DNA of 64,000 bases from an uncultured Bacteroidales bacterium (GTDB lineage Bacteria; Bacteroidota; Bacteroidia; Bacteroidales; Paludibacteraceae). The notes under the pieces are model-generated. The model searched no databases and had not been told where the DNA came from. It saw only the letters and a list, made by a program, of their open reading frames with translations. This document shows, in pieces, positions 1 through 64,000 of the stretch. The stretch spans positions 124,001 through 188,000 of the forward strand of contig CACZCR010000001.1 in assembly GCA_902779705.1 (NCBI GenBank), in the 5' to 3' direction. The translations under genes and the position numbers were made by a program. Each line of letters begins with the position of its first letter. The stretch's first letter is position 1.

Positions 1-1
1 C

Positions 2-634
2 CTAAAAGAACACGGTTCGACACTCGAAGAAGCACGTGCGGACCTGTTCTCTCTTTATTACATGGCTGACATGAAGTTGGTTGAATTAGGTATTTCACCC
101 GATGAAAACGCATATAAATCGCAATACTATCAACAACTGATGAACGGCGCTATGACGCAATTGGTGCGCGTAGAACTGGGCAAAAACATCGAGGAATCTC
201 ATATGCGCGATCGTGCTTTGATAGCCAACTGGGTACTTGCGCATGCAGACTCTGTTCAACCTGAGGCAGAAATCATTGTTGAGAATAACAAGCATTATCT
301 TCGCATCAATGACTATCAAGGTGTTCGCCGTCTGTTCGGTCAACTTCTAGCGATTGTGCAGGAAGTTGTCTCTACAGGAGACTACCAACGAGCATGTGAT
401 TTGGTGGAGACATATGCCGTCAAAGTGGATCCCGATTTACATCGCGAACTATTGGCGCGTTATCAGCCATTAGGCATCGCTCCGTATAAGGGATTTGTTA
501 ATCCTGTCTATACGCCGATCTTCGATGAAAACGGCAAAATTAAGGATGTAACAATCGATTATACTGAAGGCTATGTAGCTCAACACCTACGCTACTCGCA
601 CGACTATAGTCCGCTGCCTTCTATCAACAAATAA
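2..634 (+). CDS. Dipeptidyl peptidase III (peptidase M49), C-terminal part; 5' end outside window
   Basis: This is the tail of a zinc metallopeptidase that removes dipeptides from peptide N-termini. The frame is open from base 2, so the gene begins before the window. The visible protein starts LKEHGSTLEEARADLFSLYY. The EEARAD stretch matches the second M49 zinc-site motif (EECRAE/D), whose Glu completes the site begun by HExxGH; the HExxGH motif itself would lie upstream and is not visible. About 210 residues are present. The stop codon is followed directly by the aroA ATG with no gap, which suggests one transcript. Family assignment is from recalled similarity to Bacteroides M49 proteins; location (cytoplasm or periplasm) cannot be judged without the N-terminus. 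Confidence 0.85.
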   Translation, partial: LKEHGSTLEEARADLFSLYYMADMKLVELGISPDENAYKSQYYQQLMNGAMTQLVRVELGKNIEESHMRDRALIANWVLAHADSVQPEAEIIVENNKHYLRINDYQGVRRLFGQLLAIVQEVVSTGDYQRACDLVETYAVKVDPDLHRELLARYQPLGIAPYKGFVNPVYTPIFDENGKIKDVTIDYTEGYVAQHLRYSHDYSPLPSINK

Positions 635-1555
635 ATGGTGCATATACATCTGCCCATATCCAAGAGTATTGCCAATAGAGTCCTATTGTTGCAAGCTATC
701 CATAGAGATCCGCTCATGCGGGTCTCTTCGGATATGCCGGATGACGTGATTGTGCTGCATGATGCTCTTCAAAACCTATACCAGCACAAGCCGGGGACAC
801 AGCAGACTCTTTATCTGAAGAACTGTGGCACAGCACTGCGTTTCTTACAAGTGCACATAGCACGTTTTTATCCGTTGGAACCGATCTTTCTTGATGGAGA
901 TGAACGTCTCAAAGAAAGGGATGGGGCGCCTACTTCACAAACTACCTCTGCACGCATTCTTCATGGAGAAGATATTCCGGTGAAACCGAACGAATCTCCC
1001 TATATCACAATGTCACGAACGATGACGGCACACTATAAGCCGGATATGAGTGAATTTTTAGAAGCAGATTGGAGTAGCGCTGCTTTCTGGTACGAGTATA
1101 TAGCTATTCATGGAGGAGAACTCTTGTTACAAGGCTTGACTGAACATAGTTTGCAGGGTGACAAAGCTGTTGCTGATATATATTCCAAATACTTCCGAGT
1201 AGACACAGAATTTTCCGATCAAGGCGCAAGAATCTACCGATCCGCGAACAGCAAAGATTCTAATTTTGTAGACACAGTACATATTGATTTTGAAAACACA
1301 CCTGATCTGTATCCTGCAGTCGCTTTAACCTGCGAACGTATGGGTATTACACTCCAAGCAACAGGAACAGAAAGACTCCACCACAAAGAGTCTGATCGCT
1401 TAGAAGCCGTTCGCCTGCATCAGGTACGCAATGATCACCGAATGGCTTTAGCTTTGCTAATGGCCGATTATCCTATAAGTACTGAAGATCAACAATGTAT
1501 AGCAAAAAGTTATCCCATATCACTCCTGTCAGAGGCATTAACGACGATGGCTTAG
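635..1555 (+). CDS. aroA: Compact 3-phosphoshikimate 1-carboxyvinyltransferase (EPSP synthase)
   Basis: Catalyses transfer of enolpyruvate from PEP to shikimate-3-phosphate in aromatic amino acid synthesis. At 306 residues it is about 100 shorter than usual family members (roughly 400-430). Nearly all active-site signatures are still visible in order: KSIANR near residue 9, NCGTALRFL (~63-71), GDERLKER (~90), TSQ (~101, standing for SSQ), ESPYI (~118), DWSSAAFWY (~140), TPDLYPAVA (~223), HKESDRL (~252), NDHRMALAL (~266) and AKSYP near the end. The missing sequence falls mainly between GDERLKER and TSQ, and between KESDRL and DHRMA, where normal enzymes carry ~30-45 residues. No frameshift is needed to read it. 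Start ATG abuts the upstream stop. The 3' end overlaps the next gene by 61 bases. Confidence 0.85.
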   Translation: MVHIHLPISKSIANRVLLLQAIHRDPLMRVSSDMPDDVIVLHDALQNLYQHKPGTQQTLYLKNCGTALRFLQVHIARFYPLEPIFLDGDERLKERDGAPTSQTTSARILHGEDIPVKPNESPYITMSRTMTAHYKPDMSEFLEADWSSAAFWYEYIAIHGGELLLQGLTEHSLQGDKAVADIYSKYFRVDTEFSDQGARIYRSANSKDSNFVDTVHIDFENTPDLYPAVALTCERMGITLQATGTERLHHKESDRLEAVRLHQVRNDHRMALALLMADYPISTEDQQCIAKSYPISLLSEALTTMA

Positions 1556-2295
1556 GCAAAAAACATGCCCTCTCCAAGTTGATTCATGCGTCTGATACTG
1601 AGTACATTTGGATGCATGATGACGATGTGCTGTTGCCTAGTGCCGCCGCGGAGGACTATGACGTTGATCAGCTGTCTTTTGCTTCATGTGATTTGCTTAT
1701 CTTGCCATTACGAATGGTAAGTCAGTCGGATTCTCCAAGCCTCTTGGAACGCCTCCAAATTGCTGAGTATGCTGCGATACAGAATCTAACCATTTCATCG
1801 GCACAAAACGGACATCCTGTTATGTGCTCCGGAGCTAACTTGATTGCACGCCGGGAGGCATGGATAGAATGTGAGCCCGAACTCCATCCTGAAATACCAA
1901 GTGGAGACGATATGTTTCTGCTGGAAGCAATGAAGCGGCATAGTAAGGCTATCTCTGTTAGTACAAATATTGAGTATGTGGCGACCATTCGTCCGCTTAC
2001 AACGTGGCGCGCCTTGTGGCGTCAACGCACCCGATGGGCCGGCAAAGCTCCGCATTATACCGATCGGGATATTCGACGTTGCGGCGCATTAACACTCCTG
2101 CTGTTGATCATGCAGGCAATCTGTCCAATTTTATGCTTTGTTTATCTTCCTTTTGAGTGGAAGTTAATTAATCGCTATGATTTCTCGCATAATAAGCAAT
2201 TTTGTTTTTGGGACGTATTGCTGCTTTCGTTTTTCTACCCCTATTACGCATTAGCTTGTGTTTTAGGAGGAGTTCAGAGAGGCAAAACTTGGTAA
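1495..2295 (+). CDS. Glycosyltransferase family 2-like protein lacking its N-terminal third
   Basis: A membrane-associated inverting glycosyltransferase fragment or shortened enzyme. Seen: GKKHALSKLI (~22), a metal-binding HDDDV (~42), CSGANLI (~112), the acid-bearing SGDDMFLLEA (~133), RQRTRWAGK (~176; the QxxRW-type acceptor motif), and two C-terminal membrane segments (~194-212 and ~236-258). The usual first ~80-90 residues, with the nucleotide-binding first strand and VDDxS-type motif, are absent. A TGA at 1483-1485 lies in frame just upstream, so the frame cannot extend back. The first ATG sits inside aroA. Either this is a remnant created by deletion or a divergent short form; activity is doubtful without the nucleotide-binding part. 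Confidence 0.6.
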   Translation: MYSKKLSHITPVRGINDDGLGKKHALSKLIHASDTEYIWMHDDDVLLPSAAAEDYDVDQLSFASCDLLILPLRMVSQSDSPSLLERLQIAEYAAIQNLTISSAQNGHPVMCSGANLIARREAWIECEPELHPEIPSGDDMFLLEAMKRHSKAISVSTNIEYVATIRPLTTWRALWRQRTRWAGKAPHYTDRDIRRCGALTLLLLIMQAICPILCFVYLPFEWKLINRYDFSHNKQFCFWDVLLLSFFYPYYALACVLGGVQRGKTW

Positions 2296-2417
2296 TTATC
2301 TCATATGCGCATAGCGCGCAAAATGGTTGCATAATTGCATAATTATTCAAAAACAGCATTTTTTTCTTCGTTTTTGGTAAAATTTGCTAAATAAAGTGTT
2401 AAAAAGTGCAAAAAAAT

Positions 2418-2448
2418 TTGCGTATTTGCACTTTTTGTTGTATCTTTG
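2418..2448 (+). promoter_or_regulatory. Bacteroidota-type promoter of the surface-protein island
   Basis: A -33-like TTGCGTAT begins at 2418 and a -7 box TATCTTTG lies at 2441-2448, 23 nt apart start to start. This is the same spacing as in five other promoters of the window. Its position rules out translation from ATG codons upstream of about 2455 and fixes the start of the next gene at 2475. Confidence 0.75.
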
Positions 2449-2474
2449 CCCCGATTTTTCGTATTTATGTGCGT

Positions 2475-5400
2475 ATGAAGAGTAAACATTTATATATTTA
2501 TTGTGCAAAAAAGTACCTATTGGTGCTCTTTATGCTCTTGGGTGTAAAAGGCCTGATGATTGCTCAAGATAATGTGCCTGCATTGTCAGTTCCTTACACG
2601 ATGGGATTTGAAAAAGGCGACAGTGCAAAATTAGCATTGTGGCATTTGAACGATGGCGCTAATACTGCTCGATGCAAGGAACAGTGGGAAGTAGGTACGG
2701 CTGTGAAAAGTGAAGGAAAACGCTCCCTCTATATTTCTTATGACGGAGGAGAAACCTGTGCTTTTGATACGGTGTGGAATACTTCGTACGCATATTTCGA
2801 TTTTACGATTCCTTCCGGCCAGTATGAATTGTCGTTTGACTGGCGCTGTCTGGGCGGTGACGAGTCCTTCCTTTGTGCAGGAATTGGTATTGCCAAGCAG
2901 ATGACGTCGATGGATTGTAATTATGAGCGTGCCGATTTTCCGGATTACATTCAAAATTTTGCTGAGCCGGAGTATCGTGTAATGCGTGGCAGTAGCCGCT
3001 GGCAACACGCATCGGTAAATTTTGCGTCTAATGGAGTGCGAATCTACCGACTCTATTTTGCATGGAGAAATAAGAACCGTGATGCTAAGTTGGCTAATCC
3101 TATCTCGGCATGTGTTGACAATATTCAGATTACTACGCGAAACTGTGCCAAACCGGCTAATCTGGCTGCTGAAGTAGTGGGCGACTCTGTGTTGGTGACG
3201 TGGACCGGTACCAGTGCGCAATATTGCTTGGAGTACCGCCGTTATGGCCGTGAGCGTTGGTCAGTACAGACGGGCATTCGTGATGAACAGTTTGTGATTG
3301 AGGGACTGGATGAGGGTGCATATGATATCCGTGTTCGTGGTGTATGTAACGATGTAGATACCAGTGCTTATACTTATCGTACATCATTTGGCGTTTATTA
3401 TCCGGATCGTCATTGTATTAATTATGTCGACCTGCATGGTGAAGACGTAGAGGCTACGTTTGGTAATTTCAAGGACCCGTATCTTAATACCGGAGTGTAT
3501 GATACTGCTTATACCGAAGACCCGAAATACCAACGCCATGTTATCAACTGGGATCCGGATGAGTATGATCCGCGTACCAATGGTCGTTTGAAGATAGTGC
3601 CGGACGACGAAGTAGCTTCGGTGCGTCTTGGTAACTGGAACGTCGGAGCAGAAGGCGAGTCGCTGTCATTCCACTACGTAGTAGATGGAGAAAACGCATC
3701 TATCCTGTTGCTTAAGTATGCAGTGGTGTTGGAAGATCCCGGACATGGAGATGCCGACCAGCCACACTTCAATCTTGAGATCTTGGATCAATATGGCGGA
3801 TTGATTGATTATACCTGTGGTTCGGCGGATTTCTATGCCGATTCACAACGTCCCGGCTGGAATATAGCTGGTGGTGTTACATGGAAAGATTGGACAACTA
3901 TCGGTTTGAATCTTGCAGAATATGACGGCGAACGTTTGACGGTGCGTTTAACTACGCGTGATTGTAACTGGTCCGGACACTTCGGCTATGCTTATTTCAC
4001 CATGGGCTGTGCAGCAGCCAAGATTGTGAGCACCAGTTGTGGTGATGACGCCCAGATGTCGATTGCTGCTCCTAACGGATTTGCATATGAGTGGTTCGAC
4101 AAAGATAATAATCCTGTGCCGGCAAGTATGATGTCGCCGGATGGACAGACTCTTCTTATCGCGCCGTCAGATACAACTACGTATCGCTGCCACTTGACTT
4201 ATTTGGAGGAGAAGAGTTGTGGATTTGACCTCTATTCGTCATGTCTGCCTCGCTACCCGATATCCGATTTTGATTGGAAATACGAACCCGCCAATTGCCA
4301 AAACCGTGTTCGCTTTAACAATAAGAGCCACATTATGACACGCTTCAATGACGTGGTAGAGTATCATCATGATTGGAGCTGCGATGAGTTTGAGTGGAAT
4401 TTTAGTAACGGACAGGTTGGCTCTGAGCGCAATCCTGTGGTGATTTTCCCCAACGAGGGAGGTACCTTCCCTGTGACATTGGCCGCTTCCATTGCAGAAG
4501 GCCGATGTGTGGATGATACAACTATTTATATCACCATTCCGGCTATTGGCGATAAAGAAGTGCACGTAGATACTACAATCTGCGAGGGTGGATATATCGT
4601 TTTCGGTCCGCAGTTTGCCGGAGAAGAACGTGAGTATGTGAATGTTTGGAAAACCAAGGCAGGTTGTGATTCGACGGTCTATCTTAATCTGCATCTCTCG
4701 CCACAGAGCACTATGCAATTGCCTGATACAACTATATGTGCTGAAGTGCCGTTGACGATAGATGGGCAAACCTACAAATCGAAAGAGTCCGGTAAGTTCT
4801 ACCGTTTCTATAAGAATCAATATGGATGTGACTCTACGTTGTGGTGTAACGTGACAGTGCTGGATTCTATACTCCCGGTAGTAACCGTTCGTGAGATGAC
4901 CGATGCGCCTAATTCCGGAGCAATATTCATTCAAGGCGAAGGATTTGATTACTACACCGTTAATGGCGGTACACCCCAAACAACCGATTCGATTACCGGC
5001 CTTAATGGAGGCTCGTTTGTATTGGAGTTCTTTAATGACTTTGGATGCTCTGTATATCGCGAAGCTAGTGTGAGTGTATGTATGCCGGGTTGGGTGTATC
5101 AGCGTTGGGGCGATGTGTTGTCGCTTAAGAATGCAGAGGCACTGGGCGTAGATCCTGAGACGCATCAATTTGAGAACTATCAGTGGTTCAAAAACAATGA
5201 TACCATACCAGGAGCTAATCTCTCTTATCTCTATGTAGATGAGGGCTTAGATCCTAATGCGTTCTACCATTTGGAGATGACGCGAGTGGGTAGTGGGGAG
5301 AAAGTGGTGACGTGTCCGTTCAGGCCGACTGCTGTCGCTGAGCAGGCTGTTGTTTATGTCTATCCATCCCCTGTGCGCTCCGGAGGAACATTGACGATCA

Positions 5401-5576
5401 AGGTGAATGCCGAGGCTAATGCCAAGATAGTGGATATGTTTGGTAATGTAGTGCTGACGCAAGCACTGAGCGAAGGCGAGAATAGCTTGACTATCAACGC
5501 GCAAGCGGGCGTGTACGTTGTACAAGTAGTTATTGGCGGAGAAACCCGCGTATGTAGAATCAGCGTAATAGATTAA
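2475..5576 (+). CDS. T9SS-exported multidomain surface protein (cargo A)
   Basis: A 1033-residue secreted protein. Signal peptide at ~1-31 (hydrophobic LLVLFMLLGV core, ending near IAQ). Then a jelly-roll-like region, a fibronectin type III domain (~223-305), a second large beta region containing RLGNWNVGAEGE, a PKD-like domain (~630-690), two Cys repeats of the form TTIC...GCDSTV (~698-795), a repeat region to ~865, and a type A T9SS sorting domain (~960-1033: VYPSPVRSGG, KIVDMFGNVV, GVYVVQVV). The T9SS should carry it across the outer membrane and anchor or release it. No catalytic motif is recognised. It is clearly paralogous to the cargo at 7486. The start was set at 2475 because the promoter -7 box lies between it and an earlier in-frame ATG. 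Function unknown; adhesin or matrix role is inference. Confidence 0.8.
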   Translation: MKSKHLYIYCAKKYLLVLFMLLGVKGLMIAQDNVPALSVPYTMGFEKGDSAKLALWHLNDGANTARCKEQWEVGTAVKSEGKRSLYISYDGGETCAFDTVWNTSYAYFDFTIPSGQYELSFDWRCLGGDESFLCAGIGIAKQMTSMDCNYERADFPDYIQNFAEPEYRVMRGSSRWQHASVNFASNGVRIYRLYFAWRNKNRDAKLANPISACVDNIQITTRNCAKPANLAAEVVGDSVLVTWTGTSAQYCLEYRRYGRERWSVQTGIRDEQFVIEGLDEGAYDIRVRGVCNDVDTSAYTYRTSFGVYYPDRHCINYVDLHGEDVEATFGNFKDPYLNTGVYDTAYTEDPKYQRHVINWDPDEYDPRTNGRLKIVPDDEVASVRLGNWNVGAEGESLSFHYVVDGENASILLLKYAVVLEDPGHGDADQPHFNLEILDQYGGLIDYTCGSADFYADSQRPGWNIAGGVTWKDWTTIGLNLAEYDGERLTVRLTTRDCNWSGHFGYAYFTMGCAAAKIVSTSCGDDAQMSIAAPNGFAYEWFDKDNNPVPASMMSPDGQTLLIAPSDTTTYRCHLTYLEEKSCGFDLYSSCLPRYPISDFDWKYEPANCQNRVRFNNKSHIMTRFNDVVEYHHDWSCDEFEWNFSNGQVGSERNPVVIFPNEGGTFPVTLAASIAEGRCVDDTTIYITIPAIGDKEVHVDTTICEGGYIVFGPQFAGEEREYVNVWKTKAGCDSTVYLNLHLSPQSTMQLPDTTICAEVPLTIDGQTYKSKESGKFYRFYKNQYGCDSTLWCNVTVLDSILPVVTVREMTDAPNSGAIFIQGEGFDYYTVNGGTPQTTDSITGLNGGSFVLEFFNDFGCSVYREASVSVCMPGWVYQRWGDVLSLKNAEALGVDPETHQFENYQWFKNNDTIPGANLSYLYVDEGLDPNAFYHLEMTRVGSGEKVVTCPFRPTAVAEQAVVYVYPSPVRSGGTLTIKVNAEANAKIVDMFGNVVLTQALSEGENSLTINAQAGVYVVQVVIGGETRVCRISVID

Positions 5577-5589
5577 GGAGGGCAGCACA

Positions 5590-7479
5590 ATGAAGAAGAT
5601 TAGCTATTACATCATGTTGATTGCGATTCTGGTGAGCCAAGTAATGGTGGCTGCACCTAAGAAGAAATCGTATAAGAGTAAGAAACCGGCCAAGACGACT
5701 AAGACGACCAAGTCCTATAAGTCATCGTCTAAATCGTCTAAATCGTCCAAGTCCTCTAAGTCCGTATCATCTCGATCAGGTAAGAATGCCAAGAATTGGG
5801 AGGGCGCAAACCGCAATATCCACCATGTTGCCTTTTGGGGAGGTGCCGGGTACAGCGGCTTACTCAATAAGTATGATAACAATAAGTTCGTTGGAGGAGG
5901 CGGAGGCATGATAGGTGTAGGTTACGAGTATAAGTATGATCACTTTATCCTTAACTTGGGACCGGAGTTCCGTATTCTGTCTTCGATGGACAAAATCATT
6001 TTCCCGTCGTCGTACGATGTCGCTATGATGGCTGACGGATATAACCAAACCAAGCATTACACATTCTCTGATCCGTTAAAAGAGAATCATCTGGCCGGGC
6101 AAGTGATGTTGCCGGTAATGGTCGGTGGATCGTGGGATAAATGGTATTTCTTGGCCGGTGTTAAGGTGGGATATTCGTTGTTAGGATCGTATAATCAACA
6201 GGGTAAATTGACAACCTCAATCACGGATGACGCAGCTTTTGATCCTAATTGGACGGATATGCCTAATCACGGAGCCATAACCGATGCTCCCTACAAGACC
6301 TCCGGTAAGATGAACTATGGTTTGGACATAGCAGCCACAGCCGAGGTGGGACTGAATATCAATGGTTTCCTGAGCAAGGAATGGAACGATGCTAATGCTG
6401 CTCGTAATCATCCGTGGCATATGCGTGTGGCAGCATTTGTGGATTATGGTGTGAAGAACTTGGCTCAGCCTATAGAAGGCCCGATAGCCATGGCTGATGA
6501 GAATGAGATTACTACTCGTTCGCTGCAAAACTCTGACTGGTCTAATGGTAGACTGAATAGCCTGTTGGTAGGCGTGAAATTTACGGCTTTGTTGCAAATG
6601 AACAAACCGCAACCACCAAAACCACAGAAACCAATGATGACAGTTCAACTGACAGACGAACAAACCAATACAGCGATTGCTGAGGCTACAGTGGATATAA
6701 CTCCATTGGTGGGCAAGAACCCGCGTACATTGCACCGCTCTACCAACAAGCGTGGTGTAGTGGCGTCCAGAATGTCAGCGGGAACGTACCATTTGACATT
6801 GTCGCATCCTGATTATCTGTCTATGGAGCGTGATTATACGCATCAGGAATGGGATGACACATTGTCTCTTGCTTTGACACCGCGTCCGGAGTATCAGTTC
6901 TATGTGCGCGATGCAAAATCTGATTCGCTCTTGGCGTCGATAGTCACATTTGTCAATGCAAGTAACGATGCTACTATAGCAAGCATTCAAACGGATAGCA
7001 TAACAGGTTATGGTAGCCAACGTCTGCCGTTGAATACCACTGTGCGTATACATATCGAATCAGAAGGTCACTTGGCACTCACCGCTCCTGTAACAGATAT
7101 CAGCGGCCAGCAGACGTGGCGTCTGGAACCGATTGTCAAAGAGCGTGCAATCATTCTGCACAACCTCTTCTTTGCAACCAACAAGACAACGATCCTACCT
7201 GCATCGGAGCCTTCGTTGCAAGATTTGTATACGTTATTGGTTGAGAATCCGGATATCCGTATACGCATAATAGGTCACACGGATAATGTGGGTTCGGATC
7301 AGGCTAACCAACGTTTGTCTGAAGGACGTGCAGAGAGTGTACGTAAGGATTTGATTAAGCGCGGTATTAAGGCTGACCGTATCGAGGCAGAAGGTAAGGG
7401 CGAGTCCCAACCGATTGACACCAACGATACCGAGGAAGGACGCCAGAATAACCGCCGCGTAGAATTTATGATATTGTAA
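5590..7479 (+). CDS. Outer-membrane barrel with Lys/Ser tract and C-terminal OmpA domain
   Basis: A 629-residue envelope protein. Seen: signal peptide (~1-22); an extremely basic low-complexity tract (~23-65) built of KSSKSSK-type units; a beta-barrel-like region (~77-330) rich in alternating aromatic strands; two immunoglobulin-like or carboxypeptidase-regulatory-like repeats (~350-435, ~437-503); and an OmpA-type peptidoglycan-binding domain (~515-629) with GHTDNVGSDQANQRLSEGRA and NNRRVEF, which keeps the Asp and Arg that bind diaminopimelate. Its barrel resembles the 309-residue barrel encoded at 10524. It begins 13 bases after cargo A, so the two are probably cotranscribed. It likely links the outer membrane to the wall next to the exported cargo; that link is inference. 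Confidence 0.8.
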   Translation: MKKISYYIMLIAILVSQVMVAAPKKKSYKSKKPAKTTKTTKSYKSSSKSSKSSKSSKSVSSRSGKNAKNWEGANRNIHHVAFWGGAGYSGLLNKYDNNKFVGGGGGMIGVGYEYKYDHFILNLGPEFRILSSMDKIIFPSSYDVAMMADGYNQTKHYTFSDPLKENHLAGQVMLPVMVGGSWDKWYFLAGVKVGYSLLGSYNQQGKLTTSITDDAAFDPNWTDMPNHGAITDAPYKTSGKMNYGLDIAATAEVGLNINGFLSKEWNDANAARNHPWHMRVAAFVDYGVKNLAQPIEGPIAMADENEITTRSLQNSDWSNGRLNSLLVGVKFTALLQMNKPQPPKPQKPMMTVQLTDEQTNTAIAEATVDITPLVGKNPRTLHRSTNKRGVVASRMSAGTYHLTLSHPDYLSMERDYTHQEWDDTLSLALTPRPEYQFYVRDAKSDSLLASIVTFVNASNDATIASIQTDSITGYGSQRLPLNTTVRIHIESEGHLALTAPVTDISGQQTWRLEPIVKERAIILHNLFFATNKTTILPASEPSLQDLYTLLVENPDIRIRIIGHTDNVGSDQANQRLSEGRAESVRKDLIKRGIKADRIEAEGKGESQPIDTNDTEEGRQNNRRVEFMIL

Positions 7480-7485
7480 TAAACA

Positions 7486-10400
7486 TTGAAGAAGAGTTTA
7501 TACATATTACTGCTGTGCCTGCTATCGATTCCGATGGCTGCACAAGTCGTGTACCAATGTGATTTTGAGGACGAGACTGAGCGTGCTCAGTGGTTGCTCA
7601 ACGATGGTCCTCGGGCTGATCGATGCCCCAACTGGTGGTACATGGGCGCTGCTGCTAATACTACCAGAGACGGTGAGTATGGCTTGTTCATATCCAATGA
7701 CGGCGAACACGCGGATTATGATGGTACTACCAATATGTACGCTGTGGCGGTTCGCGAACTGACTCTGCCGGCAGGTGACTATACCATCTTCTTTGACTGG
7801 CTTGCCAAAGGCAAAGCAGCAAGTACCGAAGGTATATGGGTTTGTTGGGTTCCGGAAGATGTGGATACCTATACCGCAGCTGCTCTGCGTCCGGGTTGGG
7901 TAGATATGTACCGTTTGGATACTGTGTTCAATAGTACTTCTATTTGGAAACAAGGCAAACTGTCTCTCACTTCGGATGGCAAGAAACATAAATTAGCTTT
8001 TGTTTGGACTAACGCTAAGAGTAGTAGAACTGTTCCGCCGAGTGGATGTGTAGATAATATCAGTATTATTCCTAAGGAAGACGAGTGTCCTGCCCCTACT
8101 CATTTCACGCGTACGATGAATGGTACCACTATGTTGGTATCATGGGAAGGCGATGCCGATTGGTATGATGCACGCGTGTATGACTACGAGAGTGGTAAGT
8201 GGCAGTTCTTTGATCGTGTGACACTCAAGCGTATCAGCATAGATGGTCTGTCTGAAGGAATGACACAGATCTATGTTCGCTCTCATTGCGGTGAGACTGG
8301 AGTGAGCCAGTATGAGCTTTATACGCCGTTCTATTTTCTTCCCGGAAGATGTATCAACTATCTGGCATTGGATGACCCTACTCAATGTATAACTTATATA
8401 GGTACTACAGGAAATCCGCAGAGTGACCGACAATTGGTGGATTCCGGTTATAATTCCAAAGATAGTCGTCATACACTACATTATGTTCCCGGAGAGACAG
8501 ATCCGCGTACAGATAATATGTTGAAGACCAAGCCGGATGATGCTTTGGCTTCTGTCCGCTTGGGTAACTGGAATTCCGGAGCTGAGGCTGAATGTATAGA
8601 GTATATCTATACTGTGCCGGAAGGAGAAGGATCGATTCTTAAACTGCGTTATGCTATCGTGCTTAATCAACCTGTTCCTTCACATGACGAGGCTACCCAG
8701 TCCAGTTTCTCCCTGTCTATTGAGTATCGTGAGAAAGGCAAGGTACAGTGGCGCAAGATGCCAGGCGGCTGTGGTGAGGCTAAGTTCCATGTCGGTTATG
8801 GAGATCAGACGGGATGGCACGCAGTCGGAAACGGAGAAGTGATGTGGAAGGAATGGACAGAGGTGGCTGTCAATCTGCGTGATTATGCTGGTATGACTAT
8901 CAAAGTGAAATTGACCACGGCAGACTGTACAGCCGGTGGACACTATAGTTATGCGTATTATACCTTGGATTGTGAGTCATCCGAATTGTCGGGTCTAAAC
9001 TGCGGTGCGGACAATCCGACGACCTCGTTTACTGCACCTACCGGTTTTGACTATGCATGGTATTTGGCTTCTGATCCTTCTACTATCTTGTCGCATGACC
9101 AGACATTCACGATTGCGCCGATGGATACGCTGTTGTATAATGTGGATGTAATCTCCAAAACCAATGATAAATGCTATTATACCCTGGATGCTTGTGGTAT
9201 TCCACGTTATCCGGTGGCTAAAGCTGACTATAAATGGAATGGCGGTGAACATTGTGAAAATGCGGTGACGTTCTATAATCTCTCTTATATATATTATAAG
9301 AATATAGAGCGTTGGAATCAAGATCAACGTACGGATACAGTCTATACCAATAATGAAAAGGTACAGGAGACAGTATGGGACTTTGGAGATGGAGAGGTTG
9401 TTGTGTCAAATGCTGATTCTATTGTGCATGTCTATCCGGCCGGAGGTGGAACGTATCATCCAATCATTACAGCGTCTATCTCCAATGGTGCATGTACGGC
9501 ATCTAAGGTCGTGGCGGATTTGAACTTGCCGGATGTATCCACAGATGAACAAGAGATACACTTGTCCAAAGGATCGATGTATCATGGTAAGGTGTATTGG
9601 GAACCGTTTGAGTTTGACGACATAAGCATTGAGGATGGTTGTGAGATACTGACACACGTATATATACACGAGACACAGTTTACTATAGATACCACTTTCT
9701 GTGAAGGAGGCTACTTCCAGTTGGGTGATCAGCGCATCACGTCTTCCGGTACCTACAAAGCTAATTTGAAGAGTGTACAATGGCCTCAAGTGGATAGTAT
9801 AGTGACTCTACACTTGGATGTAGAGCCGACGTTGATGATAGCATTGGCAGATACGATTACAATATGCGGAGACCAGACATCCGTATTGTTCCCTATCCAA
9901 GTGGTACAAGGAGTAATGGATAGTGTACAGGTGGTATTCTCCAATGAAGCTGTAGCAGCAGGATTTGATACGACGTATCAATTTGGCAATAATGAAGATA
10001 TCCGGTTTGATCTGCCTGTATCCATAGAGCCGGGCTACTATAGAGCAAACTTAAAGTTAGGAACTCCTCGTTGTCCGACACCGGATGTACCGGTAGTGGT
10101 GCAGGTTAGTTACCCATCGACGATTATTGCACAGAAAGATGGTATTATTGCTCTGCTGAACGATAGTTTGAATGGTGGATATCAATTCAGTGCATATAAA
10201 TGGTACCGTAATGGCGAACTGATATCCGGTGCTAACGAATCGTACTTGATTGTAGGCGACGGTGATCTGGGAGCGCAATATACGGCAGTGGTAACGCGTC
10301 TTTCGGATGGCGTGACGGTAAGTATTTGTCCGATATTCTATGACGCAGCCCAAGGCTTGGATGAGATAGTAGCGGATGATGGACCATGGATGCTGTTGGA

Positions 10401-10524
10401 TATAATGGGACGTGTCATCGTACCTTTGACGGATTCCAAGTCGATGCCGGTAGTACAATCGCCTGGCATGTATATTTTGGTTCGTCCGGAGAGTCATAAA
10501 ACAACTAAAATAGTTATCCGATAA
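7486..10524 (+). CDS. T9SS-exported multidomain surface protein (cargo B), paralogue of cargo A
   Basis: A 1012-residue secreted protein beginning at a TTG codon at 7486; the next in-frame ATG would remove the signal peptide (KKSLYILLLCLLSIPMAAQ), so TTG is preferred. It repeats the architecture of cargo A: N-terminal beta domain (WLLNDGPRADRC compared with WHLNDGANTARC), fibronectin III (~202-282), a domain with SVRLGNWNSGAEAE (cargo A: SVRLGNWNVGAEGE), a PKD-like domain (WDFGDGEVV, ~627-665), one CEGGY-type repeat (~735-783), and a shorter C-terminus (DIMGRVIVPL, GMYILV, TKIVIR) that looks like a reduced T9SS type A sorting domain. It starts 7 bases after the OmpA gene and ends overlapping the next ATG. 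Molecular function unknown. Confidence 0.75.
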   Translation: MKKSLYILLLCLLSIPMAAQVVYQCDFEDETERAQWLLNDGPRADRCPNWWYMGAAANTTRDGEYGLFISNDGEHADYDGTTNMYAVAVRELTLPAGDYTIFFDWLAKGKAASTEGIWVCWVPEDVDTYTAAALRPGWVDMYRLDTVFNSTSIWKQGKLSLTSDGKKHKLAFVWTNAKSSRTVPPSGCVDNISIIPKEDECPAPTHFTRTMNGTTMLVSWEGDADWYDARVYDYESGKWQFFDRVTLKRISIDGLSEGMTQIYVRSHCGETGVSQYELYTPFYFLPGRCINYLALDDPTQCITYIGTTGNPQSDRQLVDSGYNSKDSRHTLHYVPGETDPRTDNMLKTKPDDALASVRLGNWNSGAEAECIEYIYTVPEGEGSILKLRYAIVLNQPVPSHDEATQSSFSLSIEYREKGKVQWRKMPGGCGEAKFHVGYGDQTGWHAVGNGEVMWKEWTEVAVNLRDYAGMTIKVKLTTADCTAGGHYSYAYYTLDCESSELSGLNCGADNPTTSFTAPTGFDYAWYLASDPSTILSHDQTFTIAPMDTLLYNVDVISKTNDKCYYTLDACGIPRYPVAKADYKWNGGEHCENAVTFYNLSYIYYKNIERWNQDQRTDTVYTNNEKVQETVWDFGDGEVVVSNADSIVHVYPAGGGTYHPIITASISNGACTASKVVADLNLPDVSTDEQEIHLSKGSMYHGKVYWEPFEFDDISIEDGCEILTHVYIHETQFTIDTTFCEGGYFQLGDQRITSSGTYKANLKSVQWPQVDSIVTLHLDVEPTLMIALADTITICGDQTSVLFPIQVVQGVMDSVQVVFSNEAVAAGFDTTYQFGNNEDIRFDLPVSIEPGYYRANLKLGTPRCPTPDVPVVVQVSYPSTIIAQKDGIIALLNDSLNGGYQFSAYKWYRNGELISGANESYLIVGDGDLGAQYTAVVTRLSDGVTVSICPIFYDAAQGLDEIVADDGPWMLLDIMGRVIVPLTDSKSMPVVQSPGMYILVRPESHKTTKIVIR

Positions 10525-11453
10525 TGAAACTGCGTATATACATATTATCCGTACTGTTGCTGCCGGCTATGATGCTAATGGCAGCGCCGCGTGCACCGCA
10601 GTCGTTATCGCATTGGTTGGGATTGAGTGTGACCGGAGTGGAGAGTAATGTGTTGTTGGGCTCTTCGTCTGCTTCATTGGTTAAACCCGGCGGCGGAGCA
10701 CAGGTACATTTGCTGTATGAGATGCACAAGGGTGGAGTATACTTCAATCTTGGTCTTGGCGCAGATTATATGGTGACAAATAGTGCATTGGAGAGTTATT
10801 CTGACGAATTTGACCGCGTAGATTTTATGGGTGAAGCGCTGACGTATCGCTATGTATATTCGGACTACCAAGAGCAACAACGCCAAGTACGTTTGGTTGT
10901 GCCGATTCAAATAGGCGGATACTTTGGCGATTGGGTATATGCCGGTATAGGAGCGGCGTTCCGTACTGCGCCGTTTATCAATAGCTTTACCACCAACACC
11001 CGTATGTTGGCAGAGGGAGAGTATGATCGCTTTATTCAACCGATTCGCAATACAGAAGCATATGGTTATTGGCCGGAAGCTGAGTATAGTGGAGCAGGAA
11101 AAGTGCTGTCGGCGACTTATGAGGTGGCAGTAGAGGCTGAAGTGGGTGTCAGAATACCTCTTCCGGCAAAGAAAGTCCAGATGCGCGTAGGTGCTTACTT
11201 GGGATATGATATGCCGATAGCTAAATACAACGCCAGAGCAACGACGCCTTTGGTAGATTACTCAGCGATAGATGCTAATCCATATACACAAACGTGGACG
11301 AATACACAAACAAATATACGGTTTAACAGTATGCTGGATACTCCTATTGCTACCCGCGATGCGCAGCGTATACGGGTGGGCGTAAGAGCGACAGTACTGC
11401 TGGACGTTACCCATACGGAAAAGCCGTGTATGTGTTTACGCTATATATATTAA
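10524..11453 (+). CDS. Outer-membrane beta-barrel protein, partner of cargo B
   Basis: A 309-residue protein with a signal peptide (~1-20, ending MLMAA) and a predicted barrel of amphipathic strands. The barrel matches in layout the barrel part of the OmpA-type protein at 5590: LGLGADYMVTNS with LNLGPEFRILSS, VPIQIGGYFGDWVYAGIGAA with LPVMVGGSWDKWYFLAGVKV, and a central AEVGV/AEVGL stretch. It lacks the OmpA domain and basic tract. Its ATG overlaps the stop of cargo B by one base, indicating translational coupling. It does not show the QxPQFSQY start typical of PorP/SprF. It could be a docking barrel for cargo B; that is inference. Confidence 0.7.
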   Translation: MKLRIYILSVLLLPAMMLMAAPRAPQSLSHWLGLSVTGVESNVLLGSSSASLVKPGGGAQVHLLYEMHKGGVYFNLGLGADYMVTNSALESYSDEFDRVDFMGEALTYRYVYSDYQEQQRQVRLVVPIQIGGYFGDWVYAGIGAAFRTAPFINSFTTNTRMLAEGEYDRFIQPIRNTEAYGYWPEAEYSGAGKVLSATYEVAVEAEVGVRIPLPAKKVQMRVGAYLGYDMPIAKYNARATTPLVDYSAIDANPYTQTWTNTQTNIRFNSMLDTPIATRDAQRIRVGVRATVLLDVTHTEKPCMCLRYIY

Positions 11454-11491
11454 CCCACAATTATTAATTATTCACCAAAAATTTTTAAGGT

Positions 11492-14400
11492 ATGAAAAAA
11501 ACTTTACTTACGACTTTGTTGCTGATCTTAGTATCGGTAATGTCGTTTGCTGGCGTAGTGAATGAGAGTATCTACGTACAGAAAGTTGATTTCGAGAGTG
11601 GTGAATTGCCAGAAGGATGGACTCAAGAGTTCGTTGACACAACGATCTATGGAGAGCATCCTTGGGTGATTGAAGAAGCCGCAGAGGCAGACTACCCGAA
11701 AGCCGTTAAGGAAAACGGGAAGTATCTGTTGGCGTTGCGCAACAATTCGACCGCAACCATCGGCTACACTACTCGACTAATCTCGCCGGTGATGGACTTG
11801 AGCCAAAACAAGGTATTCCAGCCCATCTTGGTGTTCAGCCACGCGCAACAACAGCGTACGGGTGATTTTGACCAATTGAAGGTCTACTATCGCTCGAAAG
11901 CGACTGACAAATGGGTGCGTTTGGATGGACGTAATGGCAATCCTGAGTTTAATCAGAAGATTGCTAAGTGGCAACGTGATACTATCCAACTCACGAGCCA
12001 AAGCGACACCTATCAAGTGATGTTTGAGGTGACAGATCGCTTCGGTCGCGGTGTGGTATTGGATAATATCGAAGTTCGTCCTATGCCTACATGCGAAGAT
12101 CCGTACGGATATGCAGTATCGGGTTTGACGACAACTGCTGCAACAGTTAGCTGGAATGCTAGCTTTGACACCGACTCGTTTGAGGTGGCTTTGAGTACCA
12201 CTCCGCTTGAGTCGATGGACGCTGTCAATCCGGGAGAACTGGTGTACTACGGCTTCTTGGCTGACGATGAGTTCGCATTCTCTACGGAGGCTTTGGGCTT
12301 GACACTGAAACGAAACCAACTGTATTATCTTTATGTACGTTCGCATTGCCAAGGCTCTGTGAGCGATTGGACGGGTACTTCGTTCCGTACGAAGAACTTT
12401 GCAGATCTTCCGTTAGTGCAGAACTTTACTGCAGGCGAAGATTTTGAGTACAAGAGTGGTGCTTTGAACCATATCTCGTATTGGTCATTCGGAACAAGTA
12501 TTAAGAGAGATGACGGTGTAACGATGGAATATATGCCATTTGTTAACACCAACACGCAGCCGGGAACGGCTTCTGCAGGTAATTATGCATTTGACCAGAG
12601 TTTCTGTCTCGCCTTTACAGGTGGACGCAGTCTGAGTACGAGCATTCCTGCAGGTCAGTTTGTTTATGCGGCTACACCGGAATTGAATACTCCGGATTTG
12701 TCTAAGGTGTTTGTAACTTTCTGGGGAACAGCATATCAGTCGGTAGGCGACAATTATGCAAGCGGTATCATCGTGGGTGTGATGACTGACCCAGAAGATT
12801 TTACAACCTTTGTTCCGGTAGATACTTGCTATATTTACGGTTCTCAGGAGTTCAATAAGTTCGGCGTTTCCTTGTCCAACTATAAGGGCGAAGGAAAGTA
12901 TGTCGCTTTTGCTTCGGATTTCAAAGATAAGGACAACCGCTTCTATATCGATAACATTGCTATCAAGGCATCCGTTGCTCCTATCTGGCCCAGTGATATC
13001 AAGATTTCTAAGGTTTCGGCTAAGGGCTTTGACCTGACGCTCGATGCACATGGTCTGCCGTACAATGTATTGGTTACCAAACGTGTGACGAACTCTAAAG
13101 GTCAGATTGTTGAAGATCCTGCAGAAATGGAGGAGAGCGACAAACTGTTGTCGGTATTGAATCAGACAGCAAGCACTATCCATGTCGATATGCCCGAAGG
13201 AACATCCGGCCTGATGCTGGAGGTATTCACGCAGTCTATTGGAGAAGGTGATTTGGCTGGTGACTGGTCGCTGCCTGCAATGACGCGTCTGCCGATGTTC
13301 TTGGCGGATAGCATGATGCCTTATCGCATTGACTGGGAGGATACACAGAACACCTGGAGCGAGAAAACGCTCTATCCGTTCAGCAACAATGGTGTCAACT
13401 ACAACTATCCAAACAGCATCATCACGGCTACCCTTTCTGCTCCGAACGGTTACGGACAGAATAAGTCTTATACGGCACTTTCTTCGGGTACCACTTCGCA
13501 AGAGGGTAAATCGACAGGCCACTACATATACATGCGTAAGGAAGGTAACCGCGTGACGGCCGGTGACCCGGAGATATACGGTTACACGCATAAATATGGT
13601 AACTATATCGCATTGCCGGAAGTAGCCGACCTGAGCAAAGTACTGCTCAAGTTCTACATGAAGCGCTACAGCAGTTCTGTTGAGAACTCTTCACGCGTGG
13701 CTGTTGGTATTCTGACTGATCCGTATGACATCTCCACCTTTGACACGATTGCTACTTTCGATGCTACTTCGGCTACGGAGTATCAACCGTTCTCTTGCGC
13801 CTTTGGCGACTATAAGGGCGAGGGTAAGATTATCGCCATTCAAGCGATCGAGTCCGCTAACCCCTATGAGAGTGGTTCAACCAGCAGTAGCGGTTACGGT
13901 TGGACAAACGTTTATTATTCCAACCAGTATCTTGATTGGATCAATCTCTACTCTTTAGGCGAGTGTAATCCGATTGCCAACCCGAAAGTAGAAGCTGCGC
14001 ATGACTCGGCTATTATTTCTTGGGGTGCGAACGATATGACCAAATGGGAAGTTCGTATCAAAGACAGCAAGAATGTAATGCTGATTGATTCGCTGGTAGA
14101 GCAGACCTCGTTTATTGCACGTGGTCTCAAACCACATAGCGATTATACCTACATGATTTCGCCGGTATGTGACTCGCTGTATGAAATCTCTGACTGGTTG
14201 AGTTTCACGACAGAGTGTCTGCCCGAAAATCCGCTGCCGTTCGTAGAGGACTTCGAAAATTCGGAATACAAGACCGGCAGTTCCACTGGTTTTATCCCCT
14301 ATTGCTGGAGTTCGCCGAAATATGTATATAATAGCGGTGCTAGCGGAGAGTCTAACTCGTATTATCCGTACATCTATCGTTATTCCACCACTGGTGGACA

Positions 14401-17400
14401 TAACAGCGGATCTGCGATGTGTCTTTACACAAGTGCGTCTTCAACGGTTCAAAACGAGATTTGGACGGCACTGCCTATCCTGGCGGACAGCGTTAAGAAG
14501 CTGCAGGTTGAATTCTACGTTAAGGGTTACAGCGTATCGCAGAACTCAATGCTGCAAGTCGGTGTGATGACCGATCCGAACGATATCACCACCTTTGAGG
14601 TAGTAGACAGCGTGAATGTAGTAGGTACTACATGGAAGGGCAATATTGTTAAGTTTGGTAAGTATGCAGGCGAAGGCAAGTATATCGCCTTTAAGCGCAA
14701 CTACGAGCGTGATGGTAAAGTGAATTACTATCTTGATGATATCACTGTTGATTATATTAAGGATTGTGAGAAACTGTTTACACTTTCTGCAGCAGAGCCT
14801 AAGACGAACGGCGTTACCTTGTCTTGGAACAAGACCAATGCAGATGCTTATGAGGTGATGGTTCTTAACAAGAATATCAACGCAAATACAGAGGATACAA
14901 CCGGTTTGGTAATGTCTGTTGAGACAACAACAGCAACTCCGTTTGTATATGTGAACGACAATTTGGCACTCAATACCAATTATTATGCGTATGTGCGCAC
15001 GATATGTGGTTCGGAGAAGACCAGTTGGTCGGATGTGGTAGCATTTAAGACCACTTGTGAGCCGCAGACTCCGGATGCATTGGGTACTATTATGTTCCAT
15101 GAGCAGAATGTACTCGGTTGCTGGTCTACAGGTGTGATGAGCGGAACAACTAGTGCTCCTTATACCGCTGGTTCACCTACCGGTAAATTCCACTATTATT
15201 TGTATATCTTCAATACAGCAGCCTCGGACGGAGCATATGCAATTATGCCTCCGCTGAATGTAGAAGATATTAACAAATATCAGATTTCGTTCGATGTTTG
15301 CTCTAACTCTACTATTGCTACCAACAAGAAGCAGATCACTGTAGGTATCATTAGTAACCCAGCAGACCTCTCTACATTTGCTCCGCTTACTACGGTTAAC
15401 TTCCCGTACGCAGTTGACTCGTTAGGTTACATGCGTGTAACGATTCCGTTTGACAAATATGATGGAGACTATGTAACGGGTGCTAAGGGTACACAGGTAA
15501 TGTTCCTCTCTGAGAGTGGTGATAGTACCAACTATGCATATATTGACAACGTCAATATTGAGTTGATACCGAGCTGTGCTGCTCCTTCTGAAGTTATTGC
15601 AGACTCCGTAGGTACCTACGGCGCTAAAATAGCTTGGAATAAGACAGGTGAGAAATACGAAGTAGCTATTACCGAGACGAAGGTTGCTCCGTCAGAGGCA
15701 AATGCTAAGGTAATCTGGCAAAAAGAGACGACTGACACCTTCGCTATCGCTACAGACACTCTCCAGATGCTTACTACATACTACATGTATGTACGTACGA
15801 TTTGCGGTGTTGGTGATACTAGCGCTTGGTCAAATGCTCGTTCGTTTACCACTATCTGCCCGGATGCATATAAGTTGCCATTCACGGAAGACTTTGAGAA
15901 GAGTGCTAATACGGGCGCTTCGTACAAACCGGAATGCTGGACATATTACTATGTCAATGGAGCAACTGTTACGGAAGGTAAGACCACATCTTATCCGTCC
16001 ATTTCTGGTGCTTCCTATTCACACAGCAGTAAGTATTGTATGTACATGTATAGTAGCAATGCAACAACCAAAATCTATTCGTTTGCTGCTACTCCTTACA
16101 TCGATACAGAACTGAACAAAGCGATGGTTTCCTTCTGGTATAAAGCAAATGGGTATGCCGCAGCAACTCCGTCACGTAAACTCGTTGTAGGTGTTGCGGA
16201 AGAGGTTTCGACACTCGATACCTTGATGGCTACGCTTTCTGTACTGGATACGATTGTTCAAACCAATACTTCTTCTACGATTCCGTACGAGAAATACTCA
16301 CGTATCGTAAGTGAGAAGTATAATGGTAAGGGTCATTACATCGTGCTCATTAGTATTGAGGGTAATGGAACTACTTCTACCGGTGGTATGTATGTAGATG
16401 ATATCGAGATTTCACTCGTACCGTCTTGCTTTATGCCGGATAACCTGAGCGCGGCTAAGATGTACGATACTTCTGCGCAACTGACTTGGGAGCAACTCCA
16501 AGGCGATAACACCGCTTGGGATGTAGCTTATGGTCCTGAAGGCACTGCTGTCGCAGAAATGACCGTTGTTGCCGCAGATACGACAGAGTTTGTGGTTAAT
16601 GGTTTGCAACCAAGCACAACCTACGACTTCTATGTTCGCGCTAACTGTGGCGACGAGTATAGCGATTGGCGTGGTCCGGTTACGGCTACTACACTCTATC
16701 AAATCCCGCTGGCTGATGCTAAGTGGACCTTCGAGAATGGTGAGATTCAGGTGGCTCAAGCTCCTACCGGTACTTACAAGAAACCGCAGACTTGGTTCGT
16801 GAACAATGTTTGGACAGGTCTTGCTACCGTGGGTAACGCTCCGTATATTACCTCTAACACGAAGAATGCTACTACCGGTTTGATTACTTCTAACAAGGCA
16901 TACTCCGGTGATAGTTTGATGTACTTCTATTCGAATACAACTGCTCATCCGGGTTATGGTCCGTACGCAGCTCTGCCGGTTATTGCAGATGCCGACTACG
17001 ACAGCCTGCAAGTTCGTTTCATGGCGCGTGTTACGTATAGTGGTACGCCGTCTAAGGTAGATGGTCGTGACAGTATGATGTACACTACGTATGCTTATGC
17101 CGGTGGTTCGTACAAACGTACAATCTATGTCGGTGTGGCTACCGATCCGTATGATATGTCCACTTTCGAGGAAATGACACAATACATCTTCCCGACGCTG
17201 GGTACCAGCACAACGAATGTGGATATCAATAAGGTTCCGGATCCGGAAGGCACCAACTACTGGCGTGAGGTGGTAGTTCCGCTCTATGGCGCAAAGGGTA
17301 AATATATTATCCTTGCCGGTCCTGGCGACTACAACACTGTCTTTGTGGACAACGTCGTTGTTGAGAAAGTGGATCCGAATGCTTGCGCTAACGTAACCAA

Positions 17401-20400
17401 GTTGGCAATGGACGAGGATGCGCTCAAGTACAATGCAGCTGAGTTCAACTGGCTGTCGCCGAAGAAGAACTTCAAGGTAACCATTACCGAGAAAGATTCT
17501 ACGGCAGCTTATGCAACAGCTATCATTGATACAGCATACTTCAAGATTGATTCGCTCCAAGCAAAAACAACCTACACCATCAGTGTACAAGCTGTTTGTG
17601 GCGAGGATTTCAGTAAGGCTGTTACACTCACCTTTACAACACCGTGTAAACCGGCAGCTGAAGACGAGGCTAAATGGAACTTCGCGGACAACCTCTATCA
17701 GTGGGGAACCTCTGCTACATACGTCATTCCTGAGTGTTGGGATGAAGGTCTGGGCTTCGGTTCGGGCGTTTCCTATACCCCGTATTCAATTGTGAACACG
17801 ACTACCTATGCGTATGGTCGCGAAGACGTTGTGACGGATCGCGCACTGCGTTTCTACACCACAGCAAGTTACTATAATGCATATGCTGTGCTGCCGGAAC
17901 TGGGCTTCGAACTCGATTCGATGACGCTCCACTTCTGGGGTCGTGGCGCTTACTTCTATTCGAAAAACTATTCAACGGCTGCTAACAAGGGTAAGCTCTA
18001 TTCAGCTAACGGAAACTATGCACGTGCACTGGTAATCGGTGTCATGACTGATCCGGCTGATTTCGAGACCTTCACTCCGATTGATACCATTACGTACGAT
18101 CAGAAGTGGACATCCAATGCCGGCGTATTCGCATATAATGACCCGCTGGGTAATGACTACTGGCAAGAATACGCTCTGCCGCTGGCTAAATACCAAGGTA
18201 AGGGACGTATTGCGATTGTAGCTCCGAACCCGAAAGATTTCTCGACGGCAAGTTCGCCTACCAGCTACTTCTTCGTAGATGATCTTGAGATTATCAAGGG
18301 TGACTTCTGTACCCCGATTACGGGTCAGCGCGCAGAGGATGTACAATCTACATCTGCTGTAATCCGCTGGAGCGAGTTGTCAGAGAACCCGTATGTACAG
18401 TTGCAAATAGCAACAGACGAAGAGTTTGAGAACTTGGTTTATGACCAACAACTCGATAGTCTGAACAGTATTAAGATTGAGAACTTGAAACCTGCTGCGG
18501 AATACTTCTTCCGTCTCAAGCACCTCTGCGATACCGTAGCCGGTGACGAGTCGGAATGGGGTTCCGTAGGTTCGTTCAATACGGACTATGTAGTTCGCTT
18601 CAATGAGAACTTCAACGCTGTGAAGACTAACCTGCCGAAGAACTGGTGGCGTAGTAATACTGCTACTGCAGAGGAGGTATTCAATGGTACACAGTTGGCT
18701 GAAGCAAGTGAAACTGCTTCGTACGATTGGCGCACAAGCATTGGTAGTGATCAGTATGTCTATGCTAATACGACCACTAACAATGCAAGCTCTTCGACCA
18801 GCTCTGCTAAGCACTGGCTCATCTCTCCGGAGATTGATCTTGCTCCGAATGCAGAGGACAGCCTCTTGTTGAGCTTCGATGTAGCAGTTCGTGCACAAAG
18901 CAGCGATATACCGAATCCGAACACCGACCTGCTCGAGCAGTTCATGGTAGTAGTTTCTACCGATGGCGGCAAGACCTGGAAGGCTGAGGATGCAACTGTA
19001 TGGAGTACAGATATTGAGGGTGATTATAACTTCAACAACTTCTATGCAAACGGTAAGTTTGTAACCAAGTATGTTGATCTCACCAAGTATGCAGGTCAAA
19101 CGATTAACCTGGCATTCTATATCTACTCATATGCTGACAAGCAGGTTGGAGGTTCGAAGAACTTAGTCTGCCTCGACAATATCCAGCTCAATACCTATAG
19201 AATGATTCAGAACAGTGATAAGATCTGTCGTTGGGAGGATTATGTAGGTAACGGCTTTGAGATTGATGCAGATCAGTTGCCAGCAGGTACTAACTTCTTC
19301 GAGCGCTTCACACGTGCTAAAGCAGTTGCAGACAAGGATGTGATCGAGCGTCTGACGATTGTGGTAGAAGATGAGACTGTTAACGAGTTGGAGAATATTA
19401 CTCTCTGTGAGGGTACGACCTATAGCTCGGACGGCTTCAACTTTATAGCTACTCAGACAGGTGTTTACAAACAGAAACTGCAATCTGTAGCAGGTTGTGA
19501 CTCAACTGTAGTACTGAATGTGACGGTTAACCCGATTCAACGTACCGATGTCGAGGAGACTATCTGCCAAGGTGCTTACTATGAGTTCAATGGTGAGAAG
19601 TATTACACTACTCAGAATGTTACGGCTACCTTCACTTCCATCCTTGGTTGTGACTCTGTTGTAACACTCCACTTGACTGTTAATGAGATTATCCATGGCG
19701 AGCCGGAAGAGGTTTACCTCTGCCCGGGTCAAACCTACGCATTCACAGAGAAGTATCCTGCTTTGGCTGAGGCCGGAGAGTATGTAGATACGATCATCAA
19801 TGCTAAGGGTTGCGACTCCATCGCTACGGTAACGATCTATAAGGCTGAAGAGGAGTACACCTTCTTCCGCGCAGCTATTTGCCAAGGAGAGGTTTACGAC
19901 AAGGGTATATTCGGTGGCTTGCGTACAGCAGGTGAGTACACGACACCTCACGGTGAAGAGGGTCTGAAGACCATCCATGGTTGTGACTCTATCGTAACGC
20001 TCCACTTGTTGGTAGCTCAACCGACCGAGGATCAGACATTCGTAATGTACGATTCGATTGGAATTGACCAATTGCCGTACGTATTGAATGACGAAGAGAT
20101 CTTGCCAGAGGGCACGACAGTAGGTGTTTACACACGTTCTGTAATGCTCAACTGCGGTGAGGCAACTTTGGTTATCAATGTAGGTTGGCCGCAAGGTATC
20201 AACAATACGTTTGTAACGTCGTTGGCTCTGACGCCGAATCCGGCAACAGTAGGTCAACCGGTACGCGTACTGGGTAACTTCAACAACGCTTCTGTAGAGG
20301 TAGTATCTGCAACAGGTGCTCTCGTATACAAAGCACAGAATTTGATTGATCCGATTACTATTCCGGGTATGCCGGCCGCAGGTGTATACTTCGTCCGTCT

Positions 20401-20446
20401 GATGGATGGTAATAAGGTTTACCAAGCTAAGCTGGTGGTTAAATAA
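11492..20446 (+). CDS. Giant repeat surface adhesin with T9SS sorting domain
   Basis: A 2984-residue secreted protein. Signal peptide ~1-20. An opening MAM/cleaved-adhesin-like domain (~28-210) is followed by a fibronectin III domain, then about seven repeats of a beta-sandwich plus fibronectin III unit. The repeats are marked by GVMTDPxDxxTF-type motifs near residues 428, 738, 1023, 1284, 1566 (degenerate), 1880 and 2183. An eighth cleaved-adhesin-like domain lies at ~2400-2600 (VVVSTDGGKTWKAE). Four C...GCDS repeats (~2645-2860) precede a type A T9SS sorting domain (~2905-2984: LTPNPATVGQPV, GVYFVRLMDG, YQAKLVVK). No protease or hydrolase motif is seen. The gap after the upstream barrel is 38 bases without a clear promoter, so it may belong to the same transcript. 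The strong terminator follows it. Confidence 0.8.
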   Translation: MKKTLLTTLLLILVSVMSFAGVVNESIYVQKVDFESGELPEGWTQEFVDTTIYGEHPWVIEEAAEADYPKAVKENGKYLLALRNNSTATIGYTTRLISPVMDLSQNKVFQPILVFSHAQQQRTGDFDQLKVYYRSKATDKWVRLDGRNGNPEFNQKIAKWQRDTIQLTSQSDTYQVMFEVTDRFGRGVVLDNIEVRPMPTCEDPYGYAVSGLTTTAATVSWNASFDTDSFEVALSTTPLESMDAVNPGELVYYGFLADDEFAFSTEALGLTLKRNQLYYLYVRSHCQGSVSDWTGTSFRTKNFADLPLVQNFTAGEDFEYKSGALNHISYWSFGTSIKRDDGVTMEYMPFVNTNTQPGTASAGNYAFDQSFCLAFTGGRSLSTSIPAGQFVYAATPELNTPDLSKVFVTFWGTAYQSVGDNYASGIIVGVMTDPEDFTTFVPVDTCYIYGSQEFNKFGVSLSNYKGEGKYVAFASDFKDKDNRFYIDNIAIKASVAPIWPSDIKISKVSAKGFDLTLDAHGLPYNVLVTKRVTNSKGQIVEDPAEMEESDKLLSVLNQTASTIHVDMPEGTSGLMLEVFTQSIGEGDLAGDWSLPAMTRLPMFLADSMMPYRIDWEDTQNTWSEKTLYPFSNNGVNYNYPNSIITATLSAPNGYGQNKSYTALSSGTTSQEGKSTGHYIYMRKEGNRVTAGDPEIYGYTHKYGNYIALPEVADLSKVLLKFYMKRYSSSVENSSRVAVGILTDPYDISTFDTIATFDATSATEYQPFSCAFGDYKGEGKIIAIQAIESANPYESGSTSSSGYGWTNVYYSNQYLDWINLYSLGECNPIANPKVEAAHDSAIISWGANDMTKWEVRIKDSKNVMLIDSLVEQTSFIARGLKPHSDYTYMISPVCDSLYEISDWLSFTTECLPENPLPFVEDFENSEYKTGSSTGFIPYCWSSPKYVYNSGASGESNSYYPYIYRYSTTGGHNSGSAMCLYTSASSTVQNEIWTALPILADSVKKLQVEFYVKGYSVSQNSMLQVGVMTDPNDITTFEVVDSVNVVGTTWKGNIVKFGKYAGEGKYIAFKRNYERDGKVNYYLDDITVDYIKDCEKLFTLSAAEPKTNGVTLSWNKTNADAYEVMVLNKNINANTEDTTGLVMSVETTTATPFVYVNDNLALNTNYYAYVRTICGSEKTSWSDVVAFKTTCEPQTPDALGTIMFHEQNVLGCWSTGVMSGTTSAPYTAGSPTGKFHYYLYIFNTAASDGAYAIMPPLNVEDINKYQISFDVCSNSTIATNKKQITVGIISNPADLSTFAPLTTVNFPYAVDSLGYMRVTIPFDKYDGDYVTGAKGTQVMFLSESGDSTNYAYIDNVNIELIPSCAAPSEVIADSVGTYGAKIAWNKTGEKYEVAITETKVAPSEANAKVIWQKETTDTFAIATDTLQMLTTYYMYVRTICGVGDTSAWSNARSFTTICPDAYKLPFTEDFEKSANTGASYKPECWTYYYVNGATVTEGKTTSYPSISGASYSHSSKYCMYMYSSNATTKIYSFAATPYIDTELNKAMVSFWYKANGYAAATPSRKLVVGVAEEVSTLDTLMATLSVLDTIVQTNTSSTIPYEKYSRIVSEKYNGKGHYIVLISIEGNGTTSTGGMYVDDIEISLVPSCFMPDNLSAAKMYDTSAQLTWEQLQGDNTAWDVAYGPEGTAVAEMTVVAADTTEFVVNGLQPSTTYDFYVRANCGDEYSDWRGPVTATTLYQIPLADAKWTFENGEIQVAQAPTGTYKKPQTWFVNNVWTGLATVGNAPYITSNTKNATTGLITSNKAYSGDSLMYFYSNTTAHPGYGPYAALPVIADADYDSLQVRFMARVTYSGTPSKVDGRDSMMYTTYAYAGGSYKRTIYVGVATDPYDMSTFEEMTQYIFPTLGTSTTNVDINKVPDPEGTNYWREVVVPLYGAKGKYIILAGPGDYNTVFVDNVVVEKVDPNACANVTKLAMDEDALKYNAAEFNWLSPKKNFKVTITEKDSTAAYATAIIDTAYFKIDSLQAKTTYTISVQAVCGEDFSKAVTLTFTTPCKPAAEDEAKWNFADNLYQWGTSATYVIPECWDEGLGFGSGVSYTPYSIVNTTTYAYGREDVVTDRALRFYTTASYYNAYAVLPELGFELDSMTLHFWGRGAYFYSKNYSTAANKGKLYSANGNYARALVIGVMTDPADFETFTPIDTITYDQKWTSNAGVFAYNDPLGNDYWQEYALPLAKYQGKGRIAIVAPNPKDFSTASSPTSYFFVDDLEIIKGDFCTPITGQRAEDVQSTSAVIRWSELSENPYVQLQIATDEEFENLVYDQQLDSLNSIKIENLKPAAEYFFRLKHLCDTVAGDESEWGSVGSFNTDYVVRFNENFNAVKTNLPKNWWRSNTATAEEVFNGTQLAEASETASYDWRTSIGSDQYVYANTTTNNASSSTSSAKHWLISPEIDLAPNAEDSLLLSFDVAVRAQSSDIPNPNTDLLEQFMVVVSTDGGKTWKAEDATVWSTDIEGDYNFNNFYANGKFVTKYVDLTKYAGQTINLAFYIYSYADKQVGGSKNLVCLDNIQLNTYRMIQNSDKICRWEDYVGNGFEIDADQLPAGTNFFERFTRAKAVADKDVIERLTIVVEDETVNELENITLCEGTTYSSDGFNFIATQTGVYKQKLQSVAGCDSTVVLNVTVNPIQRTDVEETICQGAYYEFNGEKYYTTQNVTATFTSILGCDSVVTLHLTVNEIIHGEPEEVYLCPGQTYAFTEKYPALAEAGEYVDTIINAKGCDSIATVTIYKAEEEYTFFRAAICQGEVYDKGIFGGLRTAGEYTTPHGEEGLKTIHGCDSIVTLHLLVAQPTEDQTFVMYDSIGIDQLPYVLNDEEILPEGTTVGVYTRSVMLNCGEATLVINVGWPQGINNTFVTSLALTPNPATVGQPVRVLGNFNNASVEVVSATGALVYKAQNLIDPITIPGMPAAGVYFVRLMDGNKVYQAKLVVK

Positions 20447-20471
20447 CCATCAGCATTAGCTGAATAGCAAG

Positions 20472-20500
20472 AACGCTCGGGCCAATGCCCGGGCGTTTTT
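20472..20500 (+). terminator. Intrinsic terminator after the giant adhesin
   Basis: A GC-rich stem (ACGCTCGGGC, loop CAAT, GCCCGGGCGT) is followed by a T run. It sits 25 bases after the adhesin stop and closes the surface-protein island. Confidence 0.85.
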
Positions 20501-20580
20501 GTGTTATGGTGTATCCGATAAGAGTCTGACAATGGTCTAGGATTAGTCCGATGGGAGTCTGACGAGAGGGGGTTGACAAT

Positions 20581-20652
20581 CCGATAAGAGTCCGATAAGA
20601 GTCCGATAAGAGTCCGATAAGAGTCCGATGAGAGTCCGATGAGAGTCCGATA
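20581..20652 (+). repeat. Tandem array of an 11-bp unit (ccgataagagt)
   Basis: About six and a half head-to-tail copies of ccgataagagt, the last full ones as ccgatgagagt, start at 20581, 20592, 20603, 20614, 20625, 20636 and 20647. Degenerate related pieces (gtctgac, gtccgat) occur upstream from 20524. The array lies between two converging terminators. No open frame of note crosses it. The unit is shorter than a CRISPR repeat and has no spacers. Confidence 0.9.
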
Positions 20653-20696
20653 TAATACCGATAAACATCCGTTAGCTCTGTGTAGGGAAGGAGGCT

Positions 20697-20728
20697 AAAA
20701 AAAACTCACACTCTTGCGGGTGTGAGTT
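20697..20728 (-). terminator. Intrinsic terminator of secG
   Basis: Read on the minus strand, the hairpin AACTCACA...TGTGAGTT is followed by a run of T (the A run at 20697-20704 on the plus strand). It lies 42 bases beyond the secG stop codon. Confidence 0.85.
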
Positions 20729-20769
20729 AGGGGTTAGCAGGCTAACGCTGTATGAGTATAAAACGTTAC

Positions 20770-21096
20770 TTATTTAGCCTCTTCAGCAGGAGCCTCTGCA
20801 GGAGCTTCAGTAGCTTGATCAACGGTTTGCTCTACTACTTCTTGTTCATCCTCCTGTGCTTGCTTGTTGGTCTGCCCAACTTTAACGCCTACTGCCAAGA
20901 TACTCAGTGCTACGATAATTGCGGCGAGAGTCCAACTGGCTTTCTCCAGGAAATCGGCTGTTTTAGGAGCTCCCATTACCTGGTTGCCGCTTGCAAATCC
21001 TGCAGCGAGACCTCCTCCTTTGCTGTTCTGTATAAGAACCAAGAAGATGAGAAATGCTGCTGCAAATACGATAATAACAGTTAATGTTGTGTACAT
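20770..21096 (-). CDS. secG: Preprotein translocase subunit SecG
   Basis: Accessory subunit of the SecYEG channel in the inner membrane. The 108-residue protein has two membrane segments (~3-21 and ~54-74) joined by the SecG loop signature (LIQNSKGGGLAAGF, ending in ASGNQVMG). The tail (~80-108) is acidic and rich in Ala, Pro and Glu (EAPAEAPAEEAK), longer than in minimal SecG proteins. It has its own promoter at 21149-21180 and terminator at 20697-20728, so it can be made independently of lptE upstream. Confidence 0.92.
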   Translation of the reverse strand: MYTTLTVIIVFAAAFLIFLVLIQNSKGGGLAAGFASGNQVMGAPKTADFLEKASWTLAAIIVALSILAVGVKVGQTNKQAQEDEQEVVEQTVDQATEAPAEAPAEEAK

Positions 21097-21148
21097 AGTT
21101 TATTGGATATTTAATTTATTTCTTTTGGTATTCCACACAATTTGGCTG

Positions 21149-21180
21149 CAAAGGTACAACATTTTTTTGATATATGCAAA
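21149..21180 (-). promoter_or_regulatory. Promoter of secG
   Basis: Read on the minus strand: TTTGCATAT from 21180 and -7 box TACCTTTG at 21156-21149, with the TTG and TA starts 23 nt apart. It is almost the same sequence as the promoter of tRNA-Ser(UGA). Confidence 0.8.
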
Positions 21181-21185
21181 TTTTT

Positions 21186-21698
21186 TTACCATTTTGCGAC
21201 AGTATCGTTGTATATACTCTCTGCAATTTCAGTAATCATAGTGGTACAGAGTTGGTCTTGTACGTCTGAAAGCATCTGTGAACTGTCGAATGTCTGGAAA
21301 GCTTGATATGTCTTGTCGAAACTTTCCTCAGGGTGTATGTTGTTGACAAAATGTACTTGTACGCGCATGGTCAGTTTGGTCTCAGCAGCGTAGTTGTCTG
21401 CTGCTACACCCATAGCTGATATCTCGTATCCGATAATCTCGCCGGACAATTCCAGGTCGCCCCCTTGTCGCTCGATCTTAAGTCGTGTCTGACGTTGGAA
21501 AAGATCGCGTATAGCGTCCGAAAGTTGGTTGCTGAGCGGCGCATAGACCAGCGAGGCATTGTTCGGGAAATCCTCAATGGAAATAGAACTGGTGGTACTA
21601 TAGTCTATGTTGGCTCCATTGAATTTGTAACTAATGCTGCAACTATTAAGCAACATTAGTAGGCTGACACATAGTATGTGTAATCCTTTAGAGGTCAT
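21186..21698 (-). CDS. lptE: LptE-like lipoprotein for LPS assembly
   Basis: A 170-residue outer-membrane lipoprotein that should plug and help fold LptD, the LPS export barrel. The N-terminus has a lipoprotein signal with lipobox LLNSC, Cys at ~20. The body (SISYKFNGANIDY, ...ISIEDFPNNASLVYAPLSNQLSDAIRDLFQRQT) has the LptE layout: short beta strand, then a helix starting near LSNQLSDAIRDLF, then strands. The start overlaps the upstream regulator stop by 11 bases. The order regulator, lptE, secG is familiar from Bacteroides genomes. Assignment rests on layout and context, as LptE sequences are poorly conserved. Confidence 0.75.
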   Translation of the reverse strand: MTSKGLHILCVSLLMLLNSCSISYKFNGANIDYSTTSSISIEDFPNNASLVYAPLSNQLSDAIRDLFQRQTRLKIERQGGDLELSGEIIGYEISAMGVAADNYAAETKLTMRVQVHFVNNIHPEESFDKTYQAFQTFDSSQMLSDVQDQLCTTMITEIAESIYNDTVAKW

Positions 21699-22863
21699 AG
21701 GCTTTGATTTTGCGGTATAAAGTACGTTCGCTCAGTCCCAGGCGTTGTGCGGCTTCTTTGCGGTTGCCTTTGCATTGTTCCAGCGTGCGTTTGATAGCCT
21801 CTTTTTCGACTGAGACGATCGTTCTGGGTTCGTCTTTGACTTCCTCAGCCAATTGGTATTCTTCCTCGTCTTCCGGCATGGTTGCCGGCATTGCGGCAGG
21901 TATGGTGGGGCTGTTGGCTTGCGGTATAGACATAGTTTGTTGTGCCATAAGTCCGTCCAATTGCTGTCGCATGATTTTCATTTCGTTGATGAGCTTGTAT
22001 AGCATTTCTCGCTCGCGCGAGTTTGGGTCTTCGGTAAAACTAATACGTGCCAGACCAAACTTGTTCTCTTCCTCGTTTTGCGGCAAGTACTTGCGTAGAG
22101 TCTGCGCATCGATATCGTGCTCGGTCTCCAAAACGGAGATTTGCTCGGCTATATTCTTGAGTTGACGTATATTTCCGTTCCAATAGTAGTTCTGTAGCAA
22201 GAGTGTGGCTTCTTGGTTAAGACGAATAGGCGGACGACGGTATCGGTCGCTAAAATCAAGTGCAAACTTGCGGAATAGCAGAGGGATGTCCTCTTTGCGG
22301 TCGCGGAGGGCGGGTACGCGTATTTCCACTGTGTTGAGGCGGTAGTAGAGGTCTTCGCGAAATTTGCCGTTTTGTATGGCGCGACGCATGTCAAGGTTGG
22401 TGGCTGCCACAACACGCACGTTGGTTTTCATAACTTTGGTGCCTCCCATGCGGATGAATTCGCCTGTTTCCAAGACACGTAGTAGGCGCACTTGTGTTTG
22501 TAGAGGCATTTCTCCCACTTCGTCTAAGAATAGTGTGCCTCCGTTGGCAATCTCGAAATAACCTTTTTTCTCGGCGTGTGCGTCGGTGTAGGCGCCTTTT
22601 TCGTGGCCGAAGAGTTCACTATCCATAGTGCCTTCGGGGATGGCGCCACAGTTGATGGCGAAATACGGCCCGTGTTTGCGTGCAGAGCAATCGTGAATGA
22701 TGCGAGGAAAATGCTCTTTGCCCACACCGGATTCACCTGTGATGAGCACACTCAAGTCGGTCTGAGCCACTTGCATAGCTATTTCGATCGCTCGGTCCAA
22801 CTGTGGGTTGGTGCCAATGATTTTATAGCGTTGTTTGATAGTTTGTATTTCGCTTTGTGTCAT
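21688..22863 (-). CDS. AAA+ sigma-54-type transcriptional regulator with Fis-like HTH
   Basis: A 391-residue enhancer-binding-type protein with no N-terminal receiver domain: the AAA+ domain starts at ~15. Seen: Walker A GESGVGKE (~43), the GAFTGA-loop position reading GAYTDA (~90), Walker B GGTLFLDEVGE (~108), the arginine-finger region FREDLYYRLNTVEI (~168), WNGNIRQLKN (~228), a linker rich in Met and Gln, and a C-terminal Fis-type helix-turn-helix (AAQRLGLSERTLYRKIKAY, ~370). The changed sigma-54 contact loop raises the question of whether it still works through sigma-54. A -7-like box (TACCTTTG, minus strand 22891-22884) lies 20 bases before its ATG. It is cotranscribed with lptE (11-base overlap). 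Confidence 0.85.
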   Translation of the reverse strand: MTQSEIQTIKQRYKIIGTNPQLDRAIEIAMQVAQTDLSVLITGESGVGKEHFPRIIHDCSARKHGPYFAINCGAIPEGTMDSELFGHEKGAYTDAHAEKKGYFEIANGGTLFLDEVGEMPLQTQVRLLRVLETGEFIRMGGTKVMKTNVRVVAATNLDMRRAIQNGKFREDLYYRLNTVEIRVPALRDRKEDIPLLFRKFALDFSDRYRRPPIRLNQEATLLLQNYYWNGNIRQLKNIAEQISVLETEHDIDAQTLRKYLPQNEEENKFGLARISFTEDPNSREREMLYKLINEMKIMRQQLDGLMAQQTMSIPQANSPTIPAAMPATMPEDEEEYQLAEEVKDEPRTIVSVEKEAIKRTLEQCKGNRKEAAQRLGLSERTLYRKIKAYDL

Positions 22864-22883
22864 ACTCCACCTAATTTAGCGCA

Positions 22884-22891
22884 CAAAGGTA
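22884..22891 (-). promoter_or_regulatory. Likely -7 box of the AAA+ regulator/lptE transcript
   Basis: TACCTTTG on the minus strand, 20 bases before the regulator ATG. Unlike the other promoters of the window, no TTG is found 23 nt upstream, so only the -7 element is supported. Confidence 0.5.
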
Positions 22892-22983
22892 GTGAAAATT
22901 CTTGAAATTGAAAAGAAAAAAAGTTGAAGAATGACGTTTTTTGGCAAAAAAATCACTTTTTTGCAATATTTCCCCTTATGCGC

Positions 22984-23014
22984 TTGCGTATGTGCGAAAA
23001 AAGTTGTACCTTTG
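22984..23014 (+). promoter_or_regulatory. Promoter of the exopolysaccharide export genes
   Basis: TTGCGTATG from 22984 and -7 box TACCTTTG at 23007-23014, again 23 nt start to start, 21 bases before the ATG at 23036. It excludes a longer in-frame start at 22931. Confidence 0.75.
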
Positions 23015-23035
23015 CCTGCTAATTATAATCAAGAC

Positions 23036-23842
23036 ATGAAAAAACAAACGATAATTTCGCTTTTTGTACTAGTGTTTGTCTGCTTGTTGTCGAGTTGTGT
23101 GACACAGAAGCAGATGACCTATCTATTGGATGCGGATTCTTCTACCGCTGATTCTATTAATCCGACGTTTGCTCGTCAAGTGGAGCCAGTTGTTAAGGCC
23201 GGTGATGCGTTGTCTATTACGGTTTCGGCTTTGGATGCCGAGGCGGTGACACCTTACAATCAGCCGACAGCTATATACGCTACGGTTGGGGAGTCTCAAT
23301 TGGCTACAACGCCGAATCTTCAGTATTATACTGTAGACGAGAAGGGAGATATTGAAATGCCCATGTTGGGTAGTTTTCATGTGGAGGGTTTGAAGCGTTC
23401 TGAGGTGGCAGCATTGGTATGCGAACGGCTGAAGACGCAGGTGATGAGTCCGACGGTGAATGTGATGTTGATTAATCCGTCGGTGACGGTGATGGGAGAG
23501 GTGAATAAACCGGGACGTTATGTGATGCCGAACGGACGTGTGACATTGCTTGAGGCATTAGGTATGGCCGGTGATTTGACAATATATGGCAAGCGTGACA
23601 ATGTGCTGGTGTCCCGTGAGATGAACGGCAAGATGGAATTTGCGCGCATCAATCTGGGTTCTGCTGACTTGTTTACATCGCCGTACTACTATCTGCAGCA
23701 GAATGATGTGGTATATGTGTCACCGAATAAGGTGCGTGCTATCAGCAGTGCCAATGCAAGTTTGTGGCTGAGCGTTGTGTCAACAGTAGCCAGCGCAACG
23801 ACGGTTATTGTAACGGTGGTCAATTCGGCTAAAACAAAATAA
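23036..23842 (+). CDS. Wza-like polysaccharide export lipoprotein
   Basis: An outer-membrane lipoprotein of 268 residues that should form the polysaccharide exit channel with the inner-membrane kinase encoded next. It has a lipoprotein signal (LLSSCVTQKQMTYL, Cys ~21), a Poly_export/PES domain (VKAGDALSITVSALD at ~55, YTVDEKGDIEMPMLGSFHVE at ~98) and a SLBB-type beta-grasp domain (VTVMGEVNKPGRYVMPNGR at ~155), then a hydrophobic C-terminal stretch (~240-262). The ATG at 23036 was chosen because the promoter overlaps the longer frame and because it gives a clean lipoprotein signal. The wzc-like gene starts 19 bases after its stop. Confidence 0.88.
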   Translation: MKKQTIISLFVLVFVCLLSSCVTQKQMTYLLDADSSTADSINPTFARQVEPVVKAGDALSITVSALDAEAVTPYNQPTAIYATVGESQLATTPNLQYYTVDEKGDIEMPMLGSFHVEGLKRSEVAALVCERLKTQVMSPTVNVMLINPSVTVMGEVNKPGRYVMPNGRVTLLEALGMAGDLTIYGKRDNVLVSREMNGKMEFARINLGSADLFTSPYYYLQQNDVVYVSPNKVRAISSANASLWLSVVSTVASATTVIVTVVNSAKTK

Positions 23843-23861
23843 ATCCGGAAATTAAGTTTGT

Positions 23862-26162
23862 ATGAATACACAGAATACGAATGAGGTCGATATACGTAAG
23901 ATTGTCAAGTTGGTGCTTGGCAAGTGGTATTGGTTTGTAATAGGCATAGTGGTGTGTTTGGGCCTGGGAGTGTTGTATATGCTTCGCACTGCAACAAAGG
24001 TTACCACTGAGGCTTCTATTATGCTTCGTCAAAAGGACGAGGGATTAGGTGCTGGCCGTTTTGATCAGTTGGAGATGTTGGGCATAGGCGGCAATAAGAT
24101 GGCAGAGGATGAGTTGGTTGTGCTGACTTCGAAGGATCTAATGTTGCAGGTGATTGAGAAACTCAATCTGTGGGACGTGTATATGATCAAAGAGAAGATG
24201 CGCTGGGAAGTGGAATATCCCAATCCTACATTCCGCTTGGAGTGCGTCAAATTGACGGATGAAGCAGCTAATGGGGCTTTTGTGCTGAATATTAAGCAAA
24301 CAAAGCGAGGTTACAAGGTGGCATATAAAATGGGAATGAGTAAGAGCGGCTCTGTAGAGGTGAGTAGTCTTGCTGAACCGATCGAGTTGCCTATCGGACG
24401 TATACGCTTGACACAAAATGGTGAGTTTGGGCGAGGAGCTAGTTATCGTATATACCATCGTTCGGCCGGACCGGCGATAGCATATTATAGTTCGCTGACC
24501 AAGATTGCTCAACATAAGAAAGAGTCGAATATATTCGATATGTCTATCACTTCGACGGCTCCGGCTCGTGATCGCGACATGTTGCGTACGATGATAGATA
24601 CGTACAATGAGAACGCGCTCATTGATAAGAATATGATTGCCACGAATACCGAGGCATTTATCGCTTCGCGCCTGGAGATTATATCCCGTGAGTTGAGCGA
24701 TGCCGAGAGTGCTGTGGAGCAATATAAGACCGAGCATAACATGGCCGATTTGACTGAGGAAGCCAAACTGTTGTTGAAAGCCGGCGTGGATGAGCAGGCT
24801 CAGTTGGTTGAGATTGAGACTCAGTTGAGTTTGGTGGATTATATCTCCGATTTTCTGAAGAATAAGGATAATCAGTACAGTTTGCTGCCTTCGAATATCA
24901 GCGTAGATGATCCTACGTTGGCTAAGTTTATAGGCGAGTACAATGAGTTGTTGCTTCAACGGATGCGTCTGGAGCGTACTGCGTCAGAAAGCAGCCCGGT
25001 AGTAGAACAAATCAACGCACAACTTGCTACAATGCGCGAAAATGTAGAAACCAGCGTGGTGACTGTGCGTAAGGGCTTGTTGATTTCGAAGGCGGAAGTT
25101 GAGGAGCGTAATAATGAGGTGTTTGAACGTTTGCAACAAGTGCCTAAGCAAGAGCGTGAGTATATTCGTCTGTATCGTCAGCGCACCCTAAAGGAGTCGC
25201 TTTATACCTTGCTGTATCAGAAGCGCGAGGAGAATGCACTAATGTTAGCTGCCACGACGTCGCCTACGAAGACGATAGATGTGCCGCGTACAAATGAAGA
25301 GACAAGACGTCCTAAGGCAAAACAAATCATTTTGCTGGCATTGATAATGGGCCTATTGTTGCCATCAGGACTGTTGTATGTGTATGTGCTGTTTGATAAT
25401 AAGATACGTGACGTGAAGGAGTTTGAGCAAATGATTCATGCGCCTTATATGGGACAGATTGTGGCTAATTCGCGTGGCAAGCATATAGCTATTAAGGATG
25501 GTGAGTCGACAGTCTCGGCAGAGTTGTTCCGTTTGTTGCGTACGAATTTGCGCTTTGTACTGCCTGTCAGTGCCAAGTCGTCGGTAGTATTGGTAACGTC
25601 GTGTATCAATGGTGAAGGTAAGTCGTATATATCGACCAATATTGCGTTGTCTTTGGCTATTTTGGGCAAGAAGGTGGCGTTGGTAGGATTGGATATACGC
25701 AAACCAATGCTTGCTAAATATTTTAACTTGAGCAAGGGCGGATGTTTGACTTCCTATTTGGTAGAGCCGGAATATACGGTGGATAATGTTATTATCCCTG
25801 GTGTTGAGCATCCTAATCTGGATTTGATCCCATGCGGTGTAGTTCCGCCTAATCCTAGCGAGTTGCTTCAAAGTGAGCGATTGGATGAGTTGTTTGCTGC
25901 TTTGCGTGAGCGTTATGACTATATAATCGTAGATACAGCTCCTTGCGCAATGGTGAGTGATACGTTCTTGTTGGACCGTGTAACTGATATGACTTTGTTC
26001 GTGAGCCGCGCGGACTATACGCCGAAGGAGATGGTTGATTTTATCAACCAGATTGTGGATTCTAAGCGAATGAAGAATGTGGCTTGCGTGCTTAATGCAG
26101 TTAAGTCTGCTCATGCAGGTTATGGCTATGGTTACGGATACGGTTCTAAGAATAAATCCTAA
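23862..26162 (+). CDS. Wzc-like chain-length regulator and BY-kinase
   Basis: Inner-membrane tyrosine autokinase controlling capsule or exopolysaccharide export and chain length, 766 residues. Wzz-type N-terminal domain with first membrane segment at ~22-42, a large periplasmic coiled-coil part (~240-430), second membrane segment (~488-510), then a cytoplasmic BY-kinase domain: Walker A INGEGKSYIS (~583), Walker A' LVGLDIRKP (~607), Walker B YIIVDTAP (~687). The C-terminus carries four tyrosines alternating with glycine (HAGYGYGYGYGS), the expected place for the autophosphorylation cluster. No flippase, polymerase or glycosyltransferase genes follow, so the sugar-building genes must be elsewhere. 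Confidence 0.9.
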   Translation: MNTQNTNEVDIRKIVKLVLGKWYWFVIGIVVCLGLGVLYMLRTATKVTTEASIMLRQKDEGLGAGRFDQLEMLGIGGNKMAEDELVVLTSKDLMLQVIEKLNLWDVYMIKEKMRWEVEYPNPTFRLECVKLTDEAANGAFVLNIKQTKRGYKVAYKMGMSKSGSVEVSSLAEPIELPIGRIRLTQNGEFGRGASYRIYHRSAGPAIAYYSSLTKIAQHKKESNIFDMSITSTAPARDRDMLRTMIDTYNENALIDKNMIATNTEAFIASRLEIISRELSDAESAVEQYKTEHNMADLTEEAKLLLKAGVDEQAQLVEIETQLSLVDYISDFLKNKDNQYSLLPSNISVDDPTLAKFIGEYNELLLQRMRLERTASESSPVVEQINAQLATMRENVETSVVTVRKGLLISKAEVEERNNEVFERLQQVPKQEREYIRLYRQRTLKESLYTLLYQKREENALMLAATTSPTKTIDVPRTNEETRRPKAKQIILLALIMGLLLPSGLLYVYVLFDNKIRDVKEFEQMIHAPYMGQIVANSRGKHIAIKDGESTVSAELFRLLRTNLRFVLPVSAKSSVVLVTSCINGEGKSYISTNIALSLAILGKKVALVGLDIRKPMLAKYFNLSKGGCLTSYLVEPEYTVDNVIIPGVEHPNLDLIPCGVVPPNPSELLQSERLDELFAALRERYDYIIVDTAPCAMVSDTFLLDRVTDMTLFVSRADYTPKEMVDFINQIVDSKRMKNVACVLNAVKSAHAGYGYGYGYGSKNKS

Positions 26163-26174
26163 TCTGCTCGTTTT

Positions 26175-28127
26175 ATGATAGTTTGTGTAGCTGAGAAACC
26201 CTCTGTGGGACAATATATAGCTAAGGTGTTGGGTGCTAATCAACGCCGTGACGGCTATTTTGAGGGGAACGGCTACCAAGTGACATGGACGTTTGGGCAT
26301 TTGTGCGGATTGCTTGATCCTCAAGATTATAATGAGCAATGGAAATCATGGAATTTGAGTTCGTTGCCCATGATTCCAACGCGCTTTGGCATCAAATTGG
26401 ATGAGGATAAAGGTGTTCAAAAACAATTCAATATTATCAAAGCGCTTATTGCTCAGGCTGATGAAGTGATCAACTGTGGTGATGCCGGCCAAGAAGGAGA
26501 GTTGATTCAGCGATGGGTGTATCAGAAAGCAGGATGTAAGTGCCCTGTTAAGCGTCTTTGGGTCAGTTCGCTGACGGAAGAGGCAATAGCAGAAGGATTT
26601 CGTCAGCTGAAGGATCAGTCTCAGTATCAGCATTTGTATGAAGCCGGTTTGATGCGTGCCATAGGTGACTGGTTGTTAGGCATGAATGCCACGCGCGCGT
26701 ATACTACGCGTTATTCTAAAGGAGTGGGACGCGATCGGCAAGTGTTGTCTATCGGGCGTGTTCAGACGCCGACTCTGGCATTGATCGTTAAGCGACAGGC
26801 AGAAATAGAGCATTTTGTGCCTCGTACGTACTATGAATTGAAGACTCTCTATCGAGATACGTTGTTTTCTGCTCAACTGCCAGTAGAAGAAGGCGAATAT
26901 GCTATAAACACATTGGAGGAAGGGCAAAAGCTAATGTTGGAGGCTTCTGCTTCGCCTTTTGTGATCACATCAGTGGAGAAAAAGAAGGGCGTGGAGAATG
27001 CTCCTAAGTTGTTTGACTTGACGAGCTTGCAGGTAGAGTGTAATAAAAAGTTTGCCTACTCAGCTGACCAAACACTGAAGTTGATACAATCGCTATATGA
27101 GAAGCGAATAACTACTTATCCGCGTGTAGATACGACTTATCTAAGCGACGATCTTTATCCTAAGATTCCGGCTACATTACGTGGTATACGTGAGCAGTAT
27201 CCGCAGGTGGAGCCCTTGTTGGTACTCAAAGCGGATGGAAAGAAGGGACCGGAGTCTTTGCCCAAGTCAAAGAAGGTGTTTGACAATAAGAAAGTGACGG
27301 ATCACCACGCCATTATTCCAACCGGTCAGCGTCCTATAGGTTTGTCGGCAGACGAGCAGAAAGTATTCAACTTGGTAGCATTGCGTTTTATTGCCGCTTT
27401 TTATCCTGAATGTGAAGTTAGTAATACGACGGTTTTGGGCAAGGCGGGAGAGTTGGATTTTAAGGTGACGGGACGAGAAGTGCTGAAGCCGGGGTGGAGG
27501 GTTGTGTTCGATGAAAAGGACTTGAAAGACACTGCTGATACAAAAGATTCTAATGAGGAGGAATCGACTAAAAGTTTGCCATCTTTTGTGAAAGGAGAGT
27601 CGGGATCGCACGAGCCACAACTGAAGGAAAAGACCACAACTCCTCCCAAATATTATACGGAAGCAACGTTGTTGAGGGCTATGGAAACGGCGGGTAAGAC
27701 AGTAGAGGACGAGGACTTGCGCGATGCAATGAAGGAGAACGGAATAGGTCGTCCGTCCACTCGTGCTGCTATTATCGAGAAGTTGTTTCAGCGTAAGTAT
27801 ATAGTCAAAGAGCGTAAGACAATCAAGGCGACTCCTGTGGGGATAGAGTTGATCAATACGATTATATCTCCATTGTTGAAGTCGGCAGAGTTGACGGGAT
27901 TGTGGGAGAAGAAACTTCGTGAGATAGAACGTGGCGAATATACAGCGCAGCAGTTTTTGGATGAGTTGAAACAGATGACGACGGATGTGGTGCGTGAGTT
28001 GAAGTTGAATAAGGCCGGGTTGATATGCCCTGTTTGCAGGCGGGGAACAATTATCCGTGGCAGGACTCGGTATGGATGTTCTCGTTGGCAATTAGGGTGT
28101 ACTTATGCAGAACCCTTTGAAGTATAA
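26175..28127 (+). CDS. topB: DNA topoisomerase III
   Basis: Type IA topoisomerase that passes single strands and decatenates DNA. The 650-residue protein begins with the Toprim domain (CVAEKPSVGQYIAKVLG, FGHLCGLLDP, NCGDAGQEGELIQRW), followed by the type IA core with the catalytic Tyr in RITTYPRVDTTYLSDDL (~315) and DHHAIIPTG (~375). The C-terminal stretch has YYTEATLLRAME, GIGRPSTRAAIIEKL and a single Cys4-like zinc element (CPVCRRG...GCSRWQLGC). A Ser/Glu-rich insert lies at ~450-485 before PPKYYTEATL. It starts 12 bases after the wzc-like gene, probably read through from it, though a functional link is not evident. Confidence 0.93.
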   Translation: MIVCVAEKPSVGQYIAKVLGANQRRDGYFEGNGYQVTWTFGHLCGLLDPQDYNEQWKSWNLSSLPMIPTRFGIKLDEDKGVQKQFNIIKALIAQADEVINCGDAGQEGELIQRWVYQKAGCKCPVKRLWVSSLTEEAIAEGFRQLKDQSQYQHLYEAGLMRAIGDWLLGMNATRAYTTRYSKGVGRDRQVLSIGRVQTPTLALIVKRQAEIEHFVPRTYYELKTLYRDTLFSAQLPVEEGEYAINTLEEGQKLMLEASASPFVITSVEKKKGVENAPKLFDLTSLQVECNKKFAYSADQTLKLIQSLYEKRITTYPRVDTTYLSDDLYPKIPATLRGIREQYPQVEPLLVLKADGKKGPESLPKSKKVFDNKKVTDHHAIIPTGQRPIGLSADEQKVFNLVALRFIAAFYPECEVSNTTVLGKAGELDFKVTGREVLKPGWRVVFDEKDLKDTADTKDSNEEESTKSLPSFVKGESGSHEPQLKEKTTTPPKYYTEATLLRAMETAGKTVEDEDLRDAMKENGIGRPSTRAAIIEKLFQRKYIVKERKTIKATPVGIELINTIISPLLKSAELTGLWEKKLREIERGEYTAQQFLDELKQMTTDVVRELKLNKAGLICPVCRRGTIIRGRTRYGCSRWQLGCTYAEPFEV

Positions 28128-28193
28128 AAGATGCAAATGTGGTAAAAGACATAAAAGTGTCAATTTTTACACACGGATATTTGTTAAAAGATG

Positions 28194-28201
28194 TATCTTT
28201 G
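28194..28201 (+). promoter_or_regulatory. -7 box of the pectin utilisation locus
   Basis: TATCTTTG, 68 bases before the susC-like ATG, leaving a ~60-base AT-rich leader. No TTG lies 23 nt upstream, so this promoter departs from the strong pattern seen elsewhere in the window, which would suit a regulated gene. Confidence 0.6.
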
Positions 28202-28269
28202 CGCTTGAAATATATTTGACCTGATTGGAAGAAATTAAAACTCTAATACTAACTAATTAAAATTATCTT

Positions 28270-31200
28270 ATGAAAGTACATTTCAGTACACTTCGTTTGG
28301 TAGCAATGGTGGGCTTTTTGTTCGCGTGTGTGGGCATTCAAGCGCGCGTTATTACCGGCGTAGTTAGAGATCACACAGGAGAGACTGTAATTCAGGCCTC
28401 AGTTGTGGTCAAGGGCACCAGTGTTGGTACGGTAACCGATTTTGATGGTAAGTACTCGATTGACGTACCTGCAGACGCTAAGGTGTTGGTTTTTTCCTAC
28501 ATTGGTTTGCAGACCAAGGAGGTGACAATCAATGGTAATGTCATCAATGTAACGCTTCAAGAGAATAAGACGGCTCTTGAGGAAGTGGTGGTGACCGGTT
28601 ATGGTACGACCAAGAAACGCGACGTGGTGACTTCTGTTGCTTCTGTGGGTGCAGAACAGTTGAAGGACATCCCTGTGACATCAGCAGCAGAGGCGTTGCA
28701 AGGTAAGCTGTCCGGTGTGACGGTTACAACGACAGAGGGTAGCCCGGACGCAGATGTTAAGATTCGTGTTCGTGGTGGTACGTCTTTGACGCAGTCGAAT
28801 GATCCTTTGTACATCGTGGATGGTATGCCGGTGTCGAGTATCGCTGATATTGCGCCGAGTGATATCGCTTCGATGGATGTGTTAAAGGATGCTGCAGCTA
28901 CTGCTATTTATGGTGCTCAAGGTGCTAATGGTGTAATTATTATTACGACTAAGGACTCTGACTCGGATGATGATAAGATGCAGTTCCATGTGGATTACTC
29001 CGGTTATGTGGGATGGAAGAGTATTGCTAAGAAGTTCGATGTGATGGATCCGAAGGAGTTTGCTTTGATGCAATATGAGTGGGCATCGATGAAATATAAT
29101 ACTACTGATCCCAAGAATTCGGATTTGCGCGGTCAATACTTTGCATACTTTGATAAGTTGTACAACGATACGAAGTATAAAGATCCTTCTGAGATTGAGA
29201 CTACTCCTATTCAGACATTGTTGGAGCAGTATGCTGATCCGAGCCAACATGAATTTATAGATTGGCAAGACCGTACATTCGGTCGTACCGGTTTTAATTC
29301 GAATCAATCGGTCAGCATAAGCGGTGGTAATAAGAATGCGAATTTCACTTTGTCATACAACCGCATAGATGACAAAGCTATTATGGAGCAATCTAACTAT
29401 ACCCGTAACAATATCTCCGGTAAGGCTAAATTTAAGCCGTTTAAGAACTTTACGGTAGGTTTTACTACTCGTTATACCAGCACAGAGGTGTTGGGTTCGG
29501 GCTCGAATGCGATCAAGGATAATGGTACATCGACCGAGTCTCGTTTGCGTAACTGCGTAGTTTATACGCCGACAACGTTGCTTTCGAAGAACGACGGGGC
29601 TGTGGAGGACGAAGATGAGACATTCGGTTCGCTCTATGATCCGTTGACAACGATTCGTGACAACTATAAGCTCAAATTGGATAAGAAATGGAATATCCAA
29701 GGATACTTGAGCTATAAGTTTGCTAAACATTTCACTGCGCGTGTGGATATGGGTTATGAGACTCGTCATATAACGACAGACCGTTATTATGGCCCGACTA
29801 CCTATTTCTCGCGCAATACCGGTCGTCCCGGAATAGAGGGTGGAACTGCTCAGATTCAGGTGATTGACGAGAAGACTTCGACCTTGACCAACCACAATAC
29901 GTTGGAATGGAAGCAGAGCTTTGGCGACCACAATGCAAGTGTACTCGTAGGTGAGGAGACTGTTATTCGCAAGGGCTCTACCCAGACTGAGAATGGTTTT
30001 GGATATAAAGGTAGTTATGATGTGCTGAACGGTGAGATCTTTAACTACATGGGTCAGGCTGCATATTCGGAGTTCAATAACTACATTAATCCTCGCGATA
30101 ACCAATTGTCGTTCTTGGCTCGTGCTAACTATGACTATAAGGGACGCTATTATATCACCGGAACGTTCCGTGCAGACTGCTCGACACGTTTTGCTAAGGG
30201 CAATCAGTGGGGTTACTTCCCTTCGGGCGCAGTAGCATGGCGTATGTCGGACGAGGAATGGATGGAGGGTGCATCTAGTTGGATGAGTAACTTGAAGATG
30301 CGTCTGTCGCTGGGTATGGCAGGTAATAACAACGTAGATTTGGGATACTTGCATCCAGATTTTCTTTCTTCGCAGATGACCTATTTTGATATGGGACAAG
30401 GAACCAGCAATATCCTGGTAGTAGGTGGTGCAGATAAGATTGCAGCAAATCCGAATCTGAAGTGGGAGACTACTATTACTCGTGACTTTGGTATTGATTA
30501 TGGATTCTTCAAGGATCGTTTGACCGGTACGATTGATTTGTATTGGAACACGACAAAAGATTTGATCATTCGTCAGATAATGCCGGCTCGTTATAACTAT
30601 CAGTATCAGAACATCGGTTCGACGCGTAATATGGGTATGGAGTTCTCGATTAAGGGCGTTATCTTGGATTATAAGACCAAGAGTCTGAGTTATAACTTGA
30701 CAGTTGATGCGAATATATCGTTCAACAAAACGCGTGTACAAGATCTGGGTAATGTGACCTCGATGTTGGCACAGACCAGTTGCTTTGGCTCGTCAGAGTA
30801 TCTGACTACTGCAGAGTTCTTGCTGGAAATAGGTCAGCCTGTAGGTAATGTGTATGGTTATGAGACGGATGGTTATTACACGGCATCTGATTTCCAGAGC
30901 TATTTAGCAACTACTCATGCTTGGGGACTCAAGGAAGGTGTAGCCAGCTATGGTGATGGATTCTTGAGCAATAGTCCGGTTCCGGGATCGATCAAGTTTA
31001 AAGATCAGAACGGAGATGGTATTATCGACGATAACGATAAGGTGATTTTGGGTAATACTGTTCCGACGCACTCGGGTGGTTTTAACATCAACTTCAATAT
31101 TGGTGGCAATAAGTGGGGTAAATTTGACTTGGCAGCTAACTTTACTTTCGCGTTTGGAAACAAGATTCTGAACTTATCGAAGATGGAGTACACTACTGTA

Positions 31201-31689
31201 ACGGAGAAAACAAAGATGCGTAACTTGATTACAGCTATGAACTTTGACAATCGTTACTCACTCTATTCAGCAGAAGGCCAGTATATGCCGGATGTATATG
31301 CAACTGGTACATTGATGTTTGGTGATGCATATGTAGAATTCGCAAATCAATTGGATCAGATGAACGTAGAGAAGGGTGCTAATACCTATAGCCCGATTAT
31401 GTCTCACTATGTAGTGACAGATCAGGATATGGAGGATGGTTCTTTCTTGCGTCTAAACCAGTTGACATTGGGTTATTCGTTGCCGAAGGTATGGATGGAG
31501 AAGACCAAGGTGATTAATAATATCCGTTTGTATATACAGGGAAGCAATCTGTTCTGTGCAACTAAGTACAGCGGCTTGGATCCTGAAGTGGATACCCGTT
31601 CGTCAAAGAACCCGTTGACTCCCGGTGTTGATTTCTCGGCATATCCTAAGAGTCGTGGTATTAACATTGGTATGAATATTCAGTTCTAA
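28270..31689 (+). CDS. SusC-type TonB-dependent outer-membrane receptor
   Basis: Outer-membrane importer of 1139 residues for oligosaccharides, powered through TonB-ExbB-ExbD. Signal peptide ~1-25; carboxypeptidase-regulatory-like domain (~27-100: GVVRDHTGETVIQASVVVKG, SYIGLQTKEV); TonB-box-like EEVVVTGYGT (~105); plug domain (~115-235: SAAEALQGKLSGV, DPLYIVDGMPV, AAATAIYGAQGANGVIIITT); then a 22-strand-type barrel to the C-terminus (GINIGMNIQF). It pairs with the SusD-like lipoprotein 20 bases downstream. With a pectate lyase and a GH28 enzyme following, oligogalacturonides are the likely ligand; that is inference from neighbours. Confidence 0.93.
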   Translation: MKVHFSTLRLVAMVGFLFACVGIQARVITGVVRDHTGETVIQASVVVKGTSVGTVTDFDGKYSIDVPADAKVLVFSYIGLQTKEVTINGNVINVTLQENKTALEEVVVTGYGTTKKRDVVTSVASVGAEQLKDIPVTSAAEALQGKLSGVTVTTTEGSPDADVKIRVRGGTSLTQSNDPLYIVDGMPVSSIADIAPSDIASMDVLKDAAATAIYGAQGANGVIIITTKDSDSDDDKMQFHVDYSGYVGWKSIAKKFDVMDPKEFALMQYEWASMKYNTTDPKNSDLRGQYFAYFDKLYNDTKYKDPSEIETTPIQTLLEQYADPSQHEFIDWQDRTFGRTGFNSNQSVSISGGNKNANFTLSYNRIDDKAIMEQSNYTRNNISGKAKFKPFKNFTVGFTTRYTSTEVLGSGSNAIKDNGTSTESRLRNCVVYTPTTLLSKNDGAVEDEDETFGSLYDPLTTIRDNYKLKLDKKWNIQGYLSYKFAKHFTARVDMGYETRHITTDRYYGPTTYFSRNTGRPGIEGGTAQIQVIDEKTSTLTNHNTLEWKQSFGDHNASVLVGEETVIRKGSTQTENGFGYKGSYDVLNGEIFNYMGQAAYSEFNNYINPRDNQLSFLARANYDYKGRYYITGTFRADCSTRFAKGNQWGYFPSGAVAWRMSDEEWMEGASSWMSNLKMRLSLGMAGNNNVDLGYLHPDFLSSQMTYFDMGQGTSNILVVGGADKIAANPNLKWETTITRDFGIDYGFFKDRLTGTIDLYWNTTKDLIIRQIMPARYNYQYQNIGSTRNMGMEFSIKGVILDYKTKSLSYNLTVDANISFNKTRVQDLGNVTSMLAQTSCFGSSEYLTTAEFLLEIGQPVGNVYGYETDGYYTASDFQSYLATTHAWGLKEGVASYGDGFLSNSPVPGSIKFKDQNGDGIIDDNDKVILGNTVPTHSGGFNINFNIGGNKWGKFDLAANFTFAFGNKILNLSKMEYTTVTEKTKMRNLITAMNFDNRYSLYSAEGQYMPDVYATGTLMFGDAYVEFANQLDQMNVEKGANTYSPIMSHYVVTDQDMEDGSFLRLNQLTLGYSLPKVWMEKTKVINNIRLYIQGSNLFCATKYSGLDPEVDTRSSKNPLTPGVDFSAYPKSRGINIGMNIQF

Positions 31690-31709
31690 CCCTGCAAATA
31701 ATCATTATT

Positions 31710-33650
31710 ATGAAAGCAAAATATTTAATTTTGGGTGCTTTGGCACTAACATTGGTTGCCTGCGAGAAAGATTTCTTTGAGACAGAATCTCCTTCTGCAA
31801 TGGATGAGGCTGTGTTCAAATCGGCAGACTTGACAGAGCAAGCCATTGGCGCTATCTACAACACTTTCGGAGAGGATAAATCATTCCGTAATCGTCTTTG
31901 TGGTGGTTATGTAGCGCTGAATACAGATATAGAGCATGCATCAAAGACTGAAGAGGCTGAGTATGCAGCATATAATATGACCGGAGGTACGGGTAACCTA
32001 TCCACCTCAAACGGTAAGGATCCGTGGGCGTATTTGAACTCGGCAGTTGAGCGTGCCAATGTGGTGGTTGACGGTATTCGTCAGCACTCTGATACTACAG
32101 ATGCAACATTTAAGTATCTGTTAGGAGAGGCTTTGACGTTGCGTGCTTTTTGTTATCTTGAGATGGTTAAGTTGTGGGGTGATGTTCCTGCAAGTTTTGA
32201 GTCCTTTAACGGGTATAACTCAGAGGTTCTATACACCAAGAAACAAGACCGCAATGTAGTGTTTGAGCAGTTGCGTATAGACTTGAAGGATGCAGCTCGT
32301 TTGATGCCGTGGTCGGCACAGTGTCCGGGCAATGCAGCGAACTACACCGGTCGCCCGAGTAAAGCTTTGGCGTTGGGCTTGTTGGCACGTATTGACTTGA
32401 TGTATGCCGGTTTGGCAATGCGTCCGGATAACTTTGTAGAAGGCGGTACGCGTGCATGTTCGGTTCAGTACAATGTGAAGGATGCATCTAAGCGTCAAGA
32501 GCTTTATCAAGAGGCTGTTTGGGCTTGTGCTCAAATCATCAAGCAAGAGGACTATAAGTTTAAAGACAAATTTGAGGATGTGTTCAAAGATCTGTGCGCT
32601 GATGTTACCGATTATTCGAAGTCGGAGTGGATTTGGGCGTTGCCTTTCTTAGACGGTGCGCGTGGACAGGTGTTGGCTTTGACGGGCAATAAGATGTCTA
32701 CTAACTGTGCAGGAGCATTGATTAATACAATTTCGTTCGGTGCAGGAAATAACAATAATGCAAAGACGCAGGCGATGATTGAAATTGTTCCTACGTTCTA
32801 TTATGCATATGATAAGGCAGACAAGCGTCGTGATATCACTATCTTGCCTTGGACTTGGGAGTTTGACAACGGAGAAGGAACGGGATCGTCGTATACAGAA
32901 GTAGTGTTCCCCGGTGTTCCTGCAAGTGACAAGAAATTGTATCAGAAGCAATCGAATATCAGTCAGTTGTATCTTGGTAAACTGCGTGTAGAATGGATGA
33001 AGCGTAGCTACTCGTCTAATGAGGATTGCATTGATATGCCGGTATTGCGCTATACTGATGTGCTGCTGATGTTTGCTGAGGCTGCAATCGGATCGAAAGA
33101 GGGTAATGCTCCGTCGGAGTTGTACGGTGTTAGCGCTCAAGAGTGCTTTGATAAGGTTCGTGCTCGCGCAGGTTTGAGTTCTAAGGCGTTGTCGTTCAAT
33201 GCTATTGTGGATGAGCGTGCGTTTGAGTTCTGCGGTGAGAATATTCGTAAGTACGATTTGATGCGTTGGGGCTTACTGAAAGACAAACTGGAGGCTGCTC
33301 AGGCTGCAAGTTACGATTTGCAGAACAATGCAGGAGTTTATGCAGGTCGTCCGGATTCTGTATATTTCCACTATGTTCGTAATGATGCTTTTGCACAAAC
33401 TGGCGCTGCTTATGTATTCGACCGTTTTGTAGGTTTGGATGTGGATGCTGTTCGTCCTGCTGAGTTTAACAAAGAGGAAGGCTGGGTGGCTAAGTCGTTC
33501 TTTGATAAAGAAGAAGTGCCCTTTATTACAGCAGATAAATGGTATCTTTATAAGGAGGGTACTAATATAGATATGCATCAATATTGGCCTATCTTTGATG
33601 TGAATATTGCAGCTTCCAACGGTACGCTTTGGAATGATTATGAGTACTAG
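31710..33650 (+). CDS. SusD-type surface glycan-binding lipoprotein
   Basis: Lipoprotein (lipobox LVAC, Cys18) of 646 residues that closes over the SusC barrel and binds glycan. SusD/RagB signatures: ETESPSAMDEAVFKSADLTE at the start, an N-terminal TPR-like helical part with NSAVERANVVVDGI and LGEALTLRAFCYLEMVKLWGDVP (~140-165), and the C-terminal part with LRYTDVLLMFAEAAI and FDKVRARAG (~450-490), then ERAFEFCGENIRKYDLMRWG (~515). It is longer than classical SusD (~550), with extra sequence after the RWG motif. Its last 11 bases overlap the start of the pectate lyase gene, so translation is probably coupled. Confidence 0.93.
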   Translation: MKAKYLILGALALTLVACEKDFFETESPSAMDEAVFKSADLTEQAIGAIYNTFGEDKSFRNRLCGGYVALNTDIEHASKTEEAEYAAYNMTGGTGNLSTSNGKDPWAYLNSAVERANVVVDGIRQHSDTTDATFKYLLGEALTLRAFCYLEMVKLWGDVPASFESFNGYNSEVLYTKKQDRNVVFEQLRIDLKDAARLMPWSAQCPGNAANYTGRPSKALALGLLARIDLMYAGLAMRPDNFVEGGTRACSVQYNVKDASKRQELYQEAVWACAQIIKQEDYKFKDKFEDVFKDLCADVTDYSKSEWIWALPFLDGARGQVLALTGNKMSTNCAGALINTISFGAGNNNNAKTQAMIEIVPTFYYAYDKADKRRDITILPWTWEFDNGEGTGSSYTEVVFPGVPASDKKLYQKQSNISQLYLGKLRVEWMKRSYSSNEDCIDMPVLRYTDVLLMFAEAAIGSKEGNAPSELYGVSAQECFDKVRARAGLSSKALSFNAIVDERAFEFCGENIRKYDLMRWGLLKDKLEAAQAASYDLQNNAGVYAGRPDSVYFHYVRNDAFAQTGAAYVFDRFVGLDVDAVRPAEFNKEEGWVAKSFFDKEEVPFITADKWYLYKEGTNIDMHQYWPIFDVNIAASNGTLWNDYEY

Positions 33651-35094
33651 AATATCAGTTGCATTGCTAAGCCTCGCTCTCTGCTTGACCGCTTGCGGTG
33701 GACACGGAGGCGAGGATGTGCAACCAGTGTCTGATGTAGCAGCTTTTCCCGGGGCTGATGGAGGTGGTATGTATGCTACCGGAGGCCGCGGGGGAGTTGT
33801 GGTGCACGTGACCACATTGGAGGATACTCGTGATAAGTCTACAGGGCAGCCCATGATTGGTACACTCCGTAAGGCCTTGCAGATGGATGGAACGCGCACG
33901 GTGGTATTTGACGTGTCGGGAACTATCAATCTAACCAGTCAATTAGAGATAACCGGCGGCAATTTGACCATTGCCGGTCAGACAGCTCCCGGTGATGGGA
34001 TCTGTATTGCAGGCTATCCTGTAGTGGTGAGGGCAAGTAATGTGATCATTCGTTTTTTGCGCTTCCGTATGGGAGATCAAAATAAGGTGGAAGGGGATGC
34101 GTTGTCTATTAATGATCACAAGAATATTATTGTGGACCATTGCTCTTTTTCATGGAGTACGGATGAGTGCGTTAGTTGCTATGGTAATACCAATTTTACG
34201 TTGCAATACTGCTTTATCACGGAGAGTCTGCGCCGTTCTGTACACGTGAAGGGCAACCATGGTTATGGTGGTATTTGGGGTGGCACGAATGCAACTTTCC
34301 ATCATAACTTGTTGGCTCATCATGACAGTCGTAATCCGCGTTTTGACCATGACTTCGTTAATGCCAAGTGTGCAGGACCGATCGATTATGTGAATAATGT
34401 GGTATACAACTGGGGTGGCAACTCTACTTATGGAGGCGAAGGAACTAATCGCGGAGCCGGAGGACGCCATATAAACATGGTGAATAACTATTATAAGTAT
34501 GGTCCGGCGACAAGTAAGAAGACGCGATTGGTTGATCCAACTGTAGCTTGTGCAGATAACTGTGGCAAGAGCCCCGGAGGTACTGTAGAACCGGGTAAAT
34601 TTTTCCTTTCAGGAAACTATATGTACGGTTCGGAGACAGTGACGAACAATAACTGGGAGGGTTCGACGCAACCGAAGAGTAAAGCGGGAGTAGATACGCG
34701 TTGGACGGATAAGTTGACCAAACTGACTAACGAGCAGTCTGCACAAGAAGCCTATGAGACTGTGCTTGCCAAGGCCGGTTGTTCGCTTAATAGGGATGCT
34801 ATTGATGCGCGTATAGTAAGTGAAGTGCGTCAAGGCAAGTATACCTATAATGGATCGAACGGGTCTACCAAAGGTTTGATCGATTCTCCGTCGGATGTGG
34901 GCGGTTATCCTACAATAGCCGAGGTGCATCGTGCGGATGATTACGATACTGATCGTGACGGTATGCCAGATGCATGGGAAGATGAGCACGGTTTGGATAA
35001 AAAAGCATCGGCGGATGGAAAACTGAATACGTTGGATGAAAAATACACAAATCTAGAAGTGTATCTCAATAGTTTGGTACAAGATTTGTATTGA
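33640..35094 (+). CDS. Pectate lyase-like lipoprotein (PL1-type right-handed beta helix)
   Basis: A 484-residue surface or periplasmic lipoprotein predicted to cleave homogalacturonan by beta-elimination. Lipobox LTAC (Cys19). The opening AFPGADGGGMYATGGRGG and TLRKALQ are typical of PL1 family enzymes. The helix core carries NVIIRFLRFRMGD and IVDHCSFSWSTDE, where the Asp/Glu residues are expected calcium ligands, and RRSVHVKG, a possible site of the catalytic Arg. The C-terminus has DTDRDGMPDAWEDEHGLD and TNLEVYLN, a calcium-binding tail common in Bacteroidota members. The ATG at 33640 lies inside the susD end; an earlier ATG at 33607 would spoil the lipoprotein signal. Confidence 0.87.
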   Translation: MSTRISVALLSLALCLTACGGHGGEDVQPVSDVAAFPGADGGGMYATGGRGGVVVHVTTLEDTRDKSTGQPMIGTLRKALQMDGTRTVVFDVSGTINLTSQLEITGGNLTIAGQTAPGDGICIAGYPVVVRASNVIIRFLRFRMGDQNKVEGDALSINDHKNIIVDHCSFSWSTDECVSCYGNTNFTLQYCFITESLRRSVHVKGNHGYGGIWGGTNATFHHNLLAHHDSRNPRFDHDFVNAKCAGPIDYVNNVVYNWGGNSTYGGEGTNRGAGGRHINMVNNYYKYGPATSKKTRLVDPTVACADNCGKSPGGTVEPGKFFLSGNYMYGSETVTNNNWEGSTQPKSKAGVDTRWTDKLTKLTNEQSAQEAYETVLAKAGCSLNRDAIDARIVSEVRQGKYTYNGSNGSTKGLIDSPSDVGGYPTIAEVHRADDYDTDRDGMPDAWEDEHGLDKKASADGKLNTLDEKYTNLEVYLNSLVQDLY

Positions 35095-35120
35095 CAAAGA
35101 CAAATAAACATTATAATAGT

Positions 35121-36620
35121 ATGCAACGAATCGTTTTTTCGATATTGGCTTTGGTGGCTGCGATAAGCCTCAATGCGCAAACTAAGTATTCGCATTATTA
35201 TACCAATTTGCCATGCGCGGTAGAGCAAGTGAAAGAGGTAGTCATTCCCGAATACACGGTAACATTGACTGATTTTGGTGCTGTAGGTGACGGGAAAACT
35301 GATTGCTCGGAAGCTTTTGCAGCTGCGCTCGAGCACCTTAAGAAGCAGGGCGGAGGTCATCTGGTAGTGCCGAATGGAACTTGGTTGACCGGTCCGATCA
35401 AGCTGATTAGTAATTTTGATCTTCATTTAGAGTCTCAGGCTACGATATTGTTCTCGACCAATAAGGAACTATACGTTCAGAAGAACGATAGCTTGCGTGA
35501 TGGTAGCAAGAAATGCAACGCGTGCGTATATGGTTCTAAACTGGAGAATGTTGCCATCACAGGATACGGAACGTTGGACGGACAAGGCTTCTATTGGCGT
35601 CCTATCAAGCAGAAGAAGGTGAGTGAGGATGTTTGGAATGAGGCATTAGGTATGGGCGGTATTACCCAAGCGGATGGTAATAGCAAGAAATGGCTGATAT
35701 GGTATCCGTTTAATTTGGATAAGAAATTAAATGTACCCAACATCGCTTCTGATGCTATTATCCAGGAAAAGATGCGTCCGCACTTGGTGAATATTACGGA
35801 CTCAAAGAATGTGCTTGTTGAGCATGTACACTTGTTGAACTCGCCGAAGTTCCATCTCGTGCCTACGCGCGTGCAAAACCTTATTATAGATGGCGTTAAT
35901 ATACGTTGTCCGCATTGGGCACAGAACGGTGACGCAATGGATCCGGGTAATATACAGGTGGCACTGATTGTCAATTGCAATATCTCTTGTGGAGATGACG
36001 GCATCTGTATGAAGGGCGGAGTAGGAGAGAAAGGTGTGGCAGCAGGTCCGCAACGTGATTTCCTGATTTGTAATGACACTGTTTACCGTGCTCACGGTGG
36101 TTTTGTTATCGGTTCTGAGTTTAGCGGTGGTATGCAACGTTTGGTGGTTAAGGACTGCCGCTTTGAAGGAACGGATATCGGTTGCCGCTTTAAGTCCGCT
36201 CCGGGCCGTGGCGGTTGGTGTGAAGACATCTACTGCTATGATATCATTATGAAGGATATCGTAGAGTCTGCATTCTTGATCTCGTCCGGCTATGCTGATA
36301 AGGGAGCTGGTGTGAGTGCTACGGATAGTGATAACAAGGAAGCATTCTTCCCCGATTGGTCGAATATAACGTTCCGCAATATTACTTGTATAGGTAGTAA
36401 GCAGGCCGTGGATATTCAGGGACTGAAAGGCAAGCCGGTTCATAAGATCTTGTTTGATAATGTGACGATTATCGGAAACAAGAACGGTATCAAGATGGAG
36501 TGGGCGGAAGATATCACGTTTGATAACTGCAATATTAATCCGAAGCCAATGCCTGTGCAGGAGTATAAGAAGTGCAAGAATGTGCTGTATAATGGTGTTG
36601 ATCCTGATGCGGCAGAGTAA
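35121..36620 (+). CDS. Glycoside hydrolase family 28 (polygalacturonase-like)
   Basis: Secreted or periplasmic hydrolase of 499 residues for galacturonan or rhamnogalacturonan. Signal peptide MQRIVFSILALVAAISLNAQ. After a YTVTLTDFGAVGDGKTDCSEA opening, the GH28 active-site series is visible: NGDAMDP (~270, in place of NTDGxD), CGDDGICMK (~290), AHGGFVIGSEFSGG (~324) and GCRFKSAPGRGG (~354, the RxK element). The three catalytic Asp residues appear kept. The ATG at 35121 was chosen over an upstream TTG (35091) because it gives a proper signal peptide. It follows the lyase by 26 bases in the same transcript. Confidence 0.9.
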   Translation: MQRIVFSILALVAAISLNAQTKYSHYYTNLPCAVEQVKEVVIPEYTVTLTDFGAVGDGKTDCSEAFAAALEHLKKQGGGHLVVPNGTWLTGPIKLISNFDLHLESQATILFSTNKELYVQKNDSLRDGSKKCNACVYGSKLENVAITGYGTLDGQGFYWRPIKQKKVSEDVWNEALGMGGITQADGNSKKWLIWYPFNLDKKLNVPNIASDAIIQEKMRPHLVNITDSKNVLVEHVHLLNSPKFHLVPTRVQNLIIDGVNIRCPHWAQNGDAMDPGNIQVALIVNCNISCGDDGICMKGGVGEKGVAAGPQRDFLICNDTVYRAHGGFVIGSEFSGGMQRLVVKDCRFEGTDIGCRFKSAPGRGGWCEDIYCYDIIMKDIVESAFLISSGYADKGAGVSATDSDNKEAFFPDWSNITFRNITCIGSKQAVDIQGLKGKPVHKILFDNVTIIGNKNGIKMEWAEDITFDNCNINPKPMPVQEYKKCKNVLYNGVDPDAAE

Positions 36621-36655
36621 AATTGTAGAAAAAAACAAAAAAACACATATTTTAT

Positions 36656-36686
36656 TTGCTTATGTCAAAAAAAAGCAGTAATTTTG
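36656..36686 (+). promoter_or_regulatory. Promoter of the small secreted protein gene
   Basis: TTGCTTATGTC from 36656 and -7 box TAATTTTG at 36679-36686 (23 nt start to start). From 36661 it matches the tRNA-Ser(GGA) promoter almost base for base over the A run and -7 box, which predicts strong, separate expression of this gene from the rest of the pectin locus. Confidence 0.75.
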
Positions 36687-36746
36687 TGCAGATTTTGTAA
36701 AATAAAATTGATAAATAAACAATATTAACTTAAAATTTGTATTATT

Positions 36747-37445
36747 ATGAAGAAATTTTTCCTCTTTGCAGCTGCTATTGCAACTGCTATGACAATGAAC
36801 GCTAAGGTGCTGGATTTGACAGCTACCGGTACCGCAATTGGAGATTGGACTGTAGGTGAAGCTACTTTGAACTCTGATGAATCGAATCCTGAAGGCGGTA
36901 AGTATGTTTATGATATTAAGGCAGAAGTTGCTAGTGAGAGCTATATTACAGCTGAGCCGAACGTAGTATTCCAGATTAAGAATACTTCGGATAAGAAGAA
37001 GGCATTTGTTGTATATCCGGGTAAGTGCTATGAGTTCGGTGGCAAGAACGGTGTCCTGATTGTCAAGAATACCAATCCTGGTGATAAGATTGTTTTGACC
37101 GCAGCTGCTAAGGGAAGTACCGCTGGTGACTTTACAGATGCTGCCGGAACATATCCGAAGAATGCTGTAGCTGTTTCGTCAGACCTTACTTTGCCGGCTA
37201 AGGGTAGCGAAGGTGCAGACGAGCAAGGCTATGTTTGGAAAGAGATTGAGTACACCTCCCTTGGTGGAACTGTAGAAATTAAGGAGTTCAAGGGTGGTTA
37301 TCGTATCAACAAGATCCAAGTAGGTGCAAGTCAAGGTATTGATAATACTAAGGCTGGCCAGAAGGCTGTTAAGATTTTCGAGAACGGCCAGTTGGTTATC
37401 ATTAAGAATGGTGTTAAATACAACGCTATTGGTGTTCAGCTCTAA
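36747..37445 (+). CDS. Small secreted protein of unknown function in the pectin locus
   Basis: A 232-residue protein with a signal peptide (MKKFFLFAAAIATAMTMNA). The body is beta-rich with alternating small residues, and no enzyme motif is visible. The last ~35 residues (GIDNT near 197, then KIFENGQLVIIKNGVKYNAIG) resemble the short C-terminal segment ending many Bacteroidales secreted proteins, similar to the end of T9SS sorting domains but much shorter. It is expressed from its own strong-looking promoter and is followed by a terminator. It could be a carbohydrate-binding or surface protein; I do not recognise its family. Confidence 0.7.
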   Translation: MKKFFLFAAAIATAMTMNAKVLDLTATGTAIGDWTVGEATLNSDESNPEGGKYVYDIKAEVASESYITAEPNVVFQIKNTSDKKKAFVVYPGKCYEFGGKNGVLIVKNTNPGDKIVLTAAAKGSTAGDFTDAAGTYPKNAVAVSSDLTLPAKGSEGADEQGYVWKEIEYTSLGGTVEIKEFKGGYRINKIQVGASQGIDNTKAGQKAVKIFENGQLVIIKNGVKYNAIGVQL

Positions 37446-37465
37446 TTTCTGAGTCATCTATACTG

Positions 37466-37496
37466 AATCGGCGGGGCGAAAGCTCCGCCGATTTTT
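37466..37496 (+). terminator. Intrinsic terminator ending the pectin locus
   Basis: A stem of about 12 pairs (AATCGGCGGGGC, loop GAAA, GCTCCGCCGATT) closed by a T run, 20 bases after the stop of the small secreted protein. Confidence 0.88.
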
Positions 37497-37503
37497 AAAA
37501 ATT

Positions 37504-37899
37504 ATGGCACAAAAGCATATTATACCTTTTCAGTGGGCGCAGTATCGTAACGGCGAGATTGTGTATGATGCCGAGGCACAGGTGACATTGACTGATCAGC
37601 AGTTGCTGCATGTGGCAGAGTATATCCGTAAAGGATATAACTCTTGTATGGTGGAGGATTTGCCAGACGGCATATATGATATGTTTGAGGATGCTGCTCA
37701 CGGGGCATTGACAGAAGCGATACATGCGGGTAGAACTGTTTATGAGGAGAATGATGAGTTTGCTCCGCAGATGGATTTGCCGTTGCCGTTGTTACGTCTT
37801 CTGCCGAAGAAGGTGTTGGCGTTGTTGGATTCGGAAGATTTGTTTGCGTTCTATGAAGTGGGCTCATGGGAAGAATTGTTTGCTCAATATCTTGATTAA
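37504..37899 (+). CDS. Conserved-looking hypothetical protein
   Basis: A 131-residue acidic, soluble protein without signal peptide or membrane segment. It begins MAQKHIIPFQWAQYRNGEIV. A helical middle (DQQLLHVAEYIRKGY, DGIYDMFEDAAHGALTEAI) and a Leu-rich segment (~93-107) are visible. I recognise no family. The stop overlaps the ATG of the following TPR gene by one base, so the two are probably made together. The ATG lies only 8 bases after the terminator, so its promoter must overlap that terminator or readthrough must occur. Confidence 0.7.
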   Translation: MAQKHIIPFQWAQYRNGEIVYDAEAQVTLTDQQLLHVAEYIRKGYNSCMVEDLPDGIYDMFEDAAHGALTEAIHAGRTVYEENDEFAPQMDLPLPLLRLLPKKVLALLDSEDLFAFYEVGSWEELFAQYLD

Positions 37900-38282
37900 T
37901 GAGGTTTTGTCGTCGCTATATATTGCTTTTGTTTTGTCTGTGCACTTTGTGCGGAAAGGCGAATGATAAGCCTTTTGTAGAACCTATACCTGATTTTATA
38001 GACTATTTGATGGCGGACGAAGAATATCAGTTGGTTGTTCGTCTAACATCTGAAGAGTTGACCCGCCACCCGAAGAATGGTCGTCTTTATTCTCAACGTG
38101 CGGTGGCGTATATTCAGTTGGAAGAGATTGATTTGGCTATAGCCGATGTGACGAAAGCGATACGGTATCATGAGACGGCTGATAAGCCTTTGTCGGAGTT
38201 GTATCGTATTCGTGCTATCTTGTACGAATATACCAATCAAGCTCGCCGTGCGCAACGCGATTATCGTCGTGCTGCGCAGTAG
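37899..38282 (+). CDS. Small exported TPR-like protein
   Basis: A 127-residue protein with a short signal peptide (~1-22, ILLLFCLCTLCGKA) and about two tetratricopeptide-like helical hairpins (YQLVVRLTSEELTRHPKNGRL; AVAYIQLEEIDLAIADVTKA; YRIRAILYEYTNQARRAQRDY). TPRs mediate protein-protein contacts; the partner is unknown. It is coupled to the upstream gene by a TAATG overlap. It lies just before the division cluster but is separated from mraZ by 235 bases carrying regulatory sequence. Confidence 0.7.
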   Translation: MRFCRRYILLLFCLCTLCGKANDKPFVEPIPDFIDYLMADEEYQLVVRLTSEELTRHPKNGRLYSQRAVAYIQLEEIDLAIADVTKAIRYHETADKPLSELYRIRAILYEYTNQARRAQRDYRRAAQ

Positions 38283-38294
38283 GATGTTTTTTTT

Positions 38295-38317
38295 TGCCAT
38301 AAATGTTCGTTATGGCA
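38295..38317. repeat. Perfect 8-bp inverted repeat after the TPR gene
   Basis: TGCCATAA, 7-base spacer, TTATGGCA. A T run precedes rather than follows the stem on the plus strand, so it does not look like an ordinary terminator for either strand. It might be an operator or a weak transcript end. Confidence 0.6.
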
Positions 38318-38326
38318 TATTTACTC

Positions 38327-38341
38327 CCCACTTTTTACCAC
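38327..38341 (-). promoter_or_regulatory. Possible second pair of MraZ-like boxes, inverted
   Basis: On the minus strand the sequence reads GTGGT-5-GTGGG, the same 10-base period as the pair in front of mraZ but with one mismatch and about 110 bases further upstream. Function is inferred only from this similarity. Confidence 0.4.
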
Positions 38342-38436
38342 TTTGTTAATAACTTTTGTAACTCGCATAAAATGTGTGAGTTAATTCATGTTGTTATTGT
38401 TAATAACTTGTTTATATCTTTTTAGAAAAATTTTTT

Positions 38437-38451
38437 GTGGGGAAAAGTGGG
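38437..38451 (+). promoter_or_regulatory. MraZ operator boxes
   Basis: Two direct GTGGG boxes (38437-38441 and 38447-38451) separated by five bases (GAAAA). This fits the GTGGG-type boxes at 10-base period known to bind MraZ in front of E. coli mraZ. They overlap the -33 region of the mraZ promoter, so bound MraZ should repress its own operon. The binding is inferred from the motif. Confidence 0.7.
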
Positions 38452-38471
38452 GAAATATCAAATATTTTTTG

Positions 38472-38479
38472 TAACTTTG
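38472..38479 (+). promoter_or_regulatory. -7 box of the division and cell-wall operon
   Basis: TAACTTTG, 39 bases before the mraZ GTG start. The usual -33 position is occupied by GTGGG boxes in place of TTGCGTAT. Confidence 0.65.
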
Positions 38480-38517
38480 CACCCGAATTTGATAGTATAA
38501 TCCTAAATATCGGTATT

Positions 38518-38985
38518 GTGAGTACGTTTATAGGAAATATTGAGGCCAAGTTGGATGACAAGGGACGTATCTTTGTTCCGGCGGTGTATCGTAAGATATT
38601 GGCGGAGGATGAGTCTAAGCGCATTGTAATGCGTCGAGATACGGATAACGAGTGTTTGATGTTTTATCCGGAGTCGGTGTGGAATGAGAAGGTGGAGCAA
38701 TTGCGCCGCACGTTAGATGAGTGGGATCCGGAGGATCAGTTGATATTGATGCAGTTTATGTCTGACGCCGAATATCTGGAGTTGGACGGGCAAGGCCGTA
38801 TATTGTTGCAGAAGAAGAATCTGGAGGTGATAGGTGCGCAGCAAGATGTTTTGTTTGTAGGTATGCTGAATCGCTTTGCGTTGTGGGCTCCGGAGGTGTT
38901 TGCTAATAAGCGGTTGAGCCAGAGTGAGCTGGCTGCAAGGTTGAGAGCTAAGATGCAGCGCCCGGTAATAAATGGTGAGAAGTGA
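38518..38985 (+). CDS. mraZ: Transcriptional regulator MraZ
   Basis: A 155-residue DNA-binding regulator at the head of the division and cell-wall cluster, made of two AbrB-like MraZ repeats: FIGNIEAKLDDKGRIFVPAVYRK (~5-26) and LELDGQGRILLQKKNLEVIG (~86-105), each holding the DxKGR/DxQGR core. The longest open frame begins upstream at 38437, but that lies before the -7 box at 38472; a GTG at 38518 gives the expected N-terminus and is used here. MraZ forms a ring and binds GTGGG boxes; such boxes lie in its own promoter. Confidence 0.88.
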   Translation: MSTFIGNIEAKLDDKGRIFVPAVYRKILAEDESKRIVMRRDTDNECLMFYPESVWNEKVEQLRRTLDEWDPEDQLILMQFMSDAEYLELDGQGRILLQKKNLEVIGAQQDVLFVGMLNRFALWAPEVFANKRLSQSELAARLRAKMQRPVINGEK

Positions 38986-39002
38986 GTGGGATGAGAGTGG
39001 GT

Positions 39003-39058
39003 AAAGAACTAAATAAGAACTAAAGAACAACTAAATAAGAACTAAAGAAGAACTAAAG
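39003..39058 (+). repeat. Degenerate tandem repeat between mraZ and rsmH
   Basis: Five imperfect copies of a 10-12-base unit (aagaactaaa / taagaactaaa / gaacaactaaa) fill the space after mraZ. Just before it, GTGGG occurs twice (38986-38990 and 38997-39001) with a six-base gap. No coding frame. Confidence 0.7.
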
Positions 39059-39109
39059 ATTTGTAGGGCCGGACATGTAGTTGAAAAGGGTTTAAAGAGG
39101 GGTTTTAGG

Positions 39110-40192
39110 ATGGAGGAAGTATATCACATACCAGCATTGTTGAAGCAGACGATAGAAGGTTTGGCGATCAAGCCTGACGGGTTGTATGTGGATGCGACCT
39201 TTGGTGGCGGCGGACATAGTCGTGCAATATTGCAGCGGATGGGAGAGGCTGCCGGATCCCCTGGGGAGAGATCTATAGGAGGAGTGTCTAGAGTGGGTAA
39301 GAGAGGTCGCTTGTTTTCGTTTGATCAGGATATGGATGCTTATGAGAATGAGTTGGCGAAAGGTGAAGGGGATACAGCGAAGGCAGAAGAGGGAATGGCG
39401 AAAGGTAAAGGGGATACAGCGAAGGCAGAAGGGGGAATGGCGAAAGGTGAAGGACAGATGGCGAAAGGTGAAGGGGAGATTGTGTTGCATGAAGATGAGC
39501 GTTGGCAGTTTGTGCATTCAAACTTTAGGTACTTGAAGCGCTGGATGGATTATTACGGCGTGGAACAGGTGGATGGCGTGTTGGCGGATTTGGGTGTTAG
39601 TTTTCATCATTTTGATTGTCCGGAGCGTGGTTTTAGTTTTCGTTTCTCAGCGCCATTGGATATGCGAATGAATGTTCGTCAAAAGCAAACGGCAGCTGAT
39701 GTAGTGAACAGTTATGACGAGGAGTCCCTCGCGCGCGTGTTATATTTATATGGAGAGTTGAAGAATGCGCGCGGAGTGGCAAAGAATATCTGTAAGGCAC
39801 GTTTGCAGCGTTCGATTTTGCGTACAGAGGACTTGGTGTCCGCTTCGCGTATTCCGGCAGAGAAGAGTAAGGAGCTGGCGCGATTGTTTCAAGCTGTTCG
39901 CATAGAGGTTAATGACGAGATGGGTGCGTTGCGTGAGATGCTGATGGCCGCGAAGGATGTACTCCGTCCCGGTGGGAGGATAGCGATATTGACGTATCAT
40001 TCGTTAGAGGACCGGTTGGTGAAGAATTTCTTCCGTTCGGGCAATTTGGAAGGGGAGATAGAAAAAGATTTTTACGGGAATGTGTTGAGCCCGTTCAAAG
40101 TGATAGAGAAAGGATTGACGGCCGATGCCGACGAGGTGGCACGTAATCCTCGCAGTCGCTCAGCTAAGCTGCGCGTGGCGGAACGGATATAG
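39110..40192 (+). CDS. rsmH: 16S rRNA m4C1402 methyltransferase with minisatellite insert
   Basis: SAM-dependent N4-methylation of C1402 in 16S rRNA. The 360-residue protein has the RsmH signature: YHIPALLKQTIEGL and YVDATFGGGGHSRAIL (SAM site, ~28-44), FSFDQDMDAYENE (~70), VLADLGVSFHHFDCPERGFSFR (~160), the MNVRQKQTAADVVN segment, ILTYHSLEDRLVKNFF and RNPRSRSAKLRVAER at the end. It is about 50-60 residues longer than usual. The excess lies in a short Gly/Ser/Arg insert (~46-64) and in six 7-residue repeats (~83-124, AKGEGDT/AKAEEGM type) encoded by a 21-bp minisatellite at 39355-39480. Both sit in surface loops around the SAM-binding fold, so activity may be kept. It is followed by ftsL after 3 bases. 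Confidence 0.92.
   Translation: MEEVYHIPALLKQTIEGLAIKPDGLYVDATFGGGGHSRAILQRMGEAAGSPGERSIGGVSRVGKRGRLFSFDQDMDAYENELAKGEGDTAKAEEGMAKGKGDTAKAEGGMAKGEGQMAKGEGEIVLHEDERWQFVHSNFRYLKRWMDYYGVEQVDGVLADLGVSFHHFDCPERGFSFRFSAPLDMRMNVRQKQTAADVVNSYDEESLARVLYLYGELKNARGVAKNICKARLQRSILRTEDLVSASRIPAEKSKELARLFQAVRIEVNDEMGALREMLMAAKDVLRPGGRIAILTYHSLEDRLVKNFFRSGNLEGEIEKDFYGNVLSPFKVIEKGLTADADEVARNPRSRSAKLRVAERI
39355..39480 (+). repeat. Coding minisatellite: six 21-bp units in rsmH
   Basis: Two 42-bp copies start at 39355 and 39397, followed by two 21-bp half copies at 39439 and 39460. Each 42-bp unit is itself two related 21-bp halves, giving six units. All keep the reading frame. Units look like ggcgaaaggtgaaggggata plus one base. 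Confidence 0.9.
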
Positions 40193-40195
40193 AAG

Positions 40196-40528
40196 ATGAA
40201 GATCAGTAAGCAACATATAAAGAGTCTTCTCAACGGAGATTTGTTCCGTACAGAAGCTATCCGCAAGCAGTATCCTCTGTTGGGATTGGTGGCTGTGCTG
40301 ACTATGGTGTATATATTGGCCGATTATCATGCAATTGATCAACAGAAACAGATTATTCAGATGCGTCGTCAGATTAATGAGTCGCGCTTTGAGTATCTGT
40401 CCATCTATACGGAGTTGGTGCGTGTGTCGCGTCAAACGGTCGTGATAGAGCAATTGGAAGAGAAGGGTAGCTCGTTGGAAATGAATATGCGTCCGCTTAT
40501 CGAAATAGACAATCCGAGCCATGAATGA
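40196..40528 (+). CDS. FtsL-like cell division protein
   Basis: A 110-residue bitopic membrane protein: short cytoplasmic N-terminus, one membrane segment (~27-43, PLLGLVAVLTMVYILADY), then a periplasmic coiled-coil-like helix (~48-95). Position between rsmH and ftsI, size and topology match FtsL of the FtsQLB divisome subcomplex, which controls septal peptidoglycan synthesis. FtsL sequences diverge strongly, so the call rests on context and layout. The end overlaps ftsI by 8 bases. Confidence 0.75.
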   Translation: MKISKQHIKSLLNGDLFRTEAIRKQYPLLGLVAVLTMVYILADYHAIDQQKQIIQMRRQINESRFEYLSIYTELVRVSRQTVVIEQLEEKGSSLEMNMRPLIEIDNPSHE

Positions 40529-42416
40529 TCAACAAAATACGATATTGCGTTTTGCCTTCATCTTTTTGATGTTGACGTTGGCTTTTATAGCTGTGATAGT
40601 CAAGATTGTGGTTGTTCAGACGAAGACTGAAGAGCGTGAGCGTTGGGCTATTGCGGAGCAGATCCAGGATGAAAATACCACAGAGATAGAACCTGTGCGG
40701 GGTAATATATTTGACTGTAATGGACAGTTGATGGCCAGTTCGATCCCTCAGTATAATCTGTTTATGGATCCGCTGGCAGATGCCTTATGTAATGAGCCAG
40801 GTGTTTTTAAGCATGGCAAGAAAAAAGGACAGCATTTTGGCAAGGATACGTTGTATTACAACAATATAGATACGCTTTGTGCAGTATTGAGTAATGTACT
40901 CAAATGGAAGACGAAGGATGAGTATAGAGCGTATATAGACGAGGCTCGAGTAAAGGGGGCGGATGGTAAGGTGTTTCGCCGTTTGCCGCTCAATGATGGG
41001 CCGGTGAGCTATATTCAGTATGTTCGTATACAGTCTCTGCCTTTTGTAGCCAAGGCGGATAATAATCCGTATAAGAACGGTTTGATCTGGGAGCCTTTGA
41101 ACCGAAGAACTCATCCGTTTGGCAACTTGGCTTTTCGTACGATAGGAACTAATGGTAGGACTGAAGGTGGCGGATTGTCAGGTTTGGAGTGTAAGTACGA
41201 TTCTTTTTTGCGTGGAGTACCCGGTTTGGGTGAGATTATCCATGTGAACAAACGCAAGGAAGTGAAAGTGATGGTAGAGCCTATAAATGGCGCGGATATT
41301 ATCACAACGATAGATGCTAATCTGCAGGATATAGTGGAGAAGGAGTTACGTGGTCCGGTGGAGGACTATGGAGCTAATTGGGGTTGCTGTCTGTTGATGG
41401 ATGTTCATACAGGTGAGATCAAGGCTGTGGCTAACTTGGAACAGTATGAAGGTAAGTATTCGGAGCGTAAGAACCGTGCATTTTATCGTGTAGAGCCGGG
41501 CTCTACGTTTAAAACGGTTTCTTTGTTGGCCGCGTTGGATGACAAACGTGTATCGCTCAATACGATGGTGTCTGTAACCAGTCAGCCTTGGGTGTATCGA
41601 ACGGAGAAGAGTAAGCACGTAGACTCGCATAAGATGGATGCAACTATTACGATGCGTCAGGCATTGGCTGTGTCGAGTAATATAGCGATGGCTAAGATGG
41701 TAACGTCAGCGTATCATGGCAGTGCGCGTGAGTTTGTGGATAAGGTGCAGACGATGGGATTGAGAGATACGCTGGATAGTGATATACCAGGATCTCATAA
41801 GCCTTTGATTGAGGTGCCCAAAGATGTAGTGACTATATCCAAGATGGCATATGGCTATACAGTGGAACTTAGTCCTGTTCAGATAGCGGCTTTCTATGCG
41901 GCTATAGCGAACGGCGGTAAGTTGATGCGTCCGATGTTGGTGCGCGAGTTGTTGCAGGATGGTAAGGTGATTCGGCATATTCAGCCTCAGGTAGTGCGTG
42001 AGCAGATGTGCTCTAAAGAGGCGATAGCTGATGTGCGTAAGGCATTGCATGATGTGGTGTGGGATAACCAGTTTGGCACAGCCAGTTTTCAGGGCGGTAA
42101 TCGTCATGCGCAAAGTGACTTGGTACATATAGCGGGCAAGACTGGTACAGCTCAGTTGCATTTGCCCGGTGGAGGATATTCGAGTGATCATCACCGTTTC
42201 AGTTTTGTGGGCTATTTTCCGGAAGAGGATCCGCAGTATGTGTGTATGTGCGTGATAGAGGATCCTAAGTATCGGGAGGACTTGATACCGCACACGATTA
42301 ACGCTCCTCGCGGATGTGCTGTGGTGGTTCGCAAAGTAGCAGAGAAGACAATGGCCTATACGGGCTGTTATACGATAACGAACAAAGGATTGGAACTTCA
42401 TAAACGTGTAAAATAA
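40521..42416 (+). CDS. ftsI: Septal penicillin-binding transpeptidase FtsI (PBP3)
   Basis: Class B PBP, 631 residues: N-terminal membrane anchor (~10-30), pedestal domain (EPVRGNIFDCNGQLMASS at ~57) and transpeptidase domain with the SxxK nucleophile in EPGSTFKTVS (~327), the SSN motif (~387) and the AGKTGTAQ motif (~541). It crosslinks septal peptidoglycan with FtsW, encoded downstream. Many Bacteroides homologues carry a C-terminal PASTA domain; this protein ends soon after the transpeptidase domain and shows no PASTA-like segment. Confidence 0.92.
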   Translation: MNDQQNTILRFAFIFLMLTLAFIAVIVKIVVVQTKTEERERWAIAEQIQDENTTEIEPVRGNIFDCNGQLMASSIPQYNLFMDPLADALCNEPGVFKHGKKKGQHFGKDTLYYNNIDTLCAVLSNVLKWKTKDEYRAYIDEARVKGADGKVFRRLPLNDGPVSYIQYVRIQSLPFVAKADNNPYKNGLIWEPLNRRTHPFGNLAFRTIGTNGRTEGGGLSGLECKYDSFLRGVPGLGEIIHVNKRKEVKVMVEPINGADIITTIDANLQDIVEKELRGPVEDYGANWGCCLLMDVHTGEIKAVANLEQYEGKYSERKNRAFYRVEPGSTFKTVSLLAALDDKRVSLNTMVSVTSQPWVYRTEKSKHVDSHKMDATITMRQALAVSSNIAMAKMVTSAYHGSAREFVDKVQTMGLRDTLDSDIPGSHKPLIEVPKDVVTISKMAYGYTVELSPVQIAAFYAAIANGGKLMRPMLVRELLQDGKVIRHIQPQVVREQMCSKEAIADVRKALHDVVWDNQFGTASFQGGNRHAQSDLVHIAGKTGTAQLHLPGGGYSSDHHRFSFVGYFPEEDPQYVCMCVIEDPKYREDLIPHTINAPRGCAVVVRKVAEKTMAYTGCYTITNKGLELHKRVK

Positions 42417-42422
42417 ATAACT

Positions 42423-43883
42423 ATGAACCTGTCTATATTAGCAGATGTAATTGCTCCTGTACGTGTGTCAGGTAGTTTGGATAAGGAGATCACGTCTATC
42501 ACTTTTGATTCCCGTAAGGTGGAGTATGGGACACTGTTTGTGGCGCAAGTAGGCACGGCTGTGGATGGGCACACGTTCATCGATAAGTGTGTGCAACAAG
42601 GTGCTGCGGCTGTGGTATTGAGTGACGAAAAGTATATGCAAACCTCTTCACCAGAGGATGGGGTAACTTATATACTGGTGAAGGATACCGACAAAGCTCT
42701 AGGATTGATTGCTTCGGAGTGGTTCGGCCGTCCGTCAGAGAAGTTGACTTTAGTAGGCGTGACCGGTACGAATGGTAAGACCACTATAGCGACGTTGCTA
42801 TATAAGTTAGTGCGCCAGATGGGTCACAAAGTGGGCTTGCTGTCAACGGTGTGCAACTATATTGAGGACGAGGCTGTTCCTGCTACTCATACCACCCCAG
42901 ATGCCATTGAGCTGAACGGACTTTTGGCACGGATGGTGAATGCGGGATGTGAGTATGCGTTTATGGAAGTGTCGAGTCATGCTATAGCCCAACAACGTGT
43001 GGCAGGATTGGATTTTGATGGCGCATTGTTTACGAACTTGACCCGTGATCATATTGATTATCACAAGACTTTTGATAACTATCGTGATACGAAGAAACGT
43101 CTGTTCGATGGGTTGAAGAAGACTGCTTTTGCGATTACCAATAAGGATGACAAGAATGGACTAGTGATGACTCAAAATTGTCAAGCACGTGTGACGGCTT
43201 ATTCAACTCGCACATTGGCTGACTATAAGGGTCAGATTCTGGAAGAGGGCTTTGATGGAATGTTGTTGCAAGTGAATGGTCAGGAAGTGTTTGTGCCGCT
43301 GGTAGGACGATTTAATGTAAGCAATTTGCTGTGTATTTATGGTGCGGCGGTTCAATTGGGTTTTGAGCCGATGGATATATTGCGTGTGCTCTCCACTTTG
43401 AAGCCGGTGAATGGTCGTTTTGAGACGATACATAGTGCTAAGGGTTGGACCGCAATTGTCGACTATGCGCATACTCCTGACGCGGTGGATAATGTGATAC
43501 AGACTATTCGTGAGATTAAGAAAGAGGGCGCTAAACTGATTACAGTTGTAGGATGCGGAGGAAATAGAGATAAAGGAAAGCGTCCGATGATGGCTCAGAT
43601 TGCCAAGCGCGGCAGTGAACAACTGATACTGACCTCTGATAATCCGCGTGACGAGGAACCGATGGATATACTCAAGGATATGACTGACGGTTTGACGGAA
43701 GAGGAGTTGCGTTCGACATTGGTTATTGAAGACCGTGCGGCCGCTATTCAGACAGCTTGTACGTTGGCTCAGAAAGGCGATGTGATATTGATTGCCGGGA
43801 AGGGCCATGAAGATTATCAGATTATCAAGGGAGTTAAGCACCATTTTGATGATCACGAAGTGGTTCGGAAATTCGCTAAATAG
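42423..43883 (+). CDS. murE: UDP-MurNAc-L-Ala-D-Glu: meso-diaminopimelate ligase
   Basis: Cytoplasmic ATP-dependent Mur ligase adding the third residue of the peptidoglycan stem, 486 residues. N-terminal UDP-binding domain (ITFDSRKVEYGTLFVA), central ATP site GVTGTNGKTTIATLLY (~113), HTTPDAIELNG (UDP-sugar/peptide site), TNLTRDHIDYHKT, and C-terminal VDYAHTPDAVDNV. The sequence TSDNPRDEEP (~400) holds the DNPR motif used by MurE enzymes that select meso-diaminopimelate, so the wall is predicted to be DAP-type, in agreement with the OmpA domain encoded at 5590. It starts 6 bases after ftsI. Confidence 0.95.
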   Translation: MNLSILADVIAPVRVSGSLDKEITSITFDSRKVEYGTLFVAQVGTAVDGHTFIDKCVQQGAAAVVLSDEKYMQTSSPEDGVTYILVKDTDKALGLIASEWFGRPSEKLTLVGVTGTNGKTTIATLLYKLVRQMGHKVGLLSTVCNYIEDEAVPATHTTPDAIELNGLLARMVNAGCEYAFMEVSSHAIAQQRVAGLDFDGALFTNLTRDHIDYHKTFDNYRDTKKRLFDGLKKTAFAITNKDDKNGLVMTQNCQARVTAYSTRTLADYKGQILEEGFDGMLLQVNGQEVFVPLVGRFNVSNLLCIYGAAVQLGFEPMDILRVLSTLKPVNGRFETIHSAKGWTAIVDYAHTPDAVDNVIQTIREIKKEGAKLITVVGCGGNRDKGKRPMMAQIAKRGSEQLILTSDNPRDEEPMDILKDMTDGLTEEELRSTLVIEDRAAAIQTACTLAQKGDVILIAGKGHEDYQIIKGVKHHFDDHEVVRKFAK

Positions 43884-43909
43884 TAAATTGAAAATAAATA
43901 AGAGATAGT

Positions 43910-45181
43910 ATGCTTTACCAACTTAACACATTGTTACAGGGTTTGCCAGGAGCACGTCTAATGACTTATATTTCCTTCCGTGCCATTTTGGCTGCGGTAT
44001 TGGCGATGTTGATCAGTATTTATTTTGGCAAGTGGTTTATCGGCTGGATGAAACGTCATCAGTTTTTTGAGACCCAGCGTGATGAAAAGATAGACCCGTT
44101 TAATGTAGCCAAAAAGGGCGTTCCTACCATGGGCGGTATAGTGATATTGGTGGCAATTTTGCTGCCATGTTTGCTTGTGGGGCGTCTGAGTAATATCTAC
44201 TTGCTGCTGATGATTGTAACCACAGTCATATTGGGCGCATTGGGTTTTGCTGATGACTATATCAAGACTTTCCGTCACAATAAGGAAGGCTTGAATGGTT
44301 GGATTAAGATAGGAGGCCAAGTATTGGTGGGTTTGATAGTAGGTCTTACGTTACGTTATAGCCCGATGGCAACGATGAATGAGCGTGTAACGACTCATGT
44401 GGAGAATCAGGTTACTTATGTGGTCAAGACACCAGCCGTTAAATCGACCAGAACAACGATACCATTTTTTAAGCACAATAACTTTAACTATGCCGATATG
44501 TTTTCGTTTTTGGGTGAACAGAATAAGTATCGTGCAGGTTGGATATTCTTTGTGCTGTTGACGGTATTGGTAGTGGCTGCGGTGAGCAATGGTGCTAATC
44601 TCAATGATGGTATGGATGGTATGTGTGCCGGTAACTCGGCTATCATTGGTATCGCTCTTATTGTGTTGGCCTATGTGAGCGGTAGCCTGGTGTGGGCTAA
44701 TTATTTTGATGTGATGTATATTCCCCATTCAGAAGAGTTGGTAGTCTTTTTGGCAGCTTTTGTGGGTGCTCTGATAGGTTATTTGTGGTGGAATAGTTTT
44801 CCGGCTCAGATTTTTATGGGTGACACCGGAAGCTTGGCCATTGGAGGTATCATTGGTGTTTGTGCGGTGTTGATACATAAGGAGTTGCTTGTTCCACTGC
44901 TTTGCGGTGTGTTCTTGATGGAAAGTGTGTCGGTTATTGTTCAGACGCAGGTGTATAAGTTCTATAAGCGTCGTGGTCGCCATGTGCGCGTGTGGAAGCG
45001 TACCCCATTGCATGACCATTTCCGTACGTCGATTGAGCAGGTGTTGAAAGTTGACCCTACTTGTGTGGTACGATTCAAGGGTCGCGATAATCTGGATCAC
45101 GAGTCCAAAATTGTTCTTCGATTCTGTATAGTAACGCTGATATTGGCAGCGATAACGATATTAACCCTCAAAATCCGTTGA
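43910..45181 (+). CDS. mraY: Phospho-MurNAc-pentapeptide translocase
   Basis: Integral membrane enzyme making lipid I from UDP-MurNAc-pentapeptide and undecaprenyl phosphate, 423 residues with about ten membrane segments. Signatures: TMGGIVILVAILLPCL, GFADDYIKTFRHNKEGL (the Asp-rich site), GANLNDGMDGM (~228), FPAQIFMGDTGSLAIGG (~300) and PLHDHFR (~365). It is ~60 residues longer than E. coli MraY owing to a periplasmic loop (~148-190) seen also in other Bacteroidota, as I recall. The stop overlaps the murD start. Confidence 0.95.
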   Translation: MLYQLNTLLQGLPGARLMTYISFRAILAAVLAMLISIYFGKWFIGWMKRHQFFETQRDEKIDPFNVAKKGVPTMGGIVILVAILLPCLLVGRLSNIYLLLMIVTTVILGALGFADDYIKTFRHNKEGLNGWIKIGGQVLVGLIVGLTLRYSPMATMNERVTTHVENQVTYVVKTPAVKSTRTTIPFFKHNNFNYADMFSFLGEQNKYRAGWIFFVLLTVLVVAAVSNGANLNDGMDGMCAGNSAIIGIALIVLAYVSGSLVWANYFDVMYIPHSEELVVFLAAFVGALIGYLWWNSFPAQIFMGDTGSLAIGGIIGVCAVLIHKELLVPLLCGVFLMESVSVIVQTQVYKFYKRRGRHVRVWKRTPLHDHFRTSIEQVLKVDPTCVVRFKGRDNLDHESKIVLRFCIVTLILAAITILTLKIR

Positions 45182-46464
45182 TGATGAAACGAATAGTAGT
45201 TTTAGGAGCAGGTGAGAGTGGAACCGGTGCGGCTATACTCGCCAAGACCAAAGGTTATGATGTGTTTGTAAGTGATATGGGTGAGATTAAACCCACCTAT
45301 CAAGCGCTTTTGGAGCAACATGCTATTCCTTGGGAGCATCATCAGCATACAGTGGAGTTGATTTTGAATGCAGAAGAGGTGGTAAAGAGTCCGGGTATTC
45401 CTGATACGGCTCCCATTATAGTACAACTTAAGGCGCAGAATACTCCTATTATCTCGGAGATAGAGTTTGCGGCGCGCTATACGTCTGCTAAGATGATTTG
45501 TATTACCGGTAGCAATGGTAAGACCACTACGACTTCACTTATTTTCGACATGCTTTATCGTGCAGGGTTGGATGTTGGTTTGGCCGGAAATATCGGCAAT
45601 TCGCTTGCATTGCAGGTGGCGCAGCAGGATCATGCGTACTATGTGATTGAGTTGTCCTCTTTCCAGTTGGATAATATGTATGACTTTAAGGCTGACGTTG
45701 CCATTCTGCTCAATATTACGCCAGACCATTTGGATCGTTATGAGTATAAGTTTCAAAACTATGTGGATGCCAAGTTCCGCATTACCCGTAATCAGACCAA
45801 GGAGGATGCGTTCATATATTGGGCGGAAGATCCGGTGATTGATCGTGAAATGAAAAAGTTGCAGCTAGGAGCAACTCTTTACCCGTTTGGTTTTAAGATG
45901 CCATCTCCGTTGCCTGTTGGAGAGGATGAGTTGGCACTAAAGGGCAAGCATAACCAACTGAACTCGATGGCGGCTACATTAGCGGCTCAAGCAGTGGGTA
46001 TTAAAAAGGATGTGATTCGTGAGAGTTTGACTCAGTTTGCAGGAGTGGAGCATCGTCTGCAGTACATAGCTACAGTAGGCGGGGTGCGGTTTATCAATGA
46101 TAGCAAGGCAACTAATGTTAATTCGTGTTGGTATGCCTTGGAGTCGATGAACACTCCGACAGTACTTATTCTGGGTGGTAAGGATAAAGGAAATGATTAC
46201 TCTGAGATAGATGAATTGGTTCGCCAGAAATGCCATACGTTGGTTTTTATGGGGCTGCACAATGAGAAATTGCATGAGCATTTTGATTCATTTGGTCTGC
46301 CAATCATTGATACAGATAATATAGAGGATGCAGTTCGCGGCGCTTATCAGGCAGCAGAGGAAGGCGATACTGTATTGCTCAGCCCGTGCTGCGCAAGTTT
46401 TGACCTTTTCCGCTCTTATGAGGATCGAGGCGAACAATTTGCTCAACAAGTACGTCAACTTTGA
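45181..46464 (+). CDS. murD: UDP-MurNAc-L-alanine: D-glutamate ligase
   Basis: Cytoplasmic Mur ligase adding D-Glu, 427 residues. N-terminal Rossmann-like VVLGAGESGTGAAILA, SPGIP (UDP site), ATP site ITGSNGKTTTTSLIF (~111), LAGNIGNSL, YVIELSSFQLD, LNITPDHLDRY, GVEHRLQYIA and NDSKATNVNS (~300). The ATG at 45181 shares its A with the mraY TGA. A TTG directly upstream is also open but unnecessary, and a second ATG follows at 45184. Confidence 0.95.
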   Translation: MMKRIVVLGAGESGTGAAILAKTKGYDVFVSDMGEIKPTYQALLEQHAIPWEHHQHTVELILNAEEVVKSPGIPDTAPIIVQLKAQNTPIISEIEFAARYTSAKMICITGSNGKTTTTSLIFDMLYRAGLDVGLAGNIGNSLALQVAQQDHAYYVIELSSFQLDNMYDFKADVAILLNITPDHLDRYEYKFQNYVDAKFRITRNQTKEDAFIYWAEDPVIDREMKKLQLGATLYPFGFKMPSPLPVGEDELALKGKHNQLNSMAATLAAQAVGIKKDVIRESLTQFAGVEHRLQYIATVGGVRFINDSKATNVNSCWYALESMNTPTVLILGGKDKGNDYSEIDELVRQKCHTLVFMGLHNEKLHEHFDSFGLPIIDTDNIEDAVRGAYQAAEEGDTVLLSPCCASFDLFRSYEDRGEQFAQQVRQL

Positions 46465-46470
46465 TATGTT

Positions 46471-47793
46471 ATGACACAACAAGCAACTGACTTGATTAAT
46501 AAACGGGGGATTGATAAGACCTTCTGGGTGCTATTCGGCGCATTGATTGTCGCTGCGGCTATTGCGTTGTTTTCGGCTTCCAGTACATTGGTTTATAAAT
46601 CCGGTTCTGCTCTTAGCGGTGTCGGCCAGCAATTGGTCTTCATCGCGTTGGGAGTGTTGGTTGCTTTTGTATTGCAATATCTACCTTCGCGCGCTATTCG
46701 TTTTGGCGGTTATTTTGTGCTGGCAATAGCTATTGCGTTGTGTGTGTCTACATTATTCCCGTCCTTGCCGTGGGTTAAAACTATCAATGGTGCTTCACGA
46801 TGGGTGAAGATAGGTGTTCAGTTCCAGCCATCTGAGTTGGCTAAATTGTCTTTGGTGATTGTTGTGGCTGATCTGCTTTCGCGGGTAGATCGAAAGGATG
46901 AAGATTCGTTTAAACGTATATATTGGTGGGTGATTGGAATATCTGCAGTTACTATTTTGCCGATCATGCATGGTAATCTGTCGACTGCTATTTTGATGGG
47001 TGGTGTGATAGTGTTGATGCTTTTTCTGGCGCGCTTTCCATGGAAGTATATTTTATGGACAATAGTTGTGCCTGTGGTGGGGCTGTTTTTGCTTCTGCTC
47101 GTGGCAAAGTATGCATATATAGATAAGCATAAGGAGTTACCGCATATTATAGAGCGCACAGAAACTTGGGTTAGTCGTATCAATGCATTTATCGGATCAG
47201 ATAGCGAGCAGGGGGGACAGACAATACCTTGGGAACGTATGAACGCGGAACAACGTAAGAAGGAAATGCGTAAGGAGATGACTTCCAAGGAAGGAATGCA
47301 GCGGGCTTATGCTCAATTGGCTGTAAACCGTGGTGGTAAGACGCCCATTGGTGTTGGACCGGGTAATAGTAAGGAGCGTGACTATTTGCCATTTGCTTAT
47401 GCAGATTATATTTTTGCCATTATAGTTGAGGAATCAGGGGTGATAGGAGCTTTTCTATTAGGTTTTCTCTACTTGGCTATTTTGTTTAGGGCATGTTATG
47501 TGTCCAGCCGTTTTGATGACTATGCGGCTATGTTGATGGTGATGGGTGTTGCGTTGATGCTCACTTGTCAAGCAATAATATCGATGTTAGTAGCGGTAGG
47601 TTTGGGACCGGTAACCGGTCAGCCACTACCTCTCATATCTCGTGGTGGTACGAGTGCACTGCTTACCAGTTTATATTTTGGTATAATGATGTGCGTTAGC
47701 CGTGAGCAACTCACTCGCCGTAAGAGGATAGATATGACCGCTCGTGATTCGGCAGCCGAGGTTCCCGATGTGGTAGTATTAGATGATAAATAA
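46471..47793 (+). CDS. ftsW: SEDS glycosyltransferase FtsW
   Basis: Septal peptidoglycan glycosyltransferase, 440 residues with about ten membrane segments. SEDS features: GASRWVKIGVQFQPSELAKL (~108-127), a long extracytoplasmic loop with Glu/Arg-rich sequence (~225-290), YLPFAYADYIFAIIVEESG (~307) and PLPLISRGGTSALLTSLYFG (~385). It works with FtsI, encoded in the same cluster. The C-terminus (~415-440) is a short charged cytoplasmic tail. It starts 6 bases after murD and precedes murG by 14 bases. Confidence 0.94.
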   Translation: MTQQATDLINKRGIDKTFWVLFGALIVAAAIALFSASSTLVYKSGSALSGVGQQLVFIALGVLVAFVLQYLPSRAIRFGGYFVLAIAIALCVSTLFPSLPWVKTINGASRWVKIGVQFQPSELAKLSLVIVVADLLSRVDRKDEDSFKRIYWWVIGISAVTILPIMHGNLSTAILMGGVIVLMLFLARFPWKYILWTIVVPVVGLFLLLLVAKYAYIDKHKELPHIIERTETWVSRINAFIGSDSEQGGQTIPWERMNAEQRKKEMRKEMTSKEGMQRAYAQLAVNRGGKTPIGVGPGNSKERDYLPFAYADYIFAIIVEESGVIGAFLLGFLYLAILFRACYVSSRFDDYAAMLMVMGVALMLTCQAIISMLVAVGLGPVTGQPLPLISRGGTSALLTSLYFGIMMCVSREQLTRRKRIDMTARDSAAEVPDVVVLDDK

Positions 47794-47807
47794 CAAAACA
47801 ATATACT

Positions 47808-48875
47808 ATGAATTATCTTATTTCCGGAGGTGGCACCGGTGGCCACATTTTTCCAGCAGTGAGTATAGCGAATGCCCTTCGCGAATTGGACCCAGAAGCG
47901 CATATTCTGTTTGTCGGAGCATTGGGGCGTATGGAAATGGAGCGTGTACCGCAAGCGGGCTATGATATCATAGGCTTGCCTGTGCGCGGTTTCAACCGTT
48001 CACAACCTTGGAAGAATGTGTCGGTACTGATTGACTTGTTTCGTTCGATGATTCAGGCTCGTCGTATAATCCGTGATTTTCGTCCTGATGTGGGTGTGGG
48101 AGTTGGCGGATATGCTTCCGGCGCGGCTATGAAAGTGGCGGCCTGGATGGGGGTGCCGATAGTACTTCAGGAACAAAATGGTTTTGCCGGCGTGACGAAT
48201 AAGCTATTGCGTAATAACGCCTCTAAGATTTGTGTGGCGTACGAAGGCATGGAGCGTTTCTTTGCCGCTGAAAAGATTATCTTGACCGGTAATCCGGTTC
48301 GTCAGAACCTACTTGACGGTAAGCGTCACGAGTCGAATAGAAAGAATCTGTTGGTCATTGGCGGCAGCCTTGGAGCGCGTACAATCAACGAAGCCATCAA
48401 GGCGGCTTTGCCGGAATTAGCAAAAATGGATATACAAGTGGTATGGCAGACGGGGAAAATTTATTATGACAAGTGTTATGCGGCATGGGAGGCTGCCGGG
48501 AGCCCTGTTAATGTTGAGTGTTGCGACTTTCTTTCCGATATGCCTGATCGTTATGCGCAAGCAGATCTTGTGATATCTCGCGCGGGGGCCAGTTCAATTA
48601 GCGAACTGTGTTTGTTAGGGAAACCGGCGATTTTGGTGCCTTCACCCAATGTGGCGGAAGACCACCAGACGCACAATGCTATGGCGCTTGTTAAGCGCAA
48701 TGCTGCAGTTTTGGTGCGCGATGCGGATGCGGCCAAAGAGTTGGTTGGCAAGGCATGCGAACTGATCCAACAGCCTGAACTGCTGAACAAACTGCATACC
48801 AACATACTGAAACTGGCGCAAAAAGATTCGGCTAAACGAATAGCAGAGGAAGTGATGAAACTGACAAAAAAATAA
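47808..48875 (+). CDS. murG: UDP-GlcNAc: lipid I GlcNAc transferase
   Basis: Peripheral membrane glycosyltransferase (GT28) forming lipid II, 355 residues. It begins with the glycine-rich SGGGTGGHIFPAVSIANAL, followed by VGVGGYASGAAMKVAAW (~98), LQEQNGFAGVTNKLL (~121), GGSLGARTINEA (~180), VVWQTGK, and the UDP-GlcNAc-binding SRAGASSISELCLLGKPAILVP (~250-272). It is the last gene of the cluster in this window; murC, ftsQ, ftsA and ftsZ, often next in Bacteroidota, are replaced here by tRNA-Ser and unrelated genes. Confidence 0.95.
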   Translation: MNYLISGGGTGGHIFPAVSIANALRELDPEAHILFVGALGRMEMERVPQAGYDIIGLPVRGFNRSQPWKNVSVLIDLFRSMIQARRIIRDFRPDVGVGVGGYASGAAMKVAAWMGVPIVLQEQNGFAGVTNKLLRNNASKICVAYEGMERFFAAEKIILTGNPVRQNLLDGKRHESNRKNLLVIGGSLGARTINEAIKAALPELAKMDIQVVWQTGKIYYDKCYAAWEAAGSPVNVECCDFLSDMPDRYAQADLVISRAGASSISELCLLGKPAILVPSPNVAEDHQTHNAMALVKRNAAVLVRDADAAKELVGKACELIQQPELLNKLHTNILKLAQKDSAKRIAEEVMKLTKK

Positions 48876-48892
48876 GCGAACTTGCGTTCGCT
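48875..48892. repeat. Perfect hairpin directly after murG
   Basis: AGCGAAC, four-base loop, GTTCGCT; its first base is the last base of the murG stop. No T run follows, so it is at most a weak terminator or an mRNA 3' end structure. Confidence 0.55.
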
Positions 48893-48946
48893 GCGGAGAG
48901 AGAGGGATTTCTTTGTAATCCCAGTATGCCAGAGGCATCCTGTACA
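48892..48946 (-). pseudogene. Decayed tRNA-Ser 3' fragment
   Basis: Bases 48892-48909 (tgcggagagagagggatt) are identical to 49007-49024, which covers the acceptor and T-stem 3' part of tRNA-Ser(UGA) plus two flanking bases. Read on the minus strand, the fragment continues upstream with a variable-arm-like hairpin (ATGCC-TCT-GGCAT) and a T-arm-like GGGATT...AATCCC stem whose loop no longer reads TTCGAAT. No 5' half or anticodon arm is present, so it is not a functional tRNA. Confidence 0.55.
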
Positions 48947-49000
48947 AAATAAAAACTCAATTTCCTTGCTCAAGAAAACTTGGACAGAAAACCTGAGTTT
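48945..49000 (-). terminator. Probable terminator of tRNA-Ser(UGA)
   Basis: On the minus strand AAACTCA (49000-48994) pairs with TGAGTTT (48959-48953), and a T-rich tail (TTATTTTG) follows. The loop is long, with an inner CTTG...CAAG stem. Confidence 0.5.
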
Positions 49001-49008
49001 CTATTTTG

Positions 49009-49093
49009 CGGAGAGAGAGGGATTCGAACCCCCGGTACCTTTCAGTACAACGGTTTTCAAGACCGCCGCGATCGACCACTCCGCCATCTCTCC
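49009..49093 (-). tRNA. tRNA-Ser (anticodon UGA)
   Basis: 85 nt on the minus strand. The acceptor stem GGAGAGA pairs with TCTCTCC, with discriminator G. The anticodon loop CTTGAAA gives anticodon TGA; there is a class II variable arm, and the T loop is within GGGTTCGAATCCC. CCA is not encoded. Promoter at 49149-49119. Confidence 0.95.
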
Positions 49094-49118
49094 TATGTTT
49101 TCTTTTCGAAAACGGCTG

Positions 49119-49150
49119 CAAAGGTACTGCTTTTTTTTGACATATGCAAA
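49119..49150 (-). promoter_or_regulatory. Promoter of tRNA-Ser(UGA)
   Basis: Minus strand TTTGCATATGTC from 49150 and -7 box TACCTTTG at 49126-49119, with the TTG and TA starts 23 nt apart. Confidence 0.8.
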
Positions 49151-49183
49151 TTTTTTTGTAAAATTGCCAAAATTAATGTATAA

Positions 49184-50368
49184 ATGGTTAATGATATAAC
49201 GGGAAATAGGCGGATGCTTGCCAAGACTTTTAAGGGGCTGGAAGAAGTGTTGGCTAAAGAATTGATTGAATTAGGTGCAGACGATGTGCAAATTGAGCGT
49301 CGTGCGGTTTCGTTTACGGGCGATAGGGCATTGTTGTATAGGGCCAATCTGTGTCTGCGAACAGCATCGCGCGTTTTAGTGCCAATCAAGAAACAGAGTT
49401 GTGATGGTTCTAAGCCTGATGACTGGCTATATGAAATGGTTAGGGCGGTTAATTGGGCGGAATATATGACTTCAGATACTACGTTCTCTATAGATACGAC
49501 GGTTTATAGTGATGTGTTTCGAAATAGCCGTTTTGTTACCTATCGAGTTAAGGATGCGATTGTGGATTGGTGGATAGATAAGGAGGGGAAACGTCCGAAT
49601 GTAAAGGTTACTGCACCAGATTTGTATATCAATGTCCATATAGCCAATAAGACGGTAACTATTAGTTTGGATAGTTCGGGAGAGTCGCTTCATAAGCGTG
49701 GCTATCGTGTTGCGAACACAGAAGCGCCTATTAATGAAGCTTTGGCTGCAGGAATGTTGTTGATGGCAGGATGGCAAGGACAGTCGGATTTATATGATCC
49801 TATGTGTGGCTCGGGAACAATCCCTATTGAGGCAGCATTGATTGCACGTAATATAGCACCAGGAGTGTTTCGTCAGTCATTTGCCTTTGAAAAATGGAAG
49901 GATTTTGATCCTGAATTATGGAGCGAGATTTATAATGACGATAGTCAGGAACGCGAGTTTGAGCATAAGATCTATGGTTCTGATGCGTCATTTTATGCCA
50001 TTCAACAAGCTACGAAAAACATCAAAGCGGCTGGCGTTAGTAAAGATGTCGAACTAAAGCAGATTCGTTTAGAAGAAGTTAAGGATGTGAATGCTGATGG
50101 AGCTTTAGTTATGATGAATCCTCCTTATGGAGAACGCCTTAAGAGTAACAAGGAGATGGAAGACTTGTATGCTGCGATTGGTACTACGTTGAAACATCAA
50201 TTCACCGGAGCAACGGCATGGATTATCTCGTCCAATGTGGAGGCAATGAAACGCATCGGACTTAAGCCGTCCAAGAAATACCACTTGCTGAATGGTGAGC
50301 TCGATTGCCAGTTTAATAAATACGAATTGTTTCATGGAAAAAGAAATGAAGCCCATTTACATAGCTGA
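49184..50368 (+). CDS. THUMP-domain rRNA guanine-N2 methyltransferase (RlmL-like)
   Basis: Likely 23S rRNA m2G methyltransferase, 394 residues. It has an N-terminal ferredoxin-like/THUMP part ([22 protein letters not shown], ~11-32; [28 protein letters not shown]) and a C-terminal Rossmann methyltransferase with [20 protein letters not shown] (~205), GSDAS (~265) and the catalytic NPPYGERL (~310). It corresponds to the N-terminal half of E. coli RlmL (m2G2445) without the RlmK part, which is usual for stand-alone homologues. It overlaps queA by 23 bases. Confidence 0.88.
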
Positions 50369-51566
50369 TTATAATTATCCATTGCCAGACGAACGAATTG
50401 CTAAATATCCTTTGGCAGAGCGTGATCACAGTAAATTGTTGGTCTATAGGGATGGTAAGGTAGGTGAAGATCGTTTTTACAATGTAGGTGACTATATTGT
50501 TCCGCATTCACTACTTGTGTACAATAATACGCGTGTGATACAAGCGCGTTTGGAGTTCCACAAGCGGAGAGCCTCCGCAGGCGAAAACGCTATGCAGGTT
50601 CAGGGAGCACGTATTGAAGTCTTTTGTTTAGAGCCGCTAGTGCCACATGACTACCAATTGTCGTTGGGATCAACGAATGGCTGTGTATGGAAATGCATGG
50701 TGGGCAACGCGAAGAAATGGCATGATGAACCTATAGAATTAAAAATTAAAAATGAAAAATTAAAAATTACCTTGCTCGCATGCAAGGAACAAGTGTTGGG
50801 AAATACTTTTGCCGTGCGTTTTGAATGGGAAGAAACGAACGTGTCTTTTGCGGAGATATTGGATGCTGCCGGTGAATTGCCTATTCCGCCGTATTTGAAC
50901 CGGAAGACGGAAGAGAGTGATTTGAAGACTTATCAAACCGTATATTCGCGTATTAAGGGTTCGGTGGCTGCTCCAACAGCAGGTTTACATTTTACGGAGC
51001 GGGTGTTGGATGATATTCGTCAACGGGGCATTGAAACGGATGAGGTGACGTTGCATGTAGGGGCAGGAACGTTTTTGCCGGTTAAGACTGCTGATGCTAA
51101 TGAGCATATGATGCACACGGAGATTATTGCCGTACCGCGCGAGACGATAGCGCATATACAACAGAAATTGGGAAAGATTGTAGCGGTTGGGACAACGAGT
51201 ATGCGTACACTCGAGAGTTTGTATTTTATTGGTTGTCATCCTGAGAATGCGACGGTGTCGCAGTTCGAGCCTTATGAGCGCGACTATACTATGTCGGTTA
51301 ATGATGCGTTGCAAGCGATATTGGATTATCTGGATGCTACAGGACAACAGACTTTGCATGCTGAGACGCAGATTATGATCAAACCTGGCTATACGTTTCG
51401 CATTGTCGATCAACTCATTACTAACTTCCACCAACCGCAGTCTACGTTGTTGCTTTTAGTGAGTGCTTTTGTAGATGGAGATTGGAAGACGATTTATGAC
51501 TATGCGTTGTCGCACGATTTTCGTTTTTTGAGTTACGGTGATAGTTCCATATTGAATAGAAGATGA
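50346..51566 (+). CDS. queA: S-adenosylmethionine:tRNA ribosyltransferase-isomerase
   Basis: Transfers and rearranges the ribosyl part of SAM to form epoxyqueuosine in tRNA. 406 residues in the longer Bacteroidota form ([20 protein letters not shown] start; GELPIPPYLNRK; SVAAPTAGLHFTERVL; HVGAGTFLPVK; AVGTTSMRTLESLY; TNFHQPQSTLLLLVSAF; DFRFLSYGDSS end). A short Arg/Ala/Ser insert (~73-84) and an unusual Lys/Leu stretch at ~131-141 (IELKIKNEKLKI) are encoded by repeat-like DNA (50564-50578 and 50737-50768). The ATG at 50346 was chosen over 50334 and 50292 from family N-termini. The end overlaps tatD by ATGA. Confidence 0.9.
   Translation: MKPIYIADYNYPLPDERIAKYPLAERDHSKLLVYRDGKVGEDRFYNVGDYIVPHSLLVYNNTRVIQARLEFHKRRASAGENAMQVQGARIEVFCLEPLVPHDYQLSLGSTNGCVWKCMVGNAKKWHDEPIELKIKNEKLKITLLACKEQVLGNTFAVRFEWEETNVSFAEILDAAGELPIPPYLNRKTEESDLKTYQTVYSRIKGSVAAPTAGLHFTERVLDDIRQRGIETDEVTLHVGAGTFLPVKTADANEHMMHTEIIAVPRETIAHIQQKLGKIVAVGTTSMRTLESLYFIGCHPENATVSQFEPYERDYTMSVNDALQAILDYLDATGQQTLHAETQIMIKPGYTFRIVDQLITNFHQPQSTLLLLVSAFVDGDWKTIYDYALSHDFRFLSYGDSSILNRR
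50564..50578. repeat. GC-rich hairpin inside queA
   Basis: GCGGAG, three-base loop, CTCCGC, followed closely by GCG-AAAA-CGC. It encodes an insert not expected at this place in QueA proteins. Confidence 0.55.
50737..50768. repeat. AT-only repeat inside queA
   Basis: Copies of AATTAAAA and related units (aattaaaaattaaaaatgaa, then aaattaaaaatt), 31 of 32 bases A or T. They are read in frame as a Lys/Leu/Ile-rich stretch. Composition is unlike the flanking gene. Confidence 0.7.
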
Positions 51567-52324
51567 TTGATACACATTGTCATATAGATGAGGAGGCTTT
51601 TGGAGCTGACCGCGAAGAGGTGATTGCTCGTCAGAAGGAGGCAGGGGTTGACGCAATGATTGTGCCCGGTGTGAATGTAGCATCTATTGAAACTGTCATG
51701 CAGGTTTGTCATCAGCATCCCGGCTATTGTTATCCCGCTTTGGGTCTGCACCCCGAAGATGTCAAAGCCGATTGGCAGGAACAGTTAGCGATTGTTGAGC
51801 AGGCTATACGGGCAAACCGGAACGAGTTGGTTGCAATAGGCGAGATAGGGTTGGACTATTATTGGGACAAGACCTTTAAAGATGAACAACAGGAAGTACT
51901 TCGGCGGCAGATGGAATTGGCTAAAGAACTGGACTTACCTGTGATCTTGCATAATCGTGAATCAACGGAGGATATTCTGCGCATCGCCAAAGAGGTAGGC
52001 GGACGAGGTGTGTTTCATTGTTTCAACGGAAGTCGTGAAACGGCGCAGCAGATTTTGGAGATGGATTTTTATGTGGGAATAGGTGGTGTGTTGACATTTA
52101 AGAATAGTAAATTGGCTGAGAAGCTGGATGTGGTGCCTTTGGGGCGTGTTCTATTGGAGACGGACGCTCCTTATATGGCACCTGTTCCGCATCGTGGCGA
52201 ACGAAACGAAAGTAGGTTTATGATTCATGTTGCAGAACGACTCGCGGATGTGTATAATTGTGCCTTAGAAGAGATAAATATGGTGACAAATACTAACGCA
52301 AAGCAACTTTTTAAAATAAAATAA
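51563..52324 (+). CDS. TatD-family metal-dependent hydrolase/DNase
   Basis: A 253-residue TIM-barrel hydrolase of the TatD family, with reported 3'-5' exonuclease activity in relatives. Metal ligands are visible: MIDTHCHID (HxH), AIGEIGLDYYWD (Glu), LPVILHNRES (His), RGVFHCFNGS (His) and LLETDAPYMAP (Asp near the end). It starts within the queA stop (ATGA overlap), so expression is coupled to tRNA/rRNA modification genes. The C-terminus TNTNAKQLFKIK is typical. Confidence 0.92.
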   Translation: MIDTHCHIDEEAFGADREEVIARQKEAGVDAMIVPGVNVASIETVMQVCHQHPGYCYPALGLHPEDVKADWQEQLAIVEQAIRANRNELVAIGEIGLDYYWDKTFKDEQQEVLRRQMELAKELDLPVILHNRESTEDILRIAKEVGGRGVFHCFNGSRETAQQILEMDFYVGIGGVLTFKNSKLAEKLDVVPLGRVLLETDAPYMAPVPHRGERNESRFMIHVAERLADVYNCALEEINMVTNTNAKQLFKIK

Positions 52325-52344
52325 TGAAAAAAATGCACAAAAAC

Positions 52345-52375
52345 TTGCGTATATCAAAAAAAAGCAGTAATTTTG
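52345..52375 (+). promoter_or_regulatory. Promoter of tRNA-Ser(GGA), possibly also of the exb genes
   Basis: TTGCGTATATC from 52345 and -7 box TAATTTTG at 52368-52375 (23 nt start to start), 36 bases before the mature tRNA 5' end. No terminator is visible between the tRNA and exbB. Confidence 0.8.
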
Positions 52376-52410
52376 TAGCCGATATTGAAAAATAATGCTT
52401 AAAAAGCGCA

Positions 52411-52498
52411 GGAGAGATGCTCGAGTGGTTGAAGAGGCACGCCTGGAAAGCGTGTAAACTCCAAAAGGGTTTCCGGGGTTCGAATCCCCGTCTCTCCG
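52411..52498 (+). tRNA. tRNA-Ser (anticodon GGA)
   Basis: 88 nt. The acceptor stem GGAGAGA pairs with TCTCTCC, discriminator G. Anticodon loop CTGGAAA in stem CACGC/GCGTG; class II variable arm; T arm CGGGGTTCGAATCCCCG. CCA is not encoded (CA follows, then CA). Confidence 0.96.
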
Positions 52499-52557
52499 CA
52501 CAACATTGAAAACACATAAATAACATTAAAAATAACAATTATTCAATTTTTAATCTC

Positions 52558-53400
52558 ATGAAAAAATTATTGGCAACCCTTACGGTGCTCGCAATGATTA
52601 CTTTCGGTAATGTTGCTGTTATGGCGCAGGATGCAGCAGCTCCTGCACAAGAAGAAGTTAAGCAAGAAGTTCCGGCAACGGATACTGCTGCAGTAGTAGA
52701 AGAGGCTCCTGCTGAGGAGGAGGTTGCTCCTGCTGAGGAGGCTGAGGCTGCAGGTCCTGCTGCATTGCACAAGACCTTGAAGACTAAGTTTATTGAGGGT
52801 GGTGCAGGCTTTATGGCTGCTACTTTGCTCTGTTTGGTATTTGGTTTGGCTCTTTGCATTGAGCGTATTATTTATTTGTCGCTTAGCAAGACTAATACCA
52901 AGAAATTGTTGGATGACATCGAGGCTGCTTTGAAGAAAGGTGGTATCGAGGCTGCATTGGAGGTTTGCCGCAATACTCGCGGTCCGGTTGCTTCTATTTT
53001 CTATCAAGGTCTGAGTCGTTATGACGAGGGTATTGATGTAGTAGAGAAGACTGTTTCCAGCTACGGTGGTGTTCAACTTGGTTTGCTTGAGAAGAACCTC
53101 TCTTGGATTTCTTTGTTCATCTCGATTGCTCCGTCTCTCGGATTCTTGGGTACTATCATTGGTATGATCGAGGCATTTGACAAGATTCAGCAAGTAGGTG
53201 ATATCTCGGCTACTGTTGTTGCCGGTGGTATCAAGGTTGCATTGTTGACCACATTGCTCGGTTTGATTATTGCTATCGTTCTCCAGTTGTTCTACAACTA
53301 CATTCTCAGTCTCATTGAGGGTCTTGTTAACGAGATGGAGGATAGTTCTATTAGCTTGCTCGACCTCGTAGTAGAGTATGCTGATGCTAAGAAGAAATAA
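52558..53400 (+). CDS. exbB: ExbB/TolQ/MotA-family proton channel with exported acidic N-terminus
   Basis: Inner-membrane proton channel subunit powering TonB. 280 residues. Unlike short ExbB proteins it starts with a signal-like segment (~1-22, ending VMAQ) and an Ala/Glu/Pro-rich acidic stretch (~23-64), then a membrane segment (~82-102) and the MotA/TolQ core (IEAALEVCRNTRGPVASIFYQG, SIAPSLGFLGTIIGMIEAF at ~192, a third segment with KVALLTTLLGLIIAIVLQLF at ~230). Similar N-terminal extensions occur in other Bacteroidota ExbB proteins, as I recall. It is followed by a small membrane gene and two exbD genes, and would serve the SusC importer. Confidence 0.9.
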   Translation: MKKLLATLTVLAMITFGNVAVMAQDAAAPAQEEVKQEVPATDTAAVVEEAPAEEEVAPAEEAEAAGPAALHKTLKTKFIEGGAGFMAATLLCLVFGLALCIERIIYLSLSKTNTKKLLDDIEAALKKGGIEAALEVCRNTRGPVASIFYQGLSRYDEGIDVVEKTVSSYGGVQLGLLEKNLSWISLFISIAPSLGFLGTIIGMIEAFDKIQQVGDISATVVAGGIKVALLTTLLGLIIAIVLQLFYNYILSLIEGLVNEMEDSSISLLDLVVEYADAKKK

Positions 53401-53440
53401 TGTTAACAATTGGTAGTTAACTCTTAACATTGAAGCAATT

Positions 53441-53923
53441 ATGAAGGATTATAAGAAACTGGCTAAGTGGTCTCTGCTTGCGCTGATGTTGATAGGTATC
53501 GTGATATCGGTACTGTTCTATGTTGGCGGCATGAGCGGTGAGACACATGTGGTAGCTGGCGACGAGCTGGGAATACCACGCTTCACGAACTTGTTCCTGA
53601 ATTGGAACTATATTCTCTTGGTGCTGGTGTGCTTGATTACTCTTTGCTTCGTATGCAAGAACTATATCGACCTCTGGATCAATAATAAGAAAAAAGCGAT
53701 CACTACTACAGCTGTGGTGTTGGGCTTTGTTTTGTTGGTGATTGTATGTTGGTTCCTGGGTTCTGCAGAGAAGATTGAGATCGTGGGTTATGAAGGTCAC
53801 GATAATCAGGGTGCATGGGCACAATTAAGTGATATGATGATCTATCTTTGCGGCTTCTTGCTGTGTGGCACATTGCTCACAATGCTTGGCGGATGGATCT
53901 ATACAAAAATGCTGAATAAGTAA
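53441..53923 (+). CDS. Four-segment membrane protein inside the exbB/exbD set
   Basis: A 160-residue membrane protein with four predicted hydrophobic segments (~10-28, ~50-70, ~86-105, ~130-152) and a short extracytoplasmic loop (AEKIEIVGYEGHDNQGAWAQ). No known motif. Its fixed place between exbB and exbD, with 40- and 12-base gaps, suggests it is part of or assists the energising complex; I recall similar genes at this place in other Bacteroidota, but the function is not known to me. Confidence 0.75.
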   Translation: MKDYKKLAKWSLLALMLIGIVISVLFYVGGMSGETHVVAGDELGIPRFTNLFLNWNYILLVLVCLITLCFVCKNYIDLWINNKKKAITTTAVVLGFVLLVIVCWFLGSAEKIEIVGYEGHDNQGAWAQLSDMMIYLCGFLLCGTLLTMLGGWIYTKMLNK

Positions 53924-53935
53924 GAATCATCTATT

Positions 53936-54517
53936 ATGGCAAAGAAAATCCCACAGATAAATGCCTCCTCAATGGCGGATATCTCTTTCTTGCTATTGAT
54001 CTTCTTTTTGGTGACCACCTCAATGGATGTGAACCAAGGTTTGGCACGTCGTTTGCCTGCGCCTATTCCGCCCGATCAAAAAGTCGAGAATACGGATATT
54101 AATAAGCGCAACCTGATGGTGGTTAAGATTAACTCGGAGAATCAGTTGATGGTTCAAGGTGAGTTGATGAATGTAAAGGAGCTCAAGGCCAAGGCGAAGG
54201 AGTTTATCCTCAATGTCAATGACGAGGAACATCTGCCCAAGCGAGTGGAAGAGGATTTTGGTGCGCCTATCGGTAAGGTGTTCTATACCAAAGATCACGT
54301 GATCTCAGTACAGAATGATGTTGATACCGAATATCAGGCATACCTTGATGTTCAGAACGAGCTCGTGGCTGCATACAACGAGTTGCGTGAGGAGTGTGCT
54401 AAGAAGTACTATCACCTCAGTTACAACGAGTTGGAGGAAGAGCAGCAGAAGCAGATACAGCAGTTGTACCCGCAGAAGATTTCTGAGGCTGAACCTAAAA
54501 ATTATGGAGGAAACTGA
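53936..54517 (+). CDS. exbD: ExbD/TolR-family protein 1
   Basis: Partner of ExbB in proton-driven TonB energisation, 193 residues. One N-terminal membrane segment (~17-33) preceded by INASSMADISFLLLIFFLVT, which contains the conserved Asp thought to carry protons (ADISF). The periplasmic domain is longer than in E. coli ExbD (~141 aa), with an inserted charged helical part at ~125-180. It starts 12 bases after the four-segment membrane gene. Confidence 0.9.
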   Translation: MAKKIPQINASSMADISFLLLIFFLVTTSMDVNQGLARRLPAPIPPDQKVENTDINKRNLMVVKINSENQLMVQGELMNVKELKAKAKEFILNVNDEEHLPKRVEEDFGAPIGKVFYTKDHVISVQNDVDTEYQAYLDVQNELVAAYNELREECAKKYYHLSYNELEEEQQKQIQQLYPQKISEAEPKNYGGN

Positions 54518-54519
54518 TT

Positions 54520-54990
54520 ATGGCAAAGATACGTAGAAATGAAAAACGTGAGATGCCGGCGCTTAATACGTCGTCTCTCCCTGACATCATCTTTATGTTG
54601 TTGTTCTTCTTCATGTCAGTTACCTCTATGAAGGAGGTTACCTACAAGGTGCAATTCACGACGCCTCAGGCTACTGAGTTGACCAAGTTGGAGAAGAAAT
54701 CGCTTGTGCGTTATATCTATGTTGGTACTCCGACTAAGGAGTTCCGTAAGCAAGCCGGTACTGAGTCGCGTATTCAGTTAGATGATGCATTTGCAGAGAC
54801 TTCTGAGATAGGCGAATATATTCTCAATGAGAGTTCAAATATGAACGAGGAGGATAAGCCTAAGATGACTGTGTCTATCAAGGCAGACAAGGAGACTCGC
54901 ATGGGTATTATCAATGATATAAAGCAGGAGTTACGTGCTGTGTCAGCGCTGAAGATAAATTACGCTGCAACGCAACGTACATCGCTTTAA
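54520..54990 (+). CDS. exbD: ExbD/TolR-family protein 2
   Basis: A second ExbD paralogue, 156 residues, directly after the first (2-base gap). Membrane segment ~20-36 in NTSSLPDIIFMLLFFFMSVT, with the conserved Asp in LPDIIF. The periplasmic domain ends KADKETRMGIINDIKQELRAVSALKINYAAT, the common ExbD C-terminal pattern. Two different ExbD proteins per ExbB are common in Bacteroidota and may form a heteromeric plug. Confidence 0.9.
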   Translation: MAKIRRNEKREMPALNTSSLPDIIFMLLFFFMSVTSMKEVTYKVQFTTPQATELTKLEKKSLVRYIYVGTPTKEFRKQAGTESRIQLDDAFAETSEIGEYILNESSNMNEEDKPKMTVSIKADKETRMGIINDIKQELRAVSALKINYAATQRTSL

Positions 54991-55004
54991 AAAGCGTAAG
55001 TTTA

Positions 55005-55041
55005 ACCAAATCGCATGCCCTGAAAAGGTGTGCGATTTGGT
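55005..55041. repeat. Long hairpin after the exb genes
   Basis: ACCAAATCGCA pairs perfectly with TGCGATTTGGT across a 15-base loop. No T run follows; it may end or stabilise the exb transcript, and it precedes dxs by 53 bases. Confidence 0.6.
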
Positions 55042-55093
55042 ATGCTGTGCACGCGCGCACATGCGAAAGCGCGTAAGTGTACGTATATATTGA

Positions 55094-57013
55094 ATGATGG
55101 AATATACTTATCTCAATCATATTGATTCGCCGATTGATCTTAAGCGTCTACGGCTAGAGCAATTGCCGGAGGTGTGTGCAGAGCTGCGCGCCTTTATCAT
55201 AGAGGAACTGAGTCATAACCCAGGACATCTGGCGTCGTCTCTAGGTGCGATTGAATTGACAGTTGCGCTACATTATGTGTTTGACACACCCAATGACCAT
55301 TTGGTGTGGGACGTGGGGCACCAAGCATATGCTCATAAGATACTGACAGGCAGACGCGATCGTTTCCATACTAATCGGCAGTTTAAGGGCTTGTCGCCAT
55401 TTACTAATCCGGCTGAGTCGGAGTATGATGCCTTTATTGCCGGTCATGCCAGTAACTCCATTTCTGCGGCATTGGGCATGGATGTGGCAGAGCGTATTCT
55501 AGAGAAACAGGGAGAGGCTAAGGCACACAAGACGGTGGCTATAATTGGTGATGGAGCTATGACGGGTGGACTGGCTTTTGAGGGGTTGAACAATACGTCT
55601 ATGGATAATAACGACTTGCTTATTATCTTGAATGATAATCATATGGCGATTGACCCATTGAAAGGTGGTTTTACTCAATATTTAGTTGATTTGACAACGT
55701 CGGCGGGGTATAACAAATGGCGTTGGCGTCTCTATCGTTTAGCTATCCGTCTTCATTTGGTAGACGAACATAAGCGTCAAGTTCTTCTGCGTCGATTTAA
55801 CAACATTAAGGCTTCATTGTCCAAGCAAGCCAATAATATATTCACCGGACTCAATATCCGTTATTTTGGTCCGACTGATGGCCATGATGTGATTGCCTTG
55901 GTTCGCATTTTGCAGGAGATTAAGAATCATGGTGGTCCCAAGGTGCTTCATATTATCACTAAGAAGGGAAAGGGGTATGCTCCTGCAGAGAACGATCAGA
56001 CTGTGTGGCATGCTCCTGGGGAGTTCGATGTGGCTACAGGGCAACGGACTAGTGGCAATTCGTCCTCCGAGAGTATACCTCCTCTATGGCAAGAAGTATT
56101 TGGTAATACTTTGCTAGAGATGGCAACGAAGAATGAAAAGATAGTAGGTGTGACGCCGGCGATGCCTTCAGGATGTTCGATGTCCATTATGCAAAAGGAG
56201 TTGCCTGAGCGTGTGTTTGATGTAGGCATTGCAGAGGGGCATGCAGTCACATTCTCTGCAGGATTGGCCAAGGAAGGATTGTTGCCATACTGCAATATCT
56301 ATTCGACCTTCTTGCAGAGGGCGTATGATAATATTGTTCATGATGTAGCATTGCAAAATCTGCATGTGGTATTTTGTGTAGATCGCGCCGGTATTGTGGG
56401 TAACGATGGTGCAACTCATCATGGTCTATTAGATTTGGGCTATTTGCGTCCTATCCCCAATATGCAGATTTGTGCCCCGATGACCGGTGAAGATTTGAGG
56501 CAGATGATGTATTTGTCAGAGAGATTAGAAGGGCCGGTGGCTATTCGTTATCCAAGAGGTCGATGCAACAGTTATACGACTTTACCTATAGTTAGAGATG
56601 TAGAGTATGGCAAGGGATGGAAGATTAAGGACGGCAAGGACATAGCAGTTCTCTCTCTCGGCGCGTTGGGTGTTGCGGCATTAGAGGCAATCGAGGAGAT
56701 ACAGAATAAGATGCTCGGGGTAAATATTGCTCATTATGATATGCGTTGGTTGAAACCGCTAGATGAAGATTTGTTGCGAGAAGTGGCTGACGGTTTTGAT
56801 ACGATAGTGACAATAGAGGATGGAATGATAGCGGGAGGATTGGGATCTGCTGTGCTTGAATGGTTGTCAGACCATGGCTATACTAAGCGTGTGATACGTT
56901 TAGGCGTTAACGATAGTTTTGTGGAACATGGCTCGACAAAAGAGCTCTATCATATGTTGAAATTAGATAAAGAAGGTATATGCGAATCATTATTGCAGGC
57001 GCTGGAGAAGTAG
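55094..57013 (+). CDS. dxs: 1-deoxy-D-xylulose-5-phosphate synthase
   Basis: First enzyme of the MEP isoprenoid pathway, thiamine diphosphate dependent; 639 residues. Seen: SHNPGHLASSLGAIELTVALHYVF (~44), DVGHQAYAHKILTGRR, the ThDP/Mg site GDGAMTGGLAFEGLNN (~153) with NDNHMAI, GPTDGHDV (~258), the pyrimidine domain with EGHAVTFSAGLAKEG (~382), DRAGIVGNDGATHHG (~430) and the transketolase C-terminal domain (ALGVAALEAIE, TIEDGMIAGGLGSAV). Supplies isoprenoid precursors, including those of the undecaprenyl carrier used by MraY. The end overlaps trkA by 34 bases. Confidence 0.95.
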   Translation: MMEYTYLNHIDSPIDLKRLRLEQLPEVCAELRAFIIEELSHNPGHLASSLGAIELTVALHYVFDTPNDHLVWDVGHQAYAHKILTGRRDRFHTNRQFKGLSPFTNPAESEYDAFIAGHASNSISAALGMDVAERILEKQGEAKAHKTVAIIGDGAMTGGLAFEGLNNTSMDNNDLLIILNDNHMAIDPLKGGFTQYLVDLTTSAGYNKWRWRLYRLAIRLHLVDEHKRQVLLRRFNNIKASLSKQANNIFTGLNIRYFGPTDGHDVIALVRILQEIKNHGGPKVLHIITKKGKGYAPAENDQTVWHAPGEFDVATGQRTSGNSSSESIPPLWQEVFGNTLLEMATKNEKIVGVTPAMPSGCSMSIMQKELPERVFDVGIAEGHAVTFSAGLAKEGLLPYCNIYSTFLQRAYDNIVHDVALQNLHVVFCVDRAGIVGNDGATHHGLLDLGYLRPIPNMQICAPMTGEDLRQMMYLSERLEGPVAIRYPRGRCNSYTTLPIVRDVEYGKGWKIKDGKDIAVLSLGALGVAALEAIEEIQNKMLGVNIAHYDMRWLKPLDEDLLREVADGFDTIVTIEDGMIAGGLGSAVLEWLSDHGYTKRVIRLGVNDSFVEHGSTKELYHMLKLDKEGICESLLQALEK

Positions 57014-58305
57014 GAACCCATTTGGCTAAGCTTCTCTCGCGTGAAGACATGGAGATTAGTCTGTTAGATGAGAGCGCCGAAAAACTAGGCGATTTGAGTG
57101 CTACCTATGATATGCTGACTAAGGTTGGTAGCCCGACTTCGATACACGACCTTAAGGACTTGCAAGTTAAAGATTGTGATCTGTTTATATCGGTTACTCC
57201 TCATGAGACGGAGAATATGACTGCTTGTTTAATAGCCAACTCTTTGGGAGCTAAGCGTACTCTCGCTCGTATAGATAATTATGAATACTTGTTGCCGGAG
57301 AACAAAAAGTTCTTCGAGCAAATGGGTTTGAATCATCTAATCTATCCAGAGGTGTTGGCTGCAAATAATATAGTAGAGTCGCTCCGTACCAATTGGATGA
57401 GATATCATTTCACGCTTTGTGATGGTGCTTTGGAACTTTGTGTAGTCAAGATTCGCAAGGGAGCACCTGTTATTGGGCAGGCTTTTCGCTCGGGCTATTA
57501 TAGTCATGGTAACTATCGTATCGTGGCTATTAAACGCATGAATGAGACAATCATTCCTAATGGTGATGATGCTGTACAAGAGGGTGATATGGTTTATGCA
57601 ATCTGTACTAAAGAACAGATACATTTCATGCGCGAGCAGTTAGGAAAACCCAAACGTGAGATTAAGAACATCGTGTTTTTTGGTGGTGGTCGTATTACCC
57701 ACAAGGCTGTGATGTCGTTGCCGGAGGATAAGCAAATTAAGATCTTTGAACCCGATCGCCAACGATGTGAGTATATATCCGAGAAACTACCTAATGCCTT
57801 AGTTATTCATGCCGACCCGTCCGATATGGAACTGCTTCATAATGAGGGTCTGCAAGATGCCGACGCGGTAGTGGCGGTGATGGATAACAGCGAGAGCAAT
57901 ATTTTCGCCTGTCTGGCAGCCAAACGGTTCGGTGTGCGCAAGACGATTGCAGAGATCGAGAGCGTGGATTATATCCCAATGGCTGAAGGATTGGATATAG
58001 GGGCGGTGCTCAACAAAAAAACCATTACAGCCAGTTATATTTATCAAATGTTGCTTGGAGCTAACGTGCGAAATCTGGCTAATGCTGATGCCGAAGTGGT
58101 GGAGTTTGTAGCTCAAGAGAGTACACCAATCACCAAAAACTGCATCAAGAATCTAGACTTGCCCGACAATGCTAATATCGGAGGTATAGTACGTGCTGGA
58201 GAAGGCATATTGGTCAATGGTGACACACAAATATTACCCGGTGATCAGGTGGTGGTATTCTGTAAGAGTCAGGTGTTACGTAAACTGGAACGTTTCTTTA
58301 AATGA
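56980..58305 (+). CDS. trkA: Trk potassium uptake regulatory subunit TrkA
   Basis: Cytoplasmic gating ring subunit for the TrkH potassium channel, 441 residues with two RCK_N/RCK_C halves. NAD-binding glycine motif IIIAGAGEVGTHLAKLLSRE at the start and a second one, NIVFFGGGRITHKAV, near 229; each half ends in a TrkA-C domain (VIGQAFRSGYYSHGNYRIVAI; PITKNCIKNLDLPDNANIG). It overlaps the dxs end by 34 bases and couples to trkH through ATGA. Confidence 0.94.
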   Translation: MRIIIAGAGEVGTHLAKLLSREDMEISLLDESAEKLGDLSATYDMLTKVGSPTSIHDLKDLQVKDCDLFISVTPHETENMTACLIANSLGAKRTLARIDNYEYLLPENKKFFEQMGLNHLIYPEVLAANNIVESLRTNWMRYHFTLCDGALELCVVKIRKGAPVIGQAFRSGYYSHGNYRIVAIKRMNETIIPNGDDAVQEGDMVYAICTKEQIHFMREQLGKPKREIKNIVFFGGGRITHKAVMSLPEDKQIKIFEPDRQRCEYISEKLPNALVIHADPSDMELLHNEGLQDADAVVAVMDNSESNIFACLAAKRFGVRKTIAEIESVDYIPMAEGLDIGAVLNKKTITASYIYQMLLGANVRNLANADAEVVEFVAQESTPITKNCIKNLDLPDNANIGGIVRAGEGILVNGDTQILPGDQVVVFCKSQVLRKLERFFK

Positions 58306-59801
58306 CAAGGGTTTTAAACAGCAAAATAGTATTTCGTTCTTTAGGAGCATTGGCGGTGATGGAATCGTTGTTTATGGCGGTTCCTACACTTTATGCATGG
58401 TTGCATGATGAACCATGTTTGGGTGCTTGGGTAGTCTCGACCGTTATCACTTTTGTGGCTGCGCAAGTGTTCCTTTTGATTGGTCATGGTGCGCAGAAGA
58501 AAGTGGGAGAACGTGAGGGCTATGTTATTGTTGCTTCAGTGTGGGTGGTATTTTCTCTGTTTGGAATGTTGCCATTTTGGCTGTCCGGAGCATTACCATC
58601 TTTGGCCGATTGCTGGTTTGAAACTATGGCCGGTTTTACCACTACGGGTGCAACTGTAATTTCGGATGTGGAGAGCTTTCCTGAGTCGCTGTTGCTATGG
58701 CGTGCATTGATGCAGTGGGTTGGTGGTTTAGGTATAATAGTATTGTCTGTGGCTATTCTGCCCATGTTTGGTTTGGGAGGTATGCAACTTTATTCGGCGG
58801 AAGTGACAGGCGTAAGTTATGAGAAATTGAGCCCTCGAATAGCTGATACAGCTAAGCATATGTGGGTGACTTATATCCTATTGACTGCCGCACAGACGGC
58901 GTTGCTATTTGTCGAGGGAATGCCTTGTTTTGATGCTGTATGCCACTCGATGTCTACGATTTCTACGGGTGGATTCTCTACGCAGAATAACAGCATGATA
59001 GACTACAATGCGTCGATCCAGTGGACAACGGCAGTGTTTATGTTTTTGTCGGGTATGAATTTTACCCAACTGATATATCTTTTCCGCGGTCGTCCACAAC
59101 GTCTGTTTAAGGATGAAGAAACACAATGGTATTCAATAGCGGTACTAGTGGCTACGTTGTTTTTGTCAGCAGGTTTGTTTATCCACTATGGTATATCATA
59201 TGATTTCCGTCAGATAACATTGACTCGTCCCTCATTTGCGATGGCAGAGCAAGCATTGCGTAAGGGCTTCTTTATGGTAACGTCTGCGATGACCAGTACG
59301 GGTTTTGCGGCGAGTGATTATATGACATGGCCTAAGTTGTTGTGGGTATTTGTATTCTTTATGATGTTTACCGGTGCAGCTTCAGGGTCAACGGCGGGAG
59401 GTATCAAATGGGTGCGTATTGGTATTTTTGCAAAGTCGGCTATGACAGAGTTGAAGCGCCGTATTCATCCCAATGCCGTTATTCCGGTACGTTTTAATGG
59501 GCGAACTGTTAGTGAGCAGACCTCCAGTAATGTGATGGCATTTTTGTTCTTTTATATTGTGATTATTGTTCTTGCTTCTCTCATATTTTGTGCCTCAGGT
59601 GTGGAATTTGATGAAGCGATCGGTACGGCAGTTTCCGGTATTGGAAATGTAGGTGTGTCGATTGGACAGTTTGGCCCGTTGGGCTCGTATGAGAATTATC
59701 CGACTTTAGCTAAGTGGACGATGACAGCCGTGATGTTAATTGGACGTTTAGAGATTTTTACCGTATTATTGTTATTTAGTAAAGCACTTTGGCGAAAATA
59801 A
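58302..59801 (+). CDS. trkH: Trk potassium uptake membrane subunit TrkH
   Basis: Potassium-conducting membrane protein, 499 residues with about ten or more membrane segments and four pore-loop repeats. Filter-type Gly residues are visible in AGFTTTGATV (~108), STISTGGFSTQ (~220), TSAMTSTGFAAS (~328) and VSGIGNVGVSIGQ (~445). It works with TrkA, encoded just upstream. It starts in the trkA stop (ATGA), and its own stop overlaps the next ATG by one base, so the whole group is translationally chained. Confidence 0.94.
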   Translation: MTRVLNSKIVFRSLGALAVMESLFMAVPTLYAWLHDEPCLGAWVVSTVITFVAAQVFLLIGHGAQKKVGEREGYVIVASVWVVFSLFGMLPFWLSGALPSLADCWFETMAGFTTTGATVISDVESFPESLLLWRALMQWVGGLGIIVLSVAILPMFGLGGMQLYSAEVTGVSYEKLSPRIADTAKHMWVTYILLTAAQTALLFVEGMPCFDAVCHSMSTISTGGFSTQNNSMIDYNASIQWTTAVFMFLSGMNFTQLIYLFRGRPQRLFKDEETQWYSIAVLVATLFLSAGLFIHYGISYDFRQITLTRPSFAMAEQALRKGFFMVTSAMTSTGFAASDYMTWPKLLWVFVFFMMFTGAASGSTAGGIKWVRIGIFAKSAMTELKRRIHPNAVIPVRFNGRTVSEQTSSNVMAFLFFYIVIIVLASLIFCASGVEFDEAIGTAVSGIGNVGVSIGQFGPLGSYENYPTLAKWTMTAVMLIGRLEIFTVLLLFSKALWRK

Positions 59802-61129
59802 TGAAATCAATGAAACCAAGCCATATTGCGGGACTCTATTTCCTGGTGATAGCTATTTTGGCTATTTTCTGTTTGATGGTACCCGAAGGTGGCATACATT
59901 TGGATATCCAGTGGCCGACGATGGGCGAGATGCTGGAATTGGAATCCGATACTGCCGATCTTGAAGATCTGGCGGTAGAGACCGATACAGTCGTGCCGGT
60001 AGTGGTGGACGAGAATGTGGTTGATACCATTACTGATACTCGTTACTATTTGAAATCTTTTTATGCGTCGTTAGACAGTACTAAGGCTAAGTCTATTCGT
60101 GTTGTACACTATGGAGACTCACAGATAGAGGAAGATCGTATGTCGATGACACTCCGTCGTGATCTTCAGTCGCGTTTTGGAGGAGGTGGAGTGGGCTTGT
60201 TGCCTCTCCATCAGACCATAGCTATGCGTACAGTGACGCAGGGGCTGTATATTAATAATCAGCGTCAGACAGCTAAGCAAGGGCCTAAACGTCATATGGT
60301 TTATGGTCCCAAGGATTTTCGTCGTTCTGATGGCATGTATGGTGTAATGGGGCAAGTGGCTACGATGGATAATAGTCTGGTGGCCGGTTCGGAGCATGTG
60401 CAGGTTAATGTTAACTCCGGTAGTGACTCGACTGCTACAGAGCGTTATTTCAATCGGGCTCGTCTTGTGGCTGATGGAGGGGTTACGATGTCGGCTAACG
60501 GACAGACGGTTCATAGTCAGCAATTGTTAACTTTGCCTGATAGCTCCAAATCTGTGCGTTTGAGTTTCAACGGTAAGGGACGTGTCTATGGTTTCTCGTT
60601 GGAGACGCCAACAGGTGTAATGGTTGACAATGTGCCGATGCGTGGATGTGCAGGAGCTGTGTTTACGAGCATTAGCAAGCAGCTGTGTGCCGACTACTAT
60701 GCTGCCACTAATACTCGCCTGATTATCTTGCAGTTTGGAGGTAATGCTATTGGTAATAACAGTCATGCAACTATCAGTCATTTTGTTGAGCAGTTGCGCA
60801 AACAGGTAAAAATGATGAAGGAGTGTGCTCCGTACTCATCGATCGTGTTTGTGGGACCGAGTGATATGCTGGTTCGTCGTGGAGGTAAGTCTCAGAGTAA
60901 TGAGGGTGTGGCGTATATGGATCATCAGTTACTCCGTATGGCACAAGAAGAGCGTATCGGGTATTTCTCGCTTTATCATGCTATGGGTGGACGAAACAGT
61001 ATGCTTCAATGGCAGCAACGGAATTTGGCCGGTAACGATGGAATTCATTTTACACCTGACGGGGCCGTTAAGGCAGGCCGTTTGTTGGCAGAATGGTTAG
61101 AGAATGGCCGTCAGATGGTTAAAAAATGA
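59801..61129 (+). CDS. SGNH/GDSL-like exported hydrolase, partner of the MBOAT protein
   Basis: A 442-residue protein with an N-terminal membrane anchor or uncleaved signal (~8-27) and a periplasmic SGNH domain. The block I motif VVHYGDSQIEEDRM (~87) bears the nucleophile Ser, and the block V motif GNDGIHFTPDGAV (~411) supplies the Asp/His pair. A beta-rich module is inserted between (~130-270). Next to an MBOAT gene, such proteins finish O-acyl (often acetyl) transfer to surface or wall polysaccharide, as in AlgI-AlgX/AlgJ type pairs. Substrate unknown. The ATG at 59801 overlaps the trkH stop; an upstream TTG at 59789 is also open but unlikely. Confidence 0.8.
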   Translation: MKSMKPSHIAGLYFLVIAILAIFCLMVPEGGIHLDIQWPTMGEMLELESDTADLEDLAVETDTVVPVVVDENVVDTITDTRYYLKSFYASLDSTKAKSIRVVHYGDSQIEEDRMSMTLRRDLQSRFGGGGVGLLPLHQTIAMRTVTQGLYINNQRQTAKQGPKRHMVYGPKDFRRSDGMYGVMGQVATMDNSLVAGSEHVQVNVNSGSDSTATERYFNRARLVADGGVTMSANGQTVHSQQLLTLPDSSKSVRLSFNGKGRVYGFSLETPTGVMVDNVPMRGCAGAVFTSISKQLCADYYAATNTRLIILQFGGNAIGNNSHATISHFVEQLRKQVKMMKECAPYSSIVFVGPSDMLVRRGGKSQSNEGVAYMDHQLLRMAQEERIGYFSLYHAMGGRNSMLQWQQRNLAGNDGIHFTPDGAVKAGRLLAEWLENGRQMVKK

Positions 61130-61142
61130 GGAGTGAACAATT

Positions 61143-63089
61143 ATGGAATTTTTAAAACACATATTTGCTTTTAATCAAGATAGCCCACTGCTTTTCACAC
61201 AGTTCTATTTTTGGGCGTTCTTTGCGCTGGTCTATGCGCTTTTTGCGCTTATTATTCAATATGGCTGCAAGGGGGAACAGAGCCGAAAACGTATGCACAT
61301 GCGGAATGTGTATTTGATGTTTGTAAGCTGGTTCTTCTACTATAAGACCAGTGGACTTTTTCTATTGATATTGCTTTTTGTTACCCTTAGTGACTGGTTG
61401 ATAGCGCAGCAGATTTATCGTAATCGTGAGCGGAAGAACCGCGCCAAAGCATGGCTGATACTGTCAGCTGTGATAGACTTGAGCATTTTGGCATATTTTA
61501 AGTATGCATATTTCTTTACCAATATGGTGAATGATCTATTTGGAGCCTCGTTCCAAGTGTTTGATATATTTGCTTATATTGGTAATGGTTGCTCCGAGTC
61601 GGGCATGTTTCGTGTTGATCAGATCGTGTTGCCTGTAGGAATATCGTTCTTTACATTCCAGGTTATATCTTACACGGCCGATGTATTCCGAGGACATATC
61701 AAACCGGTAAAGAATTTGCTGGATTTTGGTTTTTATGTGGCTTTCTTCCCGCAGCTGGTGGCAGGACCTATTGTGCGTGCGGCAGACTTCATTCCGCAGT
61801 TGTATAAACCGTTCTATCTGGGTCGTCGTCAGTTTGGCTTAGCTGTGTTTTGGATACTGAATGGTTTGGCAAAGAAGATTATATTGTCTGATTTTTTAGC
61901 AGTCAATATTATTGATCGTGTGTTTGGCCATCCGTTGCTGTTTAGCGGCTTTGAGAATCTGTTTGCACTCTTTGCATACTCGTTGCAGGTGTATGCAGAT
62001 TTCTCGGGTTATACTGATATTGCTATTGGTGTGGCGATGCTAATGGGATTCTATTTGCCAAAGAACTTTAATTCTCCGTATAAGTCGCAAAATCCGCAAG
62101 AGTTTTGGCGTCGTTGGCATATCAGTCTCGGCTCTTGGCTAAAGTCTTATCTTTATATACCGTTGGGCGGTAATCGTAGTGCCGGATTTGGTACCTATTT
62201 CTGGTTAACATTGATAGGTTTGATTACTGTCGTGCTTACCGGTTCGTGGTGGGGGCTGATAGCTATGGCGGTATTGGCAGTAGTGATTGCTTGGGGAGCA
62301 AAGCGTTATCCCGGACATAAGAAGCTGATGTATGCTAACCTCAACTCGTTTATTACGCAGATATTAGGCGGATTGTGGCATGGTGCCAGTTGGAATTTTG
62401 TTATATGGGGCGGAATTAACGGCATCGGAATGATCGTTAATAAGTTCTGGCGCATAATGAATTGGCATGTTCGTTACTGTTTGATGTCGTTAGCACTAAT
62501 TGTACTCCTTGTGTGGCATATGATTAATCCTCTGCCTGTAATTAACATGTTTGCTGTATGGACGGCTATTGTGTGGGTGGTAACATTGCTGCGTTATCTG
62601 AATTTCCTGGTCGAAGAGTATGCGGTCATGGAGAAGTTGCATAAATATTGGCCTTCCCAATGGCGGTTGGGTTGTGGTGAAGTGCAGCTGAGCCAATTTA
62701 AGTCTCATCTTTCTACGGCTTGGGCTGTGTTGCAGACTTTTACGTTCATCACTTTCACACGTTTGTTTTTCCGTTCCGGCTCTAATTTGGATCCTGCGAC
62801 AGCGAATAAGGTGGCATGGGAGACGGCCAAGAATATGGTTAACCAGATAGGCGGTGCTTGGGATAACTCGATTATTATGCCATTTTGCCATGAGTACCGT
62901 ACGGTTGTATGGGCGTTCGTGCTGGGTATGATTATTCACTGGCTGCCGGCTAAGTGGAAACAAGCCTATCGTCTCTATTTTGCTCGAATGCCGTTGCCTT
63001 TGATGGTAGGTGTTGTGGTAATGACGATAGTTGTGATTTATCAGTTTGTCATGGCTGAGGCGCAACCGTTTATATACTTCCAGTTCTAA
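61143..63089 (+). CDS. MBOAT-family membrane O-acyltransferase (AlgI-like)
   Basis: A 648-residue polytopic protein with about 12 membrane segments that should carry acyl groups across the inner membrane for polysaccharide modification. MBOAT signatures: LPVGISFFTFQVISYTADVF (~163), FPQLVAGPIVRAADFIPQL (~202), YADFSGYTDIAIG (~288), FWRRWHISLGSWLKSYLYIPL (~322) and the catalytic-His GGLWHGASWNFVIWG (~410). Longer than AlgI (~520), with extra C-terminal segments (~450-648). It follows the SGNH gene by 13 bases and is followed by coaE. Confidence 0.92.
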   Translation: MEFLKHIFAFNQDSPLLFTQFYFWAFFALVYALFALIIQYGCKGEQSRKRMHMRNVYLMFVSWFFYYKTSGLFLLILLFVTLSDWLIAQQIYRNRERKNRAKAWLILSAVIDLSILAYFKYAYFFTNMVNDLFGASFQVFDIFAYIGNGCSESGMFRVDQIVLPVGISFFTFQVISYTADVFRGHIKPVKNLLDFGFYVAFFPQLVAGPIVRAADFIPQLYKPFYLGRRQFGLAVFWILNGLAKKIILSDFLAVNIIDRVFGHPLLFSGFENLFALFAYSLQVYADFSGYTDIAIGVAMLMGFYLPKNFNSPYKSQNPQEFWRRWHISLGSWLKSYLYIPLGGNRSAGFGTYFWLTLIGLITVVLTGSWWGLIAMAVLAVVIAWGAKRYPGHKKLMYANLNSFITQILGGLWHGASWNFVIWGGINGIGMIVNKFWRIMNWHVRYCLMSLALIVLLVWHMINPLPVINMFAVWTAIVWVVTLLRYLNFLVEEYAVMEKLHKYWPSQWRLGCGEVQLSQFKSHLSTAWAVLQTFTFITFTRLFFRSGSNLDPATANKVAWETAKNMVNQIGGAWDNSIIMPFCHEYRTVVWAFVLGMIIHWLPAKWKQAYRLYFARMPLPLMVGVVVMTIVVIYQFVMAEAQPFIYFQF

Positions 63090-63116
63090 GTGGTTTAGAA
63101 CCTGAGCAATATAAGT

Positions 63117-63701
63117 ATGCACATCATTGGACTGACAGGAGGAATTGGTAGTGGTAAGTCCACTATTGCGCGAACATTGGTTCGCCGTGGCTATACGGTT
63201 TATCTATGCGATGAGGAGGCCAAGCGTATCGTGGTGGAGGATGTGGTTGTAAGGGCGCAGATTGAAGATTTGTTAGGCGCTGAAGTCTTTGTTGATAATA
63301 TCTATCAGCCGTCTGTTGTGCTGCGAAAGTTGGCGAATGATCCGTCGTTGTTAGAGCATTTGAATGCTATCATTCATCCAGCAGTATTAGAAGATATAAG
63401 AGCGGCGAGTAAAAGAGGAAAGGCAGAGGATTTGCTGTTTGTAGAGTCGGCTATATTGTACGAAAGCGGAGTGGCGCAGGTTTGTGAGTATGTGGCAGCG
63501 GTAGTGGCGCCGGAATCTGTCCGTCTAGCCCGTGTTCTGAAACGTGATCCCAATCGAAATGAGGCTGAAGTTCGTCGGTGTATAAATCGCCAAATGACAG
63601 ATGAAGAATTGGTGCGTTGTGCTGATATGGTTCTGGAGAATGATGGTGTGCAATCTATTGATTTACTGGTGGATCGGCTTTTGGGGAATATACATAGTTG
63701 A
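63117..63701 (+). CDS. coaE: Dephospho-CoA kinase
   Basis: Last step of coenzyme A synthesis: phosphorylates the 3'-OH of dephospho-CoA with ATP. 194 residues. P-loop GLTGGIGSGKSTIAR (~5-19), CDEEAKRI (~31), INAIIHP-like LNAIIHPAV (~83), FVESAILYESG (~107), and the lid/adenine region RDPNRNEAEVRRCINRQM (~143). It follows the MBOAT gene by 27 bases. CoA feeds acyl-CoA pools, but a direct tie to the acyltransferase is not implied. Confidence 0.95.
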   Translation: MHIIGLTGGIGSGKSTIARTLVRRGYTVYLCDEEAKRIVVEDVVVRAQIEDLLGAEVFVDNIYQPSVVLRKLANDPSLLEHLNAIIHPAVLEDIRAASKRGKAEDLLFVESAILYESGVAQVCEYVAAVVAPESVRLARVLKRDPNRNEAEVRRCINRQMTDEELVRCADMVLENDGVQSIDLLVDRLLGNIHS

Positions 63702-63708
63702 ATATTAA

Positions 63709-64000
63709 ATGGAATATGTGAATATGGAGATTTTGCTTTCTTTTGTAGGAGGAATGGTATTGGCAGGAGTAGTATTCTATCTGCTGCATAAAGAAGCGCT
63801 CTCGTCGCTTGAAAAACATCATTCTCAGGCGATAGAGGCAGAGCGTACTCGTTACGATGAGATGCTTGCGAAGGTGACCGCGCAGATGAAGAATACGACC
63901 GAACAAATGTTGCAACAACGTCAGGAACAACTGCAACAATCCAATTCGGTTCATATGCAGCAGATAGTCAATCCGTTACGTGAGACTATTCAACGAATGG
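63709..64000 (+). CDS. rmuC: RmuC-like DNA recombination protein, N-terminal part; 3' end outside window
   Basis: Open frame from ATG 63709 (or 63724) to the window end, 97 residues visible. An N-terminal membrane segment (~6-26, ILLSFVGGMVLAGVVFYLL) is followed by a long coiled coil (EKHHSQAIEAERTRYDEMLA; QMLQQRQEQLQQSNS-like) leading into QIVNPLRETIQRM, which resembles the entry to the RmuC domain. RmuC proteins limit inversions at short inverted repeats. The conserved nuclease-like domain lies beyond the window, so the call depends on the N-terminal pattern. Confidence 0.7.
   Translation, partial: MEYVNMEILLSFVGGMVLAGVVFYLLHKEALSSLEKHHSQAIEAERTRYDEMLAKVTAQMKNTTEQMLQQRQEQLQQSNSVHMQQIVNPLRETIQRM

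Follow-up and report, generated by a model that had tools for sequence, protein, structure and literature searches.

Predicted outer-membrane barrels encoded next to type A T9SS cargos in Paludibacteraceae end in an OmpA domain or a twin cysteine

Introduction

Type A sorting domains (CTDs) reportedly use PorV, and PorU normally cleaves them. In the literature cited here, cargo carriers of the T9SS are either the general PorV or, for type B cargos, the shuttles of the PorP/SprF family. Type B substrates have cognate shuttles and either dynamic or PorE-linked static fates (PMC12618676, PMC9143113). The gliding adhesin RemA, which has a type A CTD, is handled by PorV (PMC12618676), and for PorZ/PorQ a type A CTD is retained on a partner barrel (PMC10202324). 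PorG is an 8-stranded barrel with a cysteine pair in its C-terminal tail (C-tail), and the C-tail cysteines of both SprF and PorG are disulfide-bonded to Cys343 of GldK (PMC12635249). Within the open-licence literature, we found no account of barrels other than PorV that are dedicated to type A cargos.

Here, we study a 64-kb stretch of DNA (in the following, the window) from a member of the Paludibacteraceae, a little-studied gut bacterial family. For this window, an original prediction had described two paralogous T9SS cargos, each followed by a barrel, as well as a giant adhesin.

Results

Locus layout and cargos

All five predicted genes are found on the forward strand and form an apparent operon that ranges from a promoter-like site at 2417 to a hairpin at 20468. 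The former (2417..2448, + strand) is a motif match to the Bacteroides-type pattern TTTG-N20-TAnnTTTG, which is matched 7 times within the 64-kb window vs. 1.3 times expected by chance. It is followed by the T9SS cargo C1 (2475..5576, 1033 aa), the outer-membrane barrel B1 with its OmpA domain (5590..7479, 629 aa), the C1 paralogue C2 (7486..10524, 1012 aa; start codon TTG, not ATG), the solo barrel B2 (10524..11453, 309 aa; 8-stranded in its predicted structure) and the giant adhesin (11492..20446, 2984 aa), which shows choice-of-anchor J and fn3 repeats. C1 and B1 are separated by 13 bp, B1 and C2 by 6 bp, and B2 and the adhesin by 38 bp, while C2 and B2 overlap by 1 base. The strong terminator expected after the adhesin corresponds to a hairpin (20468..20501, + strand) with subsequent T-rich sequence. 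It was detected by folding (-25.6 kcal/mol, z=-5.6); a pattern-based terminator scan made no call at this position.

C1 and C2 share 31% identity over about 800 aligned aa (E=1e-100), i.e., they are paralogues as predicted. A type A sorting domain (TIGR04183, cut-off 23 bits) is identified in residues 962-1029 of C1 (34.1 bits) as well as in the adhesin (34.5 bits). For C2 as whole protein, no TIGR04183/CTD match is obtained and its C-terminus is type-A-like by eye only. Ahead of the CTD, C1 contains an Ig-like domain (5049..5393, + strand) that is common to barrel-adjacent cargos, in the following denoted A4; its counterpart in C2 is located at 10066..10410 (+ strand).

Barrel domains, fold and family

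B1 is composed of the barrel (residues ~76-336), carboxypeptidase-regulatory-like domains (~349-515) and a peptidoglycan-binding OmpA domain, i.e., a wall anchor (527-622; 7168..7455, + strand), which is matched by PF00691 of Pfam with E=1e-23. The C-terminal domain of PorE is among the structure matches of B1. Against the PorE model NF052230, the match of B1 is limited to residues 518-609 (85 bits vs. a cut-off of 600). B2 shows no match in Pfam and NCBIfam, in agreement with the prediction of an OmpA domain on one barrel only. The predicted relatedness of the two barrels also holds: the pairwise similarity of the B1 barrel and B2 is weak (22% identity, 202 aa, E=4e-6) and backed by the family alignment, for which the barrel domain was delimited by motif and by HMM envelope, and by the respective tree.

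B2 is predicted to have an OmpA-like 8-stranded barrel fold. Its single-chain model (mean pLDDT 88) was compared with 8-stranded barrels using VIA-align, which yields Z 16.2 for NspA (OmpA/NspA-type fold); for a designed transmembrane barrel, Z is 15.9 with 115/120 residues at 1.7 A. Foldseek matches show a low TM-score, probably caused by the long loops. Given the strand pattern, the C-tail of B2 should be on the periplasmic side.

By sequence, the barrels are not PorP/SprF, as had been anticipated. TIGR03519 (PorP/SprF) matches neither B1 nor B2 and finds only the core PorP within the window's genome (G000:C3:325977); one such gene is found in nearly all congeners. A comparison of the barrel-family profile (A1) with a PorP profile of 3 sequences via hhalign results in a probability of 11%, which concerns the signal peptide region only. 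We therefore rejected B1 and B2 as members of PorP/SprF based on sequence. As a PDB sequence search for PorP/SprF relatives returned none, the lack of such proteins among the structure matches does not speak against a shared fold with SprF.

Adjacency of cargos and barrels

The pairing of cargo and barrel is a strong rule. Within 11 congeners, 46/76 barrels are less than 2 kb from a cargo A4 domain, where 1.6 are expected, and all but one of these (45/46) are downstream of the cargo on the same strand. At the gene level, 42/70 non-core barrels of these congeners come directly after an A4 cargo (median gap 14 bp) and 4/70 are without such a neighbour. This supports the original prediction that cargo and barrel belong together. 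Type A sorting domains prevail, as predicted: 21/26 of the tested barrel-adjacent cargos have a type A CTD and none (0/26) a type B CTD. Within genomes, barrel similarity tracks A4-domain similarity (Mantel r=0.67, p=0.0025; Spearman 0.36, p=0.009). This co-divergence signal is modest and partly present in the 400 aa before A4, too.

Such a neighbourhood might also reflect shared function rather than binding. That is, the barrels could be co-transcribed outer-membrane proteins with a role of their own (porin, lectin, surface layer), while nothing would set the cargos apart from other type A substrates, which are handled by PorV/PorU and attached to LPS. The frequent type A CTDs among barrel-adjacent cargos are compatible with this. 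PorU and PorV, which reportedly serve type A CTDs, are both encoded in the genome, such that export can do without a dedicated barrel. Moreover, C1/C2 are without adjacent barrel at several loci (L058-L062, L276-L291). On the other hand, independent barrels do not account well for a tight one-sided adjacency over many unrelated cargos and several genera, for a within-genome co-divergence that is strongest with the pre-CTD domain, or for a barrel end that is near-exclusively either OmpA or a twin cysteine. We thus consider this explanation somewhat unlikely.

Barrel ends

B2 ends close to a Cys-Met-Cys motif (codons C302-M303-C304; 11427..11435, + strand). Among 20 B2 orthologues, C302 and C304 are identical in 20/20, while most tail residues near them are only 20-35% conserved. 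For the 11 congeners, a CxC/CxxC motif within the C-tail is present in 32/39 solo barrels vs. 0/31 OmpA-fused ones (p=2e-13; background 15/543 ORFs). Similar numbers are observed for 77 loci (41/54 vs. 0/42), a sample that overlaps the former as it partly covers the same species, and for loci sampled from other genera of the Paludibacteraceae (17/17 vs. 0/6). The loci of relatives were searched with a narrow cargo alignment, as the broad one was without a sufficiently conserved stretch. 13 solo barrels from a single clade (S-F-C1-C2 loci) have no C-tail cysteines. In the genomes examined, a core solo barrel from the metG/dacA/gldJ region carries a cysteine pair with no cargo next to it, such that the role of the tail goes beyond cargos.

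The genome encodes PorK, PorG, PorP, PorL/M/N, PorU, PorV and a GldJ homologue. All 10 proteins of the PorK alignment (two loci left out) show a cysteine, within KGCFFANFKP, that we infer to match GldK Cys343. The C-tail CxxC of PorG is invariant in this genus, while the core PorP/SprF of the window's genome has no C-tail cysteines. The original prediction took one of the two modules to be free, which is probably wrong for B2: its tail resembles the motif by which SprF and PorG bond to the GldK/PorK track. By analogy, a disulfide between the B2 tail and the conserved PorK cysteine is predicted.

Alternatively, the cysteine pair might bind a metal, link two B2 copies via a disulfide or bond a lipoprotein other than PorK. 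Its spacing varies (CxC and CxxC) and the target is invisible in sequence, which leaves room for such uses. Nevertheless, we regard them as unlikely, given that motif, place and topology are the same as in two proteins shown to bond GldK and that the alternation with a wall anchor fits an anchoring role.

Since PorG, too, combines 8 strands with a pair of cysteines in the C-tail (PMC12635249), solo barrels could act in a PorG-like way. In this case, they would be disulfide-bonded to PorK and pass on motor force to eject particular cargos from the translocon without holding them later. That the examined genomes have a core copy close to gldJ is consistent with this. We nonetheless find such a role very doubtful: the profile comparison with PorG reveals no similarity (hhalign probability 11%; no match of B2 to NF052316 and PF19573), PorG itself is encoded by a separate gene, and the OmpA-fused sister barrels are left unexplained. 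PorG paralogy of the barrels was likewise rejected for the missing profile similarity, although fold and tail agree.

Finally, the predicted joint duplication of cargo and barrel as one unit, suggested by paralogous cargos and related barrels within one operon, is rejected as extremely improbable. In the tree of the large barrel family, B1 and B2 are on branches far from each other (B1 grouping with fused barrels of other loci, B2 with solo barrels), whereas the clades of C1 and C2 are next to each other in the cargo tree. In addition, cargos outside the C1/C2 clades are already beside both barrel types (L080, L081, L089), and the species differ in how the genes are ordered (C1-B1-C2-B2, S-F-C1-C2, or C-C without adjacent barrel).

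Discussion

In our assessment, chances are about even that dedicated barrels hold cargos with type A CTDs, with one anchored at the wall and the other hooked to PorK. The operon would then encode a T9SS-exported and probably adhesive surface module, in which C1 and C2 are each kept at the surface by the 8-stranded barrel encoded directly after them. The pre-CTD Ig-like domain A4 may serve as docking site for the barrel, whose periplasmic end would set the fate of the cargo. That is, the OmpA domain of B1 would fix C1 to the peptidoglycan, while the Cys-X-Cys tail of B2 would form a disulfide with the PorK/GldK cysteine and thereby hook C2 to the ring or track of the T9SS. As third exported protein, the giant adhesin would be co-expressed.

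More tentatively, these barrels could constitute a third class of T9SS carriers in the Paludibacteraceae, i.e., cargos with type A CTDs might be both extracted and retained by dedicated barrels that have 8 strands and belong neither to PorV/PorQ nor to PorP/SprF, with a swappable end (OmpA or twin cysteine) that renders them either wall-fixed or driven along the PorK/GldK track. Our results suggest an undescribed way of choosing the anchoring place of an exported protein. If true, type A cargos would be served by a separate, family-wide barrel family whose ends provide either a wall anchor or cysteines tapping the secretion motor, which would show anchoring to be modular and evolvable. This would further suggest that surface proteins driven by the track or linked to the ring may persist in non-model gut Bacteroidales: nearly all congeners possess just one core PorP/SprF, which is without C-tail cysteines in the window's genome, and yet PorK and a GldJ homologue are encoded there.

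Comparison with known systems

Similar to PorG (NF052316, DUF6089), the solo barrels are predicted to span the outer membrane with 8 strands and carry two cysteines in the C-tail. Sequence homology to PorG is not detectable, and PorG is a single core gene whereas solo barrels occur in several copies, most of them linked to a cargo. A type A CTD is likewise found on the surface adhesin RemA, for which a dedicated barrel is not described in the cited work. PorZ/PorQ resembles the locus in that a type A CTD is found on a partner barrel; however, PorQ belongs to the PorV/PorQ barrel family, and PorZ/PorQ is one pair that is part of the core attachment complex, unlike the barrels discussed here.

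Within the PorE-anchored static type B complexes (PG1035-PorP-PorE, Fjoh_3952-3951-3950), wall anchoring is achieved via barrel and OmpA, as proposed for B1. Here, the OmpA domain is fused to the barrel itself, and the match of B1 to PorE covers OmpA only. Pairs of type B CTD proteins and PorP/SprF (SprB/SprF, PG1035/PorP) also consist of a large exported surface protein and an adjoining gene for a dedicated barrel, which likely reads the C-terminal region of the cargo as may be the case here. SprF bonds GldK via a C-tail CxC, and B2 has a C-tail CxC, too. In contrast to these pairs, the barrels of our locus are from another, 8-stranded family and the CTD is of type A instead of type B. The proposed arrangement would hence parallel that of type B cargos, SprF and PorE, built with a different barrel family.

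Operon and barrel family

The source genome (1.82 Mb, 98% complete) carries the five genes head to tail in the predicted layout, i.e., cargo C1 (2475-5576), barrel B1 (5590-7479), cargo C2 (7486-10524), barrel B2 (10524-11453) and the adhesin (11492-20446), with intergenic distances of 13, 6, -1 and 38 bases. A Bacteroides-type promoter-like site lies upstream (2417-2448) and a strong hairpin terminator at the 3' end (20468-20501; -25.6 kcal/mol, z -5.6). C1 and C2 are paralogues (31% identity across about 800 aa). Type A C-terminal sorting domains (CTDs) are present in C1 and in the 2984-residue adhesin (choice-of-anchor J and fn3 repeats), while an HMM search for a sorting domain in C2 gave no match. 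The nearest C1 matches (80-83% identity) stem from RUG14447, RUG11936, RUG12873 and one SRR12081302 bin; the named relatives are uncultured Paludibacteraceae and other Bacteroidales, chiefly from rumen and gut metagenomes. Directly past the terminator we observe short tandem repeats (20570-20650; unit about 11-12 bases, GAGTCCGATAA), followed at 22931-26162 by genes for a polysaccharide export lipoprotein and for chain-length/tyrosine-kinase-like proteins, which by eye point to capsule or exopolysaccharide.

As anticipated, only one barrel is OmpA-fused: B1 combines its barrel with carboxypeptidase-regulatory-like and OmpA domains, whereas B2 is a solo barrel without further domain. The latter is predicted to form an 8-stranded OmpA/NspA-type barrel (mean pLDDT 88), whose outer loop four is long (about 49 residues, based on the model's secondary structure). 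Profile comparisons yield no homology of the family to PorP (11%), as originally claimed, or to PorG (11%). Barrels of this family occur in almost all congeners, with as many as 11 copies, and in 25/33 genera sampled within the bacterial family, and are rare in other bacterial families. The core PorP/SprF gene is single-copy in nearly all genomes of this genus; several other families reach 13. The same genome holds another solo barrel of the B1/B2 family with a CVIC tail and no adjoining cargo (locus L177, 9395-10399; C3:383394-384398), flanked by metG on one side and dacA/folP/gldJ-like genes on the other, as in the other congeners inspected (L186-L188). It is possibly a core partner of GldJ.

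Cargo-barrel pairing

We label as A4 the Ig-like domain right before the cargo CTD, for which Pfam gives no consistent match. Within 11 genomes, 46/76 barrels are found at most 2 kb from an A4 domain (1.6 expected), 45 of them downstream on the same strand, which bears out the proposed pairing. At gene level, an A4 cargo stands immediately upstream of 42/70 non-core barrels (median gap 14 bp) and downstream of 7; a further 12 are beside another protein of at least 600 aa, 5 beside another barrel and 4 without any such neighbour. When loci are compared within genomes, barrel similarity increases with A4 similarity (r=0.67, p=0.0025; second analysis: Spearman 0.36, p=0.009, or p=0.013 minus the two closest pairs), and more clearly so than with the preceding 400 residues. 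Judged by their C-termini, 21/26 barrel-adjacent cargos are type A and none is type B. This supports the suggestion that type A cargos have a barrel of their own, which would bind them.

Locus layouts and duplication

The same components occur in several orders among 36 congeners: C1-B1-C2-B2 with the adhesin close by (genomes G008, G011, G020), adhesin-S-F-C1-C2 (S, solo; F, fused barrel; G002, G006, G015, G018, G022, G026, G030, G032, G034, some truncated where the contig stops), adhesin-C2-S-F (G003, G004) and pairs of cargos with no barrel adjoining (G013, G020, G023). The exact C1-F-C2-S-adhesin order is found in 14/77 loci (named genomes).

The original prediction that cargo and barrel duplicated together does not hold. 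While C1 and C2 form neighbouring clades in the cargo tree, the barrel tree groups B1 with fused barrels elsewhere and B2 with solo ones, with at least 2 to 3 switches between both kinds. Furthermore, the outlying cargos L080, L081 and L089 already come with both barrel kinds.

In families elsewhere in the order, the cargo-core homologues have CTDs of type B, and for 2 of the 3 inspected a genuine PorP/SprF adjoins 3' (L087, 6646-7689; L088, 2623-3576). One cargo core thus seems to have become paired with two barrel families. In another genus, long contigs (L330-L332) show CNC-tailed solo barrels 3' of A4 cargos of 861-990 aa; these loci offer a possible way to a cultivable test organism.

Barrel C-terminal ends

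A C-tail cysteine pair is found in 32/39 (11 genomes), 41/54 (77 loci) and 17/17 (other genera) solo barrels, but in 0/31, 0/42 and 0/6 OmpA-fused barrels, respectively, where the first two samples share species and are therefore not independent, while the third is separate. The background is 15/543 other ORFs of the same loci. Both B2 cysteines (C302, C304) are identical in 20/20 orthologues, with most neighbouring tail residues 20-35% conserved, and the strand pattern would place this tail in the periplasm. Given the cysteine tail, the idea that B2 is a 'free' module is doubtful.

All 13 cysteine-less solo barrels of the 77-locus sample are of S-F-C1-C2 type with tails like SYIYDY. This looks like a loss, since loci of the same layout outside this group retain the cysteines (L290, L296, L299, L309). 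Among solo barrels from S-F-C1-C2 loci (L197, L200, L292-L327), one clade has a conserved SYIYDY...RGGNQ tail in place of the cysteines, which may be another type of anchor.

Proposed mechanism and known systems

In F. johnsoniae, the C-terminal Cys-X-Cys of SprF, like PorG's, disulfide-bonds GldK Cys343, which ties SprF and PorG to the moving track (PMC12635249). Type B substrates have their own PorP/SprF shuttles, some dynamic, others seemingly static and accompanied by a PorE-like protein that binds the wall (PMC12618676), e.g., PorE-PorP-PG1035 (PMC9143113). The window's genome encodes PorL, PorM, PorN, PorP, PorU and PorV; its PorG and GldJ homologue are best-model matches below the model cut-offs, and its single PorP has no cysteine in its C-tail. 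Its PorK has an invariant KGC cysteine 56 residues from another conserved cysteine. By this spacing, which resembles GldK 285-343 (58), it would correspond to Cys343.

An economical reading, for which we infer export, binding and disulfide alike, is that B1 and B2 represent two fates within one barrel family distinct from PorP/SprF: B1 would be fixed to the wall and B2 hooked to PorK. In its way of working, this resembles the type B/SprF/PorE arrangement. By sequence, profile and CTD type, however, both barrels fall outside PorP/SprF, and they are possibly a third class of T9SS carriers.
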